DNA of 64,000 nt. Origin: Bacteroidota bacterium. Lineage in GTDB: Bacteria > Bacteroidota > Bacteroidia > Bacteroidales > GCA-2711565. The stretch covers positions 1-64,000 of the forward strand of contig JAHIVC010000099.1 of NCBI GenBank assembly GCA_018816945.1. The letters are read 5' to 3'. Of the stretch, positions 1-64,000 are shown in pieces (position 1 is the stretch's first letter; each line of letters starts with the position of its first letter). The translations under genes were made by a program, and so were the position numbers. Under the pieces are notes generated by a model. The model saw nothing but the letters and a program-made list of their open reading frames with translations. It had not been told where the DNA came from and did no database searches.

Positions 1-111
1 CCGCATCTTAGCTGTAATATGCTGACTCCTGAACAAGCACATTTAACATCAGGAAAACTAAAAAGAAGATGGAAAAACTATTATAAAAAATCAGTAACTT
101 TAAATGTTTAA
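1..111 (+). CDS. IS3-family transposase, C-terminal fragment (runs off left edge)
   Basis: The frame is open from base 1 and reads PHLSCNMLTPEQAHLTSGK, then a basic tail ending with a stop at 109-111. The 'H-L-S-x-N-M-L-T-P-x-x-A' pattern is the usual C-terminal end of the DDE integrase core of IS3-group transposases, just after the region holding the catalytic Glu. Only the last 36 residues are in the window, so whether the element is intact cannot be judged. The stop is followed at once by a sequence that looks like an IS3-type terminal inverted repeat. The family call rests on a short peptide. Confidence 0.72.
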   Translation, partial: PHLSCNMLTPEQAHLTSGKLKRRWKNYYKKSVTLNV

Positions 112-140
112 TCTGTAAACTTTTTTTAGGACGACACACC
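1..140 (+). mobile_element. Right end of an IS3-type insertion sequence
   Basis: After the transposase stop at 111 comes TGTAAACTTTTTTTAGGACG (115-134), the style of terminal repeat found in IS3-group elements. The boundary lies at about 135-140. The stop codon of the neighbouring M14 peptidase lies at 148-150 on the other strand, so the element ends within about ten bases of that gene. The other end and any target duplication are outside the window. Confidence 0.6.
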
Positions 141-147
141 CTTTTTT

Positions 148-1935
148 TCATTTCACCTCAAAGGAAGTACTTATTGTACCGCCTTTTACTGAATCGTATT
201 TAACAGTAACTTTCCCTGAACCCTTCACTAAATATTGAATGGTTCGGCTTGTTTTTCCCGGATGACCATTTCTGATCATAATCCGTTTCAAATCATGCTG
301 ATCAATTTCCTGTGTGATTGGATTCAGATAATCAAATGTTTTTGCATCATTGATCCAACTGGCAGAAATAATATCAACATTACCTTCAAGAGTAAGCAGG
401 TCTGGCCTCACAACATTATTCTGTGCCGCTTTTGCAGTAATAGTAGGAGCCACTTTCGGGTTGCTAAACTCAATCCTAACCTTGTAAACATCACTTCCTA
501 TCTTCTCCACTTTATAGTCACCCATATTCATCATTGGCATTTCATCTGCCTGATAAAGCGTAAACGCCATATTCCTATGAGCAAGTTCTTCGTTCATAAA
601 CCTTGGAGGAATCCTTCCTCTTGTTTTTTTCCAGCGACCTCCCATCTCAACTTTTCCATAATCAGGATGATCAAATTCTTTCCAGTCAACATACTCATCC
701 CTAAATTCAAGATAATCATCAAAAAACAAATCACCTCCTTGCCCTGAGATTGGGCTGTTAGGATCCAGTGTTTGCTTCTGTAATTCTTCACTTGTATAAT
801 ATTGTCTTCCACTCCATAGTTCATTTGAGAAGGAGATAATACCCAGTCCGTCACTGGTCCAGTCAATAAAACCACCATGAACAGTATATAATCCGCTCCA
901 AATAACTATATAGCGGTAAAATGGTAACATCCGCTCTCCATTCTTTCCAAGTTCATCATAAAATTTGACATCAGAAGCCGGATACTCTCCCAATGCTTCA
1001 GCACCCGGTCCACGCAATATCATTCCACCGGAATTATGATAAGCCTGCACTCCGGCAATATTTGGATGAGCCATTAAGAATTTATTTATCGCATTTGCTT
1101 CAGGTAATTGAAATGGGAATTCCATAGCACCGCCCTGTACATAATTAGGCTGCCAATCGACTGCCCAGTTTCTGTTCGGATCATAACCTCCGGGTCCATC
1201 TTCATTAACCAAACCATCCCCATCATCATCAATTCCTTCTAATCCAAGAATGATATAATCACCAGTTTCTCCAAAACCTACCGGTTCCATAATTCTATTA
1301 TCCCTTGTACTGATTCGCATATTCCCTTTTCCGGGAACATACACTCTTATTTGTTCAATTACTCCGTTACCGTTAAGGTCGTTTGGCCCGTCTTCATCAT
1401 AAAGACCATCATTATCAGCGTCTACCGGAACATGACCGGATCGGGCTCCTCCTCCGTCACCTTCCATAAAGTACTGACGACCATCGGGATTAACCGAAGG
1501 AAAAATATAAAATACTCTTTCATCGACAAGCTGTGTTATTTTATCTATCCTTCCATAATTCTCCATCAGATACCAGATCGTATACAAACAAATTTCACTT
1601 CCTTGTATTTCATTACCGTGAATATTGGCATCAATATACATTGCCGCTTTACTCAGTTCAGGGCCGGTTTCAGGATTGTTAATTGTCATATACATTATTT
1701 CCTGTCCTTTATAGGATTTTCCAACGGATCCCAATTTAAGAAATGTTGGAAAAGCCTTTTCAAGCCTTTTCATGTCATCCCACAATTCATTCACGTCATG
1801 CCAGCGGTTAAAATCAAGCTTTACCTTGAATTGGGGATCTGAGGCATATTTCTGACCATAGGACACAGGTGAAACAACTGTCGTTATTATCACAACGACA
1901 AATGCACAAGCTAAGGTTTTATATATAGTTTTCAC
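148..1935 (-). CDS. Secreted M14 family zinc carboxypeptidase
   Basis: Predicted secreted zinc exopeptidase that removes C-terminal residues. I place the start at the GTG at 1935 (595 aa), not the ATG at 1950: GGAGG lies inside the first codons of the longer reading, and GTG gives a good signal peptide (VKTIYKTLACAFVVV, cleavage near SYGQ). Zinc ligands are visible as HGNE (His111/Glu114 counted from the ATG) and the His of AYHNSGG. DPNRNW carries the substrate-binding Asn-Arg, and FSNELW carries the general-base Glu. An acidic Asp/Asn-rich insert (DADNDGLYDEDG and a second similar stretch) looks calcium-binding. It lies 28 bp after an upstream paralogue (13 bp if counted from the ATG), probably in one operon. 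Confidence 0.85.
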   Translation of the reverse strand: MKTIYKTLACAFVVVIITTVVSPVSYGQKYASDPQFKVKLDFNRWHDVNELWDDMKRLEKAFPTFLKLGSVGKSYKGQEIMYMTINNPETGPELSKAAMYIDANIHGNEIQGSEICLYTIWYLMENYGRIDKITQLVDERVFYIFPSVNPDGRQYFMEGDGGGARSGHVPVDADNDGLYDEDGPNDLNGNGVIEQIRVYVPGKGNMRISTRDNRIMEPVGFGETGDYIILGLEGIDDDGDGLVNEDGPGGYDPNRNWAVDWQPNYVQGGAMEFPFQLPEANAINKFLMAHPNIAGVQAYHNSGGMILRGPGAEALGEYPASDVKFYDELGKNGERMLPFYRYIVIWSGLYTVHGGFIDWTSDGLGIISFSNELWSGRQYYTSEELQKQTLDPNSPISGQGGDLFFDDYLEFRDEYVDWKEFDHPDYGKVEMGGRWKKTRGRIPPRFMNEELAHRNMAFTLYQADEMPMMNMGDYKVEKIGSDVYKVRIEFSNPKVAPTITAKAAQNNVVRPDLLTLEGNVDIISASWINDAKTFDYLNPITQEIDQHDLKRIMIRNGHPGKTSRTIQYLVKGSGKVTVKYDSVKGGTISTSFEVK

Positions 1936-1963
1936 TTTTATTTCCTCCATTTTGAATTTATTA

Positions 1964-3922
1964 TTATTTCAATGTAATATTAACCTTATCAGTTCCTGCC
2001 TTCTGTGCAACAACTATAAGTTCAATTTTATCACCTGATTTTCCTTTGATCAGCCATTCGTATTTTTGTCGCATACCTGAACCGGCCAGTGCCTGAAAGA
2101 AATTTGTTTTGGCATTTCCCGAAATAATCGTCTCCGGTTTAACGCCCAACTGCACCATGGTGGGGCTTACGGCTCTTGATGTTACCCCCTGGCTCAGGGC
2201 AGTCGGAAGAAATCCTTCATTTTCAACTTCAACTTTAATCCTGAAAATTCCACCTCCATGGTTGATCACTTCGGTTTTGGCAATTTTAACTTTTGCATAT
2301 AAACCTGATAACTTTACCGCGAATTTTGCATGAGCTTCGCCAAGTTCAACAATTTTTGATGCAGGCGGATTATTTATCTCATAAGGTGTGAATCCACCAA
2401 TTTCAACCTCTCCCAGCACCGGATGAGTATATGTTTGCCAGTCAACAAATCCCTTAATATTGTTTTTATCAAGCCAGTTGAGATAAATTTTGTCGATACC
2501 TAAAGTTTGAGAAGCTCCGGGTGCTGGCATTGTAGAGTTACCGCCTGTTCCTCTAACTCCCCGAGCAGATATGGCAGCCTGAGGAGCAACTCCTCTTTCA
2601 TCGCCAGCTGCCGGTCTTCTTCTTTCTTCGTTAGTCGCTTCTGCTACATCAATACCCCAGCCGGGGGTAGAAAATGAAAGTACACCATACTGAAAATAAC
2701 CATACTGAAAAAATGCACCCTTTGGATCTCTTAACGCTGGTTGGGTTTTTATGCCCGTTAACTCCTTGTAAATATCACCTGCTTTTTTGAAATACTCCAA
2801 ATCTGCCAGATTAAAGGTAGTTTCTGCACTTATAACAGGTCTTTGTCTGCCGGTAGGTTGAGCAGTTTGTTGATCCTGATTGCCTCTACCCATTCTGAAC
2901 ATACCAAATCTTCCGGCAACCTCAGTACTAACCATCCCAACTTTGCAAGCACCAGCATTACTTTCATTCGCGATATTAATCTGGTCGATACCTTTATCTG
3001 AGCTTAAAGTCCCTCTTGATCCCGGTGGAACAATCAGATTATCACTTTCACCAAAATTCAGCATAATGGCAATATTTCTGTGTTTAATAACCCATTCCAT
3101 CAATGCCCTTGATTCATTTTCACTTACCATATGCTTACCTGCATCATTCTTGAAATAAGGATAATCATGCATAAAGTTTCGGTTAATATCAGTTCCTCCT
3201 TTAGCATCCTCATTAATAAATCCATCATTATCATTATCTATTCCTTCCCAGTAGATCGCGTATCCACCACTTTCACCCTTTGCCGGATCAGCTTTTTTCA
3301 TGAGCCTTGGTTCATCCTTATCGATCATATACAACCCATTTTTATCTTTCACTCTCATCATGGTAATATAACCGTCTTTATTCAGATCATCAGGGCCATC
3401 CTCATCCATCCTTCCATCATTATCACCATCATATTCATTCATGTTCGTTTTTCTGCCTGTTTTAATATTCTCAAACATTCCTTCAGCAGCATCGGGATTC
3501 ATTCGGGGGATAATGTAATAAACATGCTCATTGATACTCTTTTTCACAGCATCATCAGAAGTGTAATTTTTTAACAGATGATTTATGATTGAAAGAGAGA
3601 TTTCACTTCCAATAAGATGATCGCCCTCAAAATTTGCACCTATAAACATACCCGGTCTTTCAGCCACGGGAACTGCTTCCGGATTAGCGATTGTAATCAC
3701 CCAGAGATCTCGTCCCTCAAGCGTTTTACCAATAGATTCAATCTTAGCAATGCCCTTGTTTTCATTCACAAGCCGTTTCAACTCTTTAGTCATCGCATCA
3801 TAATTATGATAGGTTGAAAAGTCCTGTGACACAGCAGCAGGGGCATGAATCAGCATTCCGATAATAGTTATTATTATCATTACCTGTTTGCTTTTAATAA
3901 CAGATCGCACAATTTTATTCAC
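1964..3922 (-). CDS. Secreted M14 carboxypeptidase homologue, catalytically dead by sequence
   Basis: A 652-aa exported paralogue of the downstream M14 enzyme. It starts with GTG (3920-3922) behind a strong GGAGG (complement of 3928-3933). It keeps the fold, including the Asn-Arg of DINRNF and the acidic calcium-like inserts (DNDGRMDEDG, DNDNDGFINEDA), but the key residues are replaced. In the ungapped alignment the zinc motif HGNE reads EGDH (Glu99, His102). The third ligand His is Gly in NFGESD, and the general-base Glu of FSNELW is Pro in FSTPGW. Residues about 340-475 are a low-complexity Gly/Arg/Ala-rich insert. The frame is intact and the protein well conserved elsewhere, so it is a pseudoenzyme rather than a pseudogene, perhaps a binding or regulatory partner of its neighbour. 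Confidence 0.82.
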   Translation of the reverse strand: MNKIVRSVIKSKQVMIIITIIGMLIHAPAAVSQDFSTYHNYDAMTKELKRLVNENKGIAKIESIGKTLEGRDLWVITIANPEAVPVAERPGMFIGANFEGDHLIGSEISLSIINHLLKNYTSDDAVKKSINEHVYYIIPRMNPDAAEGMFENIKTGRKTNMNEYDGDNDGRMDEDGPDDLNKDGYITMMRVKDKNGLYMIDKDEPRLMKKADPAKGESGGYAIYWEGIDNDNDGFINEDAKGGTDINRNFMHDYPYFKNDAGKHMVSENESRALMEWVIKHRNIAIMLNFGESDNLIVPPGSRGTLSSDKGIDQINIANESNAGACKVGMVSTEVAGRFGMFRMGRGNQDQQTAQPTGRQRPVISAETTFNLADLEYFKKAGDIYKELTGIKTQPALRDPKGAFFQYGYFQYGVLSFSTPGWGIDVAEATNEERRRPAAGDERGVAPQAAISARGVRGTGGNSTMPAPGASQTLGIDKIYLNWLDKNNIKGFVDWQTYTHPVLGEVEIGGFTPYEINNPPASKIVELGEAHAKFAVKLSGLYAKVKIAKTEVINHGGGIFRIKVEVENEGFLPTALSQGVTSRAVSPTMVQLGVKPETIISGNAKTNFFQALAGSGMRQKYEWLIKGKSGDKIELIVVAQKAGTDKVNITLK

Positions 3923-4297
3923 TTTGGCCTCCTTTTTATATAGTTTTAATAATTAAAAGTTTATCCTGTATTAAAAATAAAATTTAAAAAATATCAAAGG
4001 GATGATTACAAGTTTTCAGGCTAATTTGGTTTATTCCTTTGAGCGTAATTAGTTAGTCATTTCAAATGTAATAATTTAATTTTTAGTTGTTTTTTAAATT
4101 CTACATACTCATTTTTTTGACATATCAAGACTTGATTTTAACTGAGATTGTGGATCGATCTGGGATCACCAATAAATTAACTTTAATAAAACCATCAGGA
4201 GATCAAGGGCATTCAGAATTTGAACGCTCATTTTATTTGGTGATAGCTGATTTTAACGTGAGGTTATAAATTCACTATCGTTTATCATTATCTTGTA
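3923..4297. other. Intergenic region, no gene recognised
   Basis: AT-rich spacer between the M14 pair and the hybrid kinase, both on the minus strand. A 60-codon plus-strand reading frame (4087-4269) has no recognisable motif, no Shine-Dalgarno and an odd composition, so I do not call it. No clear TAnnTTTG box was found upstream of the GTG start at 3922. Confidence 0.5.
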
Positions 4298-6640
4298 TCA
4301 AGCATTAAAATACTTCTGCATTAATTCTGCCAACAAAACCCGATTTATCGGTTTTGAAATATAATCATTACAACCGGCATTTAGGGCTTTTTCTCTTTCT
4401 CCCGCAACTGCATATGCCGTTTGTGCGATGATGATTACCTCTTTGTTAAACTGCCTTATTCTTCGGGTGGCTTCGTAACCATCCATCGTGGGCATTTTCA
4501 CATCCATCAATATCAAATCAAGATCAGGAATATTGCGATAAATATCAATGGCTTCAATTCCATTTTTTGCTATTAATACGTCCTTACTATAGTCCTTAAT
4601 AATTTTTTTTATCAGGATTTCTGATGGTTCATCGTCTTCTACAACCAGAACTTTCAATCCCGAAACTTTTGGATAAAGCTGATTATTTTCATCTTTAGCT
4701 AACATCCATTCATTTGAATAACTGATTTCTTTGGTTTTCGTATGGTAAGGAACGGTAAAGTAAAATACCGAACCAACTCCTTCTTCGCTTTCAACCCAGA
4801 TTTTTCCACCCAGCATTTCAACATAGGCTTTTGAAATGGTTAATCCCAATCCGGAACCTTCATAACCTTTATTTAACAAATCATTGCCTTGCCTGAACCG
4901 CTCAAAAATGATTTCTTTTTTTTCGGCAGAAATACCTGTGCCTGTATCCTTCACAAAAAATTCCAGTAGGGACACCGAATTCGGTGTCCCTACCGACCTA
5001 TATCCAAATTCAATAGATCCGGTTTTCGTAAATTTAATGGCATTTTTAACAAGATTTGTAAGAATGGCATATATTTTTTCCCGGTCGGTTTTAATTATAG
5101 ACCTTTTAGAGGGCAAGCTGTTTTTAAAAGAAAATTGCACTCCTTTTTTTTCAATCTCGGGTTGAAAAAAAGTGTAAATATCCTCGATCTGTTCGTTTAT
5201 ATTTGTTTCGGTAAAAGATATTTCCATTTGACCTGCTTCCACTTTTGAAATATTAATGATGTCGTTGATAATGTTGAGCATCCGTTCACCACTTTTCTCA
5301 ATAATATGGATGTATTTTTGTTGTTCTTCTCCTGTTAGTTTTGGTTCTTTTAGTAGTTGCGCAAAACCAAGTATCCCATTCATCGGGGTTCGTATTTCAT
5401 GACTCATATTCGCTAAAAAGGCTGATTTTAACCGATCACTTTCTTCCGCTTTGTCTTTAGCCTCAATTAATTCTTTCTCTTTATTTATACGTTCGGTAAT
5501 ATCTGAAGCCACCCCTATTAAACCTATGGGTTTGTCAGATTTATCTTTGATTACAGTTGTAGAAAGAGATATAGGAAACTCACTTCCATTCTTTTTTGTA
5601 TTGATCAATTCACCCTGCCAACTACCTTCCAAAGTAGCTAAAAATATTTTCCTGATTATTTGTGCTGGATTTTTTATTGAACCTACAATCTCCATTGTTT
5701 TACCTATCAATTCATCTTCTGTGTAACCATATGTTTTTAAGAAAGATTCGTTGAGAAATAATATTTTGTTTTCAAAATCAGTAATGCTCACACATTCGTT
5801 TACACTTTTTAAAGAATGGGCAAGTACCAATATTTCTTCTTCGGCACGTTTGCGTTCGGTGATGTCCTGAACTTGCAGCAGATATCCTTTAATTAAATGC
5901 TCTTTTGTTCCAAATATTGGTGTTATAATATAGTCTAGATGAGCTATTCCACTTTTATTTGTTCTATATTGCTTAAGCTCCTTAACTTTTTCAAAATTAA
6001 AAATTGCCTGATATGAGATAGATTTTCCTTGGCGAAGTTTTTTTTGTCTTTCAGGGTTTAAACTGGTACCCTCAAAAAGATTAAACTCCTTGATTTCTGA
6101 AACATCCGGTATTCCAAACATCTCCATAGAGGCCTTGTTTGCCGCAATTTGCTTTCCGTCTGCCTGGTAAAGTTCGATACCGATTGTTGATTCATTAAAA
6201 ATAGTTTTAAACTTTTCTTCACTTTCTCGTAGTATATCGTCCGCTAGTTTACGTTCTGTAATGTCACGGGCAGAAGAGTGCATGTAATGAATGCCATTGA
6301 TGATAATCCTGGTATTATTAAATTCTACATCGACTTTTTGACCATTCTTTTGCTTTATTTTTGATTCCGTCAATATTTCCTCCCCACTTATTATCCTGTT
6401 GTGGAACAGCAAAAAGGCTTGCAAATCCTGAGTTTCGTGCAAATCAGGAATTTTCATTTTTAATAATTCTTGTTCCGAATAGCCTGTCAACCGACAAGCA
6501 GCGGTATTAATCATAATAAAATTAGCATCAACATCTGAAATGAAAATTGCATCTCGCGAACCATTAATAATGGCTTCACGCCAAGTATCTAATTTCTCTA
6601 TCATATCTTTGGCAGGCTTTTGTAGTTTTTTTAAGTTCAA
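4298..6640 (-). CDS. Hybrid histidine kinase: PAS-PAS-PAS-HisKA-HATPase-REC
   Basis: A 780-aa sensor kinase without an obvious transmembrane segment, so probably cytoplasmic. Three PAS domains (about 15-130, 140-262, 270-390) each end with the 'DITER' type linker. HisKA carries the phospho-acceptor His in MSHEIRTPMNG (about 410). HATPase_c has the N box (NLVKNAIKF), G1 (DTGTG) and G2 (GSGLGL). A C-terminal receiver (about 655-775) has the acidic pair VEDDE, phospho-Asp in LILMDVKMP and Lys in SKPIN, so phosphorelay chemistry looks intact. Oddly, the strand before the G1 box contains ten residues encoded by a perfect 28-bp palindrome (4966-4993). No cognate regulator lies next to it; the partner is probably encoded elsewhere. 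Confidence 0.9.
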   Translation of the reverse strand: MNLKKLQKPAKDMIEKLDTWREAIINGSRDAIFISDVDANFIMINTAACRLTGYSEQELLKMKIPDLHETQDLQAFLLFHNRIISGEEILTESKIKQKNGQKVDVEFNNTRIIINGIHYMHSSARDITERKLADDILRESEEKFKTIFNESTIGIELYQADGKQIAANKASMEMFGIPDVSEIKEFNLFEGTSLNPERQKKLRQGKSISYQAIFNFEKVKELKQYRTNKSGIAHLDYIITPIFGTKEHLIKGYLLQVQDITERKRAEEEILVLAHSLKSVNECVSITDFENKILFLNESFLKTYGYTEDELIGKTMEIVGSIKNPAQIIRKIFLATLEGSWQGELINTKKNGSEFPISLSTTVIKDKSDKPIGLIGVASDITERINKEKELIEAKDKAEESDRLKSAFLANMSHEIRTPMNGILGFAQLLKEPKLTGEEQQKYIHIIEKSGERMLNIINDIINISKVEAGQMEISFTETNINEQIEDIYTFFQPEIEKKGVQFSFKNSLPSKRSIIKTDREKIYAILTNLVKNAIKFTKTGSIEFGYRSVGTPNSVSLLEFFVKDTGTGISAEKKEIIFERFRQGNDLLNKGYEGSGLGLTISKAYVEMLGGKIWVESEEGVGSVFYFTVPYHTKTKEISYSNEWMLAKDENNQLYPKVSGLKVLVVEDDEPSEILIKKIIKDYSKDVLIAKNGIEAIDIYRNIPDLDLILMDVKMPTMDGYEATRRIRQFNKEVIIIAQTAYAVAGEREKALNAGCNDYISKPINRVLLAELMQKYFNA
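4966..4993. repeat. Perfect 28-bp palindrome inside the kinase ATPase domain
   Basis: Each arm reads GTAGGGACACCGAA followed directly by its exact complement, centred on GAATTC. It is translated in frame as VGTPNSVSLL within the HATPase_c domain. Its arm (GGGACACC) resembles the arms of the two hairpins at 27397-27426 and 27840-27873 (GGGGTGACACC), which suggests one family of dispersed REP-like palindromes. Confidence 0.9.
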
Positions 6641-6840
6641 AGTATTTCCTCTCTTTCATTATGATAAAATGAAGTATTATAACATAGCAAATCTTTAGTA
6701 TACAAAATTCCGTTAATAAGTCCTTAAAGATAATCATAAATTGGAAACTTTCGGTTTTTACAAAGGTGTTAGTATCCCATTAAATTTAGAAGTATTGATC
6801 ATTGAATCAAACCTAACGCTTATTAATTGCTACTTTTTGT

Positions 6841-6848
6841 TAAATTTG
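6841..6848 (+). promoter_or_regulatory. Bacteroidota -7 element (TAAATTTG) for the FAD oxidoreductase
   Basis: TAAATTTG matches TAnnTTTG and lies 19 bp before the ATG at 6868, giving a short leader of about 12 nt. No good TTTG is present at the expected upstream distance. Confidence 0.5.
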
Positions 6849-6867
6849 ACCCATTAAAAACAACACA

Positions 6868-7986
6868 ATGTTCGATTCAAAAATTACCATTATAGGTGCC
6901 GGAGTGGTTGGATTGGCAATTGCCGCCAAACTTTCTGAAAACTATAATTCCGTTTTAGTTATTGAACGAAACAAACTCTTTGGGCAAGAAACCAGTAGCC
7001 GGAACAGTGAAGTAATCCATGCCGGAATTTATTATCCCAAAAACAGCTTAAGGGCAAATCTTTGTGTGGAAGGCAAAAAATTGCTTTATCAGTTTTGTGA
7101 ACAATACGAAATTCCTCATAAAAAATGCGGGAAACTAATCGTCGCAACAACCGAGGGGGAAATCCCTATTTTAAATGAAATCAAACAAAAAGCCAACGAA
7201 AATGGCGTTGATGATTTAATCTTTTTGAATCAGGAAGAAATTGCAAATCTGGAGCCCAATATTTTTGCTTTAAAAGCTTTGTTTTCGCCATCAACCGGAA
7301 TTATCGAATCACATTCATACATGAAACGATTGGAAACGATGGCTTTAAATAATGGGGCTGAAATGGTTTATGGAACAGTTGTTAAGGCAATGAAAAAGCT
7401 GGAACAGGGTTATGAAATTTCTTTGCTTGAACCCGATGGAACATCCTATTCGTTCACTTCAGAATATGTAATTAATTCGGCCGGACTCGAATCTGATCTT
7501 GTTGCTGAAATGATTGGTATTAAGAGTGAAGAATTAAGAATCCAGTTTTGCAAAGGACAATATTTCAGTATCAATCCACCCAAAAACCGTTTGCTAAACC
7601 ATTTGGTTTATCCCGTTCCGGATCCAAACTTAATTGCTCTGGGAATACATGTGACAATTGATTTAGGCAGAGGTGCAAAGCTAGGCCCTGATGCCATTTA
7701 TCTGGATGAAAACCTTTATGATTATAAAGTTGATATCGCACGAAAAGAAGTTTTTTACAATTCGGTAAAACGATTTTTACCTTTTCTTGAATTAGAAGAT
7801 TTAAGCCCTGAAATGGCCGGACTTCGTCCGAAAATACAAAAGAAAGGAGAGTCCACAAAAGATTTTTATATTCAGGAAGAAAGTGAAAAAGGATATTCCG
7901 GATTTATTAATTTGATTGGGATTGAATCGCCGGGATTAACAGCTTCTTTGGCTATTGCAAAAATGATTGAAAGAATGCTTAAATAA
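6868..7986 (+). CDS. FAD-dependent oxidoreductase, L-2-hydroxyglutarate oxidase-like
   Basis: A 372-aa DAO-fold flavoenzyme. The Rossmann motif is at the N-terminus (GAGVVGLAIAAKLS) with the ERN acidic end of strand 2. The stretch SSRNSEVIHAGIYYP corresponds to the flavin/active-site segment typical of LhgO/L2HGDH proteins. Near the C-terminus GIESPGLTASLAIA closes the FAD site. The predicted reaction is oxidation of L-2-hydroxyglutarate or a related 2-hydroxy acid to the 2-oxo acid. No signal peptide or membrane segment is seen. It is probably transcribed alone from the TAAATTTG box just upstream. Substrate is inferred from family resemblance only. Confidence 0.8.
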   Translation: MFDSKITIIGAGVVGLAIAAKLSENYNSVLVIERNKLFGQETSSRNSEVIHAGIYYPKNSLRANLCVEGKKLLYQFCEQYEIPHKKCGKLIVATTEGEIPILNEIKQKANENGVDDLIFLNQEEIANLEPNIFALKALFSPSTGIIESHSYMKRLETMALNNGAEMVYGTVVKAMKKLEQGYEISLLEPDGTSYSFTSEYVINSAGLESDLVAEMIGIKSEELRIQFCKGQYFSINPPKNRLLNHLVYPVPDPNLIALGIHVTIDLGRGAKLGPDAIYLDENLYDYKVDIARKEVFYNSVKRFLPFLELEDLSPEMAGLRPKIQKKGESTKDFYIQEESEKGYSGFINLIGIESPGLTASLAIAKMIERMLK

Positions 7987-8084
7987 ATACTATTCTTAAT
8001 TTATTGATCACGAAATTAAACTTCTTTCAGAAAATAATTTGTAAATTCACTACGCATATTAACCTAACTAAAAAGGAGATTCTA

Positions 8085-9137
8085 ATGATAAAACTATCTA
8101 AAAAACTATTTTTATTATTTCTGATTGGCAGCATAAGCATTTCATGTTTTGCCCAAAATCCTATTACCGTTGGGGAAGTTACCGCTAGGTCGGGTGAAAA
8201 AATAAGCGGCTATATCATTGTGCCTGCCGGCGCAGACAGCGACATCGTTAAGGTTCCAATCACTTTGATTAACGGGGTAAAAGCCGGACCTACTCTCGCA
8301 CTTGTTGCAGGAGTGCATGGATACGAATATCCACCGGTATTGGCAATGACTAAACTATCGCAACTATTAGATCCTAACAGTATCTCCGGAAAAGTAATTA
8401 TCGTGCATGTTGCGAATGTACCCTCTTTTTTAAAGAGAACGGTGTATTATAATCCATATGATTGGAAAAACTTCAATCGGGTATTTCCCGGTAAAGTTGA
8501 TGGTACAAACTCCGAACGGATTGCTTTTCAAATCACAAAGGAAGTCATTGATCAATGCGATTATTTAATAGACAACCATTGTGGAGACGGGAATGAAGAT
8601 CTCATGCAGTATTTGTATTACACTGAGATTGGAAATCCGGAGGTAGATAATAGATCAAAGCAACTGGCTATAAATTTCAATCTGAAGGTTATTGTTCATG
8701 AAACAAATAGAACCAAAGATGTAATTAATTCTTTGTATGTTAGCAATACTGCCCTATTGAGAGGTAAGCCTGCAATATCAATAGAAGCAGGCAAACTTGG
8801 TGGAACTGCAGAAGAAGATATTAATGCAATTATGAAAGGCAGCTATAATATTTTAAAACACCTTAAAATGCTTGCCGGCGAACCTAAGTTGGATTTTGAA
8901 TCAGTTTGGGTACAAGAATTTAAAATCATCACTTCTGAGCATGAAGCCGGACTTTACTATCCAATTGTTTCAAGGGGCGATCATGTTCAAAAAGGCGAAC
9001 TTGTAGGTTATTTAACAGATTTTTTCGGAAATACCTTACAGGAAGTAAAGTCTCCATTTGATGGGATCGTTCTTTATATTATTGCTACGCCACCTATGTC
9101 ATTTGGTGAACCAATGGCAATGATCGGAAGGTTTTAA
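8085..9137 (+). CDS. Secreted succinylglutamate desuccinylase/aspartoacylase family protein
   Basis: The AspA/AstE branch of the M14-like metallohydrolases, which cleave N-acyl amino acids. I choose the ATG at 8085 (350 aa) over the upstream ATG at 8004. It has AAGGAG at the right distance and begins a clean signal peptide (MIKLSKKLFLLFLIGSISIS, ending near CFAQ). Zinc ligands are GVHGYE (His and Glu) and the His of IDNHCGDG, with Arg/Asn elements in NFNRVFPG. The C-terminal domain (about 265-350) has the barrel-sandwich pattern common in the family. The stop overlaps the end of a convergent microprotein gene by 4 bp. The signal peptide is unusual for this family, so the substrate may be periplasmic. 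Confidence 0.82.
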   Translation: MIKLSKKLFLLFLIGSISISCFAQNPITVGEVTARSGEKISGYIIVPAGADSDIVKVPITLINGVKAGPTLALVAGVHGYEYPPVLAMTKLSQLLDPNSISGKVIIVHVANVPSFLKRTVYYNPYDWKNFNRVFPGKVDGTNSERIAFQITKEVIDQCDYLIDNHCGDGNEDLMQYLYYTEIGNPEVDNRSKQLAINFNLKVIVHETNRTKDVINSLYVSNTALLRGKPAISIEAGKLGGTAEEDINAIMKGSYNILKHLKMLAGEPKLDFESVWVQEFKIITSEHEAGLYYPIVSRGDHVQKGELVGYLTDFFGNTLQEVKSPFDGIVLYIIATPPMSFGEPMAMIGRF

Positions 9138-9337
9138 ATTACTTGATTTTGTAAAAGAAATTCCTTAACCTTTTTTTCTTGTCCATCAGTAATAAAATAT
9201 TTGAGCTTTAGGTAAAAATTAAATTCGCTGCGAAGCAGAGGATTAAACTCCAGGGACAAATAAAATAACTCCATTTCTTCTTTCGAGAACTCGTTGTAAT
9301 GATACCGATCAATTAGATCCTGATAATTGAATTTCAT
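9134..9337 (-). CDS. Small protein (67 aa), anti-sigma-factor N-terminus-like
   Basis: Begins MKFNYQDLIDRYHYNEFSKE. The pattern 'LI-RY-Y-NE-S-EE---F---L--NP-LR-E' resembles the short helical N-terminus of Bacteroidota anti-sigma factors, but no transmembrane or FecR part follows. The ATG overlaps the stop of the upstream zinc-ribbon gene (ATGA), which indicates translational coupling. The 3' end overlaps the convergent deacylase gene by 4 bp. Function unknown. Confidence 0.6.
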   Translation of the reverse strand: MKFNYQDLIDRYHYNEFSKEEMELFYLSLEFNPLLRSEFNFYLKLKYFITDGQEKKVKEFLLQNQVI

Positions 9338-9480
9338 TTTTTAATAATTTGAACCATACTAATCTGATATCCATCGTCAATGCATTTGGGACAAAATTTG
9401 ATTTTTACTTTAGAAGTATATCTGCACCTATAGCATTTGCAATCGGTCAGTACTTTTGATTTTGCCAGAATGTACGTCAT
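9334..9480 (-). CDS. Zinc-ribbon microprotein (48 aa)
   Basis: A 48-aa frame read from the minus strand: MTYILAKSKVLTDCKCYRCR then YTSKVKIKFCPKC and a short tail. Two CxxC knuckles (CYRC, preceded by another Cys, and CPKC) spaced by ten residues make a compact zinc ribbon. Its TGA overlaps the ATG of the 67-aa gene, so the two form a coupled pair. No homologue is recognised; a nucleic-acid or protein-binding role is only a guess. Confidence 0.6.
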   Translation of the reverse strand: MTYILAKSKVLTDCKCYRCRYTSKVKIKFCPKCIDDGYQISMVQIIKK

Positions 9481-9854
9481 AACTAACAGTATTAGACATA
9501 AATATTGAATAAAGATATGACAACAGATAAGCCTTAATTGTAGGCGAAATGCCTAAATTTAAAATTATTTTAACCTCAGTTCGATCTAAGCATTTCTCAT
9601 GAAATTGGTTCATTATGTCAGAAATTTAGCCTTTTGAGCTAATAAGACGTTAGATCAGTTAGAAGTTAGAAGTTAGAAAATGGAAGTTAAACTTGCAAAG
9701 GTAGGTATTTTTAAGTATCTGATATATAATGTCTAACGTCTAGCGTCTAACCGTCTTTAATTTAAATTGATCTTGTGTCTTGAATCTTGTGAATCTTCTT
9801 TTTGTCTAATATCTAAAGTCTAACGTCTTATATCTTAATTTATCAAAACAAATT
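9481..9854. repeat. Gene-free spacer with degenerate GTCTAACGTCTA-type repeats
   Basis: From about 9647 to 9835 the spacer holds repeated short units: GACGTTAGA and GTTAGAA copies on the left, then inverted forms such as GTCTAACGTCTAGCG near 9730 and AAGTCTAACGTCTTA near 9815. They look like decayed inverted repeats of a simple unit. I see no gene and no clear promoter in the rest. Confidence 0.55.
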
Positions 9855-10847
9855 TTATGCAGGAAACTGAAATGGGTATCCAATATTTTGTTTTATGGCT
9901 TTTTCATAAATAAATGCAGCTGCAGCTACATCCTGAAGAGCCGTTCCGGTAGCATCATAAATGATTACTTCCTTATGGGATTCCCTGCCTTTTTTCTTGC
10001 CAATAATGATATCTCCAAGTTCTGAATAAATGTCTTCTTTGCTCATCAAGCCTGCATGAATAGCATGGTGAATTTCTCCAACTTCAACACATTGTACTAA
10101 AATATCGGCAACAACTTTATGGTCTGCCAAAATTTGAGGATCTAATTCTTGCTTTTCAGGGCTATCAGCTCCAACAGCAGCAATAAATAGTCCCTCATGA
10201 ATATATTCATTTTTGATAAAAGCTTCTTTGGAAGGAGTACAACAAACACAAATTTGACTTTGCAAAATGGCTTCTCCTAAGTCTGATACCGGTAAAACCT
10301 CAATTTTCAGTTTACCCGACATTTTTTCGATATAGTTGGTCATCGCTTCTTCATTCTTGTCATAAGCAAATACTCTTTTGATGCTTCGCACCTGCATAAT
10401 CGACTCCAATTGAATTTGCCCCTGAATTCCACACCCACAAATAGTAACATTATCAGCATCTTCTAATGCAAGATATTTTGCGGCAACAGCCGTTGCTGCC
10501 CCGGTTCTTTTTATAGTAATATCGCCTGATTCAAAAATGGCCAAAGGAAATCCGTTTTCACCATCATGAAGTAAGATTAATCCTTGAATATTTGGAAGAC
10601 CATATTTTGCTTTATTCTGGAAAAAGCCTCCATTACTTTTTAAACCGAAATAAACTTTAGGAAATTTTAACCCACCGACTTTAATATGAAATTCACCATT
10701 TCCCGAATCAAAATGAAGCAGACCCGGACTTAAGACTTCTCCTTCAGCGTACAACCTGAATGCATTTTCTACAACTTCTATATGTTCTGTAAGCGACATC
10801 AATGATTGAATGTCGCTTCTGTTGAAAATCAATGAATGTTTGGGCAC
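9855..10847 (-). CDS. Ornithine cyclodeaminase / mu-crystallin family protein
   Basis: A 330-aa NAD(P)-binding enzyme. The N-terminal half has the family's substrate-binding arm (GGLKFPKVYFGLKSNGGF). The central Rossmann domain starts at about 135 with VTICGCGIQGQIQLESI, followed by a conserved Lys/Arg-type motif (IKRTGAATAVAAKYL) before it. GADSPEKQELDP and ATGTALQDVAAAAFIYEKA are strongly typical. Members convert ornithine to proline, reduce cyclic imino acids or make 2,3-diaminopropionate-type compounds; sequence alone does not decide. Stands alone on the minus strand. Confidence 0.85.
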   Translation of the reverse strand: MPKHSLIFNRSDIQSLMSLTEHIEVVENAFRLYAEGEVLSPGLLHFDSGNGEFHIKVGGLKFPKVYFGLKSNGGFFQNKAKYGLPNIQGLILLHDGENGFPLAIFESGDITIKRTGAATAVAAKYLALEDADNVTICGCGIQGQIQLESIMQVRSIKRVFAYDKNEEAMTNYIEKMSGKLKIEVLPVSDLGEAILQSQICVCCTPSKEAFIKNEYIHEGLFIAAVGADSPEKQELDPQILADHKVVADILVQCVEVGEIHHAIHAGLMSKEDIYSELGDIIIGKKKGRESHKEVIIYDATGTALQDVAAAAFIYEKAIKQNIGYPFQFPA

Positions 10848-10932
10848 GATAATTTTATTTTATAAATATTACTTAAAAATAAGCGTCATTCTACACGATT
10901 CTTTGCCTTTAAACAATGCCTCAATTTTAGCC

Positions 10933-13900
10933 TTATTGCTTAATAAGTTGGGCATTAATAACATTCTCTTCAGTAATCATCCGTATGATGTACATTCCTT
11001 TTGCTAGATTCGAAATATCCAATTGATAATTATTTGAATTTAATAATTCGATTGAATGGTAAAGCCTTCCATCTAAACCAATCACATTCAGCATTACCAT
11101 TTTCCGGATTTTTTCAAATTTAATGTTTAATACATTACTTGCAGGATTTGGAAATATTAAGATTCCTTCCTTTAATAAATCTTCAATTCCTAAAGCCCTA
11201 ATATAATTAGTATTCCATGGTTGAGATGCTGAATTTGGATTGCCAAGCGCATCAAAAGCAACACCCTGAGCAACGCTTGCACTAACAATTCCATCAACAA
11301 TTGGGCTCAATTTAACAGAAAATGAAGAATTACCAAGTAATGTAAACTGATTTTTTGTAGCGTTTACAACCGTTATTTTCGATATATCAAAACCACTAAC
11401 CTGTTCACTAAAAACAATTGAAACATCAATTGGTGAAACATTGGTCGGGTTTGCAACATTTGAAGTTACCGTGACCGTTGGACCGATAGTGTCCAAAACA
11501 ATGCTAAAAGCTGCACTTTCCAAACTTGTTATAACTGGATTGCTCGATTTTATTCTAGCTTTGTAGGCTTCGCCACTAGGGGTATTGGTAGGAATAATTC
11601 CCATCAAAACACCACTATTATTTGAAACTAAAGTCCCAATTTGCGTTTCGGTGCTAAATTCGCCATTTTTATTAGATAAGAATGCGGTAAAGGTGTTAGC
11701 TGTGAAGCCGCCCGAAATTGTAAATGGGATATTGATTACTTTTCCTAATATTTTTGAAACAACAAAGGGCGACCCGGATATTGAACCTAAGGTGATGGAT
11801 GAAGTTGTAGTTCTAATTTCAAAGGAACTACTCTCAGATCCAATAATAACAGGATTACTTGATTTTACTCTTACTTTATAAGAGGTACCCGCTGAAGTGC
11901 CTGCCGGAATACTAGCCTGGATTGTTCCTGAATTAGCATCAGATGTTAAAGAGCCTATCTCAACTTCATTGGTAAAACTGCCACTGGCATTTGACAGGTA
12001 AGTTTTGTATTGGTTTGAGGTGTAAGTTCCCGTGGAAGTAAATGGTACATTTATGCTGGTGCCTGTAGTGGATGAAATATTAAATGGACTTCCACTAATA
12101 ACCCCTGTTGTTATTGTAGCAGCAGCAGGTTCCTGAACAGTAATTTTAAAATTATCAAAATAACAGTTTATCCCATAATCGGCAGTAAACAGGAAGGCAA
12201 TATAAAGGGATGTTTTGTTTTCGGCATCAACCGGCAAAGTAAAGGTCTTGGATTCCCATCCGGGATTAGCATTGTTATATCTTATAAATGTTTTACCATA
12301 ATTCCAAGATATACCATTAGTTGACCATTGAACGGTTAAACTATCCTGATTGCTGTATGTGGCACTCTCGCTCCATTGGAAACTAACCGTAATGTTGGAT
12401 TTCCCCTCAGATGAATATGCAGGGCTGATCAAACGAATCTGATCTCCTCTTTCACAATCATCTGAATTAAATTTTACCATATGAGTACCCTCATAAGGTG
12501 TTTGTGTAGGGTTTGTGCTTGCACCAACATAAGTAAGCTTCGGTGCTACACCACCCAAATCTCTTACTATTTCCTCTGTCCAACAAACAGGGATACTTGA
12601 TGAATTAAATCCTTCGGTAATAGGATAAGTATAATTACCCGAAACAATGGTGTAATTTATAGACTTATTATTGTTTATACTTACTTCGTCTAAACCGCCG
12701 TTTATGTTTGATAATGATGCATTAAATGTATAAGTGCCAACAAGGAGTGAAATTTCGGCAAAGGTTATTGTATCAATTTTCCCTTTTGCCAACGATCCCG
12801 TCCATGAATAAGATATCGGAGCTCCGCCATTGATATTATATGATAATATAAAGCTGGTAATATTATTTGTTCCATTATTTTTAACAATAATTGTTGGGCT
12901 AATTTTAGTTTCCATGCAATAGGTTTTTTCTTTTGGAAGCACAATTTCCAAGATACTTGCGTCAACTGATAATATTGGAATTTCTTTTAAATCAGATTTC
13001 CACAAACCCCTGCCATAAGTAGAAGCAAATAGTATACTACTATCAGGACTTGATGAATTATAATAAATATCGAGTTCTGTAACCATTACATTTGGTAGCC
13101 CAGTATTAAATAATGTCCAATTTGCTGTTCCATCTTTAAAATAAACTCCACGATCAGTTCCAACATATAACTGATTTTTAGTAAGTGCATACTTGTTTTG
13201 AACAATGCTAAACGCTGGCAAGCTGGGTAATCCTGTTGAAATATTGGTCCAGGTTGTTCCTCCGCTGGTTGATTCATAAACTTGATTTCCGGTATATCCT
13301 CCAAGGGTTGCCCAAACGGTATTTGGATCATTGGCATGAACGGCCAAATAAGTTATTCTTGTGGGTAAGTTTCCGGTTACATCAGCCCACGTATTCCCAC
13401 CATTAGTGGTAACCCATAATCGAGATTGATCAGCAACATACATCACCTTGTTGTTGGAAGGCGCAATGGCCATTGATCTGATATTATTAGATGTGTTGAT
13501 GGAAGAAATATTAACAAAACTGTCACCCAAATCCGTTGATTTCCAAACATCCTGATATCCAACATAAATTGTATTGTGATCAACCGGGTCAATTAAAAAT
13601 GGAGTTACCCAATGTCCTTCCAAGGTACCATCTCCAATATTTTTGTAAATATCAGTAGCCGTAGCCCAAAGATTTGTTGTTCGTGCAATTTGTCCATCAA
13701 TATAGGTAGCATACTGAATATTCTGATTCGTATAATCAATTAAACATTCCATTCCATCGCCTCCTTTTACATCATACCAAGTTCCGTTATGGAAAAGTTT
13801 AGATCCATTATCTTGTAGACCTGTAATTACTGTATTGAGTGATGTTGCGGATACACCTAAACGATAAATTTGACTAATGGTCATCCCATTTGTTAGATCA

Positions 13901-15378
13901 GTCCAACTGGCTCCTCCATTGGTGCTTTTGTATATTCCTCCGTCATTACCTTCAAAAAGGGTATATGGACTTTGAAACTTTAACACGTGTTTATCTGCAT
14001 GAACCTCTGGTGCCTTGGGGACAGCCTTATTATAATTCGAATGATCTGTCCACATATTATTTATAGTCCAGCTTACCCCACCATCGATGGATTTCCATGT
14101 ATTAATCCCACCTAAATATAAAGTATTTGCGTCTGTAGGGGAAACAGCTAATGCAAGATCATACCAACCCTGGCCTGTATTATTTCCGCTTCCATCACTA
14201 TAGTATCCCATAATGCTATGACCACTAACAGCACCATCAAATATTTTATCAAAGGTTTCTCCATTATCAAGTGATCGATAAATGCCCGACAAACCACCGC
14301 CGGAATTAGTAACGGCAGCATATACCATCGAAGGCGCATTGGGGCTGACTGCTAATTCTATTCTTCTATCTGTTGATTCAAAAGCCTGTCTTACTGTCCA
14401 AGTAACTCCCCCATCAAGACTTCTAGTTATTTTTGGTCGACTCCCTTTTGATGCAATATACAAAGTATCAGGATTTGTTGGATGAAATTCCATGTCGATT
14501 ACATAACTGGAATCTCTATATATGTATGTTCCCCATGTAGTTGCACCATCTGTGGTTTTATAAACCGCATTACTAATCCCTCCATACAATACTGAATTAT
14601 TTTTTGGATGTATGCGCAAAAATCCTGATAAATAGCCGGCCGATAGATTAAAAGAACCAGCTGAAGACCATGTGCTGCCTCCATTTGTAGATTTTAGAAA
14701 TCCAATGGTATTGTTATCCCCACTATTTCCTCCACCTAATGTATGGGCAGATCCACCATCCCTATCACCTGTTGCTATATATAAAGTATTTGAAGTTGCA
14801 TAATCTGATGGAATTGCAATATCACTAACCCCTAAAACATTGTTATTATCGGTTAAAGCTGTCCAACTATTACCATCATCGGTTGTTTTCCACAGCCCTC
14901 CGCTGGGTGCTCCAACCCAATAAGTATTTGTATCTGTCGGATGAAATGAAATACAATTAATTCGACCAATTCCTGCATAGCCACCATCAGAGTTGACCGG
15001 ACCCATGCTTGTCCAACTTCCATTTGAGCTTTTTAGTTGTGAAAAATTAGATGAAGATTTATATTTCTCCCATTCCTTTTCAGTTGTAGTTTCGGGAAAT
15101 TCTCCGGTTTCAAGATCTACTCTTGATTCCCAATACCACTCCCATCGCTTAAACAACTTCCAGCCCGGGGCCTTAATTTCTTCTCCATTCCTGATATATT
15201 TTCCGTTCTTTACATTAAATGGTTTCCAGTATTCATTAAATGCATCTTGAATATCAAAAAAGGTCAACTCACTTTTTCTACTTTTTAATTCTTCAAATTT
15301 TTGTTGCCAATCTTGAGTGTATCCAATTTGAAAAACAAGTATGAATAACAATGTAAATATGATTTTCTTCAGTTTCAT
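10933..15378 (-). CDS. Giant Asp-box (sortilin/BNR-like) T9SS cargo protein
   Basis: A 1481-aa secreted protein. Signal peptide: MKLKKIIFTLLFILVFQIGY. Residues about 120-800 form a beta-propeller array with at least seven Asp-box turns (TTDDGNSWT, STNGGSTWS, SLDGGVTWT, SIDGGVSWT, STNGGASWT and others), as in sortilin/Vps10 and exo-sialidase-like proteins. Then follow a CARDB-like segment (about 805-910), a jelly-roll MAM/CBM-like part (about 915-1075), two related Ig-like repeats (about 1085-1270), a SbsA/Big-type Ig segment, and a type A T9SS sorting domain at the C-terminus (ILIFPNPASNVLNIKF to the final INAQLIKQ). Surface-anchored or released through T9SS. No catalytic residues can be assigned. 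The ATG follows the upstream lipoprotein stop without a gap. Confidence 0.9.
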   Translation of the reverse strand: MKLKKIIFTLLFILVFQIGYTQDWQQKFEELKSRKSELTFFDIQDAFNEYWKPFNVKNGKYIRNGEEIKAPGWKLFKRWEWYWESRVDLETGEFPETTTEKEWEKYKSSSNFSQLKSSNGSWTSMGPVNSDGGYAGIGRINCISFHPTDTNTYWVGAPSGGLWKTTDDGNSWTALTDNNNVLGVSDIAIPSDYATSNTLYIATGDRDGGSAHTLGGGNSGDNNTIGFLKSTNGGSTWSSAGSFNLSAGYLSGFLRIHPKNNSVLYGGISNAVYKTTDGATTWGTYIYRDSSYVIDMEFHPTNPDTLYIASKGSRPKITRSLDGGVTWTVRQAFESTDRRIELAVSPNAPSMVYAAVTNSGGGLSGIYRSLDNGETFDKIFDGAVSGHSIMGYYSDGSGNNTGQGWYDLALAVSPTDANTLYLGGINTWKSIDGGVSWTINNMWTDHSNYNKAVPKAPEVHADKHVLKFQSPYTLFEGNDGGIYKSTNGGASWTDLTNGMTISQIYRLGVSATSLNTVITGLQDNGSKLFHNGTWYDVKGGDGMECLIDYTNQNIQYATYIDGQIARTTNLWATATDIYKNIGDGTLEGHWVTPFLIDPVDHNTIYVGYQDVWKSTDLGDSFVNISSINTSNNIRSMAIAPSNNKVMYVADQSRLWVTTNGGNTWADVTGNLPTRITYLAVHANDPNTVWATLGGYTGNQVYESTSGGTTWTNISTGLPSLPAFSIVQNKYALTKNQLYVGTDRGVYFKDGTANWTLFNTGLPNVMVTELDIYYNSSSPDSSILFASTYGRGLWKSDLKEIPILSVDASILEIVLPKEKTYCMETKISPTIIVKNNGTNNITSFILSYNINGGAPISYSWTGSLAKGKIDTITFAEISLLVGTYTFNASLSNINGGLDEVSINNNKSINYTIVSGNYTYPITEGFNSSSIPVCWTEEIVRDLGGVAPKLTYVGASTNPTQTPYEGTHMVKFNSDDCERGDQIRLISPAYSSEGKSNITVSFQWSESATYSNQDSLTVQWSTNGISWNYGKTFIRYNNANPGWESKTFTLPVDAENKTSLYIAFLFTADYGINCYFDNFKITVQEPAAATITTGVISGSPFNISSTTGTSINVPFTSTGTYTSNQYKTYLSNASGSFTNEVEIGSLTSDANSGTIQASIPAGTSAGTSYKVRVKSSNPVIIGSESSSFEIRTTTSSITLGSISGSPFVVSKILGKVINIPFTISGGFTANTFTAFLSNKNGEFSTETQIGTLVSNNSGVLMGIIPTNTPSGEAYKARIKSSNPVITSLESAAFSIVLDTIGPTVTVTSNVANPTNVSPIDVSIVFSEQVSGFDISKITVVNATKNQFTLLGNSSFSVKLSPIVDGIVSASVAQGVAFDALGNPNSASQPWNTNYIRALGIEDLLKEGILIFPNPASNVLNIKFEKIRKMVMLNVIGLDGRLYHSIELLNSNNYQLDISNLAKGMYIIRMITEENVINAQLIKQ

Positions 15379-15867
15379 TTAGTATAATGTAAAACTTTTA
15401 TAACTCGTTTTGTCTCCCTCCCCTTCGGTTTTGTAATTGATCCTCACTCTATATTGACCTTTCTCAACCCTCTGATAAATTGACTTTCGAATGTGTTCAT
15501 CCAATTTAGGTCCACACCAACTCTCCATTTGATCCCAAACTAATTCAATTTCGCCACCGGGATGTAACTCAGCAATATCAATTGAAGCCTGACAAGGAGC
15601 ATCACACGGACATTGGAGAATCTTGATTTTACGCCAATCTCCATCTTCAAGTTTTTCAATGAGTAATTTTTCGGGATAATAGATTATAATACTCTTCGAA
15701 TACATATTCTTTACTATGATTGAAATTGGTTTACCTGCTATAATGGGTTTATTGTCATTGATCACAATATTTAGCTGAGATGATGATATTCCGGTTGTTT
15801 GTCTTGTAGGATAACAAGCTATTAAAAGGACAATTATTAATATGTTAACCAATGATTTTATCATCAA
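15379..15867 (-). CDS. Putative lipoprotein (162 aa), coupled to the giant T9SS cargo
   Basis: A hydrophobic N-terminus ends in the lipobox LLIAC (Cys about 19). The rest is beta-rich, with an Ig-like look (AGKPISIIVKNMYSKSIIIY and VEKGQYRVRINYKTEG). It has CPCDAPC and a WCGP motif, so disulphides are likely. The TAA is immediately followed by the ATG of the 1481-aa cargo, implying coupled translation. No family recognised with confidence; a periplasmic or outer-membrane helper of the cargo is an inference from context. Confidence 0.7.
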   Translation of the reverse strand: MMIKSLVNILIIVLLIACYPTRQTTGISSSQLNIVINDNKPIIAGKPISIIVKNMYSKSIIIYYPEKLLIEKLEDGDWRKIKILQCPCDAPCQASIDIAELHPGGEIELVWDQMESWCGPKLDEHIRKSIYQRVEKGQYRVRINYKTEGEGDKTSYKSFTLY

Positions 15868-15906
15868 TAAAGTTTTTGCAATATTAGTTAAAAGTAAAGA
15901 GAATTT

Positions 15907-17403
15907 CTACAATTCGTTATTTGGATCACAGGAAGGAAGCAAAACGTGAAAACTACTACCACTTCCCAATCTGCTTTCAACCCAAATTTTGCCTTTATTT
16001 TTCTCGATAAACTCTTTACAAAGTATTAGTCCAAGTCCGGTTCCTTTTTCTTTGGCAGTTCCCTGAACTACAACCTGCTGGTTCACTTTAAATAATTTCT
16101 GGATATTTTCCTGGTTAATTCCAATGCCATTATCTTTTATCTCAACATCAATAAATTTTGGAAGTAAATTTGAACGGATAATTATCTCACCACCTTCATT
16201 CGTAAACTTAATAGCGTTTGAAATCAGATTCCGCAATACCATTCCAATCATATTTTCATCAGCAAAAACACATTCGTCATCTGAGAGTTCTGATTGTAAT
16301 GTAATCCGTTTCGCGTTTGCTTGAGCATTTAAGGTCAACACTTCACGAGAGGCAATATCTTGTAGATTTAATACACTTGGATTGAACGTAACTCTGTTCA
16401 ATTGCAACCTCGACCATTCAAGCAGGTTCAGTACCAGGTCATAGGCGCTTTCTGTTGCTTCCTTAATTTGTCCAATCACAAGCTTAAGTTCTTTTTCATC
16501 AAACTCTTCCAAGTCGTTATGCAATAGCTCTACAAAACCCAAAATACCCTGAAAAGGATTTTTCAAATCATGTGCAACTATTGAAAAAAACTTATCTTTT
16601 GTAGCATTTAATTCTTTGAGCTCTTTCTCCGAATTTTGAACCATTCGCAATGCATCTTTGTACTGTGTTATATCAATAAAAATCGTTGAGAATTGTCCTT
16701 TTTTAGGACTAAAAGCTACTACTTCAAAATATTTCTGATGATCCTGTGAGAATTGCTCGAATTGAATTTTCTCACCTAAAAGTGCAACCTCCCCATAAGT
16801 TTGGATGGTGCTCATATTAGTGGCTGGGAATAATTCTAAAATCGTTTTACCAACAACATAATTTGCTTTTAACCCAGTAATTCTTTCAAAAGCCGGATTA
16901 ACTTCGAGATAACGATAATTTACCGGATTGTTTTCCTCATCGACAATTATTTCATGAAGTGCATATGCACTAAACATGGTTTCAAACAGCATGCGATATT
17001 TTTGATCACTGTTTTCTTCCGTTTTTTTTGATTTTTGAATGCCAAGAAGTGATTTCAGATACAAAATAACCCAATGCGGATTATCCAAATTGTGTATAAA
17101 ACCATCCACTCCAACCTTCATCAACGATACCTGAGATTTCTCTAAAATAGCATCAACTGAATAAACAACAATAATAGGTAAGTACCCTTGTATACTTTTA
17201 AGCTTTCGAACAAGCCTGAAATTACCCTCATTAAGTATGCTCTTATTAATAAGTATCAGCCTTGGATGAAGATTTAAAAGTTTGCCAAATAAGTCTTCAA
17301 ACTTCTCAACAACAATCGTTTTAGCAAGATTGGTTTTAACGATATTATTAAGTTTAAAACTAAGTAATGGATTCTCATCCACTATGAAAAAAAAGTCATC
17401 CAT
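15907..17403 (-). CDS. Sensor histidine kinase with N-terminal degenerate receiver and PAS
   Basis: 498 aa, soluble. Residues 1-115 have receiver-domain rhythm (FFFIVDENPLLS, LILINKS, IIVVYSVDAI, VGVDGFIHNL), but the phospho-Asp is Asn and the conserved Lys near the end is missing, so it should not accept phosphate. PAS spans about 135-255. HisKA has the phospho-acceptor His in SIVAHDLKNPFQGILGF (about 276). HATPase_c shows NLISNAIKF, DNGIG and GTGLGL. It is a stand-alone kinase without a partner regulator next to it. The divergent gene at 17640 starts a surface-protein operon, which could be a target, but nothing in the sequence shows this. Confidence 0.88.
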   Translation of the reverse strand: MDDFFFIVDENPLLSFKLNNIVKTNLAKTIVVEKFEDLFGKLLNLHPRLILINKSILNEGNFRLVRKLKSIQGYLPIIVVYSVDAILEKSQVSLMKVGVDGFIHNLDNPHWVILYLKSLLGIQKSKKTEENSDQKYRMLFETMFSAYALHEIIVDEENNPVNYRYLEVNPAFERITGLKANYVVGKTILELFPATNMSTIQTYGEVALLGEKIQFEQFSQDHQKYFEVVAFSPKKGQFSTIFIDITQYKDALRMVQNSEKELKELNATKDKFFSIVAHDLKNPFQGILGFVELLHNDLEEFDEKELKLVIGQIKEATESAYDLVLNLLEWSRLQLNRVTFNPSVLNLQDIASREVLTLNAQANAKRITLQSELSDDECVFADENMIGMVLRNLISNAIKFTNEGGEIIIRSNLLPKFIDVEIKDNGIGINQENIQKLFKVNQQVVVQGTAKEKGTGLGLILCKEFIEKNKGKIWVESRLGSGSSFHVLLPSCDPNNEL

Positions 17404-17639
17404 ATCCGGGCCTCAAGATATAAAATAAGATTGAAATAAATTTAACAAATGTTTCCTTGATATTAGTAATTTTAAATTTTCTTTTAGAGTTTAGGGTCGC
17501 AACATGTTGAAAACTCAATGTTTTTTTTCTTTTATCATGATACTTAATAACCTATTTTTATCAAAGCGTAAATTAGGTCGAAGTCTATCTTATTGATTAT
17601 AAATCTGATTTTTATCTGACACATACTTATTAGCAATTA

Positions 17640-18926
17640 ATGAAAAAATTGTATTTTGTACTTCTTTTTATCTGCTTTTCAGTTACAGGTATTTTTGCCC
17701 AAACCTTGGATTTTGAATATTCAAATGGTTTTGTTGGAAAAGAAACTGTTTTTGTTAACAAATCTGTTATTGATGAGGAGGTAATTACTGTTGCCTGGGA
17801 CTTGACAGGAAATGGTGTTTATAATAACGGATGGGGCGATACAGTTAGGTTTGTCTACGCGGCTATTGGTACATATACCGTTGGATTGCGTATAACGGTT
17901 CGATCGCTTCAATCTTATGTTTTTACCAAGGAGATTGAAATTGTTCATGAATTAAATGCGAATTTTACTTCTACAATTGTTTGTATTGGTGGTACTACAA
18001 AGTTTACAAATACCTCAACAAGCTCTGATGTCATTGTTAGTACTAATTGGGATTTCAATAGTGATGGGATTTTTAACGATGCATCCGGAAATTCTATAAA
18101 TTATCTTTTTACAACTCCCGGAATACATGTTGTGGGCTTGCGGATTGTAACCCAATCGGGCTTAGCAATGTCAATTTACCGTCAGGTTGTTGTGGCTGAA
18201 TTGCCAACGGCTAATTTTTCGACCAGCAATACCTGTGTTGGCACTTATACTGAGTTCACAAATTTGAGTGTTATAAGAGCTGATGACATCGCCGATTTTA
18301 TCTGGAAATTTGGAGATGGGAGCGCATGGTCGAATGTAAGCAACCCTATACACATCTATTCTTCACCCGGTATCTACAACGTGACCTTGATTGTAAACTC
18401 TTCTTTTGGGTGTTCTCACACCATTACAAAAAATGTAAGTATTAAACCCCTCCCGGAGTTTACTCTTGAGTTTAGTGGACCAACTGAGTTCACTGAAGGT
18501 GAAAGTGTAACTGTTACTGCTATTGGAGATTTTGATCAGGCGATATGGTCAACCGGAGCAATTAGTAATTCCATAATAATTACACGAGGTGGAACCTATA
18601 CAGTTGAGGTTTCAAAAAATGGTTGTTCAAGTGCAAAATCTTTTACGATTATTGTCAATGATAGAATCGGGATCATGAACCTGATCACACCTAACGGTGA
18701 TGGTTATAACGATAGATGGGAGATTTTTCACATTGAAAAACGACGACCATGTGCAGTAAATATTTACAATAGGTCTGGTATAGAAGTTTTTTCAGACACT
18801 AATTATATTAATGATTGGACGGGAACTATTAATGGAAAACCCTTACCTGAAGGAACTTATTACTATATTCTTAAATGTGATAAGGATGCTGATGTGATAA
18901 AGGGGGCAATTTCAATAATACGATAG
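17640..18926 (+). CDS. PKD-repeat protein with gliding-motility-type C-terminal (CHU_C) domain
   Basis: 428 aa with a signal peptide (MKKLYFVLLFICFSVTGIFA). Three PKD/Ig-like units (about 22-105, 105-185, 188-268; for example FKFGDGSAWSNVSNP-type turns, here IWKFGDGSAWS) are followed by an Ig-like stretch and then a CHU_C / T9SS type B sorting domain (about 345-428: ITPNGDGYNDRW, VNIYNRSGIEVF, LPEGTYYYIL). Such proteins are exported by T9SS and are usually paired with a PorP/SprF-family protein, which is exactly the next gene, 13 bp downstream. Probable surface adhesin or scaffold. Confidence 0.88.
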   Translation: MKKLYFVLLFICFSVTGIFAQTLDFEYSNGFVGKETVFVNKSVIDEEVITVAWDLTGNGVYNNGWGDTVRFVYAAIGTYTVGLRITVRSLQSYVFTKEIEIVHELNANFTSTIVCIGGTTKFTNTSTSSDVIVSTNWDFNSDGIFNDASGNSINYLFTTPGIHVVGLRIVTQSGLAMSIYRQVVVAELPTANFSTSNTCVGTYTEFTNLSVIRADDIADFIWKFGDGSAWSNVSNPIHIYSSPGIYNVTLIVNSSFGCSHTITKNVSIKPLPEFTLEFSGPTEFTEGESVTVTAIGDFDQAIWSTGAISNSIIITRGGTYTVEVSKNGCSSAKSFTIIVNDRIGIMNLITPNGDGYNDRWEIFHIEKRRPCAVNIYNRSGIEVFSDTNYINDWTGTINGKPLPEGTYYYILKCDKDADVIKGAISIIR

Positions 18927-18939
18927 CTATTATTCCGAT

Positions 18940-19896
18940 ATGAAGAATGTGATTAAAATATTATACATTATATTTTTTGTTCATGGGGCTCAACTCATGG
19001 CACAGCAATTACCATTAACAAGCCAATACCTTACCAATCCTTATTTGTTATCTCCAGCCTTTGCAGGTTATAATGAAGATTCTAAAGTATTTTTAACTTA
19101 CCGTAAAGAATGGGGTGATATTCAGGGAGGTCCCAAAACTGCCACCATTAACACCTATTTCCCTGTCTCTGAAAGAGTTTGGTTAGGAGGAGAAGTAATT
19201 AGTGATCAAACTGATATTTCTAAGGTCTTTAAAGCAGAATTTAGTTATACTTATCACCTTCCCATCGGCCCAACTCAACAATTATATTTTAGCCTCTGGG
19301 GTGGTTTGTTTCAAAATTCTATTAATTTAAATGGAGCAATTGTATCTGACCCTAACGACCCGATTTTGATTGGAAACAGTCAACTAACAGGAACCTCACT
19401 TAATGCCGGAAGCAGTTTAATTTTCCGTTGGCGGGATGGTAATTTCGGCTTTACAGCTCCTTACTTGTTTGTAAGTGAAGATGCATATGCTGTCGGAAGC
19501 GGGAATAATTTACTTGTTATTAAGCCTCAACTCATTGCACACATCACATATGATTTTAGGCTGAACTATAATTGGAATTTACAACCCTTCTTTGTTTATC
19601 GTTCAATAAAAGATTCACCGTATCAATATGACGTATCTTTACTTACAATTTACAAAGATAACTTTTGGGCAGGATTTATGTATCGTAATTCAGGTAAATT
19701 AGGTATTAACTTAGGGGGCAACTTAACAAAGCAGTTAAGTTTAAATTATACTTATGAATTTGCCAGCCAAGGAGTGCTTGCCAATCCTTCTGCGGTGCAT
19801 GAGTTTATGATTGGATTCAATATAGGTTCGGGTGAAAAATATAAATCAAATCGATGGCGGGATTTATTAAATTCACGAGGGTATAACTTTAATTAA
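18940..19896 (+). CDS. PorP/SprF family type IX secretion outer-membrane protein
   Basis: 318 aa with a signal peptide ending near LMAQQ. The start of the mature protein, QLPLTSQYLTNPYLLSPAFAGY, matches the signature 'Q-Y--NP---NPA-AG' of the PorP/SprF family, with alternating beta-strand pattern to the C-terminus and a terminal barrel strand (HEFMIGFNIG). Members are 8- to 14-stranded outer-membrane proteins that work with a neighbouring CHU_C cargo to place it on the cell surface. The gene lies 13 bp after the CHU_C protein and 12 bp before the 1206-aa cargo, so one operon. Confidence 0.87.
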   Translation: MKNVIKILYIIFFVHGAQLMAQQLPLTSQYLTNPYLLSPAFAGYNEDSKVFLTYRKEWGDIQGGPKTATINTYFPVSERVWLGGEVISDQTDISKVFKAEFSYTYHLPIGPTQQLYFSLWGGLFQNSINLNGAIVSDPNDPILIGNSQLTGTSLNAGSSLIFRWRDGNFGFTAPYLFVSEDAYAVGSGNNLLVIKPQLIAHITYDFRLNYNWNLQPFFVYRSIKDSPYQYDVSLLTIYKDNFWAGFMYRNSGKLGINLGGNLTKQLSLNYTYEFASQGVLANPSAVHEFMIGFNIGSGEKYKSNRWRDLLNSRGYNFN

Positions 19897-19908
19897 AACG
19901 GAAGGTCA

Positions 19909-22900
19909 ATGAAAAATTTGCTTGCATTGATAAAATTAATTCTTTTCACTCTCACATTTTTGAGTTTGAACCAAAATTTGTTTGCTCAAAATGTTGGGAT
20001 AAGCAGTATTGTCATAACTTTTGACAGCATTCCAAATGCCACTATTACTAAAGCCGGTTTAAAATACAATAAACATTTTGCACTAAGTTATCATCTCGAA
20101 GGTGCAAATAAAGATGTTTATTCCCATGCGTTTAAATATTTGAATGGAGGAACTATTAATAATGTTACCTATCCCGGGAAATTTTACACGAATGGTTGCA
20201 ATAGCATACCTATTCCCTTTAAAATGAGCACATCAATATTTTCAATGAATGATGCTAAGGATACAGATTTACACAACCCTAGTGGGGCTTATGCAGCAAC
20301 GTATCTGACCTGGCCCGAAATCATTGAACTATATCAAGCGGGTTGGGGAATTTATAATCAGGGGCTGACCTCTGCTGATACCGGTAATATAGATTATCTG
20401 ATTGGGCGTAATCACAGTTATTTAAAACTTAAAACACAAGCAGCTACCAATAATGGTATCGAATCGAAAATATTAGTTAACCCACAAGGAAATATTGCTT
20501 TTTCCAGCCCTGCTTTTAACCTTGGATACGATGCAGCATACCGTCCATATGTTTATGGAGTTCCCTATCTTGATGTCACAAATCCTTCAACAATTACTGA
20601 TATTGATAGTTTAAAAATGGGAAGGACTAATTTAATTGGGACCGAAAGCTTAGGTAAGCTAGCCGATTCTTTAAATGCCCACAGTAGTTACTCGTTAAAC
20701 AACTGGGTCTCTGTTTATAATAAATCCGTTACAGGCGGAAGCACTGGATATTCTTTTGATGTTTTTAAATTTTATATCGATTATATTGCAACTAAATACG
20801 GCAAAGATAGTACCGATAATATTTGGATGACCTCTGAAGAAGAAGTATTAGATTATCTGACCGTAAGTAAGAATGTAACAATTAACACAGAAGTTTTAGG
20901 AAATCAGCTATTGATTACTTTCAATGGTACACTGCCTACCGATCTTCGTTATTACGCACTAAGCTTGCTGATTAATGCTAATGTTAAAATTACCGGAATT
21001 AGTGTTAACGGTGGTGTAAATAATTCTTATAAAGGAATTGGATATACAAGTGGGATGATCAATTTAAACTGGGATGGAAAAGTCGTAGTTTCAAAAACAG
21101 TTAATGCAGAAACTTATGTAAGCAAAGCTGAATCATCTCAATCAAATTATGATGTTTTAATCGCTATGGATTATTTAAACATGCTTGACCCGGGACAAAC
21201 AATGCAAAATTTTCGAAATCGTTTATGTGCCATTCCCGGTGCTGTTCTACCCGATGGATGGTGCAATTGCAGTTTCTCTCTGGGCAATGATACAGTTATT
21301 TGTTTAGGTGATACCATAACTATTACTGCACCATTAGGCGTTTCTTATGAATGGAGCACCGGGGAAATAACACAAAGCATTCAAGTCAGTCCAACACAAC
21401 ACACACAATATTCTGTTACGGTTTATAACAATCAAGGCTGCTATTCCAGTGATTCCAAAATGGTCCTTGTGGTTAGTAATGAATTTGCCACATTAGTAGC
21501 CTCAAAGGACACCGTTTGTGTTAATTCTTGTGTAAATATTGTTGCATCGGGTGGGAGAAATTATTTGTGGAATACAGGTGAAACCACACCATTAAAAATT
21601 GCCTGCCCTGATTCAACTAAGACATATTCCGTTAAGGTGACAAATGCTTTTGGGTGTATTGATAATGACACCATTACTATTCACACTTATCCCAAACCTA
21701 TTATTCAATTATCAAACGACACCGCAATTTGTCAAACAAAATGCGTCACACTTACAGCTAGTGGTGGCTATCAATATGCATGGAGTTCAGGACAAACAAC
21801 GAACTCAATTCAGGTCTGCCCGAATGTAACCACAACCTATTATGTTACTGTTACAAATGACAAAAACTGCAGTGCCATCGATAGTGTTACTGTTACTGTT
21901 TTAGGAGTACCAACTATCTCTTTAAAATCCGATACAAGTATTTGTATCAATGATTGTATAAGTTTGACTGCATCAGGAGGCTCTTCATATTTATGGAGCA
22001 CGGGAGCAACCACTGCTAGCATTCAAGTCTGTCCAACAATTACAACAAAATATATTGTTAATGTATTAAATACAGCAGGTTGTTCAGGGAAAGATAGTGT
22101 TACGGTAAATGTTTTGCCACTTCCTACCCTTGTAGTTTCAAATGATACCAGTATCTGCATAAATAGTTGTGTTACCTTATACGCTTCAGGAGGAAATACA
22201 TACCGATGGACCAAATCAGGAGATACCACTCTTATTGGAACAGCAGATTCAATCGTTGTTTGCCCTAGCGAGCAAACAACATATCTTGTAAAAACATTTA
22301 ATTTGAATGGATGCAGTGTTACCGATAGTGTTAAGGTAAGCCACAAGTATGCTACCAATGCAAAAGCTGGTCTTGATACAACAATTTGTATAGGTGGCAC
22401 GGCAACTTTAATCGCAAGTGGTGGCTTTACTTATTTATGGACCTCAGACGATACTGCTACAATAGCAGGTTATAATACACGCCAAATAAATGTCAGCCCT
22501 TTAGATACAACTAACTACTATGTTTTGGTTGGAGGAAATTCAAATGGTTGTTACGCGAGCGATACCGTTAGGGTAAATGTTCGTCCTAAACCAATTGCAA
22601 ATGCAGGAATGGATACGACGATTTGTTCAGGAGACTGCATCATTCTTACGGCAAGTGGGGGAGTTGACTACACTTGGAACAATGGAACCCAGGGTGCATC
22701 AAATTATGTCTGTGCAACTGCGAATACCAACTATTCTGTTACTGTTTACGATGATTATGGCTGTTCCAACACAGATACCGTAAAAATATTTATTGCCGAA
22801 ACTGCCCCAATTAGTTTTTCGGGATTATCAAATGTATACTGTAGTACAAATCCTGCAAGTTTACTTGAAGGCACTCCTGGCGGTGGAGTATTTGAAGGAC

Positions 22901-23529
22901 CCGGTATCAGCAACAATATTTTTTATCCTTCAATAGCTGGGGTTGGAACCCACAACATAAGTTATAGTTTAGTAAATGATAATGGATGCTTGAGCAACAC
23001 TGTTCGAACGACCAATGTTTATGCTTCTCCAAATATCTTTTTAGGAAATGATACCACGATATGTAAAGATGCATCATTAACACTCACTGTACCACAAGGT
23101 TTTGATAATTATCTCTGGTCGAACGGAAGTACCAGTTATACAACTGTTATATCCGGAGCAATAGCTGGAGTTGGCACAGATACTATACGTTTGATTGCTA
23201 CCCAGAACGGATGTGCAGCTTTTGATGAAATTATCGTAACGGTTATATCCTGTAATGTGGGCATTGAAGATTTAAATAAAATTGGAATTTATATGTATCC
23301 CAACCCTACCAAAGGGCAATTCAATATTAAATTTAATACACAGGAAAAAAACATGCAGCTTGATATTATCAACCTCCAAGGACAGATTATTTTTAGCGAA
23401 GAACTTGAAGATTGTAATCAGTTTGATTGTACTAAATCTATTAACTTATCAGGATACAATAAAGGACTTTATATTGTAAGATTCTCAAATAAAAATTTTA
23501 TACAGACAGCTAAATTGCTGATTAACTAA
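19909..23529 (+). CDS. Large T9SS cargo: degenerate NodB-like domain plus Ig/PKD-like repeats
   Basis: 1206 aa with a signal peptide (ending about LFAQN). Residues about 40-320 resemble a polysaccharide-deacetylase (NodB) fold, but the usual Asp-Asp is Glu-Gly in FALSYHLEGANKD and the NHG-x-TH metal motif reads YNQGLTSAD, so metal binding looks lost. From about 450 there are eight copies of a ~65-aa Cys-pair repeat beginning NDTxIC (NDTVICLGDT, SDTSICINDC, LDTTICIGGT, NDTTICKDAS and others), plus one divergent Ig unit. The C-terminus is a type A T9SS sorting domain (GIYMYPNPTKGQFNIKF to AKLLIN). Third gene of the T9SS operon. A binding rather than enzymatic role is inferred. Confidence 0.82.
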   Translation: MKNLLALIKLILFTLTFLSLNQNLFAQNVGISSIVITFDSIPNATITKAGLKYNKHFALSYHLEGANKDVYSHAFKYLNGGTINNVTYPGKFYTNGCNSIPIPFKMSTSIFSMNDAKDTDLHNPSGAYAATYLTWPEIIELYQAGWGIYNQGLTSADTGNIDYLIGRNHSYLKLKTQAATNNGIESKILVNPQGNIAFSSPAFNLGYDAAYRPYVYGVPYLDVTNPSTITDIDSLKMGRTNLIGTESLGKLADSLNAHSSYSLNNWVSVYNKSVTGGSTGYSFDVFKFYIDYIATKYGKDSTDNIWMTSEEEVLDYLTVSKNVTINTEVLGNQLLITFNGTLPTDLRYYALSLLINANVKITGISVNGGVNNSYKGIGYTSGMINLNWDGKVVVSKTVNAETYVSKAESSQSNYDVLIAMDYLNMLDPGQTMQNFRNRLCAIPGAVLPDGWCNCSFSLGNDTVICLGDTITITAPLGVSYEWSTGEITQSIQVSPTQHTQYSVTVYNNQGCYSSDSKMVLVVSNEFATLVASKDTVCVNSCVNIVASGGRNYLWNTGETTPLKIACPDSTKTYSVKVTNAFGCIDNDTITIHTYPKPIIQLSNDTAICQTKCVTLTASGGYQYAWSSGQTTNSIQVCPNVTTTYYVTVTNDKNCSAIDSVTVTVLGVPTISLKSDTSICINDCISLTASGGSSYLWSTGATTASIQVCPTITTKYIVNVLNTAGCSGKDSVTVNVLPLPTLVVSNDTSICINSCVTLYASGGNTYRWTKSGDTTLIGTADSIVVCPSEQTTYLVKTFNLNGCSVTDSVKVSHKYATNAKAGLDTTICIGGTATLIASGGFTYLWTSDDTATIAGYNTRQINVSPLDTTNYYVLVGGNSNGCYASDTVRVNVRPKPIANAGMDTTICSGDCIILTASGGVDYTWNNGTQGASNYVCATANTNYSVTVYDDYGCSNTDTVKIFIAETAPISFSGLSNVYCSTNPASLLEGTPGGGVFEGPGISNNIFYPSIAGVGTHNISYSLVNDNGCLSNTVRTTNVYASPNIFLGNDTTICKDASLTLTVPQGFDNYLWSNGSTSYTTVISGAIAGVGTDTIRLIATQNGCAAFDEIIVTVISCNVGIEDLNKIGIYMYPNPTKGQFNIKFNTQEKNMQLDIINLQGQIIFSEELEDCNQFDCTKSINLSGYNKGLYIVRFSNKNFIQTAKLLIN

Positions 23530-23568
23530 TCAAAATCCGGATTTTATACAACTTTTCATCCTTACCTT

Positions 23569-23599
23569 TTTGCATAAGGCTGCATTTTTAATACTTTTG
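23569..23599 (+). promoter_or_regulatory. Bacteroidota promoter (TTTG-N19-TACTTTTG) for the PfkB kinase
   Basis: TTTG at 23569-23572, a 19-bp spacer, then TACTTTTG at 23592-23599 match the phylum's -33/-7 consensus. Transcription would start about 23606, roughly 12 nt before the ATG at 23618. Confidence 0.7.
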
Positions 23600-23617
23600 C
23601 CACGCTAATAAAATATA

Positions 23618-24601
23618 ATGATGAAAAAAATTCTAGGTATAGGTAATGCATTGGTGGATATTATGATCAGAATTGATGATGATCGGATACTAACAGATCT
23701 TGAACTTCCTAAAGGGAGTATGCAATTAGTAGATAAGGAAAGATCTGCCAAAGTATTGTCTGCAACAAATCATTTAACTCGAGAAATTAAATCGGGAGGA
23801 AGTGCTGCAAACACTATTACCGGATTAGCCGAGCTTGGCTTAAGCACTTCTTTCATCGCAAAGATTACCGAGGATCAAATGGGTGAAGTATTTAAAAACG
23901 ATCTGATTCGCTCAAACATTGAACCTAAATTACAATATTCAAAAACCGGAACCGGTACTGCTGTCACATTGATAAGCATAGATTCAGAAAGGACTTTTGC
24001 AACTCATTTGGGAGCTTCTATTGAATTATCTGAAAATGATCTTACAGATGACTTATTTGTAGGTTCTGAACTATTTTATATTGAAGGTTATTTGGTTCAA
24101 AATCATGAATTGCTTGAAAAAGCAGTTAGTCTTGCCAAGAAAAACAATCATAAAATATTTTTGGATTTAGCAAGCTATAATGTGGTTGAAGAGAATATTG
24201 ATTTCTTAAAATATATTTTAGTGAATTACGTGGATGTTGTTTTTGCCAATGAAGAAGAAGCGAAAGTAATTACCGGAAAAGAACCACGGGCAGCAATCGT
24301 TGATTTGGCTAATTATTGCGAAATAGCAATCGTTAAAATTGGCAGTAAAGGATCGCTTATTTTAACTAACAATCAATTGACCGAAGTTGGGATCATAACG
24401 GCCAACAGTATTGATACTACAGGTGCAGGTGATCTTTATGCTGCAGGTTTTATTTATGGTTTCGCACATCAGGCAAGTATGGAAACATGCGGAAAACTAG
24501 GTTCCTTACTCTCGGGTAAAGTTATTGAAAATGTAGGTGCTAAAATTAATTCGGCACATTGGCCCGAATTAGTAAAAACAGCAAATAGTTATCTTATCTA
24601 G
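23618..24601 (+). CDS. PfkB-family kinase, probable adenosine kinase
   Basis: 327 aa ribokinase-fold sugar/nucleoside kinase. The N-terminal strand with GIGNALVDIM and the substrate motif SGGSAANTITGLAELG (PfkB signature 1, about 60-80) are clear. Signature 2 is NSIDTTGAGDLYAAGFIYG (about 258), containing the catalytic Asp and anion hole. The flap segment and DDD near residue 20 fit the adenosine-kinase-like group usual in Bacteroidota, which makes AMP from adenosine for purine salvage; a sugar substrate cannot be excluded. Two ATGs in tandem (23618, 23621) are both possible. It has its own promoter with a short leader. Confidence 0.85.
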   Translation: MMKKILGIGNALVDIMIRIDDDRILTDLELPKGSMQLVDKERSAKVLSATNHLTREIKSGGSAANTITGLAELGLSTSFIAKITEDQMGEVFKNDLIRSNIEPKLQYSKTGTGTAVTLISIDSERTFATHLGASIELSENDLTDDLFVGSELFYIEGYLVQNHELLEKAVSLAKKNNHKIFLDLASYNVVEENIDFLKYILVNYVDVVFANEEEAKVITGKEPRAAIVDLANYCEIAIVKIGSKGSLILTNNQLTEVGIITANSIDTTGAGDLYAAGFIYGFAHQASMETCGKLGSLLSGKVIENVGAKINSAHWPELVKTANSYLI

Positions 24602-24650
24602 AACTCATTCAAATATGCAGTATTCCTTTTTATTATTGCATAGATTTTCA

Positions 24651-24658
24651 TACTTTAG
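24651..24658 (+). promoter_or_regulatory. Possible -7 element (TACTTTAG) for the EF-G paralogue
   Basis: TACTTTAG differs from TAnnTTTG by one base. TTTT lies 19 bp upstream (24628-24631), one base off the -33 element. It is placed 48 bp before the ATG at 24706. Confidence 0.35.
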
Positions 24659-24705
24659 CAGCCCTTTAAGAGGAATAGAAAAATAATTTTTATAAACTAC
24701 TAAAA

Positions 24706-26835
24706 ATGAAGGTATATCAAACTAACGAAATTAAAAACCTAGCGCTTCTTGGAGGTGCAAAAACGGGGAAAACAACACTGGCAGAAGCAATGCTTTTTGA
24801 AGGTGGAGTGATAAATAGAAGAGGAAGCATAGACGATAAAAATACCGTTTCGGATTATCGTGACATAGAATTAGAACGACAAAATTCTATTTCTTCAACG
24901 GTACTATATGCAGAATTCGCTGACAAGAAAATTAATTTCATCGATGCTCCGGGTTTTGATGATTTTACAGGTGAAGTTATTGCAGCCTTAAAAGTAGTTG
25001 AAACAGCAGTTCTGGTTATTAATGCCCAAAACGGTGTTGAAGTAGGTACAGAAATTTCTTGGAGATATACCAGTAAAAATAACAAGCCTGTTATTTTTGC
25101 ATTAAATCATCTCGAACATGAAAACTCAAATTTTGAAGAAACAGTTCGTCAATTAAAAGTTCAATTTGGAAAAAGTTGTACGATTTGTCAATATCCGGTT
25201 AATCAAGGATTAGGATTTAATGCTATCGTGGATTTAATTCAGATGAAAATGTACAAATTCAAAGATGATGCTAAAGCCGAAATTGTCGAAATTCCAGATT
25301 CTGAAATAGAAAAAGCAAAAGAACTCCAGTCCATATTAATTGAAGATTTAGCCGCAGTAGATGAAGCTTTGATGGAAAAATTCTTTGAAGCTGGAACCTT
25401 ACAAGAAAAGGAAATGCAGCAAGGATTGAAACTTGGGATTACCTCAAGAAGTTTGTTCCCGATTTTATGTGTAAATGCTAAAAAAAATATGGGGGTTGCA
25501 CGATTAATGCAATTTATAACCAATAACGCACCTAGCCCTAACGAAGTAGCTGCACCTAAAACAATAGAGGGAAAAGAAATTCCATGCAATCCTGCAAACC
25601 CACCTTCAGTCTTTATTTTTAAAACCGGTATTGAACCTCACTTAGGTGAAGTTTCTTATTTCAAAGTAATTTCAGGTCAAATTTCTGAAGGCTTTGATAT
25701 GGTAAACACTAAGAACGGATCAAAAGAGCGGATTTCACAAATCATGATTACTGCCGGTAAAAACAGAGAAAAAGTTGAAAAAATAGTTGCCGGAGATATT
25801 GGGGCTACCATAAAACTTAAAAACTCTCATACCAATACATCCTTAACAACTGCAAAAAATACGAATGATTTTGTTGCCCCAATTGTATTCCCTGAACCCA
25901 AATATCGGGTTGCTGTAAAAGCAGTTAGTTCAACCGATGATGAAAAACTTGGAGCTGCATTGAATGAAATGCACCGTGTTGACCAAACTTTGTTGGTAAA
26001 TTATTCAAAAGAATTAAGACAAATGATTTTACAGGGGCAAGGTGAGCTTCACCTTAATATTGTAAAATGGAAATTGGAAACCATTGAAAAAATTCCCGTT
26101 GAATATTTAACTCCAAAAATTCCCTATCGCGAAACGATTACAAAATCAGCTAAATCAATGTTCCGTCATAAAAAGCAATCGGGTGGTGCAGGGCAATTTG
26201 GTGAGGTTCATATGATGATTCAGCCTTATACCGAAGGAATGGCCGATCAAACTGAATTCCCAATTAGAGGCAGGGATGAGGTAAAATTAGACTGGGGTGG
26301 AAAACTAATAATGAATAATTGTATTGTTGGTGGAGCCATTGATGCCCGCTTCCTGCCTGCAATTATGAAAGGTTTAATGGAACGAATTGAAAATGGGCCA
26401 TTAACCGGTTCGTATGCCAGAGATATTGTAGTTAATATTTATGATGGTAAAATGCACCCTGTCGATTCAAATGAGATTTCATTCAAATTGGCTGCCCGAC
26501 ATGCATTTAGAGATGCTTTCAAAAATGCGGGCCCAAAAATTCTTGAACCTATTTATGATGTTGAAGTTTTAGTTCCGGAAGACAGAATGGGTGATGTAAT
26601 GACAGACCTTCAAGGTCGTCGTGCCATTATCATGGGAATGGATGCTGAAGGCAATTACCAGAAAATTAAAGCCAGAGTTCCGTTAGCAGAAATGAACCGT
26701 TACTCAACCGCTTTAAGTTCGATTACTTCAGGCCGTGCAATGTATGGAATGAAATACGCTGATTATACACAAGTACCAAGTGATATTCAGGATAAATTAT
26801 TGAAAGAATATGAAGAAAGCCTGGAAGAAGAATAG
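24706..26835 (+). CDS. EF-G-like translation factor with altered GTPase motifs (EF-G2 type)
   Basis: 709 aa, co-linear with EF-G: G domain (about 1-275), domain II (about 295-375), III (about 390-470), IV (about 470-595, with the HKKQSGGAGQFGEVH loop) and V (about 600-690). The P-loop GGAKTGKTT is intact. The switch II motif that is DTPGH in canonical EF-G reads DAPGF, so the His that positions the catalytic water is Phe. Switch I 'RGIT' reads RQNS, and the base-specificity motif NKxD reads NHLE. These changes match the EF-G paralogue known in Bacteroides (EF-G2), reported to support translation without GTP hydrolysis. It is not the housekeeping fusA, which normally sits in the str operon. 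A strong terminator follows. Confidence 0.85.
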   Translation: MKVYQTNEIKNLALLGGAKTGKTTLAEAMLFEGGVINRRGSIDDKNTVSDYRDIELERQNSISSTVLYAEFADKKINFIDAPGFDDFTGEVIAALKVVETAVLVINAQNGVEVGTEISWRYTSKNNKPVIFALNHLEHENSNFEETVRQLKVQFGKSCTICQYPVNQGLGFNAIVDLIQMKMYKFKDDAKAEIVEIPDSEIEKAKELQSILIEDLAAVDEALMEKFFEAGTLQEKEMQQGLKLGITSRSLFPILCVNAKKNMGVARLMQFITNNAPSPNEVAAPKTIEGKEIPCNPANPPSVFIFKTGIEPHLGEVSYFKVISGQISEGFDMVNTKNGSKERISQIMITAGKNREKVEKIVAGDIGATIKLKNSHTNTSLTTAKNTNDFVAPIVFPEPKYRVAVKAVSSTDDEKLGAALNEMHRVDQTLLVNYSKELRQMILQGQGELHLNIVKWKLETIEKIPVEYLTPKIPYRETITKSAKSMFRHKKQSGGAGQFGEVHMMIQPYTEGMADQTEFPIRGRDEVKLDWGGKLIMNNCIVGGAIDARFLPAIMKGLMERIENGPLTGSYARDIVVNIYDGKMHPVDSNEISFKLAARHAFRDAFKNAGPKILEPIYDVEVLVPEDRMGDVMTDLQGRRAIIMGMDAEGNYQKIKARVPLAEMNRYSTALSSITSGRAMYGMKYADYTQVPSDIQDKLLKEYEESLEEE

Positions 26836-26863
26836 GCCTGAAAACAATTTGATATACAAAAAA

Positions 26864-26889
26864 ACCCGCCAAAATTGGCGGGTTTTTTA
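26864..26889 (+). terminator. Intrinsic terminator after the EF-G paralogue
   Basis: Stem CCCGCC (26865-26870), loop AAAATT, stem GGCGGG (26877-26882), then TTTTTT. The A-run before the stem lets it work in both directions. Confidence 0.85.
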
Positions 26890-26965
26890 TTGGATTTCAA
26901 TTCACAGATTTGAATCAAAAACAGAATTATAATTAACAATTAACCTAACAAAGCCCATCTAAAAT

Positions 26966-27307
26966 TTACCTTTCCCAAATCGTTTTTATAAATTTAGATT
27001 CGGTAATAAAAATTATCCCATTTATTTTCATATTTCCGATAAGCCCCCCAAGGTAACCCAGTGTATTACAATCCTCATCCATGACTTCCAACGTCATATC
27101 TGCGCCACAAAGACCTGGGTCAAACACATATACCTTTTCATTCATAAATTCATACTCCTTGACATTTGCCCCTTTGGTACATGCATAATCACTCTTTTCA
27201 AATTCCCGAATTTTATTATTCAAGCAATCGGATAAGCCAAAATCCTCTTTATCGCAGGCAACCAATGCTACCAGAGATAATATTATAACGATGTATATTT
27301 TTTTCAT
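26966..27307 (-). CDS. Putative lipoprotein (113 aa)
   Basis: A small exported protein with lipobox LVAC at about residue 18 of MKKIYIVIILSLVALVACDK. I prefer the second in-frame ATG (27307), because it puts the Lys-Lys at the very N-terminus; the first is at 27316. The mature part has five further Cys residues (SDCLN, DYACTKG, GLCGAD, DEDCNT), likely paired in disulphides, and a hydrophobic beta segment (LGGLIGNMKINGIIF). It belongs to a group of short Cys-rich Bacteroidota lipoproteins that I recognise by look but cannot name. Function unknown. Confidence 0.75.
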   Translation of the reverse strand: MKKIYIVIILSLVALVACDKEDFGLSDCLNNKIREFEKSDYACTKGANVKEYEFMNEKVYVFDPGLCGADMTLEVMDEDCNTLGYLGGLIGNMKINGIIFITESKFIKTIWER

Positions 27308-27316
27308 AATAATCAA

Positions 27317-27656
27317 TTTAACGATACCTCATCTTTGGGGTAGCACGTATTAATGATGGCATAAAGATTAAAATGGTTGCGTGGGGTTTGAATTTTAGGG
27401 GTGACACCCAGCAGGGTGTCACCCCTCATGATTAATTATGGGATCTTTTGGAGATTAGAATGATTTTAAATTTTATTAATATGCAAGGGTTACCTTTTAG
27501 CAAGAACTGGAATTAATAGGTAATCTTCCTATTGATTTTTTATTTTTTATACTCCCCGATTATATTTATGAGACAATTGTCTTTTATAAAGTATATATAA
27601 TATGAGTTATTAGATTTAGTAAATCACATAATGTATAAACACTAAAAACAATTACA
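27317..27656. other. Intergenic region with one REP-like hairpin
   Basis: No gene is seen except the microprotein that begins at its right end. It holds the 13-bp-stem hairpin at 27397-27426 and an AT-rich stretch with a weak -7-like TAGATTTA at 27611-27618, 39 bp before the microprotein ATG. Confidence 0.5.
27397..27426. repeat. REP-like hairpin, copy 1
   Basis: Arm AGGGGTGACACCC (27397-27409), loop AGCA, perfect complementary arm 27414-27426. It shares GGGGTGACACC with the hairpin at 27840-27873, and the GGG-ACACC theme with the palindrome at 4966-4993. Confidence 0.85.
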
Positions 27657-27779
27657 ATGGCAAAAATTAAATGGTTTTCAAGAGATAACCACTTTCTTGG
27701 GTTTAGGATCAGACCGGTGACATTAATCATTGTAATCATAATATTCTTGTTTTCCATGATCTACCCGTTTATAAAATAA
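27657..27779 (+). CDS. Single-pass membrane microprotein (40 aa)
   Basis: Starts MAKIKWFSRDNHFLGFRIRP, then an uninterrupted hydrophobic helix (VTLIIVIIIFLFSMIYPF) and ends IK. A basic N-terminus (K3, K5, R9, R17, R19) followed by the helix predicts N-in topology. It lies alone between two REP-like hairpins and is followed directly by a stem-loop. Coding status rests on the clean start, the hydrophobic pattern and the terminator-like structure; no family is recognised. Confidence 0.55.
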   Translation: MAKIKWFSRDNHFLGFRIRPVTLIIVIIIFLFSMIYPFIK

Positions 27780-27791
27780 ATGAAACTTAAT

Positions 27792-27821
27792 GAAATTGCC
27801 CATCATTCTATGGGCAATTTC
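27792..27821 (+). terminator. Stem-loop after the 40-aa microprotein
   Basis: GAAATTGCCCAT (27792-27803), loop CATTCT, perfect complement 27810-27821, followed after ten bases by TTTTT. Probably a transcription terminator, though the T-run is displaced. Confidence 0.5.
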
Positions 27822-27839
27822 ACAACTTGCTTTTTATCC

Positions 27840-27873
27840 TTAGGGGTGACACCGTGCAGGGTGTCACCCCTAA
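27840..27873. repeat. REP-like hairpin, copy 2
   Basis: Arm TTAGGGGTGACACC (27840-27853), loop GTGCAG, perfect complement 27860-27873. Lies 13 bp from the stop of the minus-strand alcohol dehydrogenase, so it may also stop its transcription. Confidence 0.85.
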
Positions 27874-27885
27874 TTCCTCTAATTC

Positions 27886-29025
27886 TTACCAGAAAAGATC
27901 TAAAATCTTTGCATGATCATCATTGGTAAGTTTATGATTTGCACCACCAACTTTATTCAGATTCATTACCTCTAAAATTTCTGCTTTACTTTCCTTACCT
28001 GTTGCAATATCACTTAGTCTGATCGGACACTCGATTGATTTAAAATAAGCCTCGAAAGCATCAATGGTTTCATCTGCAGTTTTTACACCAAAAACATTTT
28101 GCCCCAAAAATGCAATCCGATCCGAAACTTTTTCTTTATGGAATTTCATCCAGGCAGGAATTACTATTGAGAGGCTTGCTCCATGAGCAACGTCGTAAAG
28201 TAATGATAAAATATGACCAATACTATGCACACCCCAATCACCTGATACCCTTCCGTACATGGTAGTCTGATTTAAAGCCATGGTTGCAGCATACATTATT
28301 TTTGCCCGCAAATCATAACTTTCTAAATCATTTAACAGCAGTTCTCCATTCTCCCTTGCTTCATTAATGATGGCGAATACCAGTTTATCAGACAAAGTAG
28401 CATCACCGGCTCCAAAATAAGCTTCAAGGCTATGTGCGATCAGATCTGCAATTCCAAATGCCGTATAATCCCTTGATACTGAAAAAGTGTTTTCCGGGTC
28501 AAGAAAAGAATGGCGATTATAGGTATGATCGCTTCCGTATCCCAGCTTTTGTTGGGTAGCTTTATTTTGCACCACAGCAAATGGATTCATTTCAGTTCCG
28601 GTAGCGGCCAAAGTAAGCACGGAAACCAATGGAATTGATGATTTAGGTTTTGCTTTTCCTGAATAAAAATCCCAGCCTGAATGATTTACAGGGATTGTTA
28701 TTGAAATAATTTTTGCCGAATCAATAACACTTCCCCCACCTACAGCCAGAATTACATCAACCTTATTTTTCCTGCCCAATTCAGCCGCGGCATCCACATC
28801 CTCAATGATGGGATTTGGCCTGATTCCCCGATATTCAAAAATCTCCGCATTGATGCTTTTTAACTGTTGAATAGCCTTATCATAAATGCCATTTTTTTTA
28901 ATTGATCCACTGCCATATACGAGTAAAACACGTTTACCATATTCTGCAACGGCATTTCCTAAGCCATTCATTACTCCTTTTCCAAAGTGTAGTTTGGTAG
29001 GATTATACATTATAAAGTTTTCCAT
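27886..29025 (-). CDS. Iron-containing alcohol dehydrogenase (butanol-dehydrogenase-like)
   Basis: 379 aa group III alcohol dehydrogenase. Start MENFIMYNPTKLHFGKGV is typical of the BdhA/YqhD branch. The NAD(P) site is GGGSVIDSAKIISI (about 97). Metal ligands fit Asp and His in GIADLIAHSLEAYF, and His in HSIGHILSLLYDVAHG. It would reduce aldehydes to alcohols with NAD(P)H in the cytoplasm; substrate range is broad in this family. It stands as a single gene, ending next to a REP-like hairpin. Confidence 0.9.
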   Translation of the reverse strand: MENFIMYNPTKLHFGKGVMNGLGNAVAEYGKRVLLVYGSGSIKKNGIYDKAIQQLKSINAEIFEYRGIRPNPIIEDVDAAAELGRKNKVDVILAVGGGSVIDSAKIISITIPVNHSGWDFYSGKAKPKSSIPLVSVLTLAATGTEMNPFAVVQNKATQQKLGYGSDHTYNRHSFLDPENTFSVSRDYTAFGIADLIAHSLEAYFGAGDATLSDKLVFAIINEARENGELLLNDLESYDLRAKIMYAATMALNQTTMYGRVSGDWGVHSIGHILSLLYDVAHGASLSIVIPAWMKFHKEKVSDRIAFLGQNVFGVKTADETIDAFEAYFKSIECPIRLSDIATGKESKAEILEVMNLNKVGGANHKLTNDDHAKILDLFW

Positions 29026-29159
29026 TTTTTATTTTTTAGATATTAGATTCAAGTATTAACCTGCCTGCCGCAGGAAGGGATACAAGATTTGTTTTGTTCA
29101 AACGCTCAATGGTTCAGAAGTTCAGATTTTTTTCATTTTCAAATCTTCAAATTGCCAAA

Positions 29160-30224
29160 TTAAGCAATCGTTCCGCTTCCAAAGCAAATTTGCTCAGTCT
29201 CATCATAAATCACCCCAAACTGCCCTGCAGCAATTCCTGCAATTGGTTCGTCGGAAGTTAAAATATACACATCCTCATTTTTGATCATTGATCCTCCTGT
29301 AAATTCAGGCGTATGACGGATTTTAAATTTAACTCGTTTTGGTGTAGAATAATCCTGATCGGGTCTTTCGTTGATCCAGTGAAAATATTTTAACTCGACC
29401 ACATTTCCATATTGAGAAATGGGATCGTAACCATTTGAAATATAAATTATATTATTTTCAATATCCTTCTTTACCACAAACCATGGTCCCTGACTTAAAC
29501 CCAATCCTTTTCTTTGACCAATTGTATGAAACCAAAAACCTTTGTGTTTGCCAAGTTTTTTGCCTGTTTCAAACTCAATCACATTGCCTTCCTTTTCCCC
29601 AACATAACGACGGATAAAATCATTGTAATTAATTTTTCCCAAAAAACAAATTCCCTGACTATCGGGGCGATGGGCGCTCGGCAGTTTCATTTCCTCCGCC
29701 AGGCGTCGAACTTCACTTTTCTGCAAATTGCCGATCGGAAACATTAATTTTTGAACCTGGGCTTTGGTAATTTGAGCCAAAAAGTACGTTTGATCCTTTC
29801 GTTTATCAGCTGCTGTTGCCAGATATTTTTCACCATTAATTTCTCTTGTACTCGCATAGTGCCCGGTTGTAATTAAATCAAAATCCTTGCCGTACAATTC
29901 TTCGAAAGCCCCGAACTTGATCATTTTATTGCACATCACATCAGGATTGGGAGTAAGCCCTTTTTTAACCTCATCCAAAGTATATCTGATTACACGTTCC
30001 CAATATAATTTCTGCAGATCAACAATTTCCATCTCCAGTTTATGCTTGTTGGCTATGTATGTGGTAATTTCTATATCCTCTTCTGATGGGCAATCGGTAT
30101 AACCCGGTTCATCTTCCATCCCAATTTTTATATAAAAAATCGTAGGTTTATAACCCAGCTCAATCAATTTTGGGATGGTTACCGAACTATCAACTCCACC
30201 GGAAACCAAGGCTGCAATTTTCAT
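29160..30224 (-). CDS. mnmA: tRNA-specific 2-thiouridylase MnmA
   Basis: 354 aa. Makes 2-thiouridine at the wobble position (U34) of Lys, Glu and Gln tRNAs. The ATP-binding PP-loop SGGVDSS is at residues 8-14. The catalytic cysteines fit NPDVMCNKMIKFG (about 101) and SQGICFLG (about 194). The central MnmA domain and a C-terminal beta-barrel (EPIAGIAAGQFGVIY) are present, and length is normal. Sequences such as YIKIGMEDEPGYTDCPSEED differ from E. coli and fit the second MnmA type that Bacteroidota often carry, so a paralogue may exist elsewhere. Confidence 0.92.
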   Translation of the reverse strand: MKIAALVSGGVDSSVTIPKLIELGYKPTIFYIKIGMEDEPGYTDCPSEEDIEITTYIANKHKLEMEIVDLQKLYWERVIRYTLDEVKKGLTPNPDVMCNKMIKFGAFEELYGKDFDLITTGHYASTREINGEKYLATAADKRKDQTYFLAQITKAQVQKLMFPIGNLQKSEVRRLAEEMKLPSAHRPDSQGICFLGKINYNDFIRRYVGEKEGNVIEFETGKKLGKHKGFWFHTIGQRKGLGLSQGPWFVVKKDIENNIIYISNGYDPISQYGNVVELKYFHWINERPDQDYSTPKRVKFKIRHTPEFTGGSMIKNEDVYILTSDEPIAGIAAGQFGVIYDETEQICFGSGTIA

Positions 30225-30372
30225 TCAAAATATTTTTGTAAAGTTAAGTAAAGAATTTCAGATAAGATGCTCCTTAATCTCTTCAATCTTACCATTAAGC
30301 GATGCAAAAGCGATATGTATTTTGATTTTGTCTAAATTATTAGAAACTGTTTTTTATCCAGCTATTTAACTG

Positions 30373-30380
30373 TAGATTTG
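30373..30380 (+). promoter_or_regulatory. -7 element (TAGATTTG) for the TonB receptor operon
   Basis: TAGATTTG matches TAnnTTTG, with TTTT 19 bp upstream (30350-30353). The predicted start, about 30387, leaves a leader of about 110 nt before the ATG at 30496. Confidence 0.55.
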
Positions 30381-30415
30381 CACTCATAAATACATATTGT
30401 TTATGTGTTTATATG

Positions 30416-30440
30416 AGCCGGGTTTCTCGGTTATTTTTTT
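30416..30440 (+). terminator. Terminator-like hairpin in the TonB receptor leader
   Basis: AGCCGGG (30416-30422), loop TTT, CTCGGTT (30426-30432; two G-T pairs), then ATTTTTTT. It lies between the predicted start of transcription and the gene, so it could act as an attenuator. I could not see an alternative antiterminator pairing. Confidence 0.4.
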
Positions 30441-30495
30441 GAATATCGAATCGCATTTAATTACATATCGTTTAACTATTAACCATTTAATTCAA

Positions 30496-32781
30496 ATGAA
30501 AAAAACAATTACATTCTTAGCCTGCCTGATAATAAGCATTGGTATGACTTACGGATTAGGTGTAGTGCATGGTAAAATAGCAGATAAAACAAGTGGAAAT
30601 ACATTATCTGGTGTTAATGTCCGATTACTTAACACTAATAAAGGAGCCAGTTCAGATCAGGATGGGAATTACAAAATTGAACTTGAATCTGGCATCCAAC
30701 TGATTGAATTTAGTTATGTCGGATACGAAAATATTATTCGAACCATTAACATCAAAGATGGAAACACCATTGAATTGAACATACAGATGATTTCAACCGT
30801 TTTAAGTATAGATGAACTTGTTGTTACTGCATCTCGAATTCCTGAATATATGACCGAAATTCCGGGGCGGATTGAAGTAGTTAGTTTAAAAGATATTAAG
30901 GCAACATCTGCCAAATCGGTTGATGAATTACTGACCCAAACCTCAGGGGTAATCGTTGACAGATCATTGGGGATTTTTAGCAAATCGGTTGTTGGTATTA
31001 GAGGTATTGCAGGAGGAGAACAAGGCAGAATTCTTGTACTTCAAAATGGGGTACCAATCAATAAAACAGATGGTGGCAGTGTTAACTGGAACCGAATCAA
31101 TGTTAACGATATTCAAAAAATAGAAATCTTTAAGGGCCCCGGATCTTCCATTTATGGAAGCAATGCGATGGGCGGAGTTATCAACATCTTAACCAAGAAA
31201 AACACCACGAAAGGTGTTCATGGATTTGTGAGTACAGATTATGGAACTTTCAATACTTTCTCACAAAATATTTCAATAGGTGGAAAATTAAAAGATGGAG
31301 CAAAAGGACTTTATTGGGGATTAACGGCCAATAACCGGACCAGTAATGGTTATATCAGTGTCCCTGATTCATTAATTGATGAAACTGTAATTGCCTCAGG
31401 CCTCAAAGAAAAAGGAATTACGGCCCGTATTGGTTATGATTTAGATGAAAAAAACAATGTAGAAATCGAATACAACTATTATGATGATGAACGCGGACGG
31501 GGCGAAAAAATCCAAACTGAACAAATTCGCGAATTTGATACTCATTTCCTCAGGGGAAAATGGCAAGGATCAAAGGGTGTGATGAAATGGGATATTAGTT
31601 CTTTTTATCAATTTGAAAACTATTTGGATATTCGGGAGAAGTTCAGTAAAAATAAATACAGCAGGTGGGATGTTAATTCTGAAAGAAAAGAAATGGGAGC
31701 ACTGGCAAATGTTGTTGCAGATTTATACCATCACCGGCTCATTTTTGGAACAGATTTCAGAAATGGAAGTGTTGACGGTGCAGATGTTTACCAAACCTCA
31801 ACCGACATTGTCCGTAATATTGGCTCAATGGACAATTTCGCACTCTATGCTCAGGACAAATACAGCATCACCGAAGCACTGAAATTAACCGCAGGAGTTC
31901 GTTTTGATATGATCAATTTTCATGATGGTGAATTCAGGATAGATGGTATGACCAGTGAAACTGATTTTATGGCAGGTTTTACTGGAAACCTTGAAGAACA
32001 TAACTGGTCGGCTTTCACACCAAAGGCAGCCGTTCATTATACAATCAATAATCAAGTGAATACTTATGTTGCCTGGTCAAAAGGATTCAGGGCTCCAACA
32101 TTGGACGATTTGTGCCGATCAGGTTTAATTTCCGGCGGATTTAAACTTGCCAATCCAAACCTTGGACCGGAAAGCGTGAACAGTTTTGAATGGGGCATGA
32201 ACATGAACATAAGCCAAAAACTAAAAATGATGTCCAGTATTTACTTTATGAAAGGTCAGGATTTCATGTACTACCTGAATACAGGCGATTTTGTGATGGG
32301 CGGTAAAAAACCTGTTTTACAAAAAGCAAACATTACCGAAGTTTCTTTAATGGGTATCGATCTTGATCTTAAATATCAATTGAACGAAAAGCTAAATCTT
32401 TATGCCAATTATACCTTTACGAAATCAAAAATCAAAAAATTTGATGAGCAGCCTGAATTGGAAGGAAAGGCACTAACATACACACCAAAACATATGATAA
32501 ATACGGGTTTCGGCTATGAAGATAAAATTGTTAACTTCTCCGTTAATTTCCATTACCAAGATAAGCGTTATAGGGATGATTCCAATACGGATGTGTTAAA
32601 AGGATACTCAACCTTTGATGCTAAATTGTGGAAAGAAGTTAAATGCGTGAACATCAAATGGATCAAAAGTTGGAATTTTACTTTAGATGTCAGTAATTTG
32701 ATGGACAAAACTTATTTGGTATATTCCGATCAGATCAGTATTGGAAGATTTATTACCGGAGGTATTAGTATTTCATTCTAA
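30496..32781 (+). CDS. TonB-dependent outer-membrane receptor
   Basis: 762 aa from the ATG at 30496. The in-frame ATG at 30397 is rejected because it would bury the signal peptide (MKKTITFLACLIISIGMTYG) behind 33 residues. After cleavage comes a carboxypeptidase-regulatory-like domain (about 25-100), the plug with TonB-box-like region and RGIAGGEQGRILVLQNGVP (about 110-240; GPGSSIYGSNAMGGVINI), then a 22-strand barrel ending GISISF. Imports a scarce ligand across the outer membrane; the plug is of the FepA/CirA/BtuB type (not SusC). The next gene, 24 bp on, is exported and probably related to the same substrate. Confidence 0.9.
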   Translation: MKKTITFLACLIISIGMTYGLGVVHGKIADKTSGNTLSGVNVRLLNTNKGASSDQDGNYKIELESGIQLIEFSYVGYENIIRTINIKDGNTIELNIQMISTVLSIDELVVTASRIPEYMTEIPGRIEVVSLKDIKATSAKSVDELLTQTSGVIVDRSLGIFSKSVVGIRGIAGGEQGRILVLQNGVPINKTDGGSVNWNRINVNDIQKIEIFKGPGSSIYGSNAMGGVINILTKKNTTKGVHGFVSTDYGTFNTFSQNISIGGKLKDGAKGLYWGLTANNRTSNGYISVPDSLIDETVIASGLKEKGITARIGYDLDEKNNVEIEYNYYDDERGRGEKIQTEQIREFDTHFLRGKWQGSKGVMKWDISSFYQFENYLDIREKFSKNKYSRWDVNSERKEMGALANVVADLYHHRLIFGTDFRNGSVDGADVYQTSTDIVRNIGSMDNFALYAQDKYSITEALKLTAGVRFDMINFHDGEFRIDGMTSETDFMAGFTGNLEEHNWSAFTPKAAVHYTINNQVNTYVAWSKGFRAPTLDDLCRSGLISGGFKLANPNLGPESVNSFEWGMNMNISQKLKMMSSIYFMKGQDFMYYLNTGDFVMGGKKPVLQKANITEVSLMGIDLDLKYQLNEKLNLYANYTFTKSKIKKFDEQPELEGKALTYTPKHMINTGFGYEDKIVNFSVNFHYQDKRYRDDSNTDVLKGYSTFDAKLWKEVKCVNIKWIKSWNFTLDVSNLMDKTYLVYSDQISIGRFITGGISISF

Positions 32782-32805
32782 CAAAAAAAAATAAAAATTT
32801 GAATT

Positions 32806-33873
32806 ATGAAAAAGCAGATATTCAGTTTAATAGCATTGCTGGCAATAAGCCAATTTAATTTTGCACAGAATTTCAAAACGCAATTGGTAAAGGATAAATC
32901 AGAAAGGGACGCTACCGATCGTACCAATAATTTCTATGACAATGAAGATACTTATTTACTTCCTCATTCGATGAAGTTAGAAATTTCAGGTGAAATTGCA
33001 AATCCGGGAATTATCGATATCAGCAAATTACCGCTACATTCGGTAATTGTAAAAGAAGCCTTACCTAAAGGAAATACGACCGAATTTATTGGATCGTACC
33101 GATACGATGGGGTTTCATTATACGATATCCTAAACGAGTATATTTTGGCGAAAAAGAATGCCAAAGAATTTCGTCCGATCATTGATTTATATGTTGAAGT
33201 TGAGAACGACAAGGGAGAAAAGGTTTGTATTAGTTGGGGCGAATTGTATTATCCTGTTCATTTACATGAAATCATCATCGCTACAAAGGTGATGCACATC
33301 GTTCCAAGCAAAACCAAAGAATATTGGACACTTCCAACAGAATCAAAACTCATTATAGCTTCTGATTTATTGACTTGCCGTAATATTTTAAACCCGACAA
33401 AAATTACCATCAAATCACTGGATAAAAACTTTGTGGTAAATCAGGGTATGGAAAATATGTGGAGTGAAGAATTAAAAGTTACAAAGAATGGAAAAGTAAT
33501 GGATGTTTACAACCAACTTCCCACAGAATTGCCCGATCTTACTTATCCCAATATTTTTTATGGAAGAGGAAAAGGAATTCATGGTGTAACACCCTTTGTT
33601 GGCTCAGAGCTAAAATCTTTTCTAAATAAATACATCCAATTGAATGAAAAAAATATAAGAACCGGTATGGTTACAATTTCCGGGTTGGATGGTTATCGTG
33701 CTGCTTACACAGTCAGTGAAATTATAAATAGAAATGATCAGAGTGAAATCCTGATTCTCGATAAAAATAATTATGAAGGTGCCGGACGGTTTTCAATTTA
33801 TCCTGCATGTGATTTCTTTTCCGATCGTGCTATCAAATCAGTTTCCGAAATACATATCGATCTGCAGCAATAA
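32806..33873 (+). CDS. Exported protein with two molybdopterin-oxidoreductase-like domains
   Basis: 355 aa with a signal peptide (MKKQIFSLIALLAISQFNFA). The first half (SMKLEISGEIANPGIIDIS to ITIKSLDK) has the look of the sulphite-oxidase molybdopterin-binding fold, including YRYDGVSLYDILNEYI. The second half repeats the pattern more loosely (GVTPFVGSELKSFLNKYI, VTISGLDGYRAAYTVSEII). The cofactor-liganding Cys context of true sulphite oxidases is not evident, so it may bind a ligand rather than catalyse. Placed 24 bp after the TonB receptor in one operon and before a shared terminator; a periplasmic binding partner is the inference from context. Confidence 0.6.
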   Translation: MKKQIFSLIALLAISQFNFAQNFKTQLVKDKSERDATDRTNNFYDNEDTYLLPHSMKLEISGEIANPGIIDISKLPLHSVIVKEALPKGNTTEFIGSYRYDGVSLYDILNEYILAKKNAKEFRPIIDLYVEVENDKGEKVCISWGELYYPVHLHEIIIATKVMHIVPSKTKEYWTLPTESKLIIASDLLTCRNILNPTKITIKSLDKNFVVNQGMENMWSEELKVTKNGKVMDVYNQLPTELPDLTYPNIFYGRGKGIHGVTPFVGSELKSFLNKYIQLNEKNIRTGMVTISGLDGYRAAYTVSEIINRNDQSEILILDKNNYEGAGRFSIYPACDFFSDRAIKSVSEIHIDLQQ

Positions 33874-33928
33874 GGAAAAAGAATGAACAACAATCGTATA
33901 TCAACTGTATTACTATTGTATGACAAAT

Positions 33929-33972
33929 AAAAATAAGACTTTTAAGCAGGCTTGCTCAAAAGTCTTATTTTT
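33929..33972. terminator. Bidirectional terminator between convergent genes
   Basis: AAAATAAGACTTTT and AAAAGTCTTATTTT flank an inner AGCA/TGCT pair around a GGCT loop, with a single mismatch. Long A and T tracts on both sides serve the receptor operon and the convergent threonine dehydrogenase. Confidence 0.8.
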
Positions 33973-33986
33973 ATATCCTTTTAAAT

Positions 33987-34949
33987 TTAAATCAATCCTT
34001 TTTTGTGTTTTTCACCAATGGCTTTTAACATATCCTGAGTCATAGCATCCAAATCGTAACTTGGTTCCCAACCCCATTCTTCTCTGGCAGCAGTATCATC
34101 AACAGAATTTGGCCAGGAATCGGCTATCTTCTGACGGAAGTCTGGTTCATATGAAATTGTAAATTCAGGGATGTATTTTTTAATCGAGTCAGCCAATTGT
34201 TTCACGGTAAAACTCATGGCTCCAACATTAAAATCGGAGTGATGTTTTAGTTTTGAATAATCCGCTTGTAAAAGATCAATTGTAGCTTTTAAACAGTCGG
34301 GCATATACATCATGGGCAAACGAGTATCCTCTTTTACAAAGCAGGTGTATTTTTTGTGTTTGATTGCTTCATAATAAATAGCTACGGCATAATCGGTTGT
34401 ACCACCACCCGGAAGGGTTTCGTTACTGATGATTCCGGGATATCTCAATCCGCGTACATCCAAACCATATCTTCTTACATAATAATCAGCCAATAATTCA
34501 CCGGCCACTTTGGTTACTCCGTACATGGTAGTAGGGCGAAGGATGGTTTCCTGTGGAGTGTTGTCGACGGGTGTTTCAGGGCCAAAAACAGCGATTGAAC
34601 TCGGAACCAGTACTTGTTTCATATTCAATTCGCGGGCCACTTCCAAAACGTTGATCAGACCGTTCATGTTTACATTCCAGGCCAACATTGGATTTTGTTC
34701 GCCAGTGGCCGATAAAATGGCCGCCATGTTGATGATTACATCAATTTCATGTTTTTTACAAACTTCGGTTAGTTTTTCACGTTCCGTTGCATCAAAAAAT
34801 TCAAAAGGTCCGGAGTTCATTAATTTTTCGGAAGGAGCTGTTTTTCTTCCATTGGCAACAACATTTTCGTTTCCATAAATTCTTCTTAACTCAAGGGTTA
34901 ATTCGGAGCCAATTTGTCCAACAGATCCAATGACTAAAATTTTCTTCAT
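33987..34949 (-). CDS. L-threonine 3-dehydrogenase, SDR (NAD-epimerase-like) type
   Basis: 320 aa extended short-chain dehydrogenase. NAD motif GSVGQIGSELTLEL at the N-terminus, AAILSATGEQNPMLAWNVN, catalytic Ser in VPSSIAVFG and Tyr/Lys in YGVTK (about 147). The region RYPGIISNETLPGGGTTDYAVAIY is typical of the SDR-type threonine dehydrogenases. It oxidises L-threonine to 2-amino-3-oxobutanoate, the substrate of the glycine C-acetyltransferase encoded divergently next door (kbl), so the two genes make the threonine-to-glycine pathway. Cytoplasmic. Confidence 0.88.
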   Translation of the reverse strand: MKKILVIGSVGQIGSELTLELRRIYGNENVVANGRKTAPSEKLMNSGPFEFFDATEREKLTEVCKKHEIDVIINMAAILSATGEQNPMLAWNVNMNGLINVLEVARELNMKQVLVPSSIAVFGPETPVDNTPQETILRPTTMYGVTKVAGELLADYYVRRYGLDVRGLRYPGIISNETLPGGGTTDYAVAIYYEAIKHKKYTCFVKEDTRLPMMYMPDCLKATIDLLQADYSKLKHHSDFNVGAMSFTVKQLADSIKKYIPEFTISYEPDFRQKIADSWPNSVDDTAAREEWGWEPSYDLDAMTQDMLKAIGEKHKKGLI

Positions 34950-35089
34950 ATTGTATGTTTTTTATGTAGTGTTATATAATTAACAAAAAGCGTGGCAAAT
35001 GTAATCAAATTTACAAAAAGAGGGGACTTCTTTTTAGGTTTTTCAAGTTTATTTTGCTGTAAACAATCCATTTAAAACACAAAATGTAC

Positions 35090-35097
35090 TATATTTG
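35090..35097 (+). promoter_or_regulatory. -7 element (TATATTTG) for kbl
   Basis: TATATTTG matches TAnnTTTG 52 bp before the ATG at 35150. No TTTG lies at the optimal upstream distance. Confidence 0.5.
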
Positions 35098-35149
35098 CGC
35101 CACGTAATGAAAAGCAAATATTACTTGTTATAAATAAAACATTATTAAA

Positions 35150-36340
35150 ATGTACGGTAAAATAAAAGAACATCTACAAAAAGAAATAGCCGATATTAAA
35201 GAAGCCGGCTTATTCAAAAACGAACGTATTATTACAACCCCTCAAAAAGCGGATATTAAAGTCAGTACCGGCGAGGATGTATTAAACTTTTGTGCAAACA
35301 ATTACCTTGGTTTGTCAAACCACCCACGATTGATTGCAGCAGCTAAAAAAGGGTTGGATTCACACGGATATGGAATGTCGTCTGTACGTTTCATTTGCGG
35401 GACCCAGGATTTACACAAAACATTAGAAGCTAAAATTGCTGAATTTTTTGGTACCGAAGATACCATTCTTTATGCAGCTTGTTTTGATGCCAATGGTGGA
35501 GTATTTGAACCTTTGTTCAACGAAGAGGATGCGATTATTTCGGATTCACTGAACCATGCTTCTATTATCGACGGTGTTCGCCTATGTAAAGCACAGCGCT
35601 ATCGCTATAATAATGCCGATATGGCCGATCTTGAAGTAAAATTGATTGAAGCACAAGCACAACGTTTCAGAATTATTGTTACGGATGGTGTATTTTCAAT
35701 GGATGGAAACGTAGCTCCTTTGGATAAAATCAACGAACTAGCTAAAAAATACGATGCTATGATCATGGTTGACGAATGTCACTCTGCCGGCGTTGTTGGT
35801 AAAACAGGCCGTGGAGTAACCGAACTTTTCAATATTCGCGGCGAAGTTGATATCATTACCGGAACCCTTGGAAAAGCCTTTGGTGGTGCCATTGGTGGAT
35901 TCACAACCGGGCGTAAAGAAATCATTGACATTTTGCGTCAGCGTTCTCGTCCTTATTTGTTCTCTAACTCAATCCCACCAGCTGTAGCCAGTGCGGGTAT
36001 CGAAATGTTCGACATGATGGCCGAAACTTCTGAATTGCAGGATAAATTGCACAAAAATACCGAGTATTTTGTTGGAAAAATGACTGAAGCAGGATTTGAT
36101 ATTAAACCTACCAAATCTGCTATTTGCGCTGTGATGCTTTACGATGCAAAACTTTCACAGGTGATGGCTTCCAATTTATTGCAGGAAGGCATTTATGTGA
36201 TCGGGTTCTATTATCCAGTGGTTCCAAAAGATCAGGCACGTATCCGTGTTCAATTGTCAGCCGGACACGAACAAAAACACCTTGACAAATGTATCACAGC
36301 CTTTACCAAAGTGGGTAAAGAATTGGGCGTTTTGAAATAA
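35150..36340 (+). CDS. kbl: Glycine C-acetyltransferase (2-amino-3-ketobutyrate CoA ligase)
   Basis: 396 aa alpha-oxoamine synthase. PLP enzyme that splits 2-amino-3-oxobutanoate with CoA to glycine and acetyl-CoA. Visible landmarks: FCANNYLGLSNHP, SSVRFICGTQDLHK, the Asp/His pair MVDECHSAG that contacts PLP, and the Schiff-base Lys in GTLGKAFGGAIGG (about 243). Length and motifs are those of Kbl, not of the longer BioF or SPT. Divergent from the threonine dehydrogenase with a 200-bp gap; ends in a strong terminator. Confidence 0.93.
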   Translation: MYGKIKEHLQKEIADIKEAGLFKNERIITTPQKADIKVSTGEDVLNFCANNYLGLSNHPRLIAAAKKGLDSHGYGMSSVRFICGTQDLHKTLEAKIAEFFGTEDTILYAACFDANGGVFEPLFNEEDAIISDSLNHASIIDGVRLCKAQRYRYNNADMADLEVKLIEAQAQRFRIIVTDGVFSMDGNVAPLDKINELAKKYDAMIMVDECHSAGVVGKTGRGVTELFNIRGEVDIITGTLGKAFGGAIGGFTTGRKEIIDILRQRSRPYLFSNSIPPAVASAGIEMFDMMAETSELQDKLHKNTEYFVGKMTEAGFDIKPTKSAICAVMLYDAKLSQVMASNLLQEGIYVIGFYYPVVPKDQARIRVQLSAGHEQKHLDKCITAFTKVGKELGVLK

Positions 36341-36364
36341 TCCAAAAAACAAAACTATATTCGC

Positions 36365-36396
36365 AGCCCACGGTTAGACCGTGGGCTGTTTTTTTT
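36365..36396 (+). terminator. Intrinsic terminator after kbl
   Basis: AGCCCACGGT (36365-36374), loop TAG, ACCGTGGGCT (36378-36387), then a run of eight T's after one G. Confidence 0.9.
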
Positions 36397-36417
36397 ATGC
36401 ATCTAATGAATTCTTAG

Positions 36418-36425
36418 TAAATTTG
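36418..36425 (+). promoter_or_regulatory. -7 element (TAAATTTG) for cysS
   Basis: TAAATTTG 23 bp before the ATG at 36449, just after the kbl terminator, so cysS has its own start of transcription. The upstream element is poor. Confidence 0.5.
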
Positions 36426-36448
36426 TCTTAACAACCAATCTAATCTCA

Positions 36449-37969
36449 ATGGAAAACAATCTTATCATATATAATACCCTGAGCCGTAAAAAAGAACTTT
36501 TTCGACCTTTGAATAGTCCATTTGTTGGGATGTATGTTTGCGGACCCACCGTTTATGGCGATGCCCATCTGGGACATGCCCGTCCGGCCATTACGTTCGA
36601 TCTTGTCTATCGATATCTTCTTCATTTGGGATATAAAGTACGTTATATTAGGAACATTACTGATGTTGGTCATCTGGAAGCTGATGCCGATGAAGGTGAA
36701 GATAAGATTGCTAAAAAGGCCAGAATTGAAAAATTGGAGCCAATGGAAGTGGCACAATATTATATAAATCGTTACCGCGATAATATGCGGCAATTAAATG
36801 TTTTACCACCAAGTATCGAACCTCAGGCATCAGGCCATATCATTGAGCAAATTGAAATGGTCCGGAATATTTTGGAGAAAGGTTATGCTTACGAAACCAA
36901 TGGTTCCTTATATTTTGATGTTGAAAAATACAATCAATCGCATCCTTACGGAATTCTTTCCGGTCGAAAAATCGAAGATTTGATGGCAAATACCCGAGAA
37001 CTTGAAGGTCAGGATGAAAAGAAAAATCCCATGGATTTTGCGCTTTGGAAAAAAGCACAACCCGAACATATCATGCGATGGCCCTCTCCCTGGAGTGATG
37101 GTTTCCCCGGTTGGCACATGGAATGCTCTGCCATGGGATGTAAATATTTAGGTGAACAATTCGATATTCATGGTGGTGGCATGGATTTGATGTTCCCACA
37201 TCATGAAGCGGAAATTGCCCAATCACAGATTGCCAATGGCAAACAAGCCGTAAAGTATTGGATGCACAATAATATGGTAACGCTGGATGGACAAAAAATG
37301 GGTAAATCCTTAGGTAACGCGATCGATTTACAAGCGACATTTAGTGGCGACCATAAATTGATGGAACAGGCTTACAGCCCTATGACCATCCGTTTCTTTA
37401 TTCTTCAGGCTCATTATCGTTCCACTTTGGATTTTTCAAACGCAGCATTGCAAGCAGCGGAAAAAGGTTTAGCCAGATTACTCAGAGCCACAGAAACACT
37501 CCATGGATTAAAAGCTAGTGATAAATCTGATTTTAATGTTCAGGAATTAATACAGAAATGCTATGATGCCATGAACGATGATTTCAATAGTCCTATTACA
37601 ATAGCCAATCTGTTTGATGGGGTAAGATGGATCAATTCGGTAAACGACGGTAAAGCCAGTCTGGATTCAAAAGATTTAGAAGCCCTTAAAAAGCTTTACA
37701 ACGATTTTGTGTTTGATATTTTGGGATTAAAAACGGAAGAAACAAATACTTCTAGAAATGATGAGGTGGTAGAAAAATTATTAGAAGCCTTATCAAATGC
37801 AAGACAACGTGCTAAGGAAACCAAAAACTGGACTGAGTCTGATAAAATAAGAAATGATCTTGCCAATGCTGGAATTATTGTTCTGGATCAAAAAGACAAT
37901 GTTAGCTATGAAATTAAAGATATGATGAACAGAATCTTTAACATAAACTCAGCTCCTAAGACAGAATAA
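36449..37969 (+). CDS. cysS: Cysteinyl-tRNA synthetase
   Basis: 506 aa class I synthetase. The zinc/amino-acid Cys is in [17 protein letters not shown] (about 30), which also contains the HIGH motif as HLGH. The second Cys is in [12 protein letters not shown] and the metal His pair in [10 protein letters not shown]. The KMSKS loop reads KMGKS (about 290). The DALR anticodon-binding part follows (about 365-430), and a C-terminal helix ends the protein. Length is slightly above the E. coli enzyme. It lies convergent to the ancestral tyrS position if the 11-kb segment at 38134-49380 is removed. Confidence 0.95.
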
Positions 37970-38028
37970 AGAAAATTCTTAAAATTGACTATCCCCATGG
38001 CAAGCCAAGGAATTTTTTGCCAACTTTA

Positions 38029-38062
38029 TTTCAGCAAGCTGAAAATCGATTTTTCTTTTTTT
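38029..38062 (+). terminator. Probable cysS terminator
   Basis: TTTCAG, loop CAAG, CTGAAA (38029-38044), followed after six bases by TTTTTCTTTTTTT. The stem is short, so confidence is moderate. Confidence 0.5.
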
Positions 38063-38081
38063 AACCCCTCTACCTACGGCA

Positions 38082-38103
38082 TCTCCCCTAAAAATAGGGG
38101 AGA
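38082..38103. repeat. Hairpin TCTCCCCTA/TAGGGGAGA
   Basis: Perfect 9-bp stem (38082-38090 and 38095-38103) with loop AAAA. No T-run follows on the plus strand. Possibly a dispersed repeat or part of a convergent terminator. Confidence 0.6.
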
Positions 38104-38144
38104 GAGTTTGGAAACCCCGATTCAAGCATCGAGGAATTTTAAGA

Positions 38145-38204
38145 CTAAATAACTTTCACCAAAAAATAATTTTTCTTCCCTTTCTGGATCAGGATATATT
38201 TTTT
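38145..38204 (-). pseudogene. Displaced 3' end of tyrS (19 codons and stop)
   Basis: Read on the minus strand the segment gives [19 protein letters not shown] and TAG, against [19 protein letters not shown] and TAA at the end of the intact tyrS (49373-49432). Over the first fifty bases (38153-38202 against 49381-49430) three bases differ, all at synonymous third positions (Lys, Ile, Tyr). An in-frame TGA lies just upstream of the match. A looser match continues about ten bases past the stop (AATTTTAA-ACTA). The copy has the same orientation as tyrS, so the two form a direct repeat flanking the 11-kb segment. Confidence 0.85.
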
Positions 38205-38294
38205 TCAGCAGACAATATATTTTTATTTATCTTTATATACTCCCATTTTAATATAGACTAAAATAATTAATAGAGGGTTAGCTTCGTTTGGAAA

Positions 38295-41189
38295 ATGAAG
38301 AAATTAGCTTTTTTAACAATAATACTGATTATTTCTCTTAAAGTTAATTCTCAGGAGTTCGCTACTCGACTATATACCCCACAACAAGATGGGTTACTTC
38401 ATATTCAGGTGCGATGTGTGAAGCAAGCATCAGATGGCCGGATATGGGTTGGGACCCAGGGAGGATTAAGCTGCTTTGATGGACTGGAATTTAAGAATTA
38501 TACTGAACAAGATGGATTATCTGCCAACTTAATCTATGACATTCAACCCTGGAAAGATTCTATTTTTGTTGTCACACGAGATGGAATTGATATAATTGTC
38601 GATGGAAAAATAATTAATTATTTTTCAGATGAGAAAATTAAATTTGTCAGGGGGAAATTTAAAATAGATGAAGAATATCAATACCTTATTGCTTACGACT
38701 ATAATCAATCTTTTCTTTTTGACATCAGAAAAAAAGAAATGCACCTATTTCCTGACTCCCTGCAAACAAAAGGAAATCTTATTGCAGACATAACTGAAAA
38801 TTCTATCATCATTGGTAAAGGAAACACCCTTTATGAATTACCTTTTGGCAGCGAAGAATTTAAAACTGTTTTTGAATTTAAGACCAATATTGGCAGAATA
38901 GAAATTTTTAACGATCACATTTTTGTGCTTTGCTATCATCCTGATTATCCAAACGAAGAAAGGGGGATTATGCACCAACTTGTAAATAATGAGGGAATAA
39001 TTAACGAAATTCCTTTTAAAATTAATAATGGTTTAACTTTTACAGGCGATGAATTCATAGATCATTATTGGGTTTTTTCGAAATACGGAAATAATTTTTT
39101 ATCAACTAATGAGGGCCATTTAGTCTATTTTGATAATAAAAAACCTACAATTTATTCAAAAAAATATAATTTTATTAATGGTGCTACTGAAGATCAGAAT
39201 GGGAATGTTTGGATTGCTACAGAAAAAGGCTTGTTAAAAATTTTTACCAAAAAATTTCAATATTACACTCCCGAACAAGGCTTTACTGAAAATGTATGGA
39301 CAGCCGCAGGGATTAACGATTCCCTTATGTTATTTGGATCGTATAATAATCGTATTCATGTTTATAAAAATCAAAAAGATTTAAAAATTAATGATTCTGG
39401 TGCGTTTTATCATTCAAGTTATTCAGGGGCATGTTATGGTTTTCATAATGATTTATTGGTTTGTACTTTCCCTGGAATTGCCAGATATGATTTCACTACC
39501 AACAAGATATACATCATCAACGACAAGATGCCGGAACCTTCCCTAACTTTATATAAAGATGACCTAAATAAAAGAGTGCTTGTTGGCAATTTACGGACAC
39601 TGGTTTCATTAAACGATGATTATAGCACTGAACGATTGTTTGATTTAACCAGCATTGGCAATTTCTATACCATCATATCAATTGCTGTCAAAGACAATAA
39701 AATATTATTGGGTTTAACAAAGGGACTTTTAGAGTTTGACCCCATTACAAAAAGTGCCCATTATATTATCAATGATAATATCAGATTTAATTCCATCCTA
39801 GTTGATGATGCCGGGGCAATTTGGGCTGCCACCAGCAAAGGCTTAATGCATATCACAAAAGACACTTCATACTTTATTCAGGGAATTGAAAATCCAAATG
39901 AGCTATATGGAATAATAAGTGTTAAAAATAAATTATTTACAACAAGCCAAACAACACTTTATACGGTTGATTTAAAAGAATACGATCAAACAAAAAGCAA
40001 TTATCTTAAATCCTATGATTTATCCGATGGTTTTCAGGGTAACGGCCCACATCAAAATGCTTTTTTTACCGATTATGAAAATAATATCTGGTTACCCGCA
40101 TCAACGGCTGTAGTTAAAATTTTCCCGAGCCAATTCGAAAACAATAGTCAACTTTTAAATACAGAAATTGTTGATTTCGGTATTTCTGATGGAAAAACAG
40201 ATTTCATTTCTCTAAATATAAACGAAGATTTAGCCATATCATATTCGCAAAACAATGTTAAATTAACCTTTGTTGCAGTAAACCAGATAAACCCTGAAAA
40301 AACAGAATACTCTTTTACCTTGGAAAATAGTAAAAGGAAATGGCATGCTGTGCAAAAAGAACGTTACGCTTCATTTATCAACTTGCCTCACGGAAATTAT
40401 ATATTCACAGTAAAGGCATCTTCTGAAAATTCATTTGAAAAGTCGCAGGAATCAGTCCTGTTTTTTACCATTCGCGCACCATTTTGGTATCAATGGTGGT
40501 TCTTAATTTTTGTATTCTTTTCATTTACCGGGATGGTTATTGGTGTGATTAAATTTGTCAAACTCAAAGAACAGAAAAAAAAATATATAAAAACCGAACT
40601 GCTTCAACTTAAAAACATCGCTTTATCCCTTCAAATAGATCATCATTTTATTGCCAATTGTACCTCAAAAATTGTGATCCTAAACGAGTCCGGAAACTTT
40701 AATGAAGCAAACAATTATACTCGTACATTCTCAAATTTTCTTAAATCGAACCTCAAACACCTTAGGGCAGATGAAATTACTTTGGAAGATGAATTAACGA
40801 TTATTAAACACTATGTTGAACTTGAACAGTTGTATGGCAAAAGATTTAAATTTGATCTGAACCTAGATAAAAACATTGAACCAACACAAATAAATATTCC
40901 TCCTTTTTTGATTCAGCCCTTGGTGGAAAACGCGATTAAACATGGCGCCAAAAAATGTGATGAGGGTATTGGTGAAGTATCAATTGAGATTCAATCAATC
41001 AATAAACAACTTTTCATAAATATATCCGATAATGGGCCGGGAATGGACAGCAAAAATGAATTTACCGATGGAAATAGGTTGAGCCTGGATATCATCAAGG
41101 ACAGATTGAGGTTAATTGGGAAAAGTGCAGGAATAAATTTTAACAGCTCTGAAAAAGGCACAAAATTTATTATTACTTTACCATTGTAA
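38295..41189 (+). CDS. Propeller-sensor histidine kinase, LytS type
   Basis: 964 aa. Signal peptide (MKKLAFLTIILIISLKVNSQ), then a periplasmic two-component-propeller region (about 25-620; for example ASDGRIWVGTQGGLSCFDG and NGNVWIATEKGLLKIF), a Y_Y_Y Ig-like domain (about 645-725) and one transmembrane helix (about 732-755, WWFLIFVFFSFTGMVIGVI). The cytoplasmic part is a His_kinase domain with the acceptor in DHHFIANC (about 783; the usual NPHFLFN is altered) and a HATPase_c with PLVENAIKHG and DNGPGM. It would phosphorylate the LytTR regulator encoded 10 bp downstream. The ligand is unknown; similar sensors detect glycans or cell-envelope states. Confidence 0.9.
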   Translation: MKKLAFLTIILIISLKVNSQEFATRLYTPQQDGLLHIQVRCVKQASDGRIWVGTQGGLSCFDGLEFKNYTEQDGLSANLIYDIQPWKDSIFVVTRDGIDIIVDGKIINYFSDEKIKFVRGKFKIDEEYQYLIAYDYNQSFLFDIRKKEMHLFPDSLQTKGNLIADITENSIIIGKGNTLYELPFGSEEFKTVFEFKTNIGRIEIFNDHIFVLCYHPDYPNEERGIMHQLVNNEGIINEIPFKINNGLTFTGDEFIDHYWVFSKYGNNFLSTNEGHLVYFDNKKPTIYSKKYNFINGATEDQNGNVWIATEKGLLKIFTKKFQYYTPEQGFTENVWTAAGINDSLMLFGSYNNRIHVYKNQKDLKINDSGAFYHSSYSGACYGFHNDLLVCTFPGIARYDFTTNKIYIINDKMPEPSLTLYKDDLNKRVLVGNLRTLVSLNDDYSTERLFDLTSIGNFYTIISIAVKDNKILLGLTKGLLEFDPITKSAHYIINDNIRFNSILVDDAGAIWAATSKGLMHITKDTSYFIQGIENPNELYGIISVKNKLFTTSQTTLYTVDLKEYDQTKSNYLKSYDLSDGFQGNGPHQNAFFTDYENNIWLPASTAVVKIFPSQFENNSQLLNTEIVDFGISDGKTDFISLNINEDLAISYSQNNVKLTFVAVNQINPEKTEYSFTLENSKRKWHAVQKERYASFINLPHGNYIFTVKASSENSFEKSQESVLFFTIRAPFWYQWWFLIFVFFSFTGMVIGVIKFVKLKEQKKKYIKTELLQLKNIALSLQIDHHFIANCTSKIVILNESGNFNEANNYTRTFSNFLKSNLKHLRADEITLEDELTIIKHYVELEQLYGKRFKFDLNLDKNIEPTQINIPPFLIQPLVENAIKHGAKKCDEGIGEVSIEIQSINKQLFINISDNGPGMDSKNEFTDGNRLSLDIIKDRLRLIGKSAGINFNSSEKGTKFIITLPL

Positions 41190-41199
41190 TTTTAAAAAT

Positions 41200-41937
41200 A
41201 TGATCAATGCAGTAATCATCGACGACGAACCTTTCCACAGCAACCATTTAAAAAAGTTATTAACTGAATATTGTCCAGAAGTTAGTATTATTAAGGAAAT
41301 AAGTTCCGGGAAGAAAGCCATTAAAGATTTGGCAAAACAAGATTTCGATTTGGTTTTTTTCGATGTGATGTTGGGAGACATGACCGCTTTTGATGTCCTT
41401 AAACAAATTGCTGATTATCGGTTCCATATTATTTTTATTACCGCTTATGATGATTTTGCGATAAATGCCTTTAAAGTCAATGCCATCGATTATCTCCTAA
41501 AGCCCATTGAAGGAAAGAATTTACAAAAAGCTGTTGAAAAAGCTATGAAACAAATCTTTTCGGAAAACGAGAAACATAATTTATTGTTTGATTTTAACCT
41601 GTCAAAATCAAAATGTATTTGTATTTCCGAAAGTAATTCATATACATTTATCCCATGCACAAGTATTCAATACTGCAAATCGAGTGGGAATTACACCGAA
41701 ATATTTTATGAAGAAAGCGGTGTACAACAAAAAGTGCTTGCCACCAAAAATCTTCTGTATTTTGAAAAGAAACTTCTTAACTACCAATTCATACGCATTC
41801 ATCAATCGGTATTGGTGAACCGTGAAAATATCCGTAAAATAATTAAAAAAACGGGCGAATTGATTTTGAATAATGAAATGAAGTTTGAGATAGCCCGCAA
41901 CCGGAAAAATGCAATTTTAAAATTACTCATAGAATAA
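41200..41937 (+). CDS. LytTR-family response regulator
   Basis: 245 aa. N-terminal receiver (1-120) with IIDDEP, phospho-Asp in LVFFDVMLGD (about 55), Thr/Ser in FITAYDD and Lys in YLLKPIEG. C-terminal LytTR DNA-binding domain (about 140-245) with IQYCKSSGNYTEIFYEE and FIRIHQSVLVNRENI. Cognate to the kinase just upstream, in one operon. The next gene in the same direction is the FISUMP lipoprotein, 190 bp away, a plausible target. I could not identify a repeated LytTR binding site in that gap. Confidence 0.93.
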   Translation: MINAVIIDDEPFHSNHLKKLLTEYCPEVSIIKEISSGKKAIKDLAKQDFDLVFFDVMLGDMTAFDVLKQIADYRFHIIFITAYDDFAINAFKVNAIDYLLKPIEGKNLQKAVEKAMKQIFSENEKHNLLFDFNLSKSKCICISESNSYTFIPCTSIQYCKSSGNYTEIFYEESGVQQKVLATKNLLYFEKKLLNYQFIRIHQSVLVNRENIRKIIKKTGELILNNEMKFEIARNRKNAILKLLIE

Positions 41938-42067
41938 ATACCTATTTGCATTTCTTCCCTTTTCTTTGGAAACCCATAAATCCAATCTCAAAATAACAGA
42001 ATCAATGCTGCTTATAACCAAATATTAAGTGGTTATTCTTATTAAATGACTGATTGATTGCTTATAG

Positions 42068-42075
42068 TAAATTTG
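42068..42075 (+). promoter_or_regulatory. -7 element (TAAATTTG) for the FISUMP lipoprotein
   Basis: TAAATTTG 51 bp before the ATG at 42127. The upstream -33 position reads AATG, so the promoter may need an activator such as the adjacent LytTR regulator. Confidence 0.5.
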
Positions 42076-42126
42076 TTTGTAAGCCCAGTATTGCAACACC
42101 AATATTCAAATTAACGATAAGTTATA

Positions 42127-45100
42127 ATGAAAAAATTCATCCCAATTTTATTCTTAGGAATAATTTTAAGCTCAATAATTTATGTAAGCTGCAAAAAAGA
42201 AGTCGCAAAAGTTATTCCTGCCATTAAAGCATTAGCTGTGACTAACATTACAGCAAACTCAGCTACATCGGGAGGAGAGGTTACTGCAGATGGCGGTGCA
42301 CCAGTAACAGCTCGTGGAATGTGCTGGAGCTTAAACCAAAACCCAACTACTGTAGATACTAAAACAAGCAATGGTTCAGGTATAGGCAGTTTCACAAGTT
42401 CGATAACCGATTTAACTCCGGGTACAACCTATTATATAAAGGCATACGCCATAAACTCCGTTGGAACTTCATACAGCAGCCAATCAACATTTACAACTTT
42501 GGCTTTGGCACCTGTTTTAACCACTACTGACTTGACCGCTGTTACTTCTACTTCAGCAAATAGCGGTGGTAATATATCCAACGATGGTGGGTCTCCGGTA
42601 ACAGCACGTGGAGTATGCTGGACCACTACTCAAAACCCAACCATTGCTGATAGTAAAACAACAGATGGCACAGGTACAGGTGAATTTACAAGTTCCATTA
42701 CGGGATTAACTCCCGGGTCAACTTATTATATCAGAGCTTATGCCACCAATAGCATAGGAACTTCGTATGGAAACCAAATCAGTACAACCACAACTGCTAT
42801 TCTACCAACTGTAGCTACTACTCCTGTTACAGCTATAGCTTCAACAACAGCTACAAGTGGAGGTAATATCACCGATGATGGGGGAGCTGCTATAACTGCC
42901 CGAGGAGTTTGTTGGAGCATTACACAAAACCCTACCATTGCTGATAATAAAACTACAGATGGCACAGGCACAGGCGTTTACACCAGTTCCATGACTGACT
43001 TAACTCCCGGTGCAACTTATTACATCAGGGCTTACGCCACCAATAGCATAGGAACAGCTTATGGAAACCAAATAACAATTACAACTTTGGCTATTTTACC
43101 GACAATCACAACTACTGCTGTAACTGCTATTACATCAGCAACGGCAACAAGCGGTGGTAATATTACAAACGATGGAGGTGCATCAGTGACTTCCCGAGGA
43201 GTTTGTTGGAATACAAGCCAAAACCCGACCACAGCCGATAATAAAACCTCAAATAGCACAGGAACAGGTGTATTCACAAGTTCTCTGACAGGATTAACAC
43301 CGGGAACGACTTATTATGTAAGGGCTTATGCAACAAATAGCATCGGTACATCCTATGGTAGTCAGGCCACCTTCACAACTTTGTCTGTACTTCCTGTTTT
43401 GGTCACTACAGATGTTTCATCAATTACCTCCACAACTGCAAGTAGTGGCGGTAATATTATTTCTGATGGTGGAGCACCTGTTACTTCCCGTGGTGTTTGT
43501 TGGAGTACTTCTTCCTCTCCTATAATTACCGACAGTAAAACCATCAATGGCAATGGAACAGGATCCTTTACTTCAAATTTATCAGGTTTAACGGCTAATA
43601 CTTTATACTATGTTAGAGCCTACGCCACAAATAGCCAGGGGACAGCATATGGCAATCAATTATCTTTTTTAAGCACAGTTGGAGTTACTGGAACTTTTAC
43701 CGACTCAAGAGATGGGAAAATTTATAAAACTGTTAAAATAGGTAGCCAAACCTGGATGGCCGAAAATCTGGCTTACCTGCCCGCAGTAAGCCCATCATCA
43801 AATGGGTCTGAAACTGCACCTTATTATTATGTATATGGTTACGAAGGAACCAGTGTAAGTTCAGCAAAAGCTACTGCTAATTTCGCAACTTATGGTGTTT
43901 TGTATAATTGGCCTGCCGCAAAGACAGCTTGCCCCAACGGTTGGCATTTACCAAGTGATGCCGAATGGACAACCCTTACAACTTATTTGGGGGGCGAAAG
44001 TGTTGCGGGAGGTAAACTAAAAGAAACAGGCACAAGCCATTGGCTAAGCCCGAATACTGGAGCAACCAATAGCAGCGGCTTCACGGCTCTACCGGGTGGT
44101 GGCCGTAACGGTTATGGTGGTTTCTACGTTATTGGCAGCCAAGGTCACTGGTGGAGTTCTACAGAGTACTATACATACTATGCCTGGAGCCGGACAATCT
44201 ACAATGGTAATGAAGGTGTAAGCCTTTACTACAACTATGAAGGAAATGGGTTTAGTGTTCGTTGCATAAAGAGTGAGGGGCAAACATCAACCCTACCAAC
44301 TGTTACCACAAGTTCAATTTCAAATATAGATCAAACTACTGCCACTGGAGGTGGGAATGTTACTAGTGATGGAGGAGCATCAGTGACTGCAAAAGGAATT
44401 TGTTGGAGCACTTCTTCCTCTCCTACAATAGCCGACAGCAAAACTATAGATGGTAACGGATTAGGAACTTTTAGCTCTAATATAACAGGGTTATCTGGAA
44501 ATGTTCAATACTATGTTCGTGCTTATGCTACAAACAACCAGGGAACTGCTTATGGAAACCAAGTAACATTTACCACAGAACAGGCATTGTCACAACCAAC
44601 TGTTACCACAACCTCAATTACAAGCATTACCCAAACCACCGCTATCGGTGGGGGAAATGTTATGACTGATGGTGGAGCACCTGTTACTTCCCGTGGTGTT
44701 TGTTGGAGTACATCTACTTCTCCAACTACTGCCAACAGCAAAACTACTGATGGGACAGGAACAGGTACTTACACCAGTTCAATTACTGGATTAGTTCCTG
44801 GTACAACTTATTATATCAGAGCTTATGCAACAAATAGCCAAGGAACTACTTATGGTGTACAGGTTACCTTTACTGCACTTTTAGGCGGTGGCACTGGTAA
44901 CGTAACGGATGTTGAAGGCAATGTTTATCAAACTGTTACCATTGGTACACAGGTGTGGATGGTTGAGAACCTTAAAACAACAAAGTACCAAGATAATACA
45001 TCTATCCCGTTGGTTACCGACAATGCTGCATGGAGCAACTTAATAACCCCCGGTTATAGTTGGTATAACAATGATGCAGTAAATAAAGCTACTTATGGAG

Positions 45101-47013
45101 CATTGTACAACTGGTACACCGTGAACACAGGTAATCTTTGCCCAACAGGATGGCATGTGCCTACTAATACCGAATGGACAACCCTCACAAGCTATTTGGG
45201 TGGTACGAGTATTGCGGGTGGCAAATTGAAAGAAACTGGCACAAGCCATTGGCTAAGCCCAAATACAGGCGCAACCAACGAAACAGGCTTTTCAGCAGTT
45301 CCGGGTGGCGACCGTAACGACCTCACTGGAAGATTTTACAACATTGGGTTTGGTGGTAACTGGTGGAGTTCCTCAGAGACTGGTACAGAGTATGCCTGGT
45401 CTAGGGGAATGGGCTACTATGACAGCGATGTCTATGTCTCAAGCTATCGTAAGCAAAGCGGGCTTTCTGTACGTTGTATTAAGGGTGATAACTATCCTCA
45501 ACAAATTCCTGTCTTAACAACTACCACTCCAACAATCATTTCTGCTGGCTCCGTTCAAAGTGGAGGTAATATCACAAGCGATGGTGGAGCTGTAGTGACT
45601 TCCCGTGGAGTATGCTGGAGCACGAGCCAGAACCCTACAACGGAAAATAGCAAAACAACGAATGGAACAGGCACAGGCATTTTCACAAGTACCATTACAG
45701 GATTAACTGTCGGTGCAACCTATTACATAAGAGCTTATGCCACTAATAGTATTGGAACTGCTTATGGAAACCAGATAAGTACTACCATAACGGCAATCAT
45801 ACCAACCATAACAACTACTTCTTTAACAGCTATTACATCAACCACTGCAACTAGTGGAGGTAATATAACCGATGATGGAGGAGCAGCAGTGACTGCCCGA
45901 GGGGTTTGCTGGAATACAAGCCAGAACCCAACAATCGCAGATAGCAAAACAACGGATGGAACAGGCACAGGTATTTTCACAAGTTCTATTACAGGATTAA
46001 CTCCCGGTGCAACCTATTATATCAGGGCTTACGCCACCAATAGCATCGGAACTGCTTATGGAAACCAGATGAGTACTACCATAGCGGCTATCATACCAAC
46101 AATAACAACCATTAATGTTACAGACATTACATCAACCACTGCATCAAGTGGAGGTAATATCACTAGTGATGGTGGAGCACCAGTAACTGTGCGAGGAGTA
46201 TGCTGGAGCACGAACCAGAACCCTACTACGGCAGACAGCAAAACCTCTGATGGAACAGGAACTGGCATATTTACAAGTTCCCTTACAGGATTAATAGTAG
46301 GCACAACATATAATTTAAGAGCCTATGCTACTAACTTAGTAGGCACTGTTTATGGCAACGTTATATCGTTTCATATACAGATTAGTGAGATAATCTTTAA
46401 TCCTAATATAACTTATGGAACAGTAACTGATACTGTTGGGAATGTGTACAAAACAATAATAATTGGCACGCAAACTTGGATGGCTGAAAATTTGAGAACT
46501 ACCAGGTACAAAAATAATTTATCTATCCCATTGGTTACCGATCATATTACTTGGAGCAACAAAACAAACTCAGCTTATTGTTGGTTTAACAATGATGCAG
46601 CAACTTATAAATCTACTTATGGAGCATTGTACAACTGGTACACCGTGAACACAGGTGATCTTTGCCCAACAGGTTGGCATGTACCTACGGATGACGAATG
46701 GACAACCCTTACAACCTATTTGGGAGGTATAAGTGTTGCGGGTGGCAAATTGAAAGAAACTGGCACAAGCCATTGGCTAAGCCCAAATACAGGAGCAACC
46801 AACGAAACAGGCTTTTCAGCCGTTCCGGGTGGCTACCGTGGCGACACTGGGTTGTTCTTCTACTCTGGGCGCGAAGGTGGATTTTGGTGGAGTTCTACAA
46901 CGTCCAATACGAGCGCAGCCTGGTATAGGATAATGTACTTCGGTGGCTACAACGTAGGTCGGAACTACGACTCTAAAAAAGATGGGGCTTCTGTTCGTTG
47001 TATTAAGGATTAA
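42127..47013 (+). CDS. Surface lipoprotein with ten Fn3-like repeats and three FISUMP modules
   Basis: 1628 aa. Lipobox IIYVSC (Cys about 22). Repeat units of about 97 aa (core SGGNITxDGGAxVTxRGVCWS then TYYIRAYATNSxGT) occur five times (about 34-517), twice (about 721-917) and three times (about 1126-1417). Between and after them are three FISUMP domains (about 519-717, 921-1120, 1429-1628), each with IGxQxWMxENL, YGxLYNW, CPxGWHxPxxxEWTTL and final SVRCIK. Modules 2 and 3 are almost identical at DNA level around 45175-45305 and 46695-46825, then diverge strongly before the last residues. The FISUMP fold is C-type-lectin/FGE-like, so a ligand-binding surface is likely. The long tandem repeats invite recombination. 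Confidence 0.88.
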   Translation: MKKFIPILFLGIILSSIIYVSCKKEVAKVIPAIKALAVTNITANSATSGGEVTADGGAPVTARGMCWSLNQNPTTVDTKTSNGSGIGSFTSSITDLTPGTTYYIKAYAINSVGTSYSSQSTFTTLALAPVLTTTDLTAVTSTSANSGGNISNDGGSPVTARGVCWTTTQNPTIADSKTTDGTGTGEFTSSITGLTPGSTYYIRAYATNSIGTSYGNQISTTTTAILPTVATTPVTAIASTTATSGGNITDDGGAAITARGVCWSITQNPTIADNKTTDGTGTGVYTSSMTDLTPGATYYIRAYATNSIGTAYGNQITITTLAILPTITTTAVTAITSATATSGGNITNDGGASVTSRGVCWNTSQNPTTADNKTSNSTGTGVFTSSLTGLTPGTTYYVRAYATNSIGTSYGSQATFTTLSVLPVLVTTDVSSITSTTASSGGNIISDGGAPVTSRGVCWSTSSSPIITDSKTINGNGTGSFTSNLSGLTANTLYYVRAYATNSQGTAYGNQLSFLSTVGVTGTFTDSRDGKIYKTVKIGSQTWMAENLAYLPAVSPSSNGSETAPYYYVYGYEGTSVSSAKATANFATYGVLYNWPAAKTACPNGWHLPSDAEWTTLTTYLGGESVAGGKLKETGTSHWLSPNTGATNSSGFTALPGGGRNGYGGFYVIGSQGHWWSSTEYYTYYAWSRTIYNGNEGVSLYYNYEGNGFSVRCIKSEGQTSTLPTVTTSSISNIDQTTATGGGNVTSDGGASVTAKGICWSTSSSPTIADSKTIDGNGLGTFSSNITGLSGNVQYYVRAYATNNQGTAYGNQVTFTTEQALSQPTVTTTSITSITQTTAIGGGNVMTDGGAPVTSRGVCWSTSTSPTTANSKTTDGTGTGTYTSSITGLVPGTTYYIRAYATNSQGTTYGVQVTFTALLGGGTGNVTDVEGNVYQTVTIGTQVWMVENLKTTKYQDNTSIPLVTDNAAWSNLITPGYSWYNNDAVNKATYGALYNWYTVNTGNLCPTGWHVPTNTEWTTLTSYLGGTSIAGGKLKETGTSHWLSPNTGATNETGFSAVPGGDRNDLTGRFYNIGFGGNWWSSSETGTEYAWSRGMGYYDSDVYVSSYRKQSGLSVRCIKGDNYPQQIPVLTTTTPTIISAGSVQSGGNITSDGGAVVTSRGVCWSTSQNPTTENSKTTNGTGTGIFTSTITGLTVGATYYIRAYATNSIGTAYGNQISTTITAIIPTITTTSLTAITSTTATSGGNITDDGGAAVTARGVCWNTSQNPTIADSKTTDGTGTGIFTSSITGLTPGATYYIRAYATNSIGTAYGNQMSTTIAAIIPTITTINVTDITSTTASSGGNITSDGGAPVTVRGVCWSTNQNPTTADSKTSDGTGTGIFTSSLTGLIVGTTYNLRAYATNLVGTVYGNVISFHIQISEIIFNPNITYGTVTDTVGNVYKTIIIGTQTWMAENLRTTRYKNNLSIPLVTDHITWSNKTNSAYCWFNNDAATYKSTYGALYNWYTVNTGDLCPTGWHVPTDDEWTTLTTYLGGISVAGGKLKETGTSHWLSPNTGATNETGFSAVPGGYRGDTGLFFYSGREGGFWWSSTTSNTSAAWYRIMYFGGYNVGRNYDSKKDGASVRCIKD

Positions 47014-47096
47014 ATATTTACTAAACTCAACCCTATGATCTTATAACAAGTTACTATCAAATTATTAAAACTCCTATCAAACCTAACATTTAGAAT

Positions 47097-47681
47097 ATGA
47101 ATACAATTAATGATTCAAGAATGAAAAAAATTGCAATAGATATTTTTGAGGTATCTAAATTATTTCCTGGTAAAATAAAGGTGAAACAGATGGAAGAACC
47201 AGTGCCTAAGGAAGAAATTATGATAGATTTTGATTGTGATTTTGAAGCAGAATACCAAATTGACAATCAAGCTGTTATTGAGAAAATTAAAGAAATTGCA
47301 AAAAGAGGTTATGATGATCATGTTATTGTAATAGCAAATAAGCAAGAGTTGAAATATGAATTGTATTCCCATAGTGGTTCGAATTATTCTAAATCTTCCG
47401 CAACTTCAACCTATTCAAAATCATCCGGTAATAGTGGCGGGTGTTTTATAGCAACTGCTGTATATGGGACTCCTTATGCCAATGAAGTTATCATCCTTAA
47501 AGAATTTAGGGATAATTGGTTATTGAATTTCAGATTCGGAAAAATATTCATAAAGTTCTACTATCTTATTTCACCTCCAATAGCCAATAAAATTTCTAAA
47601 AGCAAATTACTAAAGACTTTTACAAAAATTACATTAATAATCCCTGTAATTAAAATTGCAAAACATTTTAAAAGAAAGTAA
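47097..47681 (+). CDS. CFI-box-CTERM domain protein (194 aa)
   Basis: N-terminal 90 residues are mixed alpha/beta with acidic patches (MIDFDCDFEAEYQIDNQ) and no recognised fold. A Ser-rich linker (SSATSTYSKSSGNSGG) leads to CFIATAVYGTPYANEVIILK, the hallmark of the CFI-box-CTERM domain, followed by a hydrophobic stretch (IKFYYLISPPIANKI) and a basic tail (KHFKRK). In other bacteria this C-terminal box occurs on varied proteins and its role is not settled; a membrane-association or processing signal is often assumed. First gene of the small-gene cluster; gap to the next is 8 bp. Confidence 0.75.
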   Translation: MNTINDSRMKKIAIDIFEVSKLFPGKIKVKQMEEPVPKEEIMIDFDCDFEAEYQIDNQAVIEKIKEIAKRGYDDHVIVIANKQELKYELYSHSGSNYSKSSATSTYSKSSGNSGGCFIATAVYGTPYANEVIILKEFRDNWLLNFRFGKIFIKFYYLISPPIANKISKSKLLKTFTKITLIIPVIKIAKHFKRK

Positions 47682-47689
47682 ATTTAACC

Positions 47690-47857
47690 ATGTCAACAAT
47701 TAAATCTGGCGATCGATGTGCCGATTGCCCTCATTGTAAAGTATGGTCGAGCGACCATAAAAAGGCAAGTTGCACTCTTTATACAAGCGATCAGGGGTTC
47801 CATCCTGACAGGCCAGCACCTGGCAAATGTGTAAATAAAGTTACCCGCAAATATTAA
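47690..47857 (+). CDS. Cys-rich microprotein (55 aa)
   Basis: Begins MSTIKSGDRCADCPHCKVWS. Cys at 10, 13, 16, 28 and 47, with His at 15 and 23, suggest zinc or another metal. The CxxCxxC start and the Gly-Lys-Cys end (PAPGKCVNK) are distinctive. Starts 8 bp after the CFI-box gene and ends 17 bp before the next gene. No family recognised; coding status is supported by the tight packing and cysteine pattern. Confidence 0.65.
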   Translation: MSTIKSGDRCADCPHCKVWSSDHKKASCTLYTSDQGFHPDRPAPGKCVNKVTRKY

Positions 47858-47874
47858 TATCAAAAATATGAATT

Positions 47875-48237
47875 ATGAATACCTTTAAAGTACATCAACT
47901 TAAAGTTCATATGACCCCTAAATCGGAAACCTTGTTAAAGTTTCCAGATATTGGGAATGTTGAATTTTCCTTTCCAACGACAATAAAAACAGTCCTTTTT
48001 ATTTATTGTAACAACAGGGGCTTTGATGAGTACGAATGTTGTGGAAGGCTTTATGCATCGGATAATCCAAAAGAAACTGGAGAGCTTCACATCGGGAAAC
48101 TTTTTATTACATTTAGTGGGAGTTCCGAGGGTAAAAATTACAAAACCATCATTGAAATTTTGGAACATCATAAGGATGGTTCTTTTACTATTATAACAGA
48201 AGATGGGAAGAGAAATCATATTAAAAAATCGTATTAA
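47875..48237 (+). CDS. Hypothetical protein (120 aa)
   Basis: Soluble, beta-rich and without a signal peptide. Segments such as VEFSFPTTIKTVLFIYCNNR, GRLYASDNPKETGELHIGKL and GSFTIITEDGKRN suggest a small beta-barrel or sandwich. Three Cys are scattered without a zinc pattern. Sits 6 bp before the zinc-ribbon gene in the same cluster. I recognise no family. Confidence 0.65.
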   Translation: MNTFKVHQLKVHMTPKSETLLKFPDIGNVEFSFPTTIKTVLFIYCNNRGFDEYECCGRLYASDNPKETGELHIGKLFITFSGSSEGKNYKTIIEILEHHKDGSFTIITEDGKRNHIKKSY

Positions 48238-48243
48238 AATATC

Positions 48244-48795
48244 ATGATGGAATTAACCGGTAATTGTCCATTCTGCAATCACCCTATAGACCCAACAAAC
48301 GTATCTGTTTTGTGTACGCAATGCGGGCAAATTAATGAACATCACAACATCATATTCAATTGTGATTTTTGTCATACAGATATTGATAAAATGGCTTGCC
48401 CAAACTGTAAAAAAGAGTTTACAGGAATATTACTTATTGGGAGCTATAAATATAAAACAAAATTTATTGAACCTTTTAACATCCCTCCGGTTGATAATTT
48501 TGAAGCAGCAAATTTCTTAAAAAAAATAACAGGGGATGAAGAATTCGATTTTATATGGGATGAACCACCAAAAGCAATGATGGTATACGAGTTGAAATAT
48601 GCTTATCCGGAATATAGTTATGCACATGGGATGCTACTATCTATTAGTATTGATTTATGGGAGCATTTATTAAGTAGCGGTGAATTTAGCACAATGGAAC
48701 CATATTTAAAAAAATACGTTATCGGGAGCATCACCATTGAGTATGGTGGAAACCTCCCAACTACAAGAATTAAGGCCAAGCCCTTAAAACTTTAA
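48244..48795 (+). CDS. Double zinc-ribbon protein with novel C-terminal domain (183 aa)
   Basis: Two zinc ribbons at the N-terminus: CPFCNHPID with CTQCGQ (about 8-32), and CDFCHTDI with CPNCKKEF (about 40-60). Residues about 65-183 form an alpha/beta domain (FIWDEPPKAMMVYELKYAYP, SISIDLWEHLLSSGEFS) that I do not recognise. The ATG at 48247 is an equally good start. Cytoplasmic by composition. Fourth gene of the cluster; the pairing with another zinc-ribbon gene suggests a role on nucleic acid or in a metal-stabilised complex, but this is a guess. Confidence 0.7.
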   Translation: MMELTGNCPFCNHPIDPTNVSVLCTQCGQINEHHNIIFNCDFCHTDIDKMACPNCKKEFTGILLIGSYKYKTKFIEPFNIPPVDNFEAANFLKKITGDEEFDFIWDEPPKAMMVYELKYAYPEYSYAHGMLLSISIDLWEHLLSSGEFSTMEPYLKKYVIGSITIEYGGNLPTTRIKAKPLKL

Positions 48796-48826
48796 TTATT
48801 CAACTAATAACCAAAAACATAAAAAT

Positions 48827-49021
48827 ATGAGCGATTTTTATAGTTGTCCAAACTGTGGGCGAAAAGCAGAAAAATCAGTTTCATCCAATCATTTCCCCTT
48901 ACACACTTGCCGTAAATGTGGGAGAAAATATTGCAGTAATTGCGGTAATGGAAGCGGAACAATTTGTCCTAAATGTGGATCAACGGATTATTCTGACTAT
49001 GATAAAGTATATTCAAAATAG
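48827..49021 (+). CDS. Zinc-ribbon protein (64 aa)
   Basis: Eight cysteines in four CxxC pairs: CPNC, CRKC, CSNC and CPKC, giving two zinc sites, in a Ser/Gly-rich 64-aa protein starting MSDFYSCPNCGRKAEKSVSS. Resembles the zinc-ribbon modules often fused to other domains, here as a stand-alone gene. 5 bp before the beta-repeat gene. Confidence 0.72.
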   Translation: MSDFYSCPNCGRKAEKSVSSNHFPLHTCRKCGRKYCSNCGNGSGTICPKCGSTDYSDYDKVYSK

Positions 49022-49026
49022 ATACC

Positions 49027-49362
49027 ATGGGGCTAATTTATACTAAAAGTTTTGGAGGTGGCACTTGTGTTGGACGAATTGATAATTCCGGTAATGTTTA
49101 TACTGGGTCATTTGGTGGTTCATACAAAGGAAAAGTCGATTCAAACGGATATGTTTTAACCCCAAGCTTATCGGTTGTTGGGAGGATAAATTCAAATGGA
49201 CAGGTTTATTCTGGTGCTATCGGCGGTAGTTATAAAGGTAAAGTTGATTTATCCGGAAATATCTATGACAATAGTGGGTTTTTATTCGGATCAATAATTG
49301 CTAAAGCAGAGCCCCCCAATCAAAGAGCAGGAGGGGCTGCATATTTGATACTTCTAAGATAA
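49027..49362 (+). CDS. Beta-repeat protein, 5-fold beta-flower-like (111 aa)
   Basis: Built of about five short repeats with the pattern 'G-(R/K)-(I/V)-(D/N)-S-x-G-x-(V/I)-Y': VGRIDNSGNVYTGSFGGSY, KGKVDSNGYVL, VGRINSNGQVYSGAIGGSY, KGKVDLSGNIYDNSG. This fits the small closed beta folds named 5-fold beta-flower proteins in Bacteroidota. No signal peptide. A Gly-rich hydrophobic tail (GGAAYLILL) follows. Last gene of the cluster, ending 10 bp before the convergent tyrS stop. Confidence 0.7.
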   Translation: MGLIYTKSFGGGTCVGRIDNSGNVYTGSFGGSYKGKVDSNGYVLTPSLSVVGRINSNGQVYSGAIGGSYKGKVDLSGNIYDNSGFLFGSIIAKAEPPNQRAGGAAYLILLR

Positions 49363-49372
49363 GTGTAAAATT

Positions 49373-50647
49373 TTAAACTACTTTCACCAAAAAATAATTT
49401 TTTTTCCCTTTCTGAATCAGGATGTATTTTTTGTTTAGAAGATCTGTTTCGGAAATTTCGTAAGCATCATTCACTTTTTCTTTGTTGACAGAAACCCCAT
49501 TATCCTTTAACATTCTACGAGCTTCTCCCTTTGATGTAAATATGTTTGTAATATCAGAGAGAAATTCGATAATTCCGATTTTACCATTCACCAATTCACG
49601 ATTTACTTCACTCTGTGGAACGCCCTCAAAAACGCCCAACAAAGTACGCTCATCCAATTTTTTTAAACTTTCGGTAGTTCCCTTGCCAAACAGGATTTCA
49701 GAGGCTTCAACGGCCTGAATATATTCTTCCTCTGAATGTACCCGAACGGTAATATCTTTTGCCAACGCTCTCTGCAATTCACGTAAATGAGGAGCTTCAG
49801 CTTGTTGCTTTAATAATTCTTCAATTTCTTTCTCTGTAAACAAAGTAAATATTTTGATGTATCGGGCAGCATCTTCATCCGAAGTATTTAACCAGAATTG
49901 ATAAAATGCATAAGGTGATGTTCTTTCCGGATCGAGCCAAACATTGCCCGTTTCAGTTTTCCCAAATTTACCCCCATCCGCTTTTGTCACAAGGGGAGTG
50001 GTTAACGCAAATGCTTCGCCTCCTGATTTTCTGCGAATTAGTTCTGTACCTGTTGTAATGTTGCCCCACTGATCGGAGCCGCCCATTTGAAGCTTGCAGT
50101 TTTTATTTTCGTAGAGCCAATAAAAATCATAGCCCTGAACCAATTGGTAGCTGAATTCAGTAAAAGATAATCCGAATTCAAGCCGTTTCTTCACCGAATC
50201 TTTTGCTAACATATAATTGATGGTAATGTGCTTGCCGATGTCACGGATAAAATCAAGGAAGTTGTAATCTTTAAACCAATCGTAATTATTCACCACAATG
50301 GCTGAATTTTCGCCACAATCAAAATCCAAAAATTTTACCAATTGCCGTTTCTGTCCTTCTAAATTAAAATTCAAGGTTTCCATATCCAGCAGGTTTCGTT
50401 CTTGCGATTTACCTGAAGGATCACCAACCATTCCTGTGGCCCCACCAACCAAAACAACAGGTTTATGACCCGCCAATTGGAAATGCTTAAGCAACATTAA
50501 GGTTGCCAAACTTCCAATATGCAATGAATCGGCTGTTGGATCAAACCCAATATAACCGGCGGTCATTTCTTTTGCTAATTGTTCTTCAGTGCCCGGCATG
50601 ACATCATGAATCATGCCCCGCCATTTTAATTCATCAATAAAATTCAT
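49373..50647 (-). CDS. tyrS: Tyrosyl-tRNA synthetase
   Basis: 424 aa class I synthetase. The HIGH motif reads HIGS in [15 protein letters not shown] (about 42). Tyr-binding residues fit [13 protein letters not shown] and [10 protein letters not shown], and the KMSKS-like loop is [12 protein letters not shown] (about 228). A C-terminal S4 RNA-binding domain (about 360-424; [17 protein letters not shown]) ends in [12 protein letters not shown]. The last 19 codons are duplicated 11.2 kb away at 38145-38204. Own promoter candidate at 50664-50671. Confidence 0.95.
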
Positions 50648-50663
50648 TACTTAGTTTTCTTGC

Positions 50664-50671
50664 AAATATAA
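50664..50671 (-). promoter_or_regulatory. -7 element (TATATTTG) for tyrS
   Basis: On the minus strand TATATTTG lies 16 bp before the ATG at 50647. No good TTTG upstream. Confidence 0.5.
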
Positions 50672-50742
50672 AACTTAATGGGATATAGAGCAGGATGGAT
50701 AAAGCAGATATTAAAATCCCTTTTCGACTTTCTGAAATTATG

Positions 50743-50750
50743 TAACTTTG
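50743..50750 (+). promoter_or_regulatory. -7 element (TAACTTTG) directly in front of the epimerase ATG
   Basis: TAACTTTG ends four bases before the ATG at 50755. With the usual distance to the start of transcription, the mRNA would begin at or within a few bases of the ATG, so it may be leaderless. Confidence 0.45.
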
Positions 50751-50754
50751 TAAA

Positions 50755-51765
50755 ATGAATTTTGTAACAGGAGGAACGGGATTATTAGGCTCACATTTGC
50801 TATATGATTTACTAAGCAGGGGTGAAAAAGTAAGTGCCTTAAAAAGAACCTCAAGTAATATTGAGCAGGTGAGGAAGGTGTTTTCCTATTATAGACAGGA
50901 AGGTGATGATTTGTTTAATCAAATTGTATGGGTAGATGGGGATGTTTTGGATCTTTACTCATTGAAAGAAGCCCTGGAAGGAATAGATCATGTATATCAT
51001 TGTGCGGCGATTGTATCTTTTGATGCAAAAAAACGAGAACAAATCATACAGGATAATGTGTCTGGAACGGCCAACCTGGTTAATGCCTGTTTAGACCAAC
51101 GAATAAAAAAATATTGTCAGGTTAGTTCAATTGCCGCTATTGGAAAATCAGAAATATCAGGCACAATAACTGAGGACGGTCAATGGCAAAATTCTAAAAA
51201 TAAATCTGCTTACTCAATAAGTAAGCATCTTTCGGAAATGGAAGTATGGCGTGGAATAGCGGAAGGACTTAATGCCGTTGTAGTAAACCCAAGCATTATA
51301 CTTGGCCCTGGAAACTGGAATTCAGGGAGTTCTAAAATTTTCTCGACTATTTATGGTGGGTTGCGTTTTTACACAAAAGGCGTTACCGGCTATGTTGATG
51401 TACGAGATGTCAGTAAAGCGATGATTTTGCTAATGAAAAGTGATATTAACAGTCAACGATTTATTGTGAGTTCTGAAAATCTTTCGTATGAATATGTCTT
51501 TAAAAAAATGGCATCAAATTTAGGAGTTAAAAAACCGGATATTTATGCACGAAAGTGGGTGAGTGAATTAGGTTGGAGAATTGCTAAACTCAGAGAATCA
51601 ATATTTAATAAACCGGCACTGCTCTCGCGTGAAAATGCAAGGACTGCGCATAAATCATCTTATTATTCGTCTCAAAAATTGATCGATCATTTAGATTTTA
51701 AGTTTATACCCATCGAACAATCAATAAAAGATATTTCGAGGTTATTTTTAAACGAGTTTAAATAG
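50755..51765 (+). CDS. NAD-dependent epimerase/dehydratase (extended SDR) family protein
   Basis: 336 aa. Rossmann motif FVTGGTGLLGSHLLYDLL at the N-terminus, then VYHCAAIVSFDAKKR, catalytic Ser in CQVSSIAAIG and Tyr/Lys in YSISKHLSE (about 157). VNPSIILGPGNW matches the dihydroflavonol-reductase/hydroxysteroid-dehydrogenase-like branch rather than sugar epimerases. The substrate is unknown. Single gene, followed 85 bp later by a flavodoxin. Confidence 0.85.
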   Translation: MNFVTGGTGLLGSHLLYDLLSRGEKVSALKRTSSNIEQVRKVFSYYRQEGDDLFNQIVWVDGDVLDLYSLKEALEGIDHVYHCAAIVSFDAKKREQIIQDNVSGTANLVNACLDQRIKKYCQVSSIAAIGKSEISGTITEDGQWQNSKNKSAYSISKHLSEMEVWRGIAEGLNAVVVNPSIILGPGNWNSGSSKIFSTIYGGLRFYTKGVTGYVDVRDVSKAMILLMKSDINSQRFIVSSENLSYEYVFKKMASNLGVKKPDIYARKWVSELGWRIAKLRESIFNKPALLSRENARTAHKSSYYSSQKLIDHLDFKFIPIEQSIKDISRLFLNEFK

Positions 51766-51849
51766 TTTGAATCTTTAATAAAGATATCACCATTCAAATA
51801 TATTCTTAATTTTACACAATTAAACTTTTAACCTTATTAAGTTAATATC

Positions 51850-52371
51850 ATGGAAAAAATTGGAATCATTTATTGGCCAAAAAACGGAAATGCAGAAGCT
51901 ACTGCACAAAAAATTTACGCTCATTTCAATGAGTCTGATGCAGATTTGATGGACATTACCGCTGTTAAAGCAGAAAATTTAAATAAGTACGATTTAATTA
52001 TCATTGGAGGTTCAACAGTAGGTGCTGAAATTTGGGAAGAGGCTAAACCAAATAATAAATGGAACGTCTTTTTTAAATCCCTGGATGAATTTAATTTAGA
52101 AGGAAAGAAAGTGGCACTGTTTGGTTTAGGTGATCAGGTACTTTATCCCGAAAATTTTGTTGATGGTTTATCAGTAATTTATGATGAGATGAAAAAGAGA
52201 CGCGCTAAATTAATCGGAGCATGGCCACTTGAAGGTTATTCCTTTACAGATTCAAAAGCTATTGAAAATGATCAATTTTTAGGCTTGGCTATTGATGAAG
52301 ATAACGAAAGTGAACTTACCGATATTCGAATAAATAAATGGTTGGCTCAACTTAAAAAAGAAATGATTTAA
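51850..52371 (+). CDS. Flavodoxin family protein
   Basis: 173 aa, the size of long-chain flavodoxins. FMN-binding loops: first loop IYWPKNGNAEATA, where the usual Ser/Thr-x-Thr-Gly-Asn-Thr is replaced by Pro-Lys-Asn-Gly-Asn-Ala; second GGSTVGAEIWE; third ALFGLGDQVLYPENFVDG. GAWPLEGYSFTDSKAI is typical of bacterial FldA. Would carry electrons in the cytoplasm. The 3' end overlaps the convergent lytic transglycosylase by 4 bp. Confidence 0.85.
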   Translation: MEKIGIIYWPKNGNAEATAQKIYAHFNESDADLMDITAVKAENLNKYDLIIIGGSTVGAEIWEEAKPNNKWNVFFKSLDEFNLEGKKVALFGLGDQVLYPENFVDGLSVIYDEMKKRRAKLIGAWPLEGYSFTDSKAIENDQFLGLAIDEDNESELTDIRINKWLAQLKKEMI

Positions 52372-53822
52372 TTCTTGATCAAATTACTATAATGATTATA
52401 ACGGTCTAAGATTTCAACAACGAAATTATAAGGCTCAGATCCTCTGCAATATCCATATCTTACCACACTATCCCGATAATAGACCGGATTGGATTTTTGC
52501 AATAGAAAAGTATCTACATTATTGGTCCAGACATTTGGATCGCGATCATATTTTTCGGCCAGGCGCCGGGCATCCCAAATATGTCCCAGACCAACATTAT
52601 ACGCTGCCAGTACAAATTTTTTCCGCTCTAAACTATCCGAAACAACATCCTTAAATTGTGTGTCGAGCCAATGCATATATTTAACTCCCGCTTCAATCTG
52701 TTCGGAAGGGGATGAAAGACTATCTATTCCAAATATTTCTGCTGTTTCAGGCATTAATTGCATCAGGCCAAAAGCGCCTCTCCACGATTCAACCTGTGTT
52801 CTAAAACCGGATTCCTGATAAACAATTGAAGAAAGAAGCTTCCAATCCATGCCATATTTGGCACTTATATCCTTGATGATCTCATCATATTTAGAAATCT
52901 TACCACCACCTATAGTATGAAATTCACTTCGAGCATAATTAACTGTTCTTGGATTTTTAAAATATTTATTATACAATAAACGAGCTGTATACGTATTTTT
53001 AAATTCATTCAGCCAATTGTTTAATTCCCGTTTAAAATCATCATCCCTCAGGCGAATACCCCAGGCAATATTTTGTGGAAAACTAACTGCTGTATTAACA
53101 TCAATATCAGGATGAAAATTTTGGTTAACCAATGCAATGTGCTCATCACTAATTGTATAGTCAATTTCACCTAACGCGACAGCAGTAATTAATTGTTCAA
53201 CTTCCCTATTGTCATCCTCAATAATATTAATTGTTTGGCCTATTTCATTTGATAAATTTTCAAGGCGTCCTTTAAAAGAAGAGGTTTTTTGTATCACGAT
53301 TGTTTTTCCGGCCAATTGCAAAGGATTGCGTATGAGCCGGCTTTCAATTTCATCATTGGTTTCTAATTTTCGCCAGTTTTCAGGTTTACGCTGTACCAAT
53401 ACCTGTACTGTCTGATTCAGCGGATCTGTAAAATCAATAAACTGATTTCTTTCATTTGTTATAGTCAATCCTGTTGCAATAATATCAACCTCTCTGTCTT
53501 GCAATTTGCGAAAACTCTCTTCCAGGTTATTATTCGTTACAATTTCAAGCTTTACTCCTAAATGTTCTGTAAAAGCTTTGAGAAGCTCGAATTGATAGCC
53601 CATTGGCTGCCCCCGATAAATAAAATAATTGGTTGAATTGTAATCTATCAAGGCTGTTAGCTTACCGCTTTGTTGGATCAGCTCCAACGTATTTATCCTT
53701 TCAACCTCTTTTCCGTAAACAAAATCCCGTATTTCATCTTTATAAAAAAATGCAACTGAAATGATGAGGCTAAGAGATAAAAGTGGGAAGATTAACCAAT
53801 TATATAAAAGGCTTCTTTTCAT
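52368..53822 (-). CDS. MltF-type membrane-bound lytic transglycosylase
   Basis: 484 aa. An N-terminal signal anchor (LLYNWLIFPLLSLSLIISVA) is followed by a solute-binding-protein-like domain (about 45-285; LEIVTNNNLEESFRKLQDRE) and a SLT lysozyme-like domain (about 300-460). The catalytic Glu is in YQESGFRTQVESWRGAFGLM and the family motif continues LMPETAEIFG and AAYNVGLGHI. This is the MltF arrangement, in which the binding domain regulates peptidoglycan cleavage at the membrane. No neighbours in the same operon. Confidence 0.9.
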   Translation of the reverse strand: MKRSLLYNWLIFPLLSLSLIISVAFFYKDEIRDFVYGKEVERINTLELIQQSGKLTALIDYNSTNYFIYRGQPMGYQFELLKAFTEHLGVKLEIVTNNNLEESFRKLQDREVDIIATGLTITNERNQFIDFTDPLNQTVQVLVQRKPENWRKLETNDEIESRLIRNPLQLAGKTIVIQKTSSFKGRLENLSNEIGQTINIIEDDNREVEQLITAVALGEIDYTISDEHIALVNQNFHPDIDVNTAVSFPQNIAWGIRLRDDDFKRELNNWLNEFKNTYTARLLYNKYFKNPRTVNYARSEFHTIGGGKISKYDEIIKDISAKYGMDWKLLSSIVYQESGFRTQVESWRGAFGLMQLMPETAEIFGIDSLSSPSEQIEAGVKYMHWLDTQFKDVVSDSLERKKFVLAAYNVGLGHIWDARRLAEKYDRDPNVWTNNVDTFLLQKSNPVYYRDSVVRYGYCRGSEPYNFVVEILDRYNHYSNLIKN

Positions 53823-54038
53823 CCGTTATTATATATGTTAATATTGCTTGGATTGCCTGTTCCGGCTCTTGGCGAAAGTAGTTTCCTGAGATATTTACAT
53901 CCTTGTGTATTCTAAATATGCGGGATGCTTGTTTCATATTTTGTTTTAATATCAAGCGACAAAATTAGGCATTATCACAATATGAGTGATATAAATTTTG
54001 TTAAAAAGCCTTAAAACCATGTGACCAAAACTGCTGAA

Positions 54039-55157
54039 TCACGCTATTTTCCTATACTTCCACGTAGCTAAACCAAGAATTATAAAAGCGTAAATTAAAA
54101 GGGAAGCAAAGGATTTCCATATATCAATAAACCCTGAACCTTTCAGTAAGATCATTCGAATGACCCGCATAAAATATGCTGTGGGATTAATAATATTTAC
54201 TTTCTGTGCCCAAACAGGCATGCTTTCTGTCGGGGTAAAAATTCCGCTCATCATGATAAAAACAATCATGATGAAGAAATTGACAAACATTACCTGTTGT
54301 TGAGTTGAGGAGAGGGTGGAAATAAACAGACCAATTCCCAGTGCCACTAAAAGATAAACAGCAGCGAATAGAAAAAGCAATGGCAAACTGCCCAACATTG
54401 GAATATTAAAAATCAACTTTCCGATGCTTAATCCAAAAGCCAATTCAAATAATGCTATACATAAAAATGGAAATAATTTTCCAACAATAAATTGATATTT
54501 TTTGATTGGGCTTACGTTTATCTGTTCTATGGTTCCCATTTCTTTTTCACGAACAAGGTTTAAGGCTGTTAAAAACATGCCTATTAAAGTGATAAGAATC
54601 CCAAGGATGCCGGGAAGCATATAAATTTTATAATTCATTTCAGGATTGTACCAAAAAGAATACTCGATATTGATATTTGATTGAGCCGAAGGAGGATTGA
54701 TATTGATATTTTCGACGATAACATCCCTGTTATAATCAGCAATTACGGATGAGGCATAAACATTGGTAAGCCCTGCTGTTGTTCCATTAATGGCATTAAT
54801 TAACAATTGAACATTCGCTGTATTTTCTTTTAATAAATCATGTTCAAAACCGCCGGGGATATTCAGGATAAAATCAGCCTTATCTGCTTCTAAGAGTTCT
54901 TCCGCCTCCCTTTGTGAAAAAGTATTCAGTTGAATTTGAAAGAAGGGCGAACCTTTAAATTTACCAATCAATTTCCTTGATTCGGAAGATAAATCCTGAT
55001 CTACAACAACCATGTCAATATTTTTCATTTCAAAAGTTGCTGCAAAAACAAGGATCAATAGCTGCACAATTGGCAACAGAAAAATGATTGGCAACATTGT
55101 TTTGTTCCTGAAAATCTGGATGAACTCCTTACGAATAATATGAATGATCGTATTCAT
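54039..55157 (-). CDS. ABC-2 type transporter permease (YbhR-like)
   Basis: 372 aa. First transmembrane helix at the N-terminus (MLPIIFLLPIVQLLILVFAA), a large periplasmic loop (about 45-170), then five helices. The motif LVREKEMGTIEQINVSPIKK (about 205) is typical of YbhS/YbhR permeases. ATG overlaps the last base of the preceding permease stop (shared base 55157). Last gene of the efflux operon. Confidence 0.9.
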   Translation of the reverse strand: MNTIIHIIRKEFIQIFRNKTMLPIIFLLPIVQLLILVFAATFEMKNIDMVVVDQDLSSESRKLIGKFKGSPFFQIQLNTFSQREAEELLEADKADFILNIPGGFEHDLLKENTANVQLLINAINGTTAGLTNVYASSVIADYNRDVIVENININPPSAQSNINIEYSFWYNPEMNYKIYMLPGILGILITLIGMFLTALNLVREKEMGTIEQINVSPIKKYQFIVGKLFPFLCIALFELAFGLSIGKLIFNIPMLGSLPLLFLFAAVYLLVALGIGLFISTLSSTQQQVMFVNFFIMIVFIMMSGIFTPTESMPVWAQKVNIINPTAYFMRVIRMILLKGSGFIDIWKSFASLLIYAFIILGLATWKYRKIA

Positions 55158-56263
55158 TATTCAAGTCTTACTTTAAACTTTTTCACACTCAGGCTAATAA
55201 AAATGAAAGTCATTCCAATCAGGATAAGGCTCTCTTTCCATACAAAGAGCAAGCCGGTTCCTTTTATCATTACATTTTTCAGGATAACAATAAACCATCG
55301 TGCAGGCATGATATGACTAATCCACTGCAAAAGTACCGGCATGTTTTCAATCGGAAAAATAAAGCCGGATAAAAGAATGGTGGGTAGCATTAAGGCCATC
55401 ATGGAGATAAACATGGCTACCTGTTGATTTGGGCTTACGGTGGAAATTAATATTCCCAATGATAATGACATTAGAATAAACAACATGCTTTCTCCCAATA
55501 ACAGCATGAGGCTTCCTTTAACAGGCATTCCAAAAACAAAATAACCTAATAAAAGAATTGTGATTGCATTAATAAAGGACAATACAAAGTAAGGTGTTAC
55601 TTTTCCTAAAATAATTTGTAAGGGTTTTAATGGTGACACAAGCATTACTTCCATGGTTCCCATTTCCTTTTCCCGGGCAATAGAAATGGAAGTCATCATG
55701 GCTGAAACCAACAACAGAATTAATGCCATGGTGCCGGGAACAAACATATAAACTCCTTTTAATTCCTCATTATACAACATACGGGTTTGCGGAATAACCT
55801 TGATATTTAGATTAGGCCCCTTATTTAAGCTCAAAGCATAATCCTGAATGATGGCCCGTGTATAATTTAATATCAGATTAGCCGTATTTGCATCTGAAGC
55901 ATCCGTAATAATCTGGATATTTGCTTGTCCTGTTTTACTAAGGTTTGCAGAAAAATTAGGTTCAAAAATGATGACTTCACGAACTTCTCCTTTTTTAAAA
56001 ATCTCTTCAATTTGTTTTTCGGTATTCAAATTTTCTTTTAAAATAAAATACCCTGATGACAAAATTTTATTGGTTATTTCGGTTGTTATTTCGTCTTTTG
56101 AATGATCTAAAATCGCAATTTTGGCATTTTTTATTTCGCTTGTAACTACATACCCGAAAATTAGGATCAGGGCAATAGGTAAACCAAAAAGAATCAGCAA
56201 GGTTCTGACATCCCTGAAAATGTGATAAAACTCCTTTTGTACAAACGATCTGAATAATTTCAT
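55157..56263 (-). CDS. ABC-2 type transporter permease (YbhS-like)
   Basis: 368 aa with the same topology as the downstream permease: N-terminal helix (TLLILFGLPIALILIFGYVV), periplasmic loop, then five helices. ISIAREKEMGTMEVMLVSPL is the family motif. Probably forms a heterodimer with its neighbour. Starts 4 bp after the ATPase. Confidence 0.9.
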   Translation of the reverse strand: MKLFRSFVQKEFYHIFRDVRTLLILFGLPIALILIFGYVVTSEIKNAKIAILDHSKDEITTEITNKILSSGYFILKENLNTEKQIEEIFKKGEVREVIIFEPNFSANLSKTGQANIQIITDASDANTANLILNYTRAIIQDYALSLNKGPNLNIKVIPQTRMLYNEELKGVYMFVPGTMALILLLVSAMMTSISIAREKEMGTMEVMLVSPLKPLQIILGKVTPYFVLSFINAITILLLGYFVFGMPVKGSLMLLLGESMLFILMSLSLGILISTVSPNQQVAMFISMMALMLPTILLSGFIFPIENMPVLLQWISHIMPARWFIVILKNVMIKGTGLLFVWKESLILIGMTFIFISLSVKKFKVRLE

Positions 56264-56267
56264 CTGA

Positions 56268-57002
56268 TTATTTTCTTGCCAACTTTATAAAAACCTCATC
56301 CATTGATTTGGCTTGATACTTATTTTTTAAATTTTGTGGAGTGTCCAATGCACTTATTTTCCCATCTACCATGATTGAAACACGATCGCAGTATTCAGCT
56401 TCATCCATATAATGTGTGGTAACAAACACCGTTGTTCCCTGATGTGCCGTTTCATAAATTAATTCCCAAAATTGCCGACGTGTAATAGGATCAACACCAC
56501 CTGTGGGTTCATCTAAAAAAACAATTTTAGGATCATGCATGATGGCCACTGAAAATGCTAACTTTTGCTTCCAACCCAAAGGGATGGAGCTTATAATTTT
56601 GTTTCCTTCATCGGCCAGATTCAATCTAACGAGAAGTAATTTTGTTTTATCCTGAATCTGCTTTTTGTTTAGGCCATAAATACCCCCATAAAAGCGAAAG
56701 TTTTCTGCAATGGTCAGGTCTTCGTATAAGGAAAATTTTTGGCTCATGTATCCAATATTGCGTTTGATTTTATTGGTTTCCGAATAAACGTCGAAGCCGG
56801 CAACCTGAATATCTCCTGAAGTTGGCGCCGACAATCCGCATAAAATTTTAATCGCTGTTGTTTTTCCTGCTCCGTTAGCCCCTAAAAAACCAAATATTTC
56901 ACCCTTATAAACCTCAAAATTTAAGTCATCATTCGCAACGAAATGACCAAATTTCTTAACAAGATTTTTTACAGAAATAATGATTTCTTTAGATGTCGCC
57001 AT
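56268..57002 (-). CDS. ABC transporter ATPase (second half of a YbhF-type pair)
   Basis: 244 aa. Walker A GANGAGKTT, Walker B IVFLDEPTGGVDP, switch His in TTHYMDEAEYCD. The signature that is normally LSGGQ reads SIPLGWKQKLAF, as in the C-terminal half of E. coli YbhF, so the fused YbhF is split into two genes here. Its start overlaps the first ATPase gene by 14 bp. Confidence 0.9.
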   Translation of the reverse strand: MATSKEIIISVKNLVKKFGHFVANDDLNFEVYKGEIFGFLGANGAGKTTAIKILCGLSAPTSGDIQVAGFDVYSETNKIKRNIGYMSQKFSLYEDLTIAENFRFYGGIYGLNKKQIQDKTKLLLVRLNLADEGNKIISSIPLGWKQKLAFSVAIMHDPKIVFLDEPTGGVDPITRRQFWELIYETAHQGTTVFVTTHYMDEAEYCDRVSIMVDGKISALDTPQNLKNKYQAKSMDEVFIKLARK

Positions 57003-57921
57003 GTTTAATTTCGTTCATAAATGCCATAAAACAATCCTCAATATCTGCCTCAACCATATTTAGTCTGATAATTTGATGACCTTTATTTTCAAGAAATGTT
57101 TTAATTTCCTGTTCCTCTAGTTCACCTTTGTTATAAGAAATATGGATATTATCTCCAAACCTGAATGCTGAAACTACTTTTTTATTTTCATGCAGATGAT
57201 TGATGATATCGTACATATTGTCAGTCCGAACTGCAGCAATCTGGTAAGGATATTCTGATCGAATATTTTTAGGCGTATCGATCTCCATTATTTTACCATT
57301 TTGCATCAGCGCAACCCGATCGCACAAACTTGCTTCATCCATATAAGGGGTTGACACAACGATGCTAATTCCAAAATTTTGCAGGTTTTTCAGCATTTCC
57401 CAAAATTCCTTTCTTGAAACAGCATCTACACCCGTAGTTGGTTCATCTAAAAACAATACTTCTGGCTTATGAATCAATGCACACGAAAGGGCTAATTTTT
57501 GCTTCATCCCACCCGAAAGTTTTCCGGCAGGACGATCCTTAAATGGTTCAATTTGCTGATAAATATCCTTGATGAGGTGATAATTTTGTTTTGGAGTGGT
57601 ATTAAAAATACTGGCAAAAAAATTGAGGTTTTCTTCAACAGAAAGATCCTGATATAAAGAAAACCTGCCCGGCATATAACCAATAATATTGCGGATTTTT
57701 TTGTAATCTTTAACTACATCAAATCCTTCTACGGTAGCATAACCGGAGTTGGGGATCAAGAGCGTTGTCAGTATTCGAAATAAGGAAGTTTTGCCTGCCC
57801 CATCGGGTCCGATAAATCCAAACAATTCACCCTTTTTTACCGAGACATTTATTCCTTCGAGTGCGACTACTTTATCATACTTCCGAACTAAATTTTCTAC
57901 AACTACTGACAACGCGCTCAT
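56989..57921 (-). CDS. ABC transporter ATPase (first half of a YbhF-type pair)
   Basis: 310 aa. Walker A GPDGAGKTS, signature LSGGMKQKLAL, Walker B VLFLDEPTTGVD, and the H-loop replaced in VVSTPYMDEASLCD (Pro instead of His). A C-terminal extension of about 85 residues follows. The His-to-Pro change and the degenerate signature of the partner suggest one competent and one weak ATP site. Overlaps the next ATPase by 14 bp. Confidence 0.9.
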   Translation of the reverse strand: MSALSVVVENLVRKYDKVVALEGINVSVKKGELFGFIGPDGAGKTSLFRILTTLLIPNSGYATVEGFDVVKDYKKIRNIIGYMPGRFSLYQDLSVEENLNFFASIFNTTPKQNYHLIKDIYQQIEPFKDRPAGKLSGGMKQKLALSCALIHKPEVLFLDEPTTGVDAVSRKEFWEMLKNLQNFGISIVVSTPYMDEASLCDRVALMQNGKIMEIDTPKNIRSEYPYQIAAVRTDNMYDIINHLHENKKVVSAFRFGDNIHISYNKGELEEQEIKTFLENKGHQIIRLNMVEADIEDCFMAFMNEIKHGDI

Positions 57922-57946
57922 TTAATCAATCAATATTTTGGTAATG

Positions 57947-58402
57947 TTATTTTACCCTCGTCCAATAGGTCGTTTTTCCTAAAAGAGTTACACCTATAAA
58001 TCCCCTGATTTTTAATTTATCTTTTTCGACAAATTTCATATAACAGCTGTATGTTTTACCGGTTTTTGGATCGTAAATTTTACCATCTTCCCAACTCTCT
58101 TTACCATCAAAAACAAAATTTGTCAGTATTTCCAGTCCTAAACGTGGTCTGCTTCTCAGGCTTTCATCAGGGTTAAGTTTATCCAACTTCTCCATACCGG
58201 TTTCAGGATCAATATTGTCTTTGATCCAAATAACTTTGCCGAAAAATTTATTATCCACTTTTGTAACTTCAATATGTGCATCTTCATCTTCATTAAGCCA
58301 AGTTCCAATTACTGCATCAGCACTTACATTTTGAGCAACAACATTTGATATTGCAAACAAAACAGTTGCAAATAACATTAAGATAATTCTCGTTTTTTTC
58401 AT
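57947..58402 (-). CDS. DUF2147 family exported protein
   Basis: 151 aa from the ATG at 58402; the longer frame to 58459 would overlap the HlyD gene and hide the signal peptide (MKKTRIILMLFATVLFAISN). The mature part has the DUF2147 pattern: VIGTWLNEDEDAHIEV, GKVIWIKD, DPKTGKTYSCYMKF and LKIRGFIGVTLLGKTTYWTR, a lipocalin-like beta-barrel. Function unknown. Inserted between the HlyD and ATPase genes of the efflux operon (10 bp and 25 bp gaps). Confidence 0.85.
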   Translation of the reverse strand: MKKTRIILMLFATVLFAISNVVAQNVSADAVIGTWLNEDEDAHIEVTKVDNKFFGKVIWIKDNIDPETGMEKLDKLNPDESLRSRPRLGLEILTNFVFDGKESWEDGKIYDPKTGKTYSCYMKFVEKDKLKIRGFIGVTLLGKTTYWTRVK

Positions 58403-58412
58403 GATTAGGTTT

Positions 58413-59306
58413 TTATTGATTAATAATAGTTTTAAACCTGATTTCTCCAGGCATCCCAATTTTTAAAGTGCCGTCGTTTGCGACGTTCACCTTCATTGCA
58501 TACACTAAATTAACTCTTTCTTCTTTAGTTTGAATGGTTTTGGGTGTAAACTCAGCTTTTGATGAAATCCAGCTCACCTTTCCATTCAATTGTTTGTAAT
58601 CATTACCATCGTCGATAAGTACCAGGACCTCTTGTCCTAATTTAACTTCTGCTAATTGGTTACCACTAATATAAACTTTTAATTGCAATTCATTCAAATC
58701 AGCAATTTTATATAATGGTTTTCCGAAGGAAGTAATTTCTCCCTCTTCAGCAATTTTAGTCAATACCGTTCCACTTATTGGATTAATTATTTGACAATTG
58801 GAAATACTCTCCGAAACCTGGTCGCGTTGCTTTTTCAATGATTCAATTTCGCTCATCACACTTTTACGTTGTGATCGAATGGACAGTATTTGCTTGTCCA
58901 AAACTTTCAGGTTTCCGTTAATATCATCCAATTGCTTTTGAGTAGCTGCCGATTCTTTGAACATTTGTTCAATTCTGACCTGATCCTTAAGTGCATTTAG
59001 TTTTAATTGCTCCTGAACATTAATTTGAGCATCAAAATTATTAAGCTTTGAGGCCACGGTATTTATTGTTTCGTCAATTTGTTCTTTCTTTAGTACCAAA
59101 CCTATTGAATCAATAAATCCAACAACAGTATTGGAAATAATCGATTGTCCTTCCTCTAAATTTAATTGCAAGAGCCTGCCATTGGCCTGAGCGGATATGA
59201 TCACCTCAGTAACTTCAAAATTACCGAAAGCATCTGATTGATCCTTATCTGTAGCGCAGGAAATGAGGAATGAGAGTGTGGCGATAATTATTAATTTATT
59301 TTTCAT
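58413..59306 (-). CDS. HlyD/YbhG-type membrane fusion lipoprotein
   Basis: 297 aa from the ATG at 59306, which starts a lipoprotein signal (MKNKLIIIATLSFLISC); the upstream ATG at 59384 is rejected. Biotinyl-lipoyl-like half motif (VTEVIISAQANGRLLQLNLE), a long coiled coil (about 75-175; DDINGNLKVLDKQILSIRSQ), the second half (INPISGTVLTKIAEEGEIT) and a beta-barrel. It links the ABC permeases in the inner membrane to the TolC channel. Confidence 0.88.
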   Translation of the reverse strand: MKNKLIIIATLSFLISCATDKDQSDAFGNFEVTEVIISAQANGRLLQLNLEEGQSIISNTVVGFIDSIGLVLKKEQIDETINTVASKLNNFDAQINVQEQLKLNALKDQVRIEQMFKESAATQKQLDDINGNLKVLDKQILSIRSQRKSVMSEIESLKKQRDQVSESISNCQIINPISGTVLTKIAEEGEITSFGKPLYKIADLNELQLKVYISGNQLAEVKLGQEVLVLIDDGNDYKQLNGKVSWISSKAEFTPKTIQTKEERVNLVYAMKVNVANDGTLKIGMPGEIRFKTIINQ

Positions 59307-59346
59307 GTGTTTATTTTTTATAATATTAAATCGGTCACATAGCTTG

Positions 59347-59362
59347 TCCCGATTAATCGGGA
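59347..59362. repeat. 16-bp perfect palindrome inside the efflux operon
   Basis: TCCCGATTAATCGGGA lies in the 159-bp gap between the TolC-like gene and the HlyD gene. A dispersed repeat or an operator are both possible. Confidence 0.7.
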
Positions 59363-59465
59363 GAATACGCCATGAAATAAACATTCACGTTTTATGTGCA
59401 ATTTTATTTCTCATGGCTATTTCATCCTTAATTATTTTATATTCTGATAAGAAATATATTTTAAG

Positions 59466-60737
59466 CTAATTGAGTTTACCCATTGTGTATTCATAATCGA
59501 TTTTCGCATAACTTAATTGAACCTGATGTAGCTGAAGGCTCATGATTGCTTTGGTTTCAGCATTTTTTTCCAATAAATATTCGGTTGATGTTATTAAACC
59601 ATTGTCAAATTGCGATGACGATGCTCTGGCAACATTTCTTTTCAAATTTACAATTTGATTGTCTTTCAATATCAAGCTTTCCAATCGTTGTATTTCACTT
59701 TGCTTTTTGATCAACAACAATTCCAGATTGGTATCAAAAACTTCTTTATTACTGTTAACCATTTGCGACTGGATATCCAGTGTTTTAAGCTCATTTTTTG
59801 TTTTTCCCCAATCCAATATTTTCCAGCTCAATTTAGCACCCACAACAAAATAGGGCTCAAAATCATTTGATAACATATTCAAAGCCGGACGCCCAAATCC
59901 TGCTTGCCCAAACCCTAAAACCATTGGTTTTCTTCTTAAACTTGTCATTTCTTTAAGCAGACTGATTTTTGATATTTGCAGGTCGAAAAGTGCCAATTCC
60001 GGGCGTATTTTATCCTCATCTGAAACAATTTTGGTTTCAGGAATTATAAATTCGTCATTTACCGTTAACTGAAGTCCGGTTAAAATATTCAGGTTTTTTA
60101 TTGACGACTCAATACCCAAGTCCAGCTCAAAAATATTTTGTTCAATTTTAAGCAACTCTGCCATTAAATTATCCCTGTTTGAAGCCAACATTACCCCATT
60201 CTCGACAGCAGATATGATGGTGTTTAATTTCTCTCCCAATTCGTTTTGCAGCAGCAAAATGGCCTTTTTGTTTTCGTTAAGCAGAATGATATTAAAATAG
60301 GCAGTTTGAACCAGCTCCTTAACCTTATACAATGCTATTTCGATGTTTTGAACTTCAATGTCAGTATTGGCTTGTTCAAATTCTTTTTGTTTGTTTAAAG
60401 CACCGCCATCATAGATTAGTTGCGAAATATCAACATTTAATTTATACCAATCTTTACTTGTTTCAGGGATATTCATACCCGGTATACTAATTGGTAAGCT
60501 GGTTACATCTGATTGATATGAAACCTGCCCGTTTAGCATAAATTGCGGCAAAAATCCTGTTTTAATATTTTGAAGTTTAAGATTGTTAGCCGCGATCAAT
60601 AATTGCTTTTGATTCGCTAAAGGATAATTTACTGAAGCATTGGTTAAACATTGATTCAGGTTCACACTTGGCGTATTCTGAGATAACAAAAATCCTGGCC
60701 AAATTACGATGAACCATATCATTATTTTCTTTATCAT
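59466..60737 (-). CDS. TolC family outer-membrane efflux protein
   Basis: 423 aa with a signal peptide (MIKKIMIWFIVIWPGFLLSQ). Two structural repeats of long amphipathic helices and short beta strands (NLNQCLTNASVNYPLANQKQ, SLLKEMTSLRRKPMVLGFGQ) are typical of TolC. Trimeric channel across outer membrane and periplasm, working with the HlyD and ABC genes downstream. The start overlaps the TetR stop by 4 bp (ATGA). Confidence 0.9.
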   Translation of the reverse strand: MIKKIMIWFIVIWPGFLLSQNTPSVNLNQCLTNASVNYPLANQKQLLIAANNLKLQNIKTGFLPQFMLNGQVSYQSDVTSLPISIPGMNIPETSKDWYKLNVDISQLIYDGGALNKQKEFEQANTDIEVQNIEIALYKVKELVQTAYFNIILLNENKKAILLLQNELGEKLNTIISAVENGVMLASNRDNLMAELLKIEQNIFELDLGIESSIKNLNILTGLQLTVNDEFIIPETKIVSDEDKIRPELALFDLQISKISLLKEMTSLRRKPMVLGFGQAGFGRPALNMLSNDFEPYFVVGAKLSWKILDWGKTKNELKTLDIQSQMVNSNKEVFDTNLELLLIKKQSEIQRLESLILKDNQIVNLKRNVARASSSQFDNGLITSTEYLLEKNAETKAIMSLQLHQVQLSYAKIDYEYTMGKLN

Positions 60738-61375
60738 ACTGATATTGCATTAATTATAAACTGACTAACTGCACTTTTTCTTTCCTCAATAAACGCTTTA
60801 TATTTTATTTCGTTATTTTCCAGCAATATTCCTTTAATTATTGGTTTGGCAACAAAGGGAAAAATACATAATGCAAGAATATTTACGATCAATTGCCTGG
60901 CGTCAATTGAAATGATTTTACCTTTTTCCACTTCTACTTGTATTTGCCTGTTTAATTCATCAAACATCAGGTCAACCTCCAAATTATTTTCCTGAAAAAT
61001 AGATTTAAATACTTCTGTTACATTCGCAGAGTTTCGATTTAATTCATGGATCACAAAGGCAGGAATGTATGGATTCTTTTGAAGGATGGTGTAATAAGTT
61101 TCTACAAAGATTTTAATTTTCTCAAATAAAGGAATATCGGCTATTATATTTGCCTGGACGATGGGAAAGAAGTGTTTAAATGCTGCCTTAAATACCTTCT
61201 CAAATAATTTTTGCTTTGTTCTGTAATAGTAATGTAAAAGGGATTTATTTATTCCAGCTTCATCAGCAATCTCTTGCATCCTTGTTCCATCTAATCCTTT
61301 TTTTAAAAAGACCTCGTGAGCCACATTAAGAATATGGCTTTCTGTTGTTTCATTGATATCTTTTTCCATAAACAA
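60734..61375 (-). CDS. TetR family transcriptional regulator of the efflux operon
   Basis: 213 aa. N-terminal HTH (about 12-60: ILNVAHEVFLKKGLDGTRMQ, EIADEAGINKSLLHYYYRTK) and an alpha-helical ligand-binding part similar to YbiH/CecR-like proteins. An ATG two codons in (61369) is an alternative start. First gene of the operon and overlapping the TolC gene by 4 bp, so it is very probably the autoregulator. Three operator-like repeats lie directly upstream. Confidence 0.9.
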   Translation of the reverse strand: MFMEKDINETTESHILNVAHEVFLKKGLDGTRMQEIADEAGINKSLLHYYYRTKQKLFEKVFKAAFKHFFPIVQANIIADIPLFEKIKIFVETYYTILQKNPYIPAFVIHELNRNSANVTEVFKSIFQENNLEVDLMFDELNRQIQVEVEKGKIISIDARQLIVNILALCIFPFVAKPIIKGILLENNEIKYKAFIEERKSAVSQFIINAISV

Positions 61376-61378
61376 TAC

Positions 61379-61420
61379 TTAACCAAGTAATTTAACCATG
61401 TTGTTTAACCATGTGGTCAA
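61379..61420 (-). promoter_or_regulatory. Three 13-bp operator-like repeats upstream of TetR
   Basis: TTAACCAAGTAAT, TTAACCATGTTGT and TTAACCATGTGGT begin at 61379, 61392 and 61405 with a 13-bp period. The last extends into an imperfect palindrome (TTAACCATGTGGTCAA, 61405-61420; core ACCATGTGGT) that overlaps the -7 element, as expected for repression by the TetR protein. Confidence 0.65.
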
Positions 61421-61448
61421 ATTTACAATAATATTTTGAAAAAACAAA
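61418..61448 (-). promoter_or_regulatory. Promoter of the TetR-efflux operon (TTTG-N19-TAAATTTG)
   Basis: On the minus strand TTTG (complement of 61445-61448), exactly 19 bp, then TAAATTTG (complement of 61418-61425). Transcription would start near 61411, within the operator repeats. Confidence 0.75.
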
Positions 61449-61470
61449 TTTTAAGCAATTTTTAAGTAAT

Positions 61471-61505
61471 AAAAAAACCCCCTCGCTTTTGGCGAGGGGG
61501 TTTTT
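61471..61505. terminator. Strong bidirectional terminator
   Basis: CCCCCTCGC (61478-61486), loop TTTTG, GCGAGGGGG (61492-61500), with seven A's before and five T's after. It ends the minus-strand SusC/SusD operon and separates it from the TetR promoter. Confidence 0.88.
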
Positions 61506-61525
61506 ACTTGTAAATTCAATTAACT

Positions 61526-62944
61526 TTAGTTAGTAAAACCAACGTTTTGAACCATATTGGAGTTAGCTAACATTTCTGCTTGTGGAATAGGGAATGCATA
61601 TTTATAACTTCCGTATGCAGGTCCGCCATGTTTTTGAAGAGTACTAATCAAAGGAATGCTTGAATGAGTACGAGCAAGATCATCGAATCTAAATCCTTCG
61701 AAAACAAATTCTCTTTTTCTCTCAAGCAAAATATTTGCTTTATTTGCTACAGTAAAAGCATTTGCATTTCTCCTTGAAGTCAACATATTTAGGTAAGTTA
61801 ACGCAGTACCTGCATCACCTGTTTCAAGAGCTGCTTCAGCATAAATTAAAATTACCTCTTCGTAGCGAATTAAAGGAATATTATCTGAATAATCAGCTGA
61901 TGGATATTTACCCATGTTCCTTAATTTGAAAGCTTTTGTTGGATCCGGATCCCAGTCGATCATGGCTTTTCCGCCAACTCTGCCACCTCTAACATCATTG
62001 TCATCAAAAATGTCAAGGAGTTCAGGTAAAGCACGGATGTCACCATAAGCATTACCACGGAAAATTTGTGATAAACCATTGATGTTATTGTTATCTGTAC
62101 CACTGTAAGCTAATTCAAAAATTGAATTAACACCACCATCTGTTCTCCAGAAAGCAGCATATTGATTTGCCGGGCAAATTGAATAGGCACCAGAAGTAAT
62201 AACTTCGTTGGCTAGGGTTTTTGCAGTTGCCCAATCTTCAAAATATAATGCTACTCGGGCTGCCAAAGCTTTGGCTCCATAAGTTGTCATATATTGTTTT
62301 GAAGGATTGTTTAAACTATTAGTCATCATAGATGCGGCAGTAGCCAAATCCTCCATAATAAACTGTTTACATTCTACTACAGTATTTCTGGTTGGAAGTA
62401 AAGATTCAGGGCCTCCTTTATAGGTTTTGATATAAGGAATACCTACGCCATTACCACCTGTAACATGCTGCTGACCATAAATCCTCAAAAGATCAAAATG
62501 ACCTAGTGCCCTTAAGGCATAAGCTTGTCCGATGATGTGGTTGATTTTGGCTGCATCGCCTGTAATATTAGCTACGTCTATACCAATTATAATATTTGCG
62601 GATGCAATTACCCTATAAATTTGCGCCCATGTATCACCAACAGTTGCGCTTGTAATAAGCATATCCATTTCGGTTTCAGGTTGAAATCTACCGGAGTTTG
62701 CATCAGAGAATGATTCGTCTGCACGAATTGTACCAATAATAATCACATCTCTGCCATAGTAAGCAGTAGTGGTGATTCGGTTATATGCACCAAGTAAAAT
62801 ACCCTGTAAATCATCAGCAGTATTTATACTGGTAGCAACGTCTTTTTCCTGTGCTAAAGTAGGATCAAGTGCATCTTTGCCACAAGATGACAGACTGCCC
62901 AGAAAGGCAATCGCTATTATTGTATATATAAATTTTTTCATCAT
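61526..62944 (-). CDS. SusD/RagB family nutrient-binding outer-membrane lipoprotein
   Basis: 472 aa. Lipobox LSSC (Cys about 21). N-terminal TPR-like helices (DDLQGILLGAYNRITTTAYY, QAYALRALGHFDLLRIYG) and the C-terminal half with RNANAFTVANKANILLERKR and FEGFRFDDLART match SusD. It caps the SusC barrel and binds an extracellular glycan or peptide. The gene begins 3 bp after SusC, as is usual for these pairs. The substrate cannot be read from the sequence, and no glycoside hydrolase is in the window. Confidence 0.93.
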   Translation of the reverse strand: MMKKFIYTIIAIAFLGSLSSCGKDALDPTLAQEKDVATSINTADDLQGILLGAYNRITTTAYYGRDVIIIGTIRADESFSDANSGRFQPETEMDMLITSATVGDTWAQIYRVIASANIIIGIDVANITGDAAKINHIIGQAYALRALGHFDLLRIYGQQHVTGGNGVGIPYIKTYKGGPESLLPTRNTVVECKQFIMEDLATAASMMTNSLNNPSKQYMTTYGAKALAARVALYFEDWATAKTLANEVITSGAYSICPANQYAAFWRTDGGVNSIFELAYSGTDNNNINGLSQIFRGNAYGDIRALPELLDIFDDNDVRGGRVGGKAMIDWDPDPTKAFKLRNMGKYPSADYSDNIPLIRYEEVILIYAEAALETGDAGTALTYLNMLTSRRNANAFTVANKANILLERKREFVFEGFRFDDLARTHSSIPLISTLQKHGGPAYGSYKYAFPIPQAEMLANSNMVQNVGFTN

Positions 62945-62947
62945 CTT

Positions 62948-64000
62948 TTAAAATTTTACGTTTAAACCAAAAACAATAGATTTAATAGGAGGAGTGGTCA
63001 ATCCTGTGAAACCAGAAGCCTGAACTTCAGGGTCATATTTTAAATCTTTATCTTTTACCCAGGTCCATAAATTGGTTCCTCTAACATAGGCCCTCAATCC
63101 TGAAATCTTGAACTTAGAGATTATTGTTTCCGGGAAATCATACCCAAAAACGATATCTTTTAACCTCATATAATCTCCATCATATAAGAATCGGGTTGAT
63201 GTATTTGAAGCAAGTTTTCCGTTATCCCACGACATTCTTGGAACATTAGTGATGTCACCTGGTTTTTGCCATCTTTCCATCAAATCCTGAACACCATTAT
63301 AATTGTAGGTAACTAAAGTTCCTGCATTGTGCATATAACGTGACCAGTCTTCAAAAACCTGGTTTCCTCCCGAGAATGACATATTTGCATCTAAGAAGAA
63401 TCCTTTATAATCAACATGGGCACCAAAACCTCCTGAATGAGTTGGAATTGCACTCTTACCTTGCCATGTAGCCAGAGCCTCTGCGTAAACACTGGTAGTA
63501 GCACCGTCAACACCATTCAGGTACCAAAGCGGAAAACCATTAGCAGGATCAACTCCGGCCCATTTTTTCATGTACCATTCGTTCATAACATGACCCGTAG
63601 CAATTCTTCGGGTAGCAGTTGAAATATTAATTTCTTCACCATTTCCATCCAAAGCCAACTCAGTAACCTCATTATCAACGGTACCAATATTAAAGGTAGC
63701 ACTAACATTTAAATCAGTTGAACGAACAAGTTCCACATTAACAATGAATTCGACTCCTTTGTTAATCATGGCACCAATATTTTGTGTTATTGAATTGTGA
63801 CCGGTTGTACGCGACAATGGTACATTTTGCAATAAGTCATAAGTTTTCTTGTGGAAGTAAGCAAAAGATCCATTAACCTTATTATCGAAGAATCCAAAAT
63901 CAATACCTAAATCATAGTTTTTATTTTTCTCCCATGTTAGATTAATGTTTCCGTACTGGCTCGGGTAAACGGCTCCATTATCATCATAGTTAGCATCATA
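62948..64000 (-). CDS. SusC/RagA family TonB-linked outer-membrane protein, C-terminal part
   Basis: The frame is open from the right edge (64000) to the stop at 62948, 350 residues of the C-terminal barrel. Typical text: YGNINLTWEKNKNYDLGIDF, INKGVEFIVNVELVRS, TRFLYDGDYMRLKDIVFGYD, LRAYVRGTNLWTWVKD and the end PPIKSIVFGLNVKF, the terminal barrel strand. An internal TTG in a short frame (63832) is not a start, because the reading continues upstream. Forms the active transporter with the SusD lipoprotein encoded 3 bp downstream. Confidence 0.93.
   Translation of the reverse strand, partial: YDANYDDNGAVYPSQYGNINLTWEKNKNYDLGIDFGFFDNKVNGSFAYFHKKTYDLLQNVPLSRTTGHNSITQNIGAMINKGVEFIVNVELVRSTDLNVSATFNIGTVDNEVTELALDGNGEEINISTATRRIATGHVMNEWYMKKWAGVDPANGFPLWYLNGVDGATTSVYAEALATWQGKSAIPTHSGGFGAHVDYKGFFLDANMSFSGGNQVFEDWSRYMHNAGTLVTYNYNGVQDLMERWQKPGDITNVPRMSWDNGKLASNTSTRFLYDGDYMRLKDIVFGYDFPETIISKFKISGLRAYVRGTNLWTWVKDKDLKYDPEVQASGFTGLTTPPIKSIVFGLNVKF

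Follow-up and report, generated by a model that had tools for sequence, protein, structure and literature searches.

We describe an island of about 11 kb between cysS and tyrS, two essential genes, in a genome of the Bacteroidales (G000, a draft of 108 contigs). The island was very probably acquired and joined at the end of tyrS, with tyrS tails from two strains at its edges (rough probability 0.85). The DNA analyzed, hereafter the window, is a stretch of 64,000 nucleotides on a 513-kb contig. Within it, cysS on the + strand and tyrS on the − strand face each other, and the interval holds a dispersed repeat, an orphan copy of the tyrS tail (L), and then nine + strand genes, the last of which stops 10 bases short of the tyrS stop codon (Table 1). 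Direct repeats of the tyrS end thus lie at both island edges, L and the tail of tyrS itself (R), while tyrS is kept whole.

Table 1. Coordinates of the features at the cysS–tyrS locus (window positions).
Feature	Position	Strand	Basis and remarks
cysS	36449–37969	+	Pfam; last ~76 codons (from ~37739) divergent and foreign-looking, with a 15-residue extension
Dispersed intergenic repeat with TIR-like ends	37965–38150		Left end overlaps cysS stop, right end touches L
L, orphan copy of the tyrS 3′ end (19 codons + stop)	38145–38204	−	54/60 to R, 57/60 to G001
Possible crossover interval (partner 49404–49414), if the crossover was inside the tail	38176–38186		Switch of G001 agreement, positions 31–43; weak, 1/15 by chance
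Sensor histidine kinase, Reg_prop propeller and Y_Y_Y domain	38295–41189	+	Pfam
LytTR response regulator	41200–41937	+	Pfam
1628-aa surface protein, Ig/Fn3-like repeats, three FISUMP domains	42127–47013	+	Pfam, NCBIfam, repeats
CFI-box-CTERM protein, gene 1 of the six-gene module	47097–47681	+	NCBIfam NF041770; relative in G374
55-aa Cys-containing module protein	47690–47857	+	93% to G374
120-aa module protein	47875–48237	+	75% to G374
183-aa module protein	48244–48795	+	66% to G374
64-aa zinc-ribbon-like module protein	48827–49021	+	81% to G374; weak Zn-ribbon matches below cut-off
111-aa repetitive protein, last module gene	49027–49362	+	65% to G374; ends 10 bases before tyrS stop
R, 3′ end of intact tyrS	49373–49432	−	54/60 to L, 55/60 to G001
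tyrS, intact, 424 aa	49373–50647	−	96% to G001 TyrS

The segment between cysS and tyrS

The first-pass annotation had stated that removal of the segment leaves cysS and tyrS convergent, and this is the case. The corresponding empty site was found in G001, the closest sampled relative and a member of the same genus, in which cysS and tyrS are convergent, 66 bp apart, with no island genes between them. In a survey of 123 tyrS-bearing loci, some being second stretches of one genome, convergent cysS and tyrS were present on six non-self contigs, with aligned 3′ ends 73, 274, 572, 875, 1158, and 2261 bases apart. In the congeners G002, G003, and G004, tyrS is followed by other genes or cysS lies on a separate contig, indicating that the convergent pair is not universal even within the genus.

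The five congeners, of which G002 and G005 have a completeness of about 70%, gave no full-length relative of the kinase and partial matches only; the genes for the 183-aa and 120-aa proteins were absent from the four congeners in the sample. Across 393 genomes of the order, each of these two genes was found in two, G000 itself and G374, while the 183-aa gene occurred in one of 395 genomes of the phylum, namely the present one. Judged by this distribution, the segment is accessory DNA. The GC content was approximately 31–33% for the kinase and regulator, 40–45% for the FISUMP gene, 31–34% for the small genes, and 34–39% for the flanks. As inferred from gene order, the kinase and regulator probably control the adjoining surface protein.

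Searches of the nine island proteins against Pfam and NCBIfam gave no integrase family, in agreement with the earlier reading. For eight of the proteins (all except the response regulator), PADLOC gave no match, and PHROGs matched the kinase, the FISUMP protein, and the 111-aa protein, none as an integrase; the FISUMP protein matched a ‘minor tail protein’ through its repeats. No tRNA gene was found in the window and no Rfam match in 36000–51000. A phage, plasmid, or viral origin was set aside, as the 183-aa protein had no match in plasmids or phages; in viral contigs, neither this protein nor the 120-aa protein had a confirmed relative.

G374 carries counterparts of all six small genes in unchanged order, at 65–93% identity, the first over its last 79 residues only. 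There, the module is split by an inserted stretch, presumably an IS66-type element, and has a long hairpin on either side. Upstream of it lies a tyrosine recombinase, for which NCBIfam gave an integron integrase as the best match (223.5 bits, below the cut-off of 265). The tyrS gene of G374 is on a different contig. The integron-like locus (L135, contig C93, 106–215, 5359–5466, and 6052–7815) encodes this recombinase as a 587-aa protein with a long N-terminal extension; its hairpins were attC-like by eye, a likeness judged without a model, and one folds with a z of −3.25 as DNA. In the same locus, a DUF805 RNA motif (RF03081, 5866–5929 on the − strand, 59.1 bits vs a gathering threshold of 51.1) directly precedes a TM2-domain gene adjoining the recombinase.

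A recombinase of the same kind is present in G000 itself (L153, contig C17, 8493–9644). It has 383 aa, is 36% identical to that of G374 over 259 aa with similarity in the first 64 residues, scored 182 bits against the integron integrase model, also below the cut-off, and is followed by the start of a methyltransferase-like gene at the contig end. A single copy of the 9-mer AGTGTAAAA is present in the window, at 49362–49370, exactly where the last island gene gives way to the tyrS stop, and GTTRNCNNNNAGTGTAAAA was found among 193 loci only beside the integron-like loci of G374 (L135, 82–100) and G000 (L153, 9716–9734). One match in the window is expected by chance, so this coincidence may be meaningless.

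Like integron cassettes, the module has a relative between attC-like hairpins, beside an integron-type recombinase. Unlike them, it has no comparable hairpin around it in the window: ten inverted-repeat pairs were detected in 46950–49500, none like those of G374. An integron origin of the whole island was rejected on this ground, and an integron insertion would not be expected to copy 60 bases of tyrS.

Two tails of tyrS at the island edges

The repeat of the tyrS end was confirmed in the same orientation, with 54 of 60 bases identical between 38145–38204 and 49373–49432. By comparison, the best ungapped tyrS-tail match in 200 first-order Markov sequences of segment length was 37/60, with a mean of 31.4. 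The tail occurs at just these two places in the whole draft genome, as the search for further copies revealed no third one; a third match of the DNA query, on contig C88, turned out to be the neighbouring dispersed repeat.

Over the first 50 bases in the coding direction, there were three differences (repeat positions 52, 43, and 31), all synonymous, as the first-pass annotation had reported. Its view that the differences are synonymous only holds for this part and fails overall, with four of six being synonymous: the last ten bases contain a TAG vs TAA stop (position 1), an Ile/Val exchange (position 6), and a synonymous change (position 7). Nor does the similarity run past the stop as had been supposed, since only 3 of the 10 bases that follow it match. 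Homology ends at base 60 on the inner side, and 38205–38222 resembled tyrS tails no better than random pieces of the window, 256 of 300 of which reached its best score and 62 of 300 its mean. An extension of L beyond 60 bases, which by eye looked like tyrS of G005, was rejected on this control. The joint of L is located in a run of T.

To both tails, G001 was the closest of 100 equal-length tails (110 read, with at least two genomes present twice); the next-best tail shared 49 bases with L and 50 with R. Position 13 (C) is the sole base common to L and R against G001 and need not be derived, because it is also present in three of the four other congeners. From these comparisons, L is not a young copy of R, and the two would stem from two tyrS lineages of one clade, G000/G001. 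L encodes an intact tail and most L/R differences are synonymous; both lineages appear to have been functional recently.

G001 agrees with L at positions 1, 6, 7, and 31, and with R at positions 43 and 52 and beyond. This four-then-two order may loosely fit a crossover between 38175 and 38187, that is, within 11 bases; by arithmetic, the same order would arise without a crossover with a chance of 1/15, or 2/15 either way. Along tyrS, the comparison with G001 showed no sharp change, with 85–100% identity (0–15% difference) per 75 bases. The difference of R from G001 (5/60) is within this range, so R may be native.

The first-pass annotation took the remnant for the displaced original end and the present tyrS end for a replacement from another strain. 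Two tyrS lineages do appear to meet here, but the assignment of L as native and R as replacement was unsupported, and the idea of R as the foreign end was weakened because R is as close to G001 as the rest of tyrS. Tail L would be an old 3′ end left beyond the new genes and belongs to a lineage other than that of the present tyrS; either L or R may be the resident end.

The mosaic left flank

A contig of G001 covers approximately 15.6–56.4 kb of the window, with large blocks 88–92% identical, the exceptions being 33987–34736 (78%) and 35130–37857 (85%). A two-breakpoint scan of 35130–37969 against G001 placed breakpoints at 36524 and 37739, and the differences from G001 across the three tracts were 273/1355 (20%), 71/1215 (6%), and 75/183 (41%). 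The left flank is, on this alignment, a recombination mosaic. While the body of cysS was 92–99% identical to G001 per 25 codons, its end was only 60–65% identical. The last ~76 codons showed 48–65% identity per 25 codons to G001, G003, G004, and G005, and G001 was 62–81% identical to G003, G004, and G005 in the same part. The 3′ end of cysS therefore looks foreign on sequence comparison. No displaced native cysS end was found in the window.

Further upstream, a 3.7-kb insertion (30252–33987), absent from G001 and G005, contains two long ORFs, the first of which resembles a TonB-dependent receptor by eye. In the adjoining tract, 33987–36524, the flanking genes are 20–22% divergent from G001. 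Insertion and divergent tract together (30252–36524) are another sign of imported DNA.

The dispersed repeat had 22 matches in G000, 31 in G001, and none in G002–G005 (E ≤ 0.001), and the nearest other copy was 79% identical. Members of the family have TIR-like ends, TCTTAAAATT...AATTTTAAGA, and in the copy next to cysS one end supplies the cysS stop codon. Because its ends overlap this stop and touch L, the repeat suggests that cysS, the repeat, and the tyrS tail were once direct neighbours. A clade-specific repeat directly before L is what would be expected for resident DNA.

Possible routes of acquisition

As to how the island arrived, our tentative choice, slightly preferred to site-specific integration, is homology-driven recombination with a strain of the same clade, by which the resident tyrS end was orphaned. 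The incoming DNA would have come from a related strain whose tyrS led into these genes; no strain with the module beside tyrS was found when genomes were searched for the genes of the 183-aa protein, the 120-aa protein, and the kinase. The incoming tyrS would have recombined with the resident tyrS by homology, so that an intact tyrS now leads into the new genes. At its far end, the new DNA would have been attached within the resident tyrS, 60 bases short of the stop and with no long stretch of homology, through homology-facilitated illegitimate recombination, and the resident tyrS end would have been orphaned as L at the far edge, still attached to the dispersed repeat and cysS. The order of these events is as we infer it.

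Such homology-driven recombination needs no enzyme of an element, would fit the recombinant neighbourhood, and has a described parallel. In Vibrio T6SS effector–immunity arrays and Rhs loci, newly gained modules have displaced old 3′ ends, which now lie behind them (PMC5361080); homology-facilitated illegitimate recombination, described as orders of magnitude rarer than ordinary recombination, is put forward there only as a possible mechanism. Orphaned 3′ ends of this kind are attributed to the same process (PMC3240628). These loci share with the present island a conserved gene body that is kept and leads into new genes, an old 3′ end at the far edge, and a module without a recombinase. Unlike in those loci, the anchor here is a housekeeping tRNA synthetase gene rather than a toxin gene and the protein end is almost unchanged; moreover, the new genes run against the anchor gene, and the anchoring crossover is not located. 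Besides the missing donor and the rarity of the process, homology-driven recombination has against it the foreign end of cysS left of L, for which this single event does not account, and the order of the sites, which points weakly to a crossover inside the tail of the type expected in site-specific integration.

Site-specific integration is a possible, only slightly less probable explanation. A circular element with a tyrS-like 3′ end would have recombined within 38176–38186/49404–49414, making L mostly the displaced native end and R the replacement, with an integrase that has since been lost or that worked in trans. Islands and integrative elements that sit at the 3′ ends of conserved genes are a known class, and the present island resembles them in the direct repeats of a gene 3′ end at its edges, the whole gene, and the empty site in a relative. 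The repeat is exactly the gene 3′ end and tyrS is intact, yet there is no integrase in the 11 kb. The agreement of the sites with G001 follows the order that such a crossover would leave, and the rebuilt empty site is 59/60 identical to G001; however, the order could arise by chance as calculated above, and R diverges from G001 no further than tyrS does elsewhere. Seven tyrosine recombinases were detected in the genome by Pfam, two of XerC/XerD size and five others, but near them the tyrS tail gave only short weak matches, the best of 25 bases (E 0.002, L157).

Reuse of the site was likewise unconvincing. When 115 tyrS loci were each searched with their own tail, 18 had matches at E ≤ 0.01, none longer than 36 bases, and no same-strand downstream copy exceeded 18 bases. 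Within a limited reach, this speaks against the tail as a recurrent attachment site: the 115 loci include the own locus, five second stretches, and one contig twice, leaving at most 108 distinct non-self loci, and 55 of the 115 have at least 5 kb downstream of tyrS. Viral contigs contained no exact match to a degenerate pattern of the tail. Among the open-licence PubMed Central papers listed, no case of tyrS as an integration site, including attB/attL, was found; the only listed paper with tyrS discusses tRNA synthetase duplications in Acinetobacter. Unlike 3′-end integrative elements, the present island has no integrase, no known circle, and no detected site reuse, and both flanking genes are affected. 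Of the simple integration into tyrS that was first proposed, the empty site and the accessory segment stand, whereas the missing integrase, the lack of a convincing second tail in the other tyrS loci searched, and the cysS 3′ end, which is foreign too, speak against it.

In another explanation, which we consider unlikely, a distant donor in which cysS is followed by kinase, regulator, and surface protein genes supplied both the island and the foreign 3′ end of cysS at once. Exchange would have taken place in cysS near 37739 and near the tyrS end, with the block of repeat and L as resident DNA trapped or inserted in between. This explanation draws on G017, a genome of another family with the only close full-length kinase relative (31–33% identity); among 295 genomes, only G017 was below E 1e-90 besides self, followed by G200 and G249 at ~1e-41. 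The G017 kinase begins 80 bp beyond the end of cysS; next come a LytTR gene, three ORFs (85, 108, and 394 aa), and a protein with the same Ig-like repeats, and no tyrS tail lies between cysS and kinase in this genome. A single case, this order could reflect a common source of the island and the foreign end of cysS, or could be a coincidence. A distant donor would account for the foreign end of cysS in G000, but the cysS end of G017 is not close to it (E 7e-11, behind many genomes), the kinases are just 31–33% identical, and the position of the repeat and L in between is left unexplained. The next kinases, those of G200 and G249, are 25% identical and have no cysS in the stretches read.

A kinase beside cysS as a general order was not supported, with none in the 15 stretches besides those of G017 reaching at least 8.6 kb from cysS; the 20 cysS stretches examined, including these 15, were the top of a match list and not a random sample. 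A weak kinase match was found in L175 (E 6e-7), 6.6 kb from cysS, and a match to the Ig-like repeats in L172, ~10.5 kb from cysS.

It is also conceivable, at long odds, that convergent tRNA synthetase 3′ ends form an unrecognised landing zone in Bacteroidales, in which cargo-only elements mobilised in trans attach at the tyrS tail and a similar event exchanged the end of cysS. If so, the kinase–regulator–surface protein cluster after cysS in G017 would be a second instance. An assembly artefact or a simple local duplication is very improbable: the genome is a draft of many contigs with a dispersed repeat beside the left junction, but the contig is 513 kb long, a nearest other repeat copy at 79% identity is unlikely to mislead an assembler easily, and a recent local copy is at odds with tails that differ at 6 of 60 bases and have no derived base in common.

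The acquisition described here is of an ordinary kind. It provides a clean example of an integrase-less island leaving a readable scar: the joint is marked by a housekeeping gene's orphaned tail, which helps to distinguish resident from incoming DNA. It also calls for caution, since a repeated gene end is not always an attachment site. As the locus shows, neither member of a convergent synthetase pair is exempt from swapping or duplication of its 3′ end, and such ends can be searched for systematically in other genomes.
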